A stretch of DNA of 22,552 bases from a virus, in the IMG/VR virus record IMGVR_UViG_3300022868_000869, positions 1 to 22,552 of that record; one strand, 5' to 3'. The translations under genes and the position numbers were made by a program. Shown piece after piece: positions 1-22,552 of this stretch; position 1 is the first letter of the stretch; every line of letters starts with the position of its first letter. A model generated the notes under the pieces. That model did not search any database, was not told the DNA's origin, and saw nothing but the letters and a program-made list of their open reading frames with translations.

Positions 1-2
1 CG

Positions 3-1613
3 TATGAGTGTGAGACTATCGGGAATGCAGCGACGACTGGCTTCCTGGTCTCCGCTGGCGACCTCGGCATTATCAAGTGGTGTAACTCCAATGGCCATAC
101 AACCGCTGGCTGGCAGGTCGATGCAGGCGTTGATGACTTGATGATTATCAGTTGTTCCAGCGGTCCCGACGATGGAGCTATGGTAGACAACGGCACGAAC
201 ATCTCTTGGCGAGATTTCAAGGACGACACGAACTCGGCTACTATTAACGCCGCTTGCGACACGGCCCTGAGCGACTGGGGCAAGACGGGCTTCAGTTTGG
301 CGTCAACCGGCATGGATACGGTTGTACTTCCTGCTGACATCGTCACGGCATCGTCGATCAAGACTGGGGCGTTTACTGCCGATGCTTTTGCCGCTAACGC
401 ACTAGTGGCCGCTACGTTTGCTGCATCTTCGTTGGATGACAAGGGAAACTGGAATACTGTAGTTCCCAATACTGTAGTTCCCAATACTGTAGTTCCCGAT
501 GCGGCAGGCGTAGTAGCAACGGCACTTGGCACCTTGGAAACGCACGGCGATAGTGCATGGGCCACAGCAACGGGATTCGCCACGGCGGGTGATTCCATGA
601 CGTTGACCTCGGGCGAGCGGACAACGCTTGCTGGTGTGATCTGGAACACACTAACGTCAGGGTTCACCACGGCAGGCAGCATCGGCAAGTGGATCATCGA
701 CAAACTCGACGCCACAATCACAAGCCGCCATGCGTCAGGGGCAGCGGTCGCCAAGTCACCTGCTACGCTCGATTGGTCGGCCGACGTGAGCAACAAGCCG
801 ACGATTGGGACAAGCACGCTCGATGCATCTGGTGTGCGAGCGGCCGTGGGGCTTGCATCGGCGAACCTCGACACTCAACTATCGGGCCTCTTGGGCTACG
901 TTGACTGCCTGCCTGCCACGCTGAACGGATCGACGCTTACGGCATTGCCGGACGTGACAACCGACGCAGCCAGTCGAACGGCGAGCAAGGCGGATGTTTC
1001 CGTTATTTTGGCAGTGGCAAACAAGCTTGACACCACGATGGTTTTGGATGGAGCCGTCTATGACTTCACGACAGCGGCTCTAGCAGCGGCGCCAAGTGGT
1101 AGCGGGGGGGATGCAACGGAGGCAAAGCAAAACGAAATCATTGTTGATCTTGCAGACATGAAAGGCTCAGGTTTTGTCAAGGACACGCACAGCTTACCTC
1201 AATGTTTGACAACCACAATCTCAAGTGCAACCACTACGTTTACACCTGTTTCGGTTACTGTCTCGGCAGGAGCCATTACTGACAACACGATTACGCAATA
1301 TCAACATGCAGCGTTTGGTCCGTTCGTGTTTACGATTGTCGATGACGATGACGCGGCTATTGATCTCTCTTCTTCAGACTTGACTTTTTGTGTCTACAAT
1401 GCTGATGATTCAACTACTGTTCTTTGGTCTGTCAATTCTGATGATGGAGACATATCTGTTGGTGGGGCTAGTAGTAACCAAGTGACAGTTAGTGGGGATG
1501 ATACGAACACGGCAACCTCCGGCATTTTCCGCTATGTCCTGTGGGATACAACCAACGACTATGTACGCGCACGAGGAGTACTGACTATCAGCAACGAGGC
1601 AGACAATGGCTGA
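3..1613 (+). CDS. Fibre-like virion protein, 5' end missing
   Basis: The frame is open from the left edge, so the gene starts outside the window; 536 residues are visible. The protein is rich in Ala, Thr, Ser and Asp, with low-complexity segments typical of trimeric phage fibres. Near residue 370 is the linker DATEAKQNEIIVDLADMKG, a kind of segment that recurs in phage tail proteins. The last ~90 residues look like an Ig/BppU-type beta domain that begins FTIVDDDDAAIDLS and ends RGVLTIS. A 15-base repeat lies inside it. GC content is high up to about 1110 and drops afterwards, at the linker. The stop overlaps the next gene by 8 bases. Its place before the neck genes would also fit a head or neck fibre. 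The structural role is inferred; no receptor-binding or enzymatic motif is visible. Confidence 0.75.
   Translation, partial: YECETIGNAATTGFLVSAGDLGIIKWCNSNGHTTAGWQVDAGVDDLMIISCSSGPDDGAMVDNGTNISWRDFKDDTNSATINAACDTALSDWGKTGFSLASTGMDTVVLPADIVTASSIKTGAFTADAFAANALVAATFAASSLDDKGNWNTVVPNTVVPNTVVPDAAGVVATALGTLETHGDSAWATATGFATAGDSMTLTSGERTTLAGVIWNTLTSGFTTAGSIGKWIIDKLDATITSRHASGAAVAKSPATLDWSADVSNKPTIGTSTLDASGVRAAVGLASANLDTQLSGLLGYVDCLPATLNGSTLTALPDVTTDAASRTASKADVSVILAVANKLDTTMVLDGAVYDFTTAALAAAPSGSGGDATEAKQNEIIVDLADMKGSGFVKDTHSLPQCLTTTISSATTTFTPVSVTVSAGAITDNTITQYQHAAFGPFVFTIVDDDDAAIDLSSSDLTFCVYNADDSTTVLWSVNSDDGDISVGGASSNQVTVSGDDTNTATSGIFRYVLWDTTNDYVRARGVLTISNEADNG
453..497 (+). repeat. Three exact 15-base tandem repeats in the fibre-like gene
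   Basis: The unit aatactgtagttccc occurs three times without a mismatch at 453-467, 468-482 and 483-497. It encodes NTVVP three times in a row, and the unit length keeps the frame. A change in copy number would lengthen or shorten the protein by five residues without breaking it. Confidence 0.95.
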
Positions 1614-2028
1614 AATATTTGGCTTACATGCTGTGAAGGCTGCCTTCCAAAAGCTGAAAAAGAAGTTTGGGAAAGACTCTCCAATTGTTGTAGTTGGATA
1701 CACTGCCAACTATGCTGCTTACGTCCATGAAGATAAGGAGGCAGCACATACAGCGGGAACACAAGCAAAGTTTCTGGAAGAACCCAAACGCACTAAGGCC
1801 AAGGAGATAGCAGGCATCATCACAACCGCTTTGAAGGCCGGAGCTACGCTTGAGCACTCGTTACTCATGGGTGGGATGAGATTGCAACGAGAAAGCCAAC
1901 AGCTAGTCCCAGTTGATGTAGGAGCATTAAAAGCAAGTGCTTTCACGGCTATAGATAGGGATGTTGACACGGCCATAGCAGCAGCTGAGGGTAGGTTTGA
2001 GGCTGCCAAGAAAGGAAAGAAGCGATGA
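1606..2028 (+). CDS. Neck / tail-completion protein (HK97 gp10-like)
   Basis: This 140-residue protein probably joins head and tail in the assembled virion. The pattern VGYTANYAAYVHED near residue 30, followed by FLEEP, and LVPVDVGALKASAF near residue 105 matches the HK97 gp10-like family, whose members usually carry a 'YA.yvE..t' segment and 'aPvdtGaLr.S'. Length is normal for the family. The start is ATG 1606 with GAGG upstream, overlapping the fibre-like stop by 8 bases; the next gene overlaps its stop by 4 bases (ATGA). The lysine-rich tail, KKGKKR, is not diagnostic. Position just before the tail terminator and tail tube supports the call. The family match is by motif, not by a search. 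Confidence 0.8.
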   Translation: MAEIFGLHAVKAAFQKLKKKFGKDSPIVVVGYTANYAAYVHEDKEAAHTAGTQAKFLEEPKRTKAKEIAGIITTALKAGATLEHSLLMGGMRLQRESQQLVPVDVGALKASAFTAIDRDVDTAIAAAEGRFEAAKKGKKR

Positions 2029-2465
2029 GCTTATCCCACTCCCCTGAAGATGTTATTCGTTACATGCTGATTGGCTTAGACCTTGGCACATTACCCGAGG
2101 ACCAAGATGATTGGCCCATCTATGCAACTCAAGAAGTAGACAGCCCAGACAATACAATCACGGTCTATGGTACAGAGGGGAAGAAGCACGGGAGAGATTT
2201 CGTTGAGGGGAAAATGGCAGAGCACCAAGGCATCCAAATACGCATCAGAGCTACCAGTCCAACAGTAGGCCACGCAAAGGCAAACGCCATAGCCATAGCC
2301 CTAGACGAAACAGCCTACCAAGACTCAGTGACGATTGGTTCTAACGTCTATCTTGTACACTCGATCAATCGAGTGAGTGGGCCTTTGAACTTAGGTAAGG
2401 AACTTGGAACGAGAAGATTTCTTTTTACGATCAATGCCTTAACGTCGTTAAGACAAACTACTTGA
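2025..2465 (+). CDS. Tail terminator / minor capsid-like protein
   Basis: The 146-residue protein sits between the neck protein and the tail tube, where siphoviruses encode the tail terminator that caps the tube and fits it to the head. It has the expected plan: an N-terminal helix (SPEDVIRYMLIGLDLG), then strands with IQIRIRATSPTVGHAKANAIAIALDE, in which an RIRA-type strand is followed by a helix, and a C-terminal strand FLFTINALT. This is the layout of the minor-capsid / DUF3168-like terminator folds. It starts within the ATGA overlap with the previous gene. Assignment rests on position, size and fold-like pattern; sequence identity to a named family cannot be checked here. Confidence 0.7.
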   Translation: MSLSHSPEDVIRYMLIGLDLGTLPEDQDDWPIYATQEVDSPDNTITVYGTEGKKHGRDFVEGKMAEHQGIQIRIRATSPTVGHAKANAIAIALDETAYQDSVTIGSNVYLVHSINRVSGPLNLGKELGTRRFLFTINALTSLRQTT

Positions 2466-2483
2466 CAAACAGAGGAGATTACT

Positions 2484-2969
2484 ATGGCTGATGCTACACC
2501 TCCTGCACCGACTACCAGAACTACTCCGGATGGTATTCAGTTACCCGATGGGTTTTCTACGCTCGTTACCATTGCATATGACACAGACATTTGCTTTTGG
2601 GAAAAGGAAGTTACGCCTCCTGGACTAGACGGCGGTGATGCTATTGAGCAGACTACCATGCACAATACGTCTTTGAGAACGTTTCGTGCTAGGTCTCTTT
2701 CAACTATGACAGAGATGAGCATTTCGGCTGCCTATGATCCAGATGCTTATGACGAAATTCTAGCAGCCATTAACGAGGAAACAACCATCACGGTAACTTT
2801 CTCTGATAGCAGCACTCTGGCGTTCTATGGATACTTGAAAACGTTCACGCCCGGAGCATTGGTAGAGGGTGAGCAGCCCTTGGCTGACATTGTTATCCAG
2901 CCTACCAACTATGACCCGACTAATAATGTAGAGGCTGACTTCGTGATGACAGAAGTAGAAGGAACTTAA
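2484..2969 (+). CDS. Major tail tube protein
   Basis: This 161-residue protein is the likely building block of the tail tube. It is predicted to be mostly beta strand. The stretch ADIVIQPTNYDPTNNVEADF near the C-terminus resembles the conserved end of gpV/TP901-1-type tube proteins, which carry an aromatic 'vt..ptn.d..g.e' pattern. The region QTTMHNTSLRTFRARSL fits the inner-tube loop seen in these proteins. It starts at ATG 2484 behind a good GAGGAG site, and it is the only gene between the terminator and the chaperones. No sheath gene is present, so the tail should be non-contractile. A 33-base gap follows it. Confidence 0.8.
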   Translation: MADATPPAPTTRTTPDGIQLPDGFSTLVTIAYDTDICFWEKEVTPPGLDGGDAIEQTTMHNTSLRTFRARSLSTMTEMSISAAYDPDAYDEILAAINEETTITVTFSDSSTLAFYGYLKTFTPGALVEGEQPLADIVIQPTNYDPTNNVEADFVMTEVEGT

Positions 2970-3002
2970 GACTTAAACCCATTCTCTTTCTAGGAGCGAA
3001 CG

Positions 3003-3440
3003 ATGAAAAGCTTGGATTTTAACGACTTGGAATTGATTGAACTTCCTGTCCAAGTCAAAGGCGTTTCCTATGTCTTACGGGAAGCTTCAGAAGCTTCTGC
3101 CGTAAAGTACCGTAATACCATGCTGGCTTGTACCAGATTTGGTTCTGAAGGAAATCTTCAGAGCATGTCAGGTATGGCTAGCGTGGAGCCTCTACTGGTT
3201 TCTCTTTGCTTGTTTACCACGGAGGGTAAGGCTGTCTCTTTGGCAACTGTTCAATCTTGGCCTAGCCGAATTGTGAAGGCTTTGTTTGAGGAAGCTAAGA
3301 GGATTAGCGAATTGGAAGAAGAAGAGGAAACTCAAGAGGCATTGGAAGAGAGGTTGAAGGTTACCCAAGAGAAGCTTGTCAAGCTTCAGAAGGATGAGTT
3401 GGGAAACGTGCCAGAGAATACGGAGGATGGTTCCGCGTAG
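3003..3440 (+). CDS. Tail assembly chaperone, short form (gpG-like)
   Basis: The protein is 145 residues and lies between the tube and tape-measure genes, the standard place for the chaperone that keeps the tape measure soluble and recruits tube subunits. The N-terminal part is a small alpha/beta domain (VKGVSYVLREASEASAVKYRN); the C-terminal part from about residue 95 is a strongly charged coiled coil rich in Glu and Lys. It starts at ATG 3003 behind TAGGAGCGAACG, a leader shared with other genes in the window. Near the 3' end is a slippery heptamer, so a longer form is probably also made by reading into the T frame at 3407-3733. Sequence does not resemble lambda G itself; the call rests on order, size and the frameshift signal. 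Confidence 0.75.
   Translation: MKSLDFNDLELIELPVQVKGVSYVLREASEASAVKYRNTMLACTRFGSEGNLQSMSGMASVEPLLVSLCLFTTEGKAVSLATVQSWPSRIVKALFEEAKRISELEEEEETQEALEERLKVTQEKLVKLQKDELGNVPENTEDGSA
3401..3407 (+). promoter_or_regulatory. Programmed -1 frameshift slippery site GGGAAAC
   Basis: The heptamer G GGA AAC matches X XXY YYZ exactly in the phase of the short chaperone, where GGA and AAC are the zero-frame codons for Gly134 and Asn135. Slipping back one base leads into a frame that is open from 3398 to the stop at 3731-3733. The closely similar GGGAAAG is the site used by phage lambda for its G/GT switch. Confidence 0.8.
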
Positions 3441-3733
3441 CTCAAAGCGTAGGCTATGCGGGACCAATCCACTCCCTAATGGAACAGATTAGCCATAGGG
3501 AGTATCGGACAAGGCTGAGTTGGTTGCAGTCTGAATGGAGTAATCCGGATCGGACAGACTACTACCTGATGCGAGTAGCTCAGAGGGTTCAGCAGGTACT
3601 TTCAAGTAAGCCCAACAAGATCAAAATGGAGGACCAAAAGTTGGATTTCGATTTCGGGCTTGCTAAGAAGAAGACTTCCCTAGAGACCTTGAAGCAAACT
3701 AAAAACCGTTGGGTACGCGCGGTGAGTCACTAA
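3407..3733 (+). CDS. Tail assembly chaperone extension (gpT-like), made as a G-T fusion
   Basis: After slippage at 3401-3407 translation would continue in this frame for 108 residues, giving a fusion of about 243 residues from ATG 3003. The segment starting GGWFRVAQSVGYAGPIHSL, encoded ahead of the first ATG of the frame at 3479, looks like real protein: it has the Trp and 'G.p' pattern common in second chaperone frames, and it would be lost if translation began at 3479. No convincing ribosome site precedes 3479. The C-terminus (KMEDQKLDFDFGLAKKK) is charged. In the lambda system the T part contacts the tube subunit while the G part contacts the tape measure. It ends 3 bases before the tape-measure start. 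Confidence 0.75.
   Translation, partial: RAREYGGWFRVAQSVGYAGPIHSLMEQISHREYRTRLSWLQSEWSNPDRTDYYLMRVAQRVQQVLSSKPNKIKMEDQKLDFDFGLAKKKTSLETLKQTKNRWVRAVSH
3429..3465 (+). promoter_or_regulatory. Hairpin downstream of the slippery site
   Basis: GGTTCCGCGTAGC at 3429-3441 can pair with GCTATGCGGGACC at 3453-3465: 13 pairs, two of them G-U, with an 11-base loop. The stem holds the short-form stop codon (3438-3440). It begins 21 bases after the slippery heptamer, farther than the usual 5-9, so a stimulating role in frameshifting is possible but unproven. Confidence 0.45.
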
Positions 3734-3736
3734 ACA

Positions 3737-6553
3737 ATGGCTATTGAATCCGAAATAGAACGTCTGGTTGTTCGTCTGACTGGCGACAATAAAGACTACA
3801 AGAAGATGCTTCATAACTCCACTGTTGAGACTCAACGCTTTGTTGATAAGGGAGGCAAACTCCACGACAAGCTCACGGGTAAGTTTGTAGCCGGTCAAAA
3901 GCGTATTCGTTCTTCCCTAGAAATTACTGGGACAGCCCTCAAAAAGTTTGGCTCTGGTATGACTTCTCTCGGACGTACTATGTCCATGAGAGTTACTGCC
4001 CCCATAATAGCTTTTGGGACTGCGAGCGTCTACAGCTTTGGGAAGTTTGATAAGGCTATGACGGAGAGCCTTTCAATTATGAAGGTCACAGAAGATCAGG
4101 CAAGGAGAATGTCTGGTCTAGCCTTGGGTATGTCCTACAGCGGGGATGCCTTGCAAGGTCCAACTGATCTCGCAAAGTCATACTTCTATCTAGCTTCAGC
4201 GGGTAAGGACGCTGAACAATCGATGGCTTTGCTTCCGAAGGTTTCCAAGTTTGCGACTGCTGGAGCCTTCGATATGGCGTTGGCCACGGACTTACTTACG
4301 GACGCACAAAGCGCTCTTGGATTGTCAAGTAAAGATGCCATCAAAGACGCTGAGAATATGGCACGTCTTTCTGATATTCTCGTTGGAGCCAATACTCTAG
4401 CCAATGCTTCTGTCCAACAATTCTCTGTAGCTCTAACAAGTAAGGCTGGAGCCGCCTTCAAATCATACAACATCAAGCTAGAAGAAGGTGTAGCACTGTT
4501 AGCTGCCTATGCAGACCAAGGTATAAAGGCAGAGTTGGCTGGTAATGCTGCTGACAGAATGATCCGGCTACTAACGAAGGCAGCCAGAGACAATGCCTCT
4601 GAGTTCAAGCGTATGAATGTGAGGGTATTTGATGCAAGCGGTGAGTTCCGCTCCTTCAAGAATATCATCGGAGATATGGAACGTGCTTTGAAGGATATGA
4701 GCACGCAAGAGAAGTCTGCTGCATTAGAGGCTATGGGATTTCAAGCGCGCGTACAATCCGTGATTCTTCCATTGCTAGGAACTAGCGAAGCTATCGGAGA
4801 GTATGCGGAAAAGCTTGGGGATATGGCAGGGATAACTGACGAGGTAGCCAACAAGCAAATGAAGGCATTTGCTAATCGGATGAAGGCTGTTTGGAATCAA
4901 GTTCAAGTTGTCTCCATAGGCATTGGAAAGCTCTTGGTCCCATACATTGAGAAGCTAGCCGAAACTCTTCAGGCTGGACTAGCAATTTGGAAGGGTTGGA
5001 GTGACGGAACTAAGAAAACTGTAGTGGCTGTAACCCTTCTCATCGCTGCCCTCGGTCCTCTCCTCATTGGTGCTGGCAGCCTTTCGTTCTTTGCTGGTCA
5101 AATCATTCTTGTCTCCAAAAAATTGATAGTTCTTCGTGCCTCAATGCTTGCCAGTGCCGCTGGAGCAATAACTTTGAAAGTTGCTCTCTTTGGGCTTATT
5201 GGTTTGGGCTTTGGGGTGTTTATTGCTAGGGCTGTTCTTGAGCTACAAAAACTCATCAATAAACTCGATGAGGCTAGAGAACGTACCACAAGAATGAAGT
5301 CTTCTAGGATAACAAGCATTGAGAAACTGAAGGAGGCAGCTGAACAAGAAACTGATCCTGGTAAGAAGGCTGAGAAAACAGCATTATACCGGGAATCGAT
5401 GAAGAGGGAAACCGAGGGGAGACTCCACGAATACAAAAATGCTCAAGACAGGTTGAACAAAGAGAAAGAGAAGTACGGGCAGCATAAAGACAAAGCATTC
5501 AGCCTAATGGGGATGGTCCGTAGTGTTGGGAGGTTCTTTGGGGCTGCTGATAGCACAAAGGAACTAGACGATGAAGTCAAAGCTTCCAAAGACCGAATGA
5601 CAGAATGGAATGATTGGTTAAAGAAGAATGGGAAAGAATCAAAGAACGAAGGTAAGGAAATGGCCCTCGGGTGGTTCCAAGGTTGGGCAGACACGCTTGG
5701 GCGGATAGGTAAAGACAAAGCAAGAGACCCAAAGCTTGCCCAAGAGAACATAATGAAGAGATTGAAGGGGGAGAAGTACACTTCCAAGAAAGATTACCAA
5801 CAATTAGGAAAACAAGCTGAAGGAGTTGCGCGTAAAGGTGTTGGACTTGGGGGAGCAATACTCGGTGGGATAATGGAGCCCATAGACACCCTGAAGAATG
5901 CAGCAAAGGGGGCAGCAAGTGCAGGGGCTGCGAGCGCAAAAGCTTACTATGATGCTTGGAGAATAGAGCAAGAGAACTCAGCGAAGAAGTGGTTCAAGAA
6001 GGAAAAAGAGAGACTCCAAAAAGAATCTCAAATCAAGAGGGATGTAGAAGCAATCATTGAGCGTAACCTTACTCCCAAGGAACGCTATGACAAATCAATG
6101 GATGCTCTGCGTAAGCTGAAACCTCACATGCCTGAAGGTGCTTACCTTGATGAAGCAGCTAGACTCAAGAAGGAACTAGAATCAATCAGACCTGAGATCA
6201 AACTTCGCTTCCGTTTGGATGATGCTGTAGCTGCCGGATCAGCAGAAGCCGAAGCAAGACTAGCTGAATACATGGCTGGCAGAGGCCGAAAGGAAGGTAT
6301 CCCTGGACAACCGATGCCATCTAATGTCAAAGACCTCACAGCCCCGAAAGCTATGGGAGTCGGTGGAGTCCCAAGAGTCAAAGACTTTGACCCAATCCAA
6401 AAGCCTACTGTCTTTGAATCTAAACTTCAAACTGGGAAGCTTCCCATGGACTTGCAACTACCCAAGATTGCAGAAGGTATTCAACAGTTGGTCATCATTA
6501 ACCAGCAACAATTAGACAAAGAAGCTATTGAGATAGGGACAGTGGACCTATGA
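3737..6553 (+). CDS. Tail tape measure protein
   Basis: At 938 residues this is the longest protein of the window and sits right after the chaperone pair. Residues ~60-330 resemble the TP901-type minor tail (PhageMin_Tail) domain: a run of Ala-rich helices beginning KFGSGMTSLGRTMSMRVTAP, followed by FGKFDKAMTESLSIM and a region with LAKSYFYLASAGKDA. Two hydrophobic stretches lie at about 430-465 and 480-510, usual for tape measures that enter the host envelope. From ~520 on it is a Lys/Glu-rich coiled coil. At about 0.15 nm per residue, a known relation, the tail would be near 140 nm. No peptidase or lysozyme motif is obvious. The stop overlaps the next start by 4 bases. Confidence 0.93.
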   Translation: MAIESEIERLVVRLTGDNKDYKKMLHNSTVETQRFVDKGGKLHDKLTGKFVAGQKRIRSSLEITGTALKKFGSGMTSLGRTMSMRVTAPIIAFGTASVYSFGKFDKAMTESLSIMKVTEDQARRMSGLALGMSYSGDALQGPTDLAKSYFYLASAGKDAEQSMALLPKVSKFATAGAFDMALATDLLTDAQSALGLSSKDAIKDAENMARLSDILVGANTLANASVQQFSVALTSKAGAAFKSYNIKLEEGVALLAAYADQGIKAELAGNAADRMIRLLTKAARDNASEFKRMNVRVFDASGEFRSFKNIIGDMERALKDMSTQEKSAALEAMGFQARVQSVILPLLGTSEAIGEYAEKLGDMAGITDEVANKQMKAFANRMKAVWNQVQVVSIGIGKLLVPYIEKLAETLQAGLAIWKGWSDGTKKTVVAVTLLIAALGPLLIGAGSLSFFAGQIILVSKKLIVLRASMLASAAGAITLKVALFGLIGLGFGVFIARAVLELQKLINKLDEARERTTRMKSSRITSIEKLKEAAEQETDPGKKAEKTALYRESMKRETEGRLHEYKNAQDRLNKEKEKYGQHKDKAFSLMGMVRSVGRFFGAADSTKELDDEVKASKDRMTEWNDWLKKNGKESKNEGKEMALGWFQGWADTLGRIGKDKARDPKLAQENIMKRLKGEKYTSKKDYQQLGKQAEGVARKGVGLGGAILGGIMEPIDTLKNAAKGAASAGAASAKAYYDAWRIEQENSAKKWFKKEKERLQKESQIKRDVEAIIERNLTPKERYDKSMDALRKLKPHMPEGAYLDEAARLKKELESIRPEIKLRFRLDDAVAAGSAEAEARLAEYMAGRGRKEGIPGQPMPSNVKDLTAPKAMGVGGVPRVKDFDPIQKPTVFESKLQTGKLPMDLQLPKIAEGIQQLVIINQQQLDKEAIEIGTVDL

Positions 6554-7527
6554 GCGCAACAATAGTTGGCAGCCGAACTTTCTGGTCTCTGGAACGAGAC
6601 AAAGATGGCCACCGCACATACAAAGTTAAGCTCAGGGTCAGAACAACTAGCTCTGAGGATGGTCCCCAAACAGTCATGCAGACTCCGGGACTTGCCTTGC
6701 CGGGTACTATGTGGACGCAAGGGAACGACTTTGACCCTTGGGCTTTTTGCTACCCGACGATGAGTGTAAAGCCTAACATCAGCAACGAGCCAAATAAGTT
6801 TTGGACCGTAGAACAAACATACAGCACCAAGCCCTATGGTCGATGCCAAGACACGGAAGTGGAAGACCCTCTCCTGGAACCTCAAAAAATCAGAGGTACG
6901 TTTAGCTCTGAAAGAAGAGAGGCAACAGAAGACAAAGACGGAGACAGAATAGAAAACTCTTGCCTTGATTTGATCAGAGGACCCCAAGTAGAGTTTGACG
7001 AAGGATTGGCTGGAGTAACCATTGAACAGAATGTATCCTCTCTCCAATTGGATGTTTTGACGTTGATGTACAACCGTGTCAACGACGACACACTTTGGGG
7101 AGTACCAAAGAGATGTATTAAGCTGTCCAACCTATCTTGGGACCGTAAGGTGTGGGGTTCTTGCAACTACTACTACACCCGCACGCTAGATTTTACGGTG
7201 GTTTACGATAGCGACGAAGACCCAGCATTGGGTTTTGATCGGAGAGTGCCAGATGAAGGTGTGAAGGCTTTACGTGGGAGATGGAAGGGTAATACTTGGG
7301 AGTTGATAAAAATAGCTGGAGAAGCTCCTGACCCCACAAAGCCTGGACACTTCAACCAATATCTAGACCGGGACAACAACCCAGGGCGGGTACTCCTCAA
7401 TGGTTCTGGTGTTCCTGCTAACACCAATATCTATGGTGGGGCAGCTACGGGAGACCCAGGAGTCATCACAATTCAGAAGCACAAAGAGGCAAACTTTTTG
7501 CTTCTTGGTATACCCATTTCCCTGTAG
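6550..7527 (+). CDS. Tail-tip protein following the tape measure (distal tail or minor tail)
   Basis: This 325-residue protein starts inside the ATGA overlap with the tape measure, where siphoviruses usually encode the distal tail protein. It is soluble, rich in Trp, Tyr and Asp, and appears mostly beta. A central part (CIKLSNLSWDRKVWGSCNYYYTRT) with alternating polar and aromatic residues suggests a virion beta domain such as the tail hub. A final stretch FLLLGIPISL is hydrophobic. I do not recognise a specific family. The antisense strand carries a 188-codon open frame that is only a shadow. The distal-tail assignment comes from gene order alone. Confidence 0.6.
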   Translation: MSATIVGSRTFWSLERDKDGHRTYKVKLRVRTTSSEDGPQTVMQTPGLALPGTMWTQGNDFDPWAFCYPTMSVKPNISNEPNKFWTVEQTYSTKPYGRCQDTEVEDPLLEPQKIRGTFSSERREATEDKDGDRIENSCLDLIRGPQVEFDEGLAGVTIEQNVSSLQLDVLTLMYNRVNDDTLWGVPKRCIKLSNLSWDRKVWGSCNYYYTRTLDFTVVYDSDEDPALGFDRRVPDEGVKALRGRWKGNTWELIKIAGEAPDPTKPGHFNQYLDRDNNPGRVLLNGSGVPANTNIYGGAATGDPGVITIQKHKEANFLLLGIPISL

Positions 7528-7536
7528 AGTTGAATC

Positions 7537-7962
7537 ATGGCAAACGAAGCACGAGTCAGCGCCTCCCTACAAATCTTAGTGGGGCATGAGCAATACCGCT
7601 CATTACCTCAATCTTTTCAGGCCGACGTATCGACGGCAAAGGGCCCAACACCAGGGGCAATATCCGTACCTTTGGCTGGAGTAGCTGTAGACCTTTCGGC
7701 CTTGACTCTTCCAGGGCTTTGTCGCATAGCCAATCTGGACACTACCAACTACATTGAATACGGTATCTACGATCCCGAGACTGTGCGATTTTACCCCATT
7801 GGTGAAGTGAAGGCAGGAGAGTTTTACGTCTTCTGTTTCTCCCGTAATTTCTCCACAGAATATGGATCAGGAACAGGTACGACGGGACCAGAAACAAACC
7901 AATTCTACGTCAAAGCTTATGGTGGTGCTTGCAACATAATAATCGAAGCGTTTGAAACGTAA
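7537..7962 (+). CDS. Small virion beta protein, unknown role
   Basis: A 141-residue protein with a mostly beta pattern. It contains VPLAGVAVDLSALTLPG, then CRIANLDTTNYIEYGIYD and GEVKAGEFYVFCFS, an order seen in small phage structural proteins: a strand, then a 'N.D.tNYie.G' turn, then 'pGE'. The next gene (8001-8444) shows a weaker version of the same order (a Leu-rich strand, an Asn turn, then PPGESARF), so the two may be distant relatives. The start, ATG 7537, lies 9 bases after the previous stop with only a weak ribosome site (GAG). I infer a tail-tip or adapter component from its place between the tail hub and the fibres. Confidence 0.5.
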   Translation: MANEARVSASLQILVGHEQYRSLPQSFQADVSTAKGPTPGAISVPLAGVAVDLSALTLPGLCRIANLDTTNYIEYGIYDPETVRFYPIGEVKAGEFYVFCFSRNFSTEYGSGTGTTGPETNQFYVKAYGGACNIIIEAFET

Positions 7963-8000
7963 TCCAATACATACAAAATACTCTCACCTAGGAGCGAACC

Positions 8001-8444
8001 ATGGCAGAGAGTGCCACAGAACAGAAGCAGCCTGACCGCCTAGTTGTTGTTGAAACGGTCTACTATCAGCAGGCAAGACAACAACCACTTGCTATTGAAA
8101 CCCGCTTTTCTAAGCCCTTAGAAAGTGGGGAGCAACTCTACCAACGACAGTTGAAGACTACCCAAGAATGGGAATCTCTCGATACTGGTTGGATCAAATC
8201 AGTTGGTATGCTTCTTCTCAAGAATTGTGCTGGGAAAGACCTCCAAGAGAATCCTAGTGAGCAGTTGGCGGCAGAGATTGCAAGTAGTACGATTGAGCTA
8301 GGAATCCCTGATTGCCAATCCTCTTTCACCATCCTAGTCCCTCCTGGTGAGAGTGCCCGATTCTGTCCCTCATCTTTGGACCTACTAGTACGCTGTAAGA
8401 ATGTGGCCAACGTGCCTTATGTTCTTACACTCATCCCGGGGTAG
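8001..8444 (+). CDS. Small virion-associated protein, unknown role
   Basis: The protein has 147 residues and no recognised domain. Seen in it: an N-terminal polar stretch, a strand-rich middle with VGMLLLKNCAGKD, and a C-terminal part with FTILVPPGESARFCPSS and VPYVLTLIPG. This order loosely parallels the preceding protein. The start is well supported by the leader CTAGGAGCGAACC directly before ATG 8001, the same sequence found before the tail chaperone gene and the helicase gene. A 38-base gap separates it from the gene before; 8 bases separate it from the gene after. The location among tail-tip and fibre genes suggests a virion part, but this is inference only. Confidence 0.5.
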   Translation: MAESATEQKQPDRLVVVETVYYQQARQQPLAIETRFSKPLESGEQLYQRQLKTTQEWESLDTGWIKSVGMLLLKNCAGKDLQENPSEQLAAEIASSTIELGIPDCQSSFTILVPPGESARFCPSSLDLLVRCKNVANVPYVLTLIPG

Positions 8445-8452
8445 TCTCCGCT

Positions 8453-9070
8453 ATGCCCTACTATATGCTCACAGATAATGATGTCAAGTTATTGCGTAGA
8501 CTGCTGCGCATAACTCCCTCTGGTTCTTCCACAAGAGATGGAGACCCTTCCCCCAACTTCAATATCTTCACCTACTTTGAATTGAAGGAAGACTTAGCGG
8601 CAGACAGTACCACCGGAGCTACGGCTTACAAGCGGGAATGGGATGGCACGGCAGAGAGTGGGGAAGGTGCCTACGTGACAAACACTGACCTAGAGTTCAC
8701 CGTGAAGGATACGCGCAAAGTAGGATATTATGGCAGTGATGGGGCTATGGGCGCTTGCATAATGAAGTCTGCGGAGAGTGGATTGTTTGGCGAAATTGTT
8801 GACATGGAGTGCCTTATCTCCACTTATTTCGAGTTGAAGGAAACCCTTGGGGCCGACAGCACAACGGGTGCCACTGCCTATCGTCGCAATTACGATCCTT
8901 CTGCGAACGGCGGGGAAGGTGGACCTGTAACGGATACTAACGATGAGATTACAGTAAAGGACACGCGCGAAGTGGGATATTATGGCAGCGCAGGCGCTAA
9001 AGGTGCGTGCGTAATGAAGACAGCTGACAATAATTCATTCGGCGAGATCATCGACATGGAGTGTCCCTAA
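8453..9070 (+). CDS. Virion protein with a tandem duplicated domain
   Basis: This 205-residue protein consists of a ~39-residue head followed by two copies of one domain, residues 40-123 and 124-205. Both copies begin TYFELKE, continue with ADSTTGATAY, contain TVKDTR.VGYYGS and end with FGEI.DMEC. Identity between copies is high (about 60% by eye), so the duplication is not ancient. The domain is Gly/Thr/Asp-rich and probably beta. Each copy ends with a Cys. The stop TAA overlaps the next gene's ATG by one base (TAATG). I do not recognise the domain. The function is unknown; location and repetition point to a fibre or decoration protein. Confidence 0.55.
   Translation: MPYYMLTDNDVKLLRRLLRITPSGSSTRDGDPSPNFNIFTYFELKEDLAADSTTGATAYKREWDGTAESGEGAYVTNTDLEFTVKDTRKVGYYGSDGAMGACIMKSAESGLFGEIVDMECLISTYFELKETLGADSTTGATAYRRNYDPSANGGEGGPVTDTNDEITVKDTREVGYYGSAGAKGACVMKTADNNSFGEIIDMECP
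8570..9067 (+). repeat. Tandem duplication of an 84-codon unit
   Basis: Unit one runs from 8570 to 8821, unit two from 8822 to 9067. They line up over their whole length with a few small differences around residues 60-70 of each unit. Synonymous differences are plentiful, so the copies have drifted since duplication. Confidence 0.85.
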
Positions 9071-10623
9071 TGTCTCACTGGTGGTGTTGTTGTGATGATG
9101 ATGATGATAACTGCCCCTATGGTGGTCCACCTGACTGCCAGGCCAAGCCGGACGGCACGGTGTCTTGGTTCACGCACACGGTCAACGACGACAATACGAT
9201 CACCCGCGTCGATCACTCGGGGAAGTGCTACACGGTCTACGTCAATTCGACCAGCGGCGACGTTGACGAGACAGGCAACGGGACGGAGTCGCGGCCCTTT
9301 GTTAATCTTAATTCGATCTTCTCGGGCTACGTAACGAAGAGCGGGGCTAGCGGCACCCTAGCTTCCGGCGTGTTCACGCCCGGCGCGGCACCTACTGAAT
9401 GGGCAGCGGGGCGACTCATCGGGGCGAAGCTCACACTCGACGGAACCGATTACGAGGTAACAGCGAACACTACGACCACGGCAACCATTGCCGATCCGCC
9501 GGACGACGATACCTACAGTTGGACGCTTAAAATCTTCGACGATGATTGCATTTACAATATCTGCACCCACGCTGATCCGCCGGACAACTGCCCCAAGGTG
9601 AAGGTGCTGGTCAAGGGGAAGATTGATTATGCGGTGGTGGGGTTGAGCATCCGTAATTACCTTCGCAACCTGGTTCTTGAGCCATGGGACGTAGGTACTA
9701 TCGAAGTGGACGTATCGAGCAACGCTGGGGGTGTGCTGGGCACGCGAGGGGTTGCATGGAAAAGTACCAATGTTACGGGCACAACTACCACGTATGTGTG
9801 GTATGGGTTTGCTTATTGCGTAAACTCAACATTTGATTGCTGTGAAGGAAATGGCAGTTCGCTTGGTACAGTTTTTGCTTTTTATGAGTGTTCTGTGTCT
9901 GCATTTGACCAGTCTCGGGGCATTCCCGTTTTTGCTCCACACAAGCAAGGGTTTACGAACTGCGCCTCTTCAACATTCAGAAGCTGCACTGCCAATGGGA
10001 CGATGGCAATCATTGGTAGCACTTACTCGGCATTTGATTCATGTGCTGCCATTGCTGTCAATGCCAGTGCTGGCGCTTGGGGATTTACGCAATGTCATCA
10101 CTCGACATTTGTTTCCTGTACGGGCGATGGAACGGGAGGTGGGATTGGAACAAGCTATGGTTTTAATTCGTGTTATTCATCTCTGTTTTCATCTTGTGAC
10201 GGAACGGCAATTTGCCCCACTGAGAGTTATGGTTTCTATGGATGCTCGTTCTCGGCATTTATTTCTTGCACAGGAACCGCAACAGTAACAGCCTTAGTGG
10301 GAAACCGGAGGGCATGTGGATTTCATCTTAACACCTGCTCTTCTTTTGTTGATTGTTCAACGTCCCCGGTTTGTGACGACTTTGACAACGATGTCGAGTG
10401 GACCGAACATGAAATCGAAGGCGTTCTCAAGCTAACAGCTGACCATTCCTTCACTGAACGCGAGACTATTGAAGGTGTGTTGAAACTGGAAGCCGAGCAC
10501 TCAATTCTTGACATTCGCGAGACCGTTGAGGGCGTGTTGAAACTGGAAGCCGAGCAGAGCCTGGTAAGTCGCGAAACCCTTGAAGGCGTTCTGAAACTCG
10601 AAATAACCCATACCTTGGTGTAG
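9070..10623 (+). CDS. Tail spike/fibre with Cys-laddered beta-helix and EGVLKL repeats
   Basis: Start ATG 9070 is chosen over GTG 9061 because GGAG lies 8 bases before it and it forms a TAATG overlap with the previous stop. The protein has 517 residues. Residues 4-13 read WWCCCDDDDD, from repeated TGT and GAT codons. Residues ~50-240 are a GC-rich beta region. Residues ~245-430 hold about eight coils with the pattern GFxxCxxSxFxxC every 22-29 residues, expected to stack as a right-handed parallel beta-helix with columns of Cys and Phe. Residues 448-517 hold four copies of ETIEGVLKLEAEHS-like repeats. No hydrolase residues are evident. A receptor-binding spike is the likeliest role; polysaccharide depolymerase activity is possible because many beta-helix spikes have it. 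Confidence 0.7.
   Translation: MSHWWCCCDDDDDNCPYGGPPDCQAKPDGTVSWFTHTVNDDNTITRVDHSGKCYTVYVNSTSGDVDETGNGTESRPFVNLNSIFSGYVTKSGASGTLASGVFTPGAAPTEWAAGRLIGAKLTLDGTDYEVTANTTTTATIADPPDDDTYSWTLKIFDDDCIYNICTHADPPDNCPKVKVLVKGKIDYAVVGLSIRNYLRNLVLEPWDVGTIEVDVSSNAGGVLGTRGVAWKSTNVTGTTTTYVWYGFAYCVNSTFDCCEGNGSSLGTVFAFYECSVSAFDQSRGIPVFAPHKQGFTNCASSTFRSCTANGTMAIIGSTYSAFDSCAAIAVNASAGAWGFTQCHHSTFVSCTGDGTGGGIGTSYGFNSCYSSLFSSCDGTAICPTESYGFYGCSFSAFISCTGTATVTALVGNRRACGFHLNTCSSFVDCSTSPVCDDFDNDVEWTEHEIEGVLKLTADHSFTERETIEGVLKLEAEHSILDIRETVEGVLKLEAEQSLVSRETLEGVLKLEITHTLV
10411..10620 (+). repeat. Four C-terminal EGVLKL repeats
   Basis: Four units of 16-19 codons follow each other up to the stop codon: EIEGVLKLTADHS, ETIEGVLKLEAEHS, ETVEGVLKLEAEQS and ETLEGVLKLEITHT, with short variable joins (FTER, ILDIR, LVSR). 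DNA copies differ at many third positions, so the repeats are kept at protein level. Confidence 0.92.
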
Positions 10624-10625
10624 CT

Positions 10626-11423
10626 ATGGCATTTGTAATCTCGACCGAATACCGCGACAACATCTTGGACCTGTACAAGGCCGAGTTCGGCACGTCGCTC
10701 AAGCTCTGGAAGCTCCCGACCAGCGGCGAGCCGTCGCGTGACATGGCCTGGGCCGACTTCACCGAGGCGGATTACACGGGGTACGCGGCGAACACGACGG
10801 CCTTTCAGGCATCGACCTTGGACGGTGACGCGGCGAGCACTTACAGCGATACCGAGCTATTCCAGCACACGGACGGCGCGACGGATAACGATATTTACGG
10901 CGTGCTCGGGTACTACGATGCGGACGAAGTGGCCGGGGCTATGCTGTCATCCACGCCACGGGTGCTGGAGGATTGCGGGGACGCGGTCTTGGTTCGGTTG
11001 CAGATCCACCTGAAGGACACCGGCAGCGAAGAGTGGATGTTTTGCAACGAGTACATGAAACGCATCGTCGAGGCGTTCGAGCCGTACCGCGTCCATCTTT
11101 TCAAGAACGACATCACCCCAGCGGCCGACGACGTTATCGGCGATTACACGGAGTGCGACTTCGCCGGGTACGCGAGCATCGTATTTTCATGTTGGGGCGA
11201 CGGCACGCTGGATGTGAACACGGCAGAGATTACATCCTGCACCGTATCGTGGACGGCAACTGGCGATACCGACCCGGCCCAATCAGCCTACGGATATTAC
11301 CTGACCGACTCGGCGGGCAACTTGATCGGAGCCGAGAGGTTTGCGTCGGCCAGGGACATGAGTGACCTGAATGACAACACGGCGTTACAGGTGAAGCTGA
11401 GCCTCACGAATCCGGTGACCTGA
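10626..11423 (+). CDS. Two-domain virion decoration or fibre-associated protein
   Basis: This 265-residue protein contains two related domains about 129 residues apart. The first has ADFTEADYTGYA (43-54) and later IYGVLGYYDADEVAGAML (90-107); the second has GDYTECDFAGYA (172-183) and later AYGYYLTDSAGNLIGAERFA (221-240). The order 'LFkNditP...DyteadF.GYa' is a pattern I associate with phage structural proteins, usually in one copy. GC content is near 65-70%, far above the tail genes before 8500, so this gene probably came from elsewhere. It starts 3 bases after the spike stop without a clear ribosome site, suggesting coupled translation. The stop TGA overlaps the next ATG (TGATG). Confidence 0.55.
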   Translation: MAFVISTEYRDNILDLYKAEFGTSLKLWKLPTSGEPSRDMAWADFTEADYTGYAANTTAFQASTLDGDAASTYSDTELFQHTDGATDNDIYGVLGYYDADEVAGAMLSSTPRVLEDCGDAVLVRLQIHLKDTGSEEWMFCNEYMKRIVEAFEPYRVHLFKNDITPAADDVIGDYTECDFAGYASIVFSCWGDGTLDVNTAEITSCTVSWTATGDTDPAQSAYGYYLTDSAGNLIGAERFASARDMSDLNDNTALQVKLSLTNPVT

Positions 11424-11797
11424 TGAAGCTGGCACACGAATACATGAGGCAACAACGAGAGAAGCGACAAGGGCAGCCCGTTGAACAGCCAGAGAAGCAG
11501 CAACCAGAACAACCCACACCTAGAGACCTCCAACCAGTAGCCGACCGACTCGGAATCAAGCCAGAGCATATTAAACACTATGCTGATGCGCTGATCCGCT
11601 GGAGGGCAGCCGGGTATCCAACGCGAACGCAACCAGAAGTTGAGGCGTGCCTTGCAGTGTGTGTAGCGTGCGAGCATTACACCAAGAATGGCAAATGTCG
11701 TAAGTGCGGATGTTGCGTGAACAACAGCAAGATAGCCGTACTGAACAAAGCAAAGATGTTGACTGAACAATGCCCAAAGGGGAAGTGGCTATTATGA
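11423..11797 (+). CDS. Small Cys-cluster (probable zinc-binding) protein heading the modification cassette
   Basis: The protein has 124 residues. Its first ~40 are Gln/Glu/Pro-rich and probably unstructured. From about residue 75 it holds a cysteine set, CLAVCVACEHY, then CRKCGCCV and finally CPKGKW. Pairs of CxxC followed by 'CP.GKW' fit a compact metal-binding domain of a type I have seen in phage and bacterial genes close to glycosyltransferases; I cannot name the family with certainty. It overlaps the previous stop by one base (TGATG) and the next start by four (ATGA), so it links the fibre genes to the glycosyltransferases. It could be a scaffold or adaptor. Function unknown. Confidence 0.6.
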   Translation: MKLAHEYMRQQREKRQGQPVEQPEKQQPEQPTPRDLQPVADRLGIKPEHIKHYADALIRWRAAGYPTRTQPEVEACLAVCVACEHYTKNGKCRKCGCCVNNSKIAVLNKAKMLTEQCPKGKWLL

Positions 11798-12489
11798 AAC
11801 TGATTAAGTGGAGCTACGGTATCACAACCGTGCCAGAGCGTAGGCACACAACCCTACCAACCACTCTGACATCTCTGAGAAAGGCTGGGTTTGATTGTCC
11901 CCGCCTATTTGTGGATGGTCCCTACAACCCCGGTGAGTATGCTTCTCTAGGGTTGCCCACTACCTACAGACAATCCCCAGTCCTTACGTTTGGGAATTGG
12001 ATACTCTCCCTTTGGGAATTGTATGTGAGGAATCCTGAGTGTAGCCGGTTTGCAATTTTCCAAGATGATCTTATCACATACCCCAATCTCAAAGCCTATC
12101 TAGAAAAGTGTGAGTATCCTGAAAAAGGTTACCTCAATTTGCTGTCCTTTATGGACAACGAAAAGCTACTAGAGGAGAGTAGAGGGTGGATAGAATCTAA
12201 CCAACGAGGGCGTGGGGCTGTTGCTCTTGTCTTTGACCGAAAAGCCGTCTCCGCTCTTCTACAGCAACCGCACATAGTGAATAAGCCAAGAACAACTGGA
12301 TGGAGAAAGCACAAGAAGATTGATGGCACAATCGTTGAAGCGTTTCGTCAGGCAGGCTACAAAGAATACATCCACTCCCCATCCTTGATACAACACATGG
12401 GACACGAGAGTTCCATCAGCAATCAACCCCACCCTGAAGCTCTCTCTTTCTTGGGAGAAGACTTCGATGCCCTACAATTTCTCACCTAG
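11794..12489 (+). CDS. Glycosyltransferase-like protein (GT-A type)
   Basis: Start ATG 11794 lies within the ATGA overlap and follows GGGGA; an earlier ATG at 11770 would only re-read the previous gene. The product is 231 residues. SYGITTVPERR at the start and FAIFQDDLITYPNLKAYL (residues 86-103) resemble GT25- or MGAT4-like enzymes: an N-terminal strand with 'TT.peR', then acidic Asp91-Asp92 where a metal and sugar nucleotide would bind. The C-terminal PSLIQHMGHESSISN resembles the 'QH.G..Ss' end found in that group. No membrane segment is visible, so it should act in the cytoplasm. Sugar and acceptor are unknown. A catalytic role is likely but not certain. Confidence 0.65.
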   Translation: MKLIKWSYGITTVPERRHTTLPTTLTSLRKAGFDCPRLFVDGPYNPGEYASLGLPTTYRQSPVLTFGNWILSLWELYVRNPECSRFAIFQDDLITYPNLKAYLEKCEYPEKGYLNLLSFMDNEKLLEESRGWIESNQRGRGAVALVFDRKAVSALLQQPHIVNKPRTTGWRKHKKIDGTIVEAFRQAGYKEYIHSPSLIQHMGHESSISNQPHPEALSFLGEDFDALQFLT

Positions 12490-12498
12490 GGATTAGTC

Positions 12499-13683
12499 GT
12501 GAAAACAATCTCCGTTCCAGACGAGTGGGCGGAAGCTTATAACAGCCCGGAGTTTCAGCAGTTTGCGAAAGCTTGGTTAGGATTTGATCCCATAAAACCC
12601 GAGGTCTCCCAAAGCCAATCGAAGCGACTCAGGACGGTCCAAGATGTGATAGAAAGTCTACCAAAACCTGGGGGATTTGAACAACTAGCTATCCCTCCCT
12701 ACGTTGGCGGAGGTTCAAGTGGGATAGCTTTTGGGGTAGCCTCTATGAAGCATCACACAACAGATGAGGGATGGCAAATCTTCAATGGATTAAAACACGC
12801 AGGGTATGCTCTAGTTGGCCATAATTTGCCTTGCAACCACACTGACGTACGGCGGGCAATTACTTCAATGCACCCTGGCGTTGTCGTGATGCAAGACAAG
12901 AGAGAATGGGACGTTTCCGCGAGAGATTTTAGAGATAAAGAAGCCAGGTTCATCAAGACTAGTTCTTTAGCTGGTCAACCCCAGATTTTCAAGCTAACTA
13001 TTCTCAAAGATTCCCACCAAAGGCCAAGGTATCATGCAGAAGCGGCAACAGAAATGGGGTGCCATGCTTGGATTATTTACTATCACCCTAGGATCGTTTG
13101 TCATAACGCCCCGTATGTAAGACCTGAACACTTAATCCGCACCTACCACAGTATTAATCTTAAGGTAGTTCCTGCCTACGCCCCCAGAAGGATGAACTGC
13201 ATCTTTTCTGGGGCAATGTCAAGAGCCTACCCCATGAGGGAGCACATTAGGAATAATCTTTCAAGCCTCCCTCTAGTTGATTACCACAAACACCCAGGGT
13301 ATCACCGTAAAGGGTGTGAAACTCCCTCGTTTTTGAAGCTGCTCAACAGATACAAAGTATCAATCTGCACTAGCTCAATCTATGGCTATGCTCTCCGCAA
13401 GATAATTGAATCAACAGCTTGTGGTTGTCGGGTAATCACAGACTTGCCCACAGACGAGGTAATGCCAAGCATAGATGGTAATCTCCTAAGAGTCCCCCCA
13501 GGCATTCCCATTCCCAAGCTGCATCGAGTTGTCCAAGACCTTTGCGATACCTACGATCCTGCAACACAACAGAGATACGCTCAAGCAGCTAAAGAGTTCT
13601 ATGATTATCGTCGATTGGCTAACAAACTAGTGAAAGACATTGAACAATTACGAAAGGATTACCGCGATGGCCTTAATGGATAA
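12499..13683 (+). CDS. Glycosyltransferase-like protein (GT-B type)
   Basis: The gene uses GTG 12499, just after the previous stop, with a modest AGGGAT site. Of 394 residues, the C-terminal half carries the recognisable part: YKVSICTSSIYGYALRKIIE (residues 285-304) and STACGCRVITDLPTDEV, which match the nucleotide-sugar binding region of group 1 glycosyltransferases, with Glu304 in the usual acidic position. The N-terminal half (GIAFGVASMKHHTTDEGWQI, then VVVMQDKREWD) fits the first Rossmann-like domain. The final ~50 residues are helical and charged. No membrane segment is seen. Its end overlaps the start of the LicD-like gene by 17 bases. Donor and acceptor are unknown. Confidence 0.7.
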   Translation: MKTISVPDEWAEAYNSPEFQQFAKAWLGFDPIKPEVSQSQSKRLRTVQDVIESLPKPGGFEQLAIPPYVGGGSSGIAFGVASMKHHTTDEGWQIFNGLKHAGYALVGHNLPCNHTDVRRAITSMHPGVVVMQDKREWDVSARDFRDKEARFIKTSSLAGQPQIFKLTILKDSHQRPRYHAEAATEMGCHAWIIYYHPRIVCHNAPYVRPEHLIRTYHSINLKVVPAYAPRRMNCIFSGAMSRAYPMREHIRNNLSSLPLVDYHKHPGYHRKGCETPSFLKLLNRYKVSICTSSIYGYALRKIIESTACGCRVITDLPTDEVMPSIDGNLLRVPPGIPIPKLHRVVQDLCDTYDPATQQRYAQAAKEFYDYRRLANKLVKDIEQLRKDYRDGLNG

Positions 13684-14251
13684 AGAAGCTGGACGAAAGT
13701 GCTTGCTGGAAGTCTCCGATTTACTCAAAACTTTGGGTCTCCAGTTTTTCCTTATGCAAGGGACAGCTTTGGGAGCCTACAGAGATGGGGGATTTGTCCC
13801 CACAGAGAGAGATATCGACTTTGGCATTCTCCAAGAGAATCTAACACCCGTTGCAATCCCTCTTGTTTCCCGGCTGGCTGCCCTAGATTTTCAGGTTGAG
13901 ACGTTCTCATTGCCCTTTCACAAAGTGCGCACGATTGTGGCGTGGAAATACGGGGCCAAGGTTGATCTCGTTGGTATGATTCGTTGGGGAAACCTCCGAT
14001 TCACTGCTAACCCTGTCCATCCTTCTGTGGTAGAGCCTTATGCGCTAGTACACGAGGCAGAAATCTTGGAGAATTATGCTCAAATAACTCTATTTGAGCA
14101 GACATTTAACATGCCGTACAAAATTGAAACCTATTTGGAGAGAGAATACGGGGATGATTGGCGAACCCCCAAGGATGATCACGTTTCCCGTACGCGCATC
14201 TACGATTTCATCTCCAAGGAAGGTATACCCGAGGATCATCTGGATGCTTAA
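13667..14251 (+). CDS. LicD-like nucleotidyltransferase-fold phosphotransferase
   Basis: ATG 13667 is chosen because AAAGGA lies 8 bases before it; an in-frame TTG at 13640 lacks such a site. The 194-residue protein shows the LicD/fukutin signature: FFLMQGTALGAYRDGGFVP (residues 27-45) followed by ERDIDFG (47-53), with Asp49 and Asp51 as likely metal ligands. Known LicD proteins transfer phosphocholine or other phospho-alcohols from CDP-linked donors onto glycans. A cytidylyltransferase two genes downstream could supply such a donor. It lacks a membrane anchor. Some family members are nucleotidyltransferases with other substrates, so the chemistry is inferred. It overlaps the next gene by 8 bases. 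Confidence 0.75.
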   Translation: MALMDKEAGRKCLLEVSDLLKTLGLQFFLMQGTALGAYRDGGFVPTERDIDFGILQENLTPVAIPLVSRLAALDFQVETFSLPFHKVRTIVAWKYGAKVDLVGMIRWGNLRFTANPVHPSVVEPYALVHEAEILENYAQITLFEQTFNMPYKIETYLEREYGDDWRTPKDDHVSRTRIYDFISKEGIPEDHLDA

Positions 14252-14816
14252 CCTAGCCCAAACTCCAGAAGAGCTAAACGAGATACATGGTCCTCAAGAC
14301 TACTACGACTACTTGCGTAGTCCCGAGTTCCAAAGAAGTGTTCTCAAGCCTCTAGCTGCCATGGTCAATAGGTTGGGAGCGTCCTGTTTGGATGTGGGGT
14401 GCGGTCAAGGGTATTTGGGACAGTATGTTGATGGGCAGTATCTTGGATTTGACGGCTCTCAAACAGCGATAGACCATGCCCGGGAGAACAATCCAGGAGA
14501 GTTTCGGGTGGCCCGGTTTGAGGATCTAGAAGAAGTTTTCCGCATTGTCTCTGACTTCTCTACCCAATTTGATACAATCGTCTTCGGTAACCTCCTTTCA
14601 GTCTTGATAAAGCCTGAATCATATGTTGAGTTTCTGGAGAGCTACGTCAAAAGGTTCTCTGCCAAATTCTTAATTGTCTGTGACCTACAGACGCTAGACA
14701 CAACAGCGATAGACAGGAGATTTTCATGTCGATTTCGGCATTATGGAAACGTTCAACTGCCTGGGCTTCAAGAAATAAAAAAGGCCCGGAAAATCCTCCT
14801 ATACAAAGGATCATAG
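14244..14816 (+). CDS. Class I SAM-dependent methyltransferase (first)
   Basis: Start ATG 14244 follows GAGG by 9 bases and lies inside the end of the LicD-like gene; the open frame upstream is only that gene read out of frame. The product has 190 residues. Motif I is clear (CLDVGCGQGYLG, residues 48-59), followed by QYLGFDGSQTAIDHAREN, with the acidic Asp70 that binds the SAM ribose, and a later FDTIVFGNLL strand. This is a typical small Rossmann methyltransferase similar to ubiE/Methyltransf_11 types. The methyl acceptor is unknown; sugars are plausible given the neighbours. Its last 91 bases overlap the next gene in another frame. Confidence 0.8.
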   Translation: MLNLAQTPEELNEIHGPQDYYDYLRSPEFQRSVLKPLAAMVNRLGASCLDVGCGQGYLGQYVDGQYLGFDGSQTAIDHARENNPGEFRVARFEDLEEVFRIVSDFSTQFDTIVFGNLLSVLIKPESYVEFLESYVKRFSAKFLIVCDLQTLDTTAIDRRFSCRFRHYGNVQLPGLQEIKKARKILLYKGS

Positions 14817-15220
14817 TTTACACTCCAGGGGTTTGGGATTTGCTGCATGTAGGCCACGTATCTTTCCTACAGCGCGCGAGATCACTCGGTACGATGTTGA
14901 TTGTGGGAGTACCCACTGACAACACAGTGAGGGAAGACAAAGGAGAGCCTCCGATCATCCCTTGTGAAGACAGAGTAAAGATGCTTCGTGCTTTGTGCTA
15001 CGTAGATCATGCTTTACCATACTCAACTCTGGATTTTCTTAATCACTTGAACCTATTTCAACCTTCCATTCTTGCCATAGGCCAAACCTGGGGGAAGGAG
15101 ACAAGACACAAGCTAGCGGAGCAATGGGCAGAAAGGCATGGGTGTAAAATCGTCATACTGCCTTACACCCAAAAAGAATCCACTACCAAGATCAAGGAGC
15201 GAATCCGTGAAAGAATCTGA
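14726..15220 (+). CDS. Cytidylyltransferase-like nucleotidyltransferase (TagD/RfaE C-terminal type)
   Basis: The 164-residue protein has the HxGH motif (HVGH, 41-44) within VYTPGVWDLLHVGHVSFL, then VGVPTDN and a C-terminal STTKIKERI, matching the HxGH and ISTTxI-type motifs of glycerol-3-phosphate, phosphoethanolamine and ADP-heptose transferases. It would join CTP or ATP to a small phosphorylated alcohol or sugar. ATG 14726 is preceded by AGGAG at 6 bases and is well supported, though it creates a 91-base overlap with the methyltransferase and about 28 residues before the usual fold start; no other ATG/GTG/TTG is available near the fold. Its stop overlaps the radical SAM start. The exact substrate cannot be read from the sequence. 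Confidence 0.8.
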   Translation: MSISALWKRSTAWASRNKKGPENPPIQRIIVYTPGVWDLLHVGHVSFLQRARSLGTMLIVGVPTDNTVREDKGEPPIIPCEDRVKMLRALCYVDHALPYSTLDFLNHLNLFQPSILAIGQTWGKETRHKLAEQWAERHGCKIVILPYTQKESTTKIKERIRERI

Positions 15221-16154
15221 AGCTATCTCAAGGATGATTCCTCCAGGACAACATCGACCAAAGAAGTGGAGGGGAGGGGTAATACAAATCTGGCTGACTC
15301 GTGCTTGTGATAAGGCGTGTTTTGGATGTACACAAGCCAGTAACCTAAAAGGCCCTTGCGATTTTATTTCCAAGGAACAATTTGAGAAGGCTTGTATCAG
15401 CCTAGCAGATTATCCAGGCGTGGTTGGAGTCTTCGGTGGCAATCCTGCCATGCACCCTCAGTTCGCTGAAATATGCACAATACTTGCAGACCATATTCCC
15501 TTTGAACAACGGGGGCTTTGGTGTAACAATCCTCTAGGAAAAGGCGCAGCGATGCGCCAGACGTTTAATCCGGCTGTTTCCAATCTTAACGTACACTTAG
15601 ACAAAACAGCCTATAGTGATTTTAAGTCTAGTTGGCCTGAGTGTAATCCCTTCGGAATCAAAGATGATAGCCGCCACAGTCCTCCCTACGTCGCAATGCA
15701 GGATATTATTTCAGATGAGGAAGAAATGTGGGAGTTGATTTCCAACTGCGATATCAACCAGCATTGGTCTGCTATGATTTGTGTCTTTCGGGGAGAACTT
15801 CGAGCGTTCTTCTGCGAGATAGCCGGATCACTAGCAATGCTGCACCAAGGCAATCCAAACCATCCAGACCTGGGATTCATTGTCACACCTGATTGGTGGA
15901 AGCAACCAATAGAATCCTTTGCTCAACAAATCAAACAGTATTGCCCCGCTTGCGGTGTGCCTCTGAGGGGATACGGAGAGCTAGCACAAAACCCAAATGG
16001 TGTTGATCAAGTAAGCCCCACACACGCCCCCATCTATCATCCCAAAGACCAACACAGGAAAGTGCAAATTGTTACAGACAGAAGCCAACTTGGCAATCAA
16101 CAACTAAACATGATGACTGATTACTTAGGCAACGCAAAAAGGAGCTGTCCATGA
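15207..16154 (+). CDS. Radical SAM enzyme 1, with extra cysteine cluster
   Basis: GTG 15207 is preceded by AAGGAGCGAATCC, an excellent site; the earlier in-frame start only re-reads the cytidylyltransferase. The 315-residue protein has CX3CX2C at Cys34, Cys38 and Cys41 for the 4Fe-4S cluster that cleaves SAM. The usual GGEP motif is GGNPAMHP (77-84), so the acidic residue is replaced by Asn. A second set of cysteines follows: Cys181, Cys192, Cys203, Cys246 and Cys249 (CPAC), suggesting an auxiliary cluster of SPASM or twitch type. ELRAFFCEIAG (197-207) and WWKQPIESF are other clear features. The substrate is unknown; peptide or sugar modification are both possible. It ends in an ATGA overlap. 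Confidence 0.85.
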   Translation: MKESEAISRMIPPGQHRPKKWRGGVIQIWLTRACDKACFGCTQASNLKGPCDFISKEQFEKACISLADYPGVVGVFGGNPAMHPQFAEICTILADHIPFEQRGLWCNNPLGKGAAMRQTFNPAVSNLNVHLDKTAYSDFKSSWPECNPFGIKDDSRHSPPYVAMQDIISDEEEMWELISNCDINQHWSAMICVFRGELRAFFCEIAGSLAMLHQGNPNHPDLGFIVTPDWWKQPIESFAQQIKQYCPACGVPLRGYGELAQNPNGVDQVSPTHAPIYHPKDQHRKVQIVTDRSQLGNQQLNMMTDYLGNAKRSCP

Positions 16155-16909
16155 TCTATCAACCTGAGTGGCCTGGAGCCAAAAACGACCCACTGCCCGT
16201 TGGTCTCTGTGAGGAGTTCATCAAACTCTTCAAGACAGAAGACCAACGCCCCAATGGGCAAGACGTATACGAGGAGATTTTCGCCTCAGCATATATGTTT
16301 CCTCTTCAACGTAGAGAGGAGATGGCCTATATGATGCAGACAGCCCGAGGCATTCAACCCAAGGTTGTTTGCGAAATAGGGGCGGACAAGGGCGGAGGCT
16401 TGTATCATTGGTGCAAAAGTGTTCCCTCCGTAGAACGGGTGATAGGTTGCGAGATTCGGGGTACCCCCTACGCAGCTTATTTTGAAGAAGCCTTCCCTGA
16501 CATAGACTTCCTCTGGATACCCAATAGTTCCTACGATCAAAACGTCGTGGACTTTGTTCGGGATTGGCTAGCCCAAGACAAAATCGATTGTCTGTTTATT
16601 GACGGCGACAAGAGTTATTTTGATCTGGACTTTTGGCAATACTACCCATACATCAATCCCCAAGGTATTGCATTCTTCCATGATATCCAAGATCGGCCAC
16701 CCAGGGTAAGCTATGATGCGGTTTGTGCCCGAGGATTTGTTCATCGAGAATACATCAATCTAGAAGACAGCAAAAGAGCCATAGAAAATAAGAAACGAGG
16801 AAAGCCAGCAGCCAATGCACATGAGGCATGGCTACGTTATTGGAAAGGACGTTCAGCGGGAGTTGGCACAATCCTGCTGGATGGCAATACCCAGGAGGCA
16901 CCCAAATGA
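16151..16909 (+). CDS. Class I methyltransferase (second, Methyltransf_24/CmcI-like)
   Basis: Starting in the ATGA overlap, this 252-residue protein has KVVCEIGADKGGGLYHW (71-87) as motif I and VIGCEIRG with the ribose-binding acid, then IDCLFIDGDKSYFDLDFWQY (145-164), a metal/acceptor motif with Asp151 and Asp153, and IAFFHDI (173-179). This layout matches the Methyltransf_24 and cephalosporin-hydroxylase-like (CmcI) group, several of which methylate sugar hydroxyls, such as in rhamnosyl O-methyltransferases. It is soluble. The final 30 residues are basic and may hold an extension. It overlaps the next gene by 4 bases. Confidence 0.75.
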   Translation: MIYQPEWPGAKNDPLPVGLCEEFIKLFKTEDQRPNGQDVYEEIFASAYMFPLQRREEMAYMMQTARGIQPKVVCEIGADKGGGLYHWCKSVPSVERVIGCEIRGTPYAAYFEEAFPDIDFLWIPNSSYDQNVVDFVRDWLAQDKIDCLFIDGDKSYFDLDFWQYYPYINPQGIAFFHDIQDRPPRVSYDAVCARGFVHREYINLEDSKRAIENKKRGKPAANAHEAWLRYWKGRSAGVGTILLDGNTQEAPK

Positions 16910-17640
16910 CCCAATCGTTCTTCCACGTAGAAATGGAAATCAATACTAATTGTGACTGCTCTTGTTTTGGTTGCGATAGATTTCTGGATGCAGCACCAAC
17001 AACCCCAATGACAGTGGAGCAAGTACAACAATTTGTTCGAGAAGCAATAGACCAACAGTGGCATTGGAAACGCATCCATGTCCTCGGTGGGGAGCCCACA
17101 CTTCATAAGCAATTCCGAGACATTGTCAGGTTACTAATTGACTACCGCAAATTGTACCCTGGGCAGCTCACCGTAATCAGTAACGGATTAGGAAACCTCT
17201 CCAACCATCAATCATGGCTTGAAGATAACGGGGTAAGAATTGCTGTCGAAGCCAAGTCCAAAACCAAAACCCCAGAGTGGTTTTGTAATACTCGACAAGC
17301 CCCAATTGATGAGGGGATTCTGCAATTGCCTCCATGTAGTATCTATGGGGCTGAGGCTTGTGGAATAGGCTTCACAAAACACGGATATTTTCTCTGTGGT
17401 GCTGGGGCGTCTATCGCAAGAGTCACAGGACAAGATATTGGGACCAAGCGGTTGCAAGATTTAAGCCACGAGTCGATGCTTCAACAGGCCAAAACTCTTT
17501 GCCATTTGTGTGGGCATTACAGCGGGCCAGAGAGGCAACGCAAACTCATAGCCAACACCGGGGACGTGGCAGGCCCCTATTGGGCCAACAAACTCAGAGA
17601 TTGGAAACCCTCCCATATGAGCCTTTACGGAGTGGACTAA
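16906..17640 (+). CDS. Radical SAM enzyme 2, SPASM/twitch-like
   Basis: ATG 16906 is preceded by AGGAGG at 7 bases and overlaps the previous stop; an upstream in-frame start is a shadow. The 244-residue protein has CX3CX2C at Cys16, Cys20 and Cys23, with an additional Cys18 between them, and a classic GGEPTLH (61-67). C-terminal cysteines are Cys144, Cys152, Cys164 (C..G.....HGYFLCG) and Cys199/Cys202 (CHLC), a spacing like the auxiliary cluster region of SPASM or twitch proteins. It is shorter than most SPASM enzymes (350-450). It differs from radical SAM 1 in sequence, so the two are probably distinct enzymes and not a recent duplication. Confidence 0.85.
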   Translation: MTQSFFHVEMEINTNCDCSCFGCDRFLDAAPTTPMTVEQVQQFVREAIDQQWHWKRIHVLGGEPTLHKQFRDIVRLLIDYRKLYPGQLTVISNGLGNLSNHQSWLEDNGVRIAVEAKSKTKTPEWFCNTRQAPIDEGILQLPPCSIYGAEACGIGFTKHGYFLCGAGASIARVTGQDIGTKRLQDLSHESMLQQAKTLCHLCGHYSGPERQRKLIANTGDVAGPYWANKLRDWKPSHMSLYGVD

Positions 17641-17642
17641 AA

Positions 17643-18236
17643 ATGATTTCTTACAAATGGATTGGTAATCTATTCCCCGCGCCTGGATACTTCATTGAAG
17701 CAGGAGCACACGACGGTATAGGAGACTCCCAAACCTACGCGCTAGAACAACAAGGGTGGGATGGGATTTGCGTTGAACCTTCTTCCGCCTTTAGGGGATT
17801 GAAAAGAAGCAGAAAATGTAAAGTTGATTCTCGTTGCCTTTGGAGTGTTGATGGAGATACGATAGACTTCCGAGAAGTGAGAGGCAACGGGGTAGAGTTG
17901 TCAGGAATTGCTAACCAATTCTACGATGCCCACGATAGAACAGACAGTGATATTGTTTCCAAGCAAACAATAACGCTCCCAACTCTGCTATTGGAACACA
18001 ACGCCCCAAAAATAATTGAGTGGCTCTCTTTAGACACTGAGGGTTCTGAGTTTGCTATCCTCTCGGCGCATGATTTTGACCGATTCCAATTCCAAGCAAT
18101 CACAGTGGAGCATAACCAAGTGGTTACACAAAGAAACAAAATCAGGCAACTCCTTTTCTCTAAGGGGTATGTACTCGGACACGCGCAAGAGATTGAAGAT
18201 TGGTACGTGAAGGACACATTAGGGAGAAAACTATGA
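17643..18236 (+). CDS. FkbM-family methyltransferase
   Basis: The start is ATG 17643, two bases after the previous stop, with GGAG 10 bases before it. The 197-residue protein shows the FkbM plan: YFIEAGAHDGIGDSQTYAL (16-34), then GICVEPSSAF (41-50) with the acidic residue for SAM, and IEWLSLDTEGSEFAIL (125-140), the 'lKiDvEG.E' signature with Asp131, Glu133 and Gly134. FkbM enzymes usually O-methylate sugars or small molecules and are common next to glycan genes. The end overlaps the next gene by 4 bases (ATGA). The substrate is unknown. Confidence 0.85.
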   Translation: MISYKWIGNLFPAPGYFIEAGAHDGIGDSQTYALEQQGWDGICVEPSSAFRGLKRSRKCKVDSRCLWSVDGDTIDFREVRGNGVELSGIANQFYDAHDRTDSDIVSKQTITLPTLLLEHNAPKIIEWLSLDTEGSEFAILSAHDFDRFQFQAITVEHNQVVTQRNKIRQLLFSKGYVLGHAQEIEDWYVKDTLGRKL

Positions 18237-18961
18237 GAGCCATTCTTGTCTCTGTTGATTATGCAGATTTGTTGGCCATAACCCTCTCGTATAATCGCCA
18301 TCACTTTGGCGAAGTCATGGTAGTAACCTCTCATGCAGATAAAGACTCACAACAAGTTGCCCGAAACAACAACGCGCAAGTATACACCACCAATACGTTC
18401 TTCGACCGAGGGGCAATGTTCAACAAGTGGGCAGCCCTAGAGGAAGCGTTAGACAAATATGGTAGGCATGGGTTGATGTGTATTATGGACGCCGATGTTC
18501 TTTGGCCAAAAATAATCCCCGAAACCAATTACCTCCCAGGCTATCTCTACGGGCCTTTGAGGCGCATGAATAAAGACGTTCATTCCCCTGTTCCCGGGGA
18601 AGTAGATTGGCAGAGGTATCGACTGCACGGGAATCAAACCGAGTGGGCAGGCTACACTCAGATATTCCATGCAAAGGATGATTGTCTTGGCCATCCTCCA
18701 TGGCACGAAACCAACTGGACTCATGCAGGAGGGGCAGACAGTTTCTTCCAGCGGAAGTGGGATGCCCAACACAAAATCAGAACCTCTTGGAATGTCCTCC
18801 ACCTAGGATTGGCTGGACGTAATTGGTGTGGCAGAATTACACCCTACAGAGACAAGACAATTCCAGACAGCCAACAGGAGAGGGCAAGACACTTGAGGAA
18901 ATTGATCGACAATCGGAGACGTACCCAAACGTTTGAAGCCGAGAAGCTGCTGCCAGAATAA
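18233..18961 (+). CDS. Glycosyltransferase-like protein, DxD type, last gene of the cassette
   Basis: ATG 18233 has AGGGAG 6 bases ahead and overlaps the FkbM stop. The 242-residue protein begins with a Rossmann-like strand (MRAILVSVDYADLLAITL) and has VMVVTSHADKDS, GAMFNKWAALEEAL, then MCIMDADVLWP (82-92), whose Asp86-x-Asp88 is the metal and nucleotide-sugar motif of GT-A enzymes. The C-terminal VLHLGLAGRNWCGR with a conserved-looking His is in the place where GT-A enzymes have their second metal ligand. The last 35 residues are charged. There is no membrane segment. A terminator follows 11 bases after the stop, so this is the final gene of the transcription unit. Confidence 0.75.
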   Translation: MRAILVSVDYADLLAITLSYNRHHFGEVMVVTSHADKDSQQVARNNNAQVYTTNTFFDRGAMFNKWAALEEALDKYGRHGLMCIMDADVLWPKIIPETNYLPGYLYGPLRRMNKDVHSPVPGEVDWQRYRLHGNQTEWAGYTQIFHAKDDCLGHPPWHETNWTHAGGADSFFQRKWDAQHKIRTSWNVLHLGLAGRNWCGRITPYRDKTIPDSQQERARHLRKLIDNRRRTQTFEAEKLLPE

Positions 18962-18971
18962 TTGATCTCTT

Positions 18972-19033
18972 CCGTGGCCCCCTCCCCCTCGCAGGTTTTC
19001 GCTCCAGCCTGTGAGATGGGGGCCACGGTTTTT
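18972..19033 (+). terminator. Strong intrinsic terminator of the late + strand unit
   Basis: CCGTGGCCCCC (18972-18982) pairs perfectly with GGGGGCCACGG (19018-19028); within the loop CTCGCAGG pairs with CCTGTGAG to extend the stem. Five T follow at 19029-19033. The - strand side has no T run, so it acts only on + strand transcription. Confidence 0.93.
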
Positions 19034-19093
19034 GTCTCCCCAATCTTGCATCTAGTCCCCCTAAGCCTCTCGGGAGAATCCTAGGGTAGTTTG

Positions 19094-19253
19094 CCCTAGA
19101 TAGCATCGAAGGCCCATAGAGGGGCCTTCTCAGCCCGATATGGCCCTAATCTAGGCTATTCCTCCCATCTAGCTTGCCTCCCTGCTTACCTAGCCCCGGC
19201 CGTAGCCCCTAGTCTTACCCTAGATAGCCCCACACAAGGCCGTAAAGGGGCCT
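19094..19253. repeat. Duplicated hairpin module (two copies)
   Basis: The first copy (19094-19127) is CCCTAGATAGC, four bases, AAGGCC, six bases, GGGGCCT. The second (19218-19253) is CCCTAGATAGC, seven bases, AAGGCC, five bases, GGGGCCT. The 11-base leader is identical, and each copy can fold with GGCC opposite GGCC. The copies lie 124 bases apart. Confidence 0.8.
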
Positions 19254-19292
19254 ACAGAAGCACGCAAGGCAGCCAGGGGAACATTACACCCC

Positions 19293-19310
19293 AAGCCTCT
19301 CCAGAGGCTT
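19293..19310. repeat. Perfect 8-base inverted repeat
   Basis: AAGCCTCT and AGAGGCTT are separated by two bases; in RNA the innermost pairs would open to give a workable loop. No T run follows it on either strand, so it is not a usual terminator. AAGCCTCTC also occurs once earlier at about 19062. Confidence 0.7.
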
Positions 19311-19355
19311 AGAGAGGGGCAAAACAGGAGATTTTGGGGATGGATATTAGCGCAT

Positions 19356-19394
19356 AAAAATACCCCCTACCAGCATTGCTGCCAATAGGGGGTA
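19356..19394 (-). terminator. Intrinsic terminator of the - strand operon
   Basis: On the - strand TACCCCCTA (19394-19386) pairs with TAGGGGGTA (19369-19361); CAGC and GCTG inside form an inner stem. Five T follow (19360-19356). It lies 27 bases after the last - strand gene. The + strand reading has no T run. Confidence 0.9.
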
Positions 19395-19420
19395 ATGTGT
19401 AGCTAAAGAGTAGCTTGAGG

Positions 19421-19600
19421 CTAGCCTCCTCGATTTGCTCTAGGTTTGGTGGTTGCGTGAGGGACAGCTCCATTGCGTGCGCGTAGGCTACGCTTGTTGC
19501 TCACCCGATGGGGCTTTGGTTCTGTTGCTTTTGGCTGCATCCAAACGTGATCATAAGGCAAAACCATTCCGGCCACTGTGATATTCTTGTCCTGCGCCAT
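19421..19600 (-). CDS. Small basic protein, 59 residues, unknown
   Basis: It starts at ATG 19600 with AAGGA about 8 bases ahead, and the ATG shares one base with the TAA of the preceding gene (TAATG), which indicates coupled translation. The product is basic in its second half (HRVSNKRSLRARNG) and ends TTKPRANRGG; the first half is mildly hydrophobic (ITVAGMVLPYDHVWM). No domain is recognised. The stop codon lies within a perfect 12-base palindrome GAGGCTAGCCTC (19417-19428), and the operon terminator follows. A nucleic-acid-binding role is possible given the charge but not shown. Confidence 0.6.
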   Translation of the reverse strand: MAQDKNITVAGMVLPYDHVWMQPKATEPKPHRVSNKRSLRARNGAVPHATTKPRANRGG

Positions 19601-19770
19601 TACACTTTTCCTTGGAATATTTGGGTTTGGTTATTGCTTCGGTCTCGTCTTCGTCTGTTGATCCTTTCTTCTCTATCGAGAATATCAAGCATTATTTCAC
19701 GAGGGTCTGGTAGTCCTTTGGCTTTTGCGTAGGCTACCATCTCAGAAATCGTTGGGGCAGGTGCTTCCAT
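19600..19770 (-). CDS. Small charged helical protein, 56 residues, unknown
   Basis: The start is ATG 19770, behind AAAGGAG, the strongest site in this operon segment. The protein begins MEAPAPTISEMVAYAKAKGL, continues with PREIMLDILDREERINRRRR and ends IFQGKV. It looks helical with an acidic middle and an Arg cluster at 39-42. Its start lies 29 bases inside the DUF4314-like gene in another frame, and its TAA overlaps the next ATG. No family is recognised. The ribosome site and overlaps on both sides make it very likely to be translated. Confidence 0.65.
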   Translation of the reverse strand: MEAPAPTISEMVAYAKAKGLPDPREIMLDILDREERINRRRRDRSNNQTQIFQGKV

Positions 19771-19996
19771 GATTCTCCTTTCGGTTTTCTACTAAAACAA
19801 TATCAGGAGGACTAACCAAGGTATAGGACTTTGCGGGGCAACTGTCCCAACAAACATCTAACACCTTCCAGTGACTGTCACCTAATCCGTAGCCATCAAC
19901 AGCTATGACGGTTCCTTCTTCCCCAACCATGAGTGGGTCAGGATCGTTGAACACTGCCATTAGTTTAACACGGTCCCCAGCTTGTACAGTCTGCAT
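19742..19996 (-). CDS. DUF4314-like SH3-fold small protein
   Basis: The 84-residue protein has GDRVKLMAVFNDPDPLMVGE followed by GTVIAVDGYG and then VLDVCWDS and SPPDIVLV. This is the pattern of DUF4314: 'G.rV.L..m..dp.pi..G..GtV..vd..g.i.v.WD..', a small SH3-like beta barrel found in phages and mobile elements with no known function. Start ATG 19996 has GAGGA about 9 bases ahead and lies 11 bases after the previous stop. The last ~14 residues (ENRKENHGSTCPNDF) extend beyond the fold and overlap the next small gene. Confidence 0.75.
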   Translation of the reverse strand: MQTVQAGDRVKLMAVFNDPDPLMVGEEGTVIAVDGYGLGDSHWKVLDVCWDSCPAKSYTLVSPPDIVLVENRKENHGSTCPNDF

Positions 19997-20007
19997 GAAT
20001 CCATTCC

Positions 20008-20157
20008 TCAGGCTAGATCGGTTTTTCTTGCGTGAAACAAACTAGATTTGGGATACTCGCAGGAAGGGAGAGGTTGAAACCCACACCGGATACAGGCTGA
20101 CTCTTTCCCCTTATCCTCTTGTTGTCTTCCGCAAGCTGGGCATTTAATCTTAGCCAC
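20008..20157 (-). CDS. Small zinc-ribbon protein, 49 residues
   Basis: Two starts are possible: GTG 20157, which has AGGAG at the proper distance, and ATG 20172 five codons earlier, which has no good site. I prefer the GTG. The protein reads AKIKCPACGRQQEDKG and then ACIRCGFQPL, so two CxxC pairs (Cys6, Cys9, Cys22, Cys25) 12 residues apart form a typical zinc ribbon; a further Cys33 follows. It overlaps the end of the preceding gene by 8 bases. Its role is unknown; similar phage ribbons bind nucleic acids or proteins. Confidence 0.65.
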   Translation of the reverse strand: MAKIKCPACGRQQEDKGKESACIRCGFQPLPSCEYPKSSLFHARKTDLA

Positions 20158-20389
20158 TTCGTTTCTCCTCATGCTTGAGTTGGTTATCCTCTCCCACCTT
20201 GACCGCCCGTAGTACCGTTATGAGCCGAAACCCATCCCCGTATATTGCTGGCCGCCAAATAAAACAATAGCCCAATCGCCCCGCAACTGCCGTTCGGATT
20301 ATTTGCGTATCAGTGGCTGCTTCGACCCGCTGGAGGAATCGTTTGCGGCCGTGCTTAGTGAGTCGGTAGTTCGTTCCGTTGATTGTCAT
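20150..20389 (-). CDS. Small basic alpha/beta protein, 79 residues, unknown
   Basis: The start is ATG 20389 because AAGGAG lies about 7 bases ahead; a frame open to 20464 runs through another small gene and is not favoured. The protein begins MTINGTNYRLTKHGRKRFLQ, a beginning like '.LT.HG..RFleR' seen in small toxin-like or DUF4258-like proteins, then has CFIWRPAIYGDGFRLITVL, two strands. The fold could be RelE/BrnT-like, but no catalytic set is evident and no antitoxin partner is next to it. The C-terminus KHEEKRSG is charged. I would leave it as a hypothetical protein. Confidence 0.6.
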   Translation of the reverse strand: MTINGTNYRLTKHGRKRFLQRVEAATDTQIIRTAVAGRLGYCFIWRPAIYGDGFRLITVLRAVKVGEDNQLKHEEKRSG

Positions 20390-20427
20390 GCAATTTCTCC
20401 TTAACATCCCACTTGAAGAGGTTTCCT

Positions 20428-20514
20428 TTACGGTTGAACGCTGACCTGCCACAACAAAGCACAAATCAGGGCTACCAGGATAATGATGGTCCAGTCGAGT
20501 AGCAATTTCTTCAT
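20428..20514 (-). CDS. 28-residue single-span membrane peptide
   Basis: ATG 20514 has AAAGGAG with ideal spacing and lies just after the helicase stop at 20528, the ribosome site overlapping that stop region. The peptide MKKLLLDWTIIILVALICAL continues LWQVSVQP and ends in TAA. A Lys-Lys start and 18-20 hydrophobic residues form one membrane helix or a signal-like segment. Small phage membrane peptides of this size can be holin-like or act in superinfection exclusion. Function is not known. Confidence 0.55.
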   Translation of the reverse strand: MKKLLLDWTIIILVALICALLWQVSVQP

Positions 20515-20527
20515 CGGTTCTCCTTTG

Positions 20528-22207
20528 TTAGGACACCCAAACCAATTCCTCGATGGCCCGGGTGAGTGCGACGTATTTTAGATTCCATTCTTGCTTGATT
20601 TGCCAAGAAGATTTAGCCATCGGATGGGGCATTCCACTATTGGGAGGCATGAGGATGAAAACCCGCTTGGCTTCTAGCCCTTTCGCTTTGTGTACTGATG
20701 AGAGAAGGATTCCCCCATTCTTATCGTCGGTGAAGACAGCCTCGATTTTGGCAACGACTTCTGCCGTTTGTGTTGCCCCTTCCGTGAATGCCAGAATGCA
20801 GTCGTGACGATCTTGCAAGGCAATGGAACGTCCTTCAGAGGAGTTGCGTTTGGCTTGCTCCTTCTTCTGTTCTCGGTCTAGCCAATCTCCTAGCCAAGAG
20901 ACAAGTTGAACAACCGTAGTTGACTTGCTCTTCTTGATTGTGCTTATCAAGCCTTGCCCTACGTCTCTCCCTCGGATGTTTGCCTTCTTTCCCTCCTTGA
21001 TGAAATTGAAGCACTCAGAAACAAGCGGAGCGTTGACTCGACAGAGGATCATGTCCCCGTCAGCTACCAGCGTTGAGTAACCTTTGCCGGTTTCCTCGTT
21101 GGGTAGGGAAGCTTGATTGACGTTGCCTTTGCTGTTGCTTTCGTGTGCCTCAAATCCGGGTACGATCTTTTGAGCTTCCTTGACGATGGCTTTGCCACAT
21201 CGGCGGGTGACTGTCAGGCGTAGGTGTAGGCAGCCTTGCGGGGTGGCATCTAGCTCATGGCGAAGCTTATCCATGCTGTCACAGTCGGCCCCAGCAAATC
21301 CGTAGATGGCTTGGCAAGGATCACCACAAAAGATAAGCCGGCGGCCTGCCCTCTTGACAAGACTTTGTTGGCAGCGGTTGAGGTCTTGGGCTTCATCTAC
21401 CAGCAATAGATCGTACTGCTGAAGCGGAAGGTTAAGGATAACTGGGAGCCAAACCATATCGTTGAAATCGATCTTCCCATCTCGGGCTGCTTCCTTGCAA
21501 CGCTCTAGCACGCGAGGGACAAGTGTGAGGACTTCGCTCGCATTCCCGTTGAGATCGATGTCATAGTAGGCTGCTAGATTTGTAATGGCCTCTTCTGTAT
21601 TTTCTCCTTCGTCCATAAGAGCTAGATTCAATTTGCAAAGTCCAACCAGCTTTTCGGTTGCCTTGAGAACCTCAAACTTCTTTCGTCGGATTTCTCGGAT
21701 ATCCATTTCCATAATCTCTGCGATTATATCTGATACCCGCCATGAGGAGATTTGCACTTTGCCAAACGCCTCTCGGATAGCACGATACCCCATACTATGG
21801 ATCGTCATGGCATCACAACCTTCAGGAACCCTCTCTTGGAGCTCGGTTGCAATCGCTTTGTTGAAGGCGACGAAGCAAGCCCGAGAATCTTTCGGACTCT
21901 GCCTGAGAGCATCCCAAACGGCTTGTTGTTGCGTGCTGGGTTTGATTTTAGTGGGCAAACCTCGCATGGCTTTCAATCCCTCGACCAGCGTAGTGGTCTT
22001 GCCTGTTCCAGCATAGGCTTCCACGATTACGTGCTGGGTTTTGGCGTTACGTCTCTTGAAGGACTTCCCAAGCTTAGTCTCTTTTTTGGTTTTGGATTTT
22101 TCCTTTGGTTTGGTTTTTCCCTCTAGACAATCCTGACAGACTAACAATCCCCCAGTATCCCGAGTACGGCGGGCAACGCCCCTACCGCATTGCTCACAAT
22201 TCTTCAT
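20528..22207 (-). CDS. SF1 (UvrD/Rep-type) DNA helicase with N-terminal zinc ribbon
   Basis: This 559-residue protein unwinds DNA, most likely 3'-5', using ATP. Visible motifs in order: EAYAGTGKTTT (63-73, Walker A), VAFNKAIATEL (motif Ia region), MTIHSMGYRAI, LLLVDEAQDLN (267-277, Walker B), FCGDPCQAIYGFAGAD (293-308, motif III with the Gln), LRLTVTRRCG (motif IV region), LLSSVHKAKGLE (motif V) and YVALTRA (545-551, motif VI). Cys4, Cys7, Cys24 and Cys27 form an added zinc ribbon (CEQC..CQDC), joined by a Lys-rich linker. Length is close to compact phage members. ATG 22207 follows AAGGAGCGAACCA. It probably serves replication or repair in the early operon. Confidence 0.92.
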   Translation of the reverse strand: MKNCEQCGRGVARRTRDTGGLLVCQDCLEGKTKPKEKSKTKKETKLGKSFKRRNAKTQHVIVEAYAGTGKTTTLVEGLKAMRGLPTKIKPSTQQQAVWDALRQSPKDSRACFVAFNKAIATELQERVPEGCDAMTIHSMGYRAIREAFGKVQISSWRVSDIIAEIMEMDIREIRRKKFEVLKATEKLVGLCKLNLALMDEGENTEEAITNLAAYYDIDLNGNASEVLTLVPRVLERCKEAARDGKIDFNDMVWLPVILNLPLQQYDLLLVDEAQDLNRCQQSLVKRAGRRLIFCGDPCQAIYGFAGADCDSMDKLRHELDATPQGCLHLRLTVTRRCGKAIVKEAQKIVPGFEAHESNSKGNVNQASLPNEETGKGYSTLVADGDMILCRVNAPLVSECFNFIKEGKKANIRGRDVGQGLISTIKKSKSTTVVQLVSWLGDWLDREQKKEQAKRNSSEGRSIALQDRHDCILAFTEGATQTAEVVAKIEAVFTDDKNGGILLSSVHKAKGLEAKRVFILMPPNSGMPHPMAKSSWQIKQEWNLKYVALTRAIEELVWVS

Positions 22208-22225
22208 TGGTTCGCTCCTTGGAAA

Positions 22226-22480
22226 TTAAGTGTACGGTTCATACGAGTGGTTTTCGCTTTCCCAATCAATCCTAGCCCACTCCTCGGGCTCATTGCGGAC
22301 AGCATCTTCTCTCCCCAAGGTGCCTAGATGCTGTCCACAATCACAATAGTAGTCCTCCCCATCGTTTTTTCCATTCTCTCTGTGTACCTCCTCCCTGCAA
22401 CTGGTGCCATCGGGCTTTGTGAAGAGGTCTCGACACCAATCCCATAACCATTCTTGTCTGCATTTTGGGCAACTAGCCAT
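22226..22480 (-). CDS. Small Cys-rich zinc-ribbon-like protein, 84 residues
   Basis: The start ATG 22480 follows AAGGAGCGTTCTA and is preferred over ATG 22540 in the same frame, which has no site. The protein reads MASCPKCRQEWLWDWCRDLF and later has YYCDCGQHLG, so CPKC pairs with CDC as a likely zinc ribbon; Cys16 and Cys28 are additional. The C-terminus is acidic and ends ENHSYEPYT. It lies 18 bases before the helicase start and shares its transcription unit. The role is unknown, perhaps a nucleic-acid-binding accessory of the helicase. Confidence 0.6.
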   Translation of the reverse strand: MASCPKCRQEWLWDWCRDLFTKPDGTSCREEVHRENGKNDGEDYYCDCGQHLGTLGREDAVRNEPEEWARIDWESENHSYEPYT

Positions 22481-22552
22481 TAGAACGCTCCTTGTGTTTC
22501 TTCCCTCGCGGGAAGCCTTGGGTCTGGGGTTTGCGTGCATAACTTGTGACAG
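22480..22552 (-). CDS. C-terminal end of an upstream gene (partial, frame uncertain)
   Basis: Two - strand frames are open from the right edge. One ends at TAA 22482-22480, giving a TAATG overlap with the zinc-ribbon gene; the other ends at TAG 22475-22473 with the basic tail FPRGKKHKERSNG. Either could be the end of the previous gene of the operon; 73 bases are too few to decide. The second frame has a more protein-like composition. Confidence 0.3.
   Translation of the reverse strand, partial: CHKLCTQTPDPRLPAREETQGAF

Follow-up and report, generated by a model that had tools for sequence, protein, structure and literature searches.

Dozens of related phages in an uncultured lineage carry, in a fixed slot linked to their tail genes, an island of glycan-related genes. 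In the window analysed here, which is one uncultured tailed-phage contig of 22,552 nucleotides, this island comprises 11 genes (g1 to g11), all on the + strand between positions 11423 and 18961 and directly 3' of the fibre genes. The reading that we favour, and hold to be somewhat probable, is that the cassette encodes a late-expressed cytoplasmic pathway which assembles and edits a glycan and decorates the phage's own virion proteins with it, most likely those of the upstream fibre or tail tip. The gene content, the conserved place, the scarcity of membrane proteins, the exchange of alleles under purifying selection and two gene fusions are observed; what we infer is the acceptor, the timing, the sequence of the steps, what each enzyme does chemically and the selective purpose. 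To our knowledge, glycosylated phage particles are known from few isolates only.

Table 1. Features of the window that are discussed in the text
Feature	Coordinates	Strand	Description
fib1	9061..10623	+	Ser/Thr/Cys-rich fibre-like protein upstream of cassette; candidate acceptor
fib2	10626..11423	+	last structural-type gene
g1	11423..11797	+	Cys-cluster protein, CxxC..CxxCxC..C
g2	11794..12489	+	GT-A glycosyltransferase, GT13-like predicted fold; hallmark gene of the slot
g3	12499..13683	+	probable GT-B glycosyltransferase
Allele-exchange block	12771..15217		3' three quarters of g3, then g4, g5, g6
g4	13667..14251	+	LicD-family phosphotransferase; DxD kept
g5	14244..14816	+	class I SAM methyltransferase; PF08242 over cut-off
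g6	14726..15220	+	nucleotidyltransferase, HldE-C / ethanolamine-P / glycerol-3-P cytidylyltransferase superfamily
g7	15207..16154	+	radical SAM enzyme, probable twitch class
g8	16151..16909	+	methyltransferase, Methyltransf_24 / CmcI-like; slightly under Pfam cut-off
g9	16906..17640	+	second radical SAM enzyme; CxxxCxxC + C-terminal CxxC
g10	17643..18236	+	FkbM-family methyltransferase; PF05050 5.9e-16, over cut-off
g11	18233..18961	+	probable GT-A glycosyltransferase
Terminator	18972..19034	+	strong intrinsic terminator, closes operon

Operon layout and enzyme families

With the best gene starts, fib2 and g1 overlap by 1 bp (TGATG) and eight of the 10 internal junctions of the cassette overlap as well: by 4 bp at g1/g2 (ATGA), g7/g8, g8/g9 and g10/g11, by 8 bp at g4/g5, by 8 or 17 bp at g3/g4, by 14 bp at g6/g7 and by 91 bp at g5/g6. 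AGGAG precedes the start of g6 (ATG at 14726), and a sister phage has the same start. The remaining junctions are gaps of 2 bp (g9/g10) and 9 bp (g2/g3), the latter being the widest. No strong + strand terminator was found between the fibres and the cassette, and promoter-like sites were no commoner than chance would give (14 against 14.7 expected). The terminator behind g11, missed by a pattern scan because its arms are interrupted, has a fold of -40.9 kcal/mol (18972-19028, z -7.7) that was equalled by none of 200 shuffles. Coordinates and fold thus agree with the earlier note, which had described eleven mostly overlapping genes on one strand, following the fibres without a terminator and stopping at a strong one; its family labels (three glycosyltransferase-like proteins, LicD, three methyltransferases, two radical SAM enzymes and a Cys-cluster protein) largely stand.

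A convincing Pfam match is absent from g2, g3 and g11 themselves. g2 has no Pfam family at E 0.1, so no GT13 sequence (Pfam GNT-I) is recognisable in it; its QDD motif is invariant, and its structure model (pLDDT 85) matches POMGnT1 with Z 17.6 (3.4 A, 216 residues) and GnT-I with Z 15.9. The five best rows of the fold search were all GT13 enzymes (Z 15.0-17.6; next 14.0). By predicted fold only, g2 is GT13-like: the GT13 N-acetylglucosaminyltransferases (GnT-I, POMGnT1), which have this fold in common with it at Z 15-17.6, form eukaryotic families at 11-18% identity to g2, and have an EDD motif where g2 has QDD. The best match of the model is a transferase that acts on glycoproteins, although a shared fold alone fixes neither acceptor nor reaction. 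Family matches suggest that g3 is probably a GT-B glycosyltransferase (PF13524 in three of seven members, best 2.9e-4) and g11 probably a GT-A glycosyltransferase (PF13704 in 7 of 14 relatives, best 0.0027); the profiles of both yielded nothing meaningful against PDB sequences.

The LicD match of g4 (PF04991, 31.2 bits against a gathering cut-off of 22.6) covers 38 residues only; the nucleotidyltransferase DxD lies within a TERDIDFG motif, and an NCBIfam Mf1 cholinephosphotransferase match (5e-13) falls under that model's cut-off. For g6, CTP_transf_like is above the Pfam cut-off, the best solved relative is an ethanolamine-P cytidylyltransferase (82.7 bits), and NCBIfam gives 97 bits to the ADP-heptose synthase HldE C-domain against 58 bits to GCT. 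The earlier label of cytidylyltransferase therefore holds at the level of the nucleotidyltransferase superfamily, the CTP part being less certain with the HldE C-domain equally close. On the basis of LicD and this ambiguous nucleotidyltransferase, the product may carry a phospho-decoration.

Pfam radical SAM matches of g7 and g9 are weaker than those of the families that pass their cut-offs. In g7, CxxxCxxC (C34, C38, C41) is invariant in 14 sequences, and further invariant cysteines (C181, C203, C246, C249) have twitch-like spacing in a part of the model that is partly of low confidence. This model is moderate (best pLDDT 77, five models spanning 47 to 77); it matches SpeY with Z 12.1 (rmsd 4.0, 237 residues), BtrN and PqqE with Z 10.7 each, and peptide-modifying radical SAM structures with Z 8-10. 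Modelling thus points to g7 as probably a twitch radical SAM dehydrogenase, with the sub-class a lead because PqqE scores like BtrN. SpeY and BtrN, the twitch dehydrogenases of aminocyclitol antibiotic biosynthesis, resemble g7 in fold and in CxxxCxxC plus four C-terminal cysteines ending in CxxC; they differ from it in sequence (8-11% identity) and in its phage setting, and the fold does not identify its putative substrate.

In contig L015, g7 forms a fusion with a methyltransferase, and in L016 with a g11-type glycosyltransferase, which ties these enzymes to one pathway. An alternative is that the cassette yields a small product, diffusible or derived from a peptide (natural-product- or RiPP-like), instead of a macromolecular glycan. 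The fusion of radical SAM to a glycosyltransferase-type domain counts against it, as do the nucleotide-sugar enzymes that relatives carry in this slot; the cassette shows no gene for a precursor peptide, an exporter or an NRPS/PKS. SPASM/twitch-like Cys patterns in two radical SAM enzymes would suit such a product, as would the similarity of the g7 model to peptide-modifying structures, but we give it the least credence of all the readings considered.

A conserved slot behind the tail genes

We surveyed related phages from the tail protein p6550, a starting point blind to the cassette, and counted those contigs that extend 6 kb or more beyond it (n = 49). A g2-type transferase follows the fibres in 36 of these 49 contigs, in all 36 on the tail strand and 1.8-6.7 kb past p6550, and the ORFs between the two are almost all on the + strand. 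In another count, all 21 of 21 contigs showing both have g2 downstream of the tail genes and in the same orientation, among them L022, where it abuts the last tail match. The strand that the earlier note had found shared with the tail genes is therefore usual but not universal: in L034, g3-g7-g11 lie on the other strand and converge with the tail genes. The cassette is missing entirely from one sub-clade of these phages, so it is not required for assembly in general.

The relatives are almost all viral contigs, and the g2 genome scan for hosts returned just two MAG contigs; the cassette is accordingly a phage one, as first proposed, and not a set found only in host genomes. No g7 relative was found in host genomes by a pattern-limited scan, and 294 Planctomycetota genomes gave one weak g7 match, which makes this phylum a weak lead as host. 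In tblastn searches against 50,697 isolate phage records, the tail proteins had no match and the cassette had weak single-gene matches only.

The 118 ORFs behind g2 in the surveyed contigs are mostly glycan-related in family content, in line with the glycan pathway first suggested: 16 match Methyltransf_24, 15 match radical SAM, each GT-B family has 7-11, UDP-sugar dehydrogenase has six and epimerase four, with FkbM, LicD and sulfotransferase also present. Payloads of type B include DegT aminotransferase and GNAT. Membrane proteins are nearly absent, as the earlier note had remarked of the cassette: TM-like segments were found in none of the 11 window genes and in one (weak) of the 118 slot ORFs. 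Gtr serotype-conversion cassettes of temperate phages (gtrA/gtrB/gtr-type) are likewise phage-borne sets of glycan-altering transferases, but they need a membrane flippase (GtrA) and membrane transferases, neither of which the cassette has; this near-absence disfavours serotype conversion of the flippase/Gtr type.

The same observation weighs against the broader proposal that its enzymes alter the surface of the infected host cell (LPS, capsule or teichoic acid), for instance to block superinfection or release progeny from receptors: neither a flippase nor a polyprenyl-phosphate transferase is present among the 118 slot ORFs, and genes placed last in a tail operon come late for superinfection exclusion. 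We consider this proposal unlikely, though there are points in its favour. LicD-type and FkbM/CmcI-type enzymes are known in surface polysaccharide loci, the payload is like O-antigen side-branch loci, and the licD of Flandersviridae gut phages has been read in this way (PMC8008677). In that family an insertion of two genes, licD/ispD, pairs LicD with a nucleotidyltransferase as here, but it sits in the replication module, whereas here LicD, a methyltransferase and the nucleotidyltransferase lie within a tail-linked glycan island.

Allele exchange with a sister phage

A sister contig overlaps the window over 12.2 kb and is identical except for one SNP, a small block near 20 kb and the allele-exchange block of Table 1, which has sharp edges and 619 differences (about 75% identity). 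Within the block, dS is 1.7-3 and dN 0.11-0.19, giving dN/dS of about 0.04-0.08 with dS near saturation. An assembly chimera was rejected as the cause: neither allele interrupts any ORF, the dN/dS ratio is low and the two alleles have identical flanks, which means that at least two block alleles exist in the population. The pattern indicates homologous exchange of functional g3-g6 alleles under purifying selection. The g4-g5-g6 trio adjoins g3 in L041, L061 and L062 too, at other positions.

The sister contig also encodes a thymidylate-synthase-family protein, a possible base hydroxymethylase, and a DNA N4/N6 methylase. Phage DNA glycosyltransferases exist (cited in PMC12619734), and the cassette could on these grounds be imagined to hypermodify and glycosylate phage DNA. 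We regard this as very improbable: the two sister genes sit elsewhere on the opposite strand, and payloads such as LicD, FkbM, UDP-sugar dehydrogenase and epimerase consist of glycan enzymes. Transferases that modify DNA are usually made before or with replication, and the end of a tail operon is an atypical position for them.

Proposed pathway and candidate virion acceptor

Under virion glycosylation, g2, g3 and g11 would use nucleotide sugars of the host to assemble a short glycan, and g5, g8 and g10 would O-methylate it. g6 would make a nucleotide-activated group for g4 to transfer as a phospho-substituent, and g7 and g9 would edit the carbons of the sugars, by oxidation or in another way, as SpeY and BtrN do. 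The late-operon position, overlapping genes and shared terminator support this reading, as do the slot kept across relatives, the glycan families behind g2, the scarcity of membrane segments, the g7 fusions, the recurring g4-g5-g6 trio, the low dN/dS of the exchanged block, the match of g2 to a glycoprotein-acting transferase and g7 as a putative twitch dehydrogenase. Against it speak the convergent cassette genes of L034, the sub-clade that has no cassette, the moderate model of g7 and the fact that polymers of the cell surface are also substrates of LicD enzymes and of many such transferases.

Virion glycosylation by phages is already known; what is new here is the lineage, its putative radical-SAM chemistry and the exchangeable island. 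Mycobacteriophages encode glycosyltransferases for which glycosylation of capsid and tail proteins has been either demonstrated or suggested (Freeman et al. 2023, as cited in PMC12619734 and PMC13313380). Those phages are like ours in encoding glycosyltransferases, with methyltransferases in some relatives, and linkage of such enzymes to structural genes is seen here for g2 in all 21 and all 36 contigs; ours differ in having a long dedicated island directly after the fibres, with radical SAM, LicD and nucleotidyltransferase genes added.

In this reading the tail-operon end is a slot in which recombination exchanges the glycan payload, whole and in sub-modules; sister phages would then differ in their surface glycan, either as a shield against recognition or for receptor specificity. 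It is possible, if doubtful, that this site is a surface-glycan variation locus in which swapping of sub-modules (g3-g6) among otherwise identical phages yields virions with differing radical-SAM-edited, methylated and phospho-substituted glycans; no earlier case would then exist of a virus using twitch-type radical SAM sugar dehydrogenases on its particles. If the product does sit on virions, the locus would be a swappable one for phage surface glycans, comparable to bacterial capsule or O-antigen loci and bearing on how hosts, predators and immune systems recognise phages; its radical SAM, LicD and methyltransferase genes would supply new sugar-editing enzymes.

As candidate acceptor, fib1 had no match in a family search; it has 21% S+T and 5% C. 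Ser/Thr richness was rejected as a sign of O-glycosylation, the structural proteins p138 and p2484 being equally high and the measure thus not discriminating. At the junction of fibres and cassette, g1 weakly matches DUF6171 / phrog_13558. A 54-aa 'CGC/CNC' module gave no match in a Pfam search, and g1-like Cys modules lie between the tail genes and g2 in L038, L029 and L040.

Architecture and enzyme content of the cassette

The whole window belongs to a single IMG/VR virus record. As the earlier note had described, eleven genes on one strand run on from the fibre genes fib1 and fib2 to one strong terminator, a stem-loop (-40.9 kcal/mol, z -7.7) that precedes a run of T. The near-universal overlap described there agrees with overlaps at eight of the ten internal junctions, the other two being gaps of 9 and 2 bp. 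The last fibre gene and the first cassette gene overlap by 1 bp; no strong terminator lies between fibres and cassette, as had been claimed, and promoter signal there does not rise above chance. On the 5' side are genes for a tape measure protein and connector-type proteins, the latter weakly recognised, and on the 3' side a helicase gene on the opposite strand.

Matches above Pfam cut-offs were obtained for g4 (LicD), g5 (methyltransferase), g6 (nucleotidyltransferase) and g10 (FkbM), and slightly below them for g7 and g9 (radical SAM) and g8 (Methyltransf_24). The three glycosyltransferase-like proteins, g2, g3 and g11, lack a convincing single-sequence match; the label is supported for g2 by its model, for g3 by relatives that match the GT-B family PF13524 (3 of 7) and for g11 by relatives that match PF13704 (7 of 14). 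The label of g6 as a cytidylyltransferase is less certain than had been stated, the choice between ADP-heptose synthase and cytidylyltransferases being ambiguous. The predicted structure of g2 (pLDDT 85) has a GT-A fold, with the GT13 enzymes POMGnT1 and GnT-I as its top five structural matches (Z 15.0-17.6), and an invariant QDD motif. The g7 model (pLDDT 77) lies nearest to SpeY (Z 12.1), followed by BtrN (Z 10.7); both are radical SAM enzymes of the twitch class, with aminocyclitols or glycosides of these as the substrates that they oxidise. Because PqqE scores the same as BtrN, we treat the twitch sub-class as a lead. Across 14 relatives, none of the seven cysteines in the radical SAM motif and the putative auxiliary motif varies. 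The cassette very probably encodes a glycan-building pathway of some kind.

Coordinates of features in the window and in related contigs
Feature	Contig	Position	Strand
Tail-associated protein p6550	window	6550-7527	
205-aa protein with duplicated unit	window	8453-9070	
fib1 direct repeats	window	10459-10600	
Cassette, g1-g11	window	11423-18961	+
Main differing block	window	12771-15217	
Terminator stem-loop	window	18972-19028	
Minor differing block	window	20019-20122	
HNH-type gene (by eye)	L008	11851-12498	
HNH-type gene (by eye)	L063	11961-12425	
Split thymidylate synthase family gene	L010 (sister)	7286-9205	-
~50-aa module	L050	8854-9015	
~50-aa module	L032	10756-10917	
~50-aa module	L084, L108, L114 and others		
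N-terminally extended g2	L050	8656-10011	
N-terminally extended g2	L058	8644-10044	
N-terminally extended g2	L063	8649-9974	
N-terminally extended g2	L054	8266-9825	

Distribution and exchange of the cassette

The earlier note had placed the cassette in phages, and our searches bear this out: they returned viral contigs with g7 (14), g2 (11) and g3 (29; the sets overlap), while genome scans, which depend on short patterns, turned up g2 relatives in just two metagenome-assembled contigs and none of g7. Typically the tail genes and fibres come first, followed by g2, g3, g7, methyltransferase and g11. Two contigs (L019 and L040) carry both radical SAM genes with g8, FkbM, g3 and g11; in three (L041, L061, L062) a g4-g5-g6 block of varying position adjoins g3, and g7 is fused to a methyltransferase in L015 and to a g11-type transferase in L016. 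A second payload type in the same slot comprises an acetyltransferase, a GT-B transferase, an epimerase and a DegT aminotransferase.

So that contigs would not be selected by the cassette, we also surveyed from p6550, finding 78 loci, of which 49 extend 6 kb or more downstream; a few of the contigs are nearly the same as one another. A g2-type transferase lies downstream on the tail strand in 36 of the 49, 1.8-6.7 kb from p6550 with almost all intervening genes on the same strand, and g7 is present in 12. Glycan and methyltransferase families are the commonest among the 118 ORFs downstream of g2, of which one has a TM-like segment. Known cassette genes are absent from 13 of the 49 contigs; eight of these form one group with a strand switch directly after the last structural gene, and two have other GT2-like genes, one a weak match. 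The p6550 group numbers at least 78 IMG/VR contigs, yet the protein p6550 matches no PHROG and has no relative among isolates.

The sister contig (40,431 bp) is identical to window positions 10319-22552 but for one SNP and two blocks. The main block has 619 differences in 2447 bp, with dS 1.7-3 and dN 0.11-0.19, and therefore represents two anciently diverged, functional g3-g4-g5-g6 alleles in otherwise identical phages. The difference reflects homologous exchange and shows purifying selection on the enzymes. HNH-type, homing-endonuclease-like genes between cassette genes of two contigs are a possible driver of module exchange. The minor block, among small minus-strand genes, has 16 changes in ~100 bp. 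Another contig, L065, is 99.2% identical to window positions 1-7881, and in the sister contig an intein that contains an HNH endonuclease splits a thymidylate synthase family gene. The CheckV paper (PMC8116208) names the sister's metagenome and a sample from R. Cavicchioli, so its source is probably an Antarctic lake.

Probable acceptor and relation to known systems

The cassette enzymes look soluble, and flippase and membrane transferase are absent; the acceptor should therefore be accessible in the cytoplasm. Virion proteins are the best candidates for that acceptor, given that the slot keeps its place after the fibre genes and falls late in the structural operon; the enzymes would glycosylate them in the cytoplasm. 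Modification of the host surface is a less likely alternative; DNA modification and, marginally less probable still, synthesis of a small product both seem very improbable. We favour virion-protein glycosylation with some reserve, as in one contig (L034) g3, g7 and g11 run convergently to the tail genes and one phage group has no cassette.

Phage-encoded glycosylation is a known kind of system into which the cassette fits: mycobacteriophages are reported to have glycosylated virions (Freeman et al. 2023, in the account given by PMC12619734 and PMC13313380), and a phage LicD has been reported from Flandersviridae (PMC8008677). The cassette differs through its island-like payload, which is exchangeable and occupies a fixed slot, through its radical SAM enzymes, and through a phage lineage for which tail proteins identified no isolate relative.

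Neighbouring modules

In many contigs a ~50-aa module (GITxERVxxWLGxPCGCxERxEKLN), without a Pfam match, adjoins or is fused to the g2 transferase; g1 may take its role in the window. A second phage group has a g2 transferase with a fused N-terminal region of 200-300 aa, unassigned to a family. Before fib1, a 205-aa protein contains an internally duplicated ~100-aa unit (FTYFELKEDLAADSTTGATAY... / STYFELKETLGADSTTGATAY...), and the fib1 end carries direct repeats with EGVLKLEAEHS units (41-bp copies, 90% identity). On a 168-kb Planctomycetota MAG contig (L037), a g2 relative follows phage-like fibre genes, accompanied by a GT2-TPR gene and a sulfotransferase-like gene; this contig, a prophage or misbinned phage, is the sole host lead.
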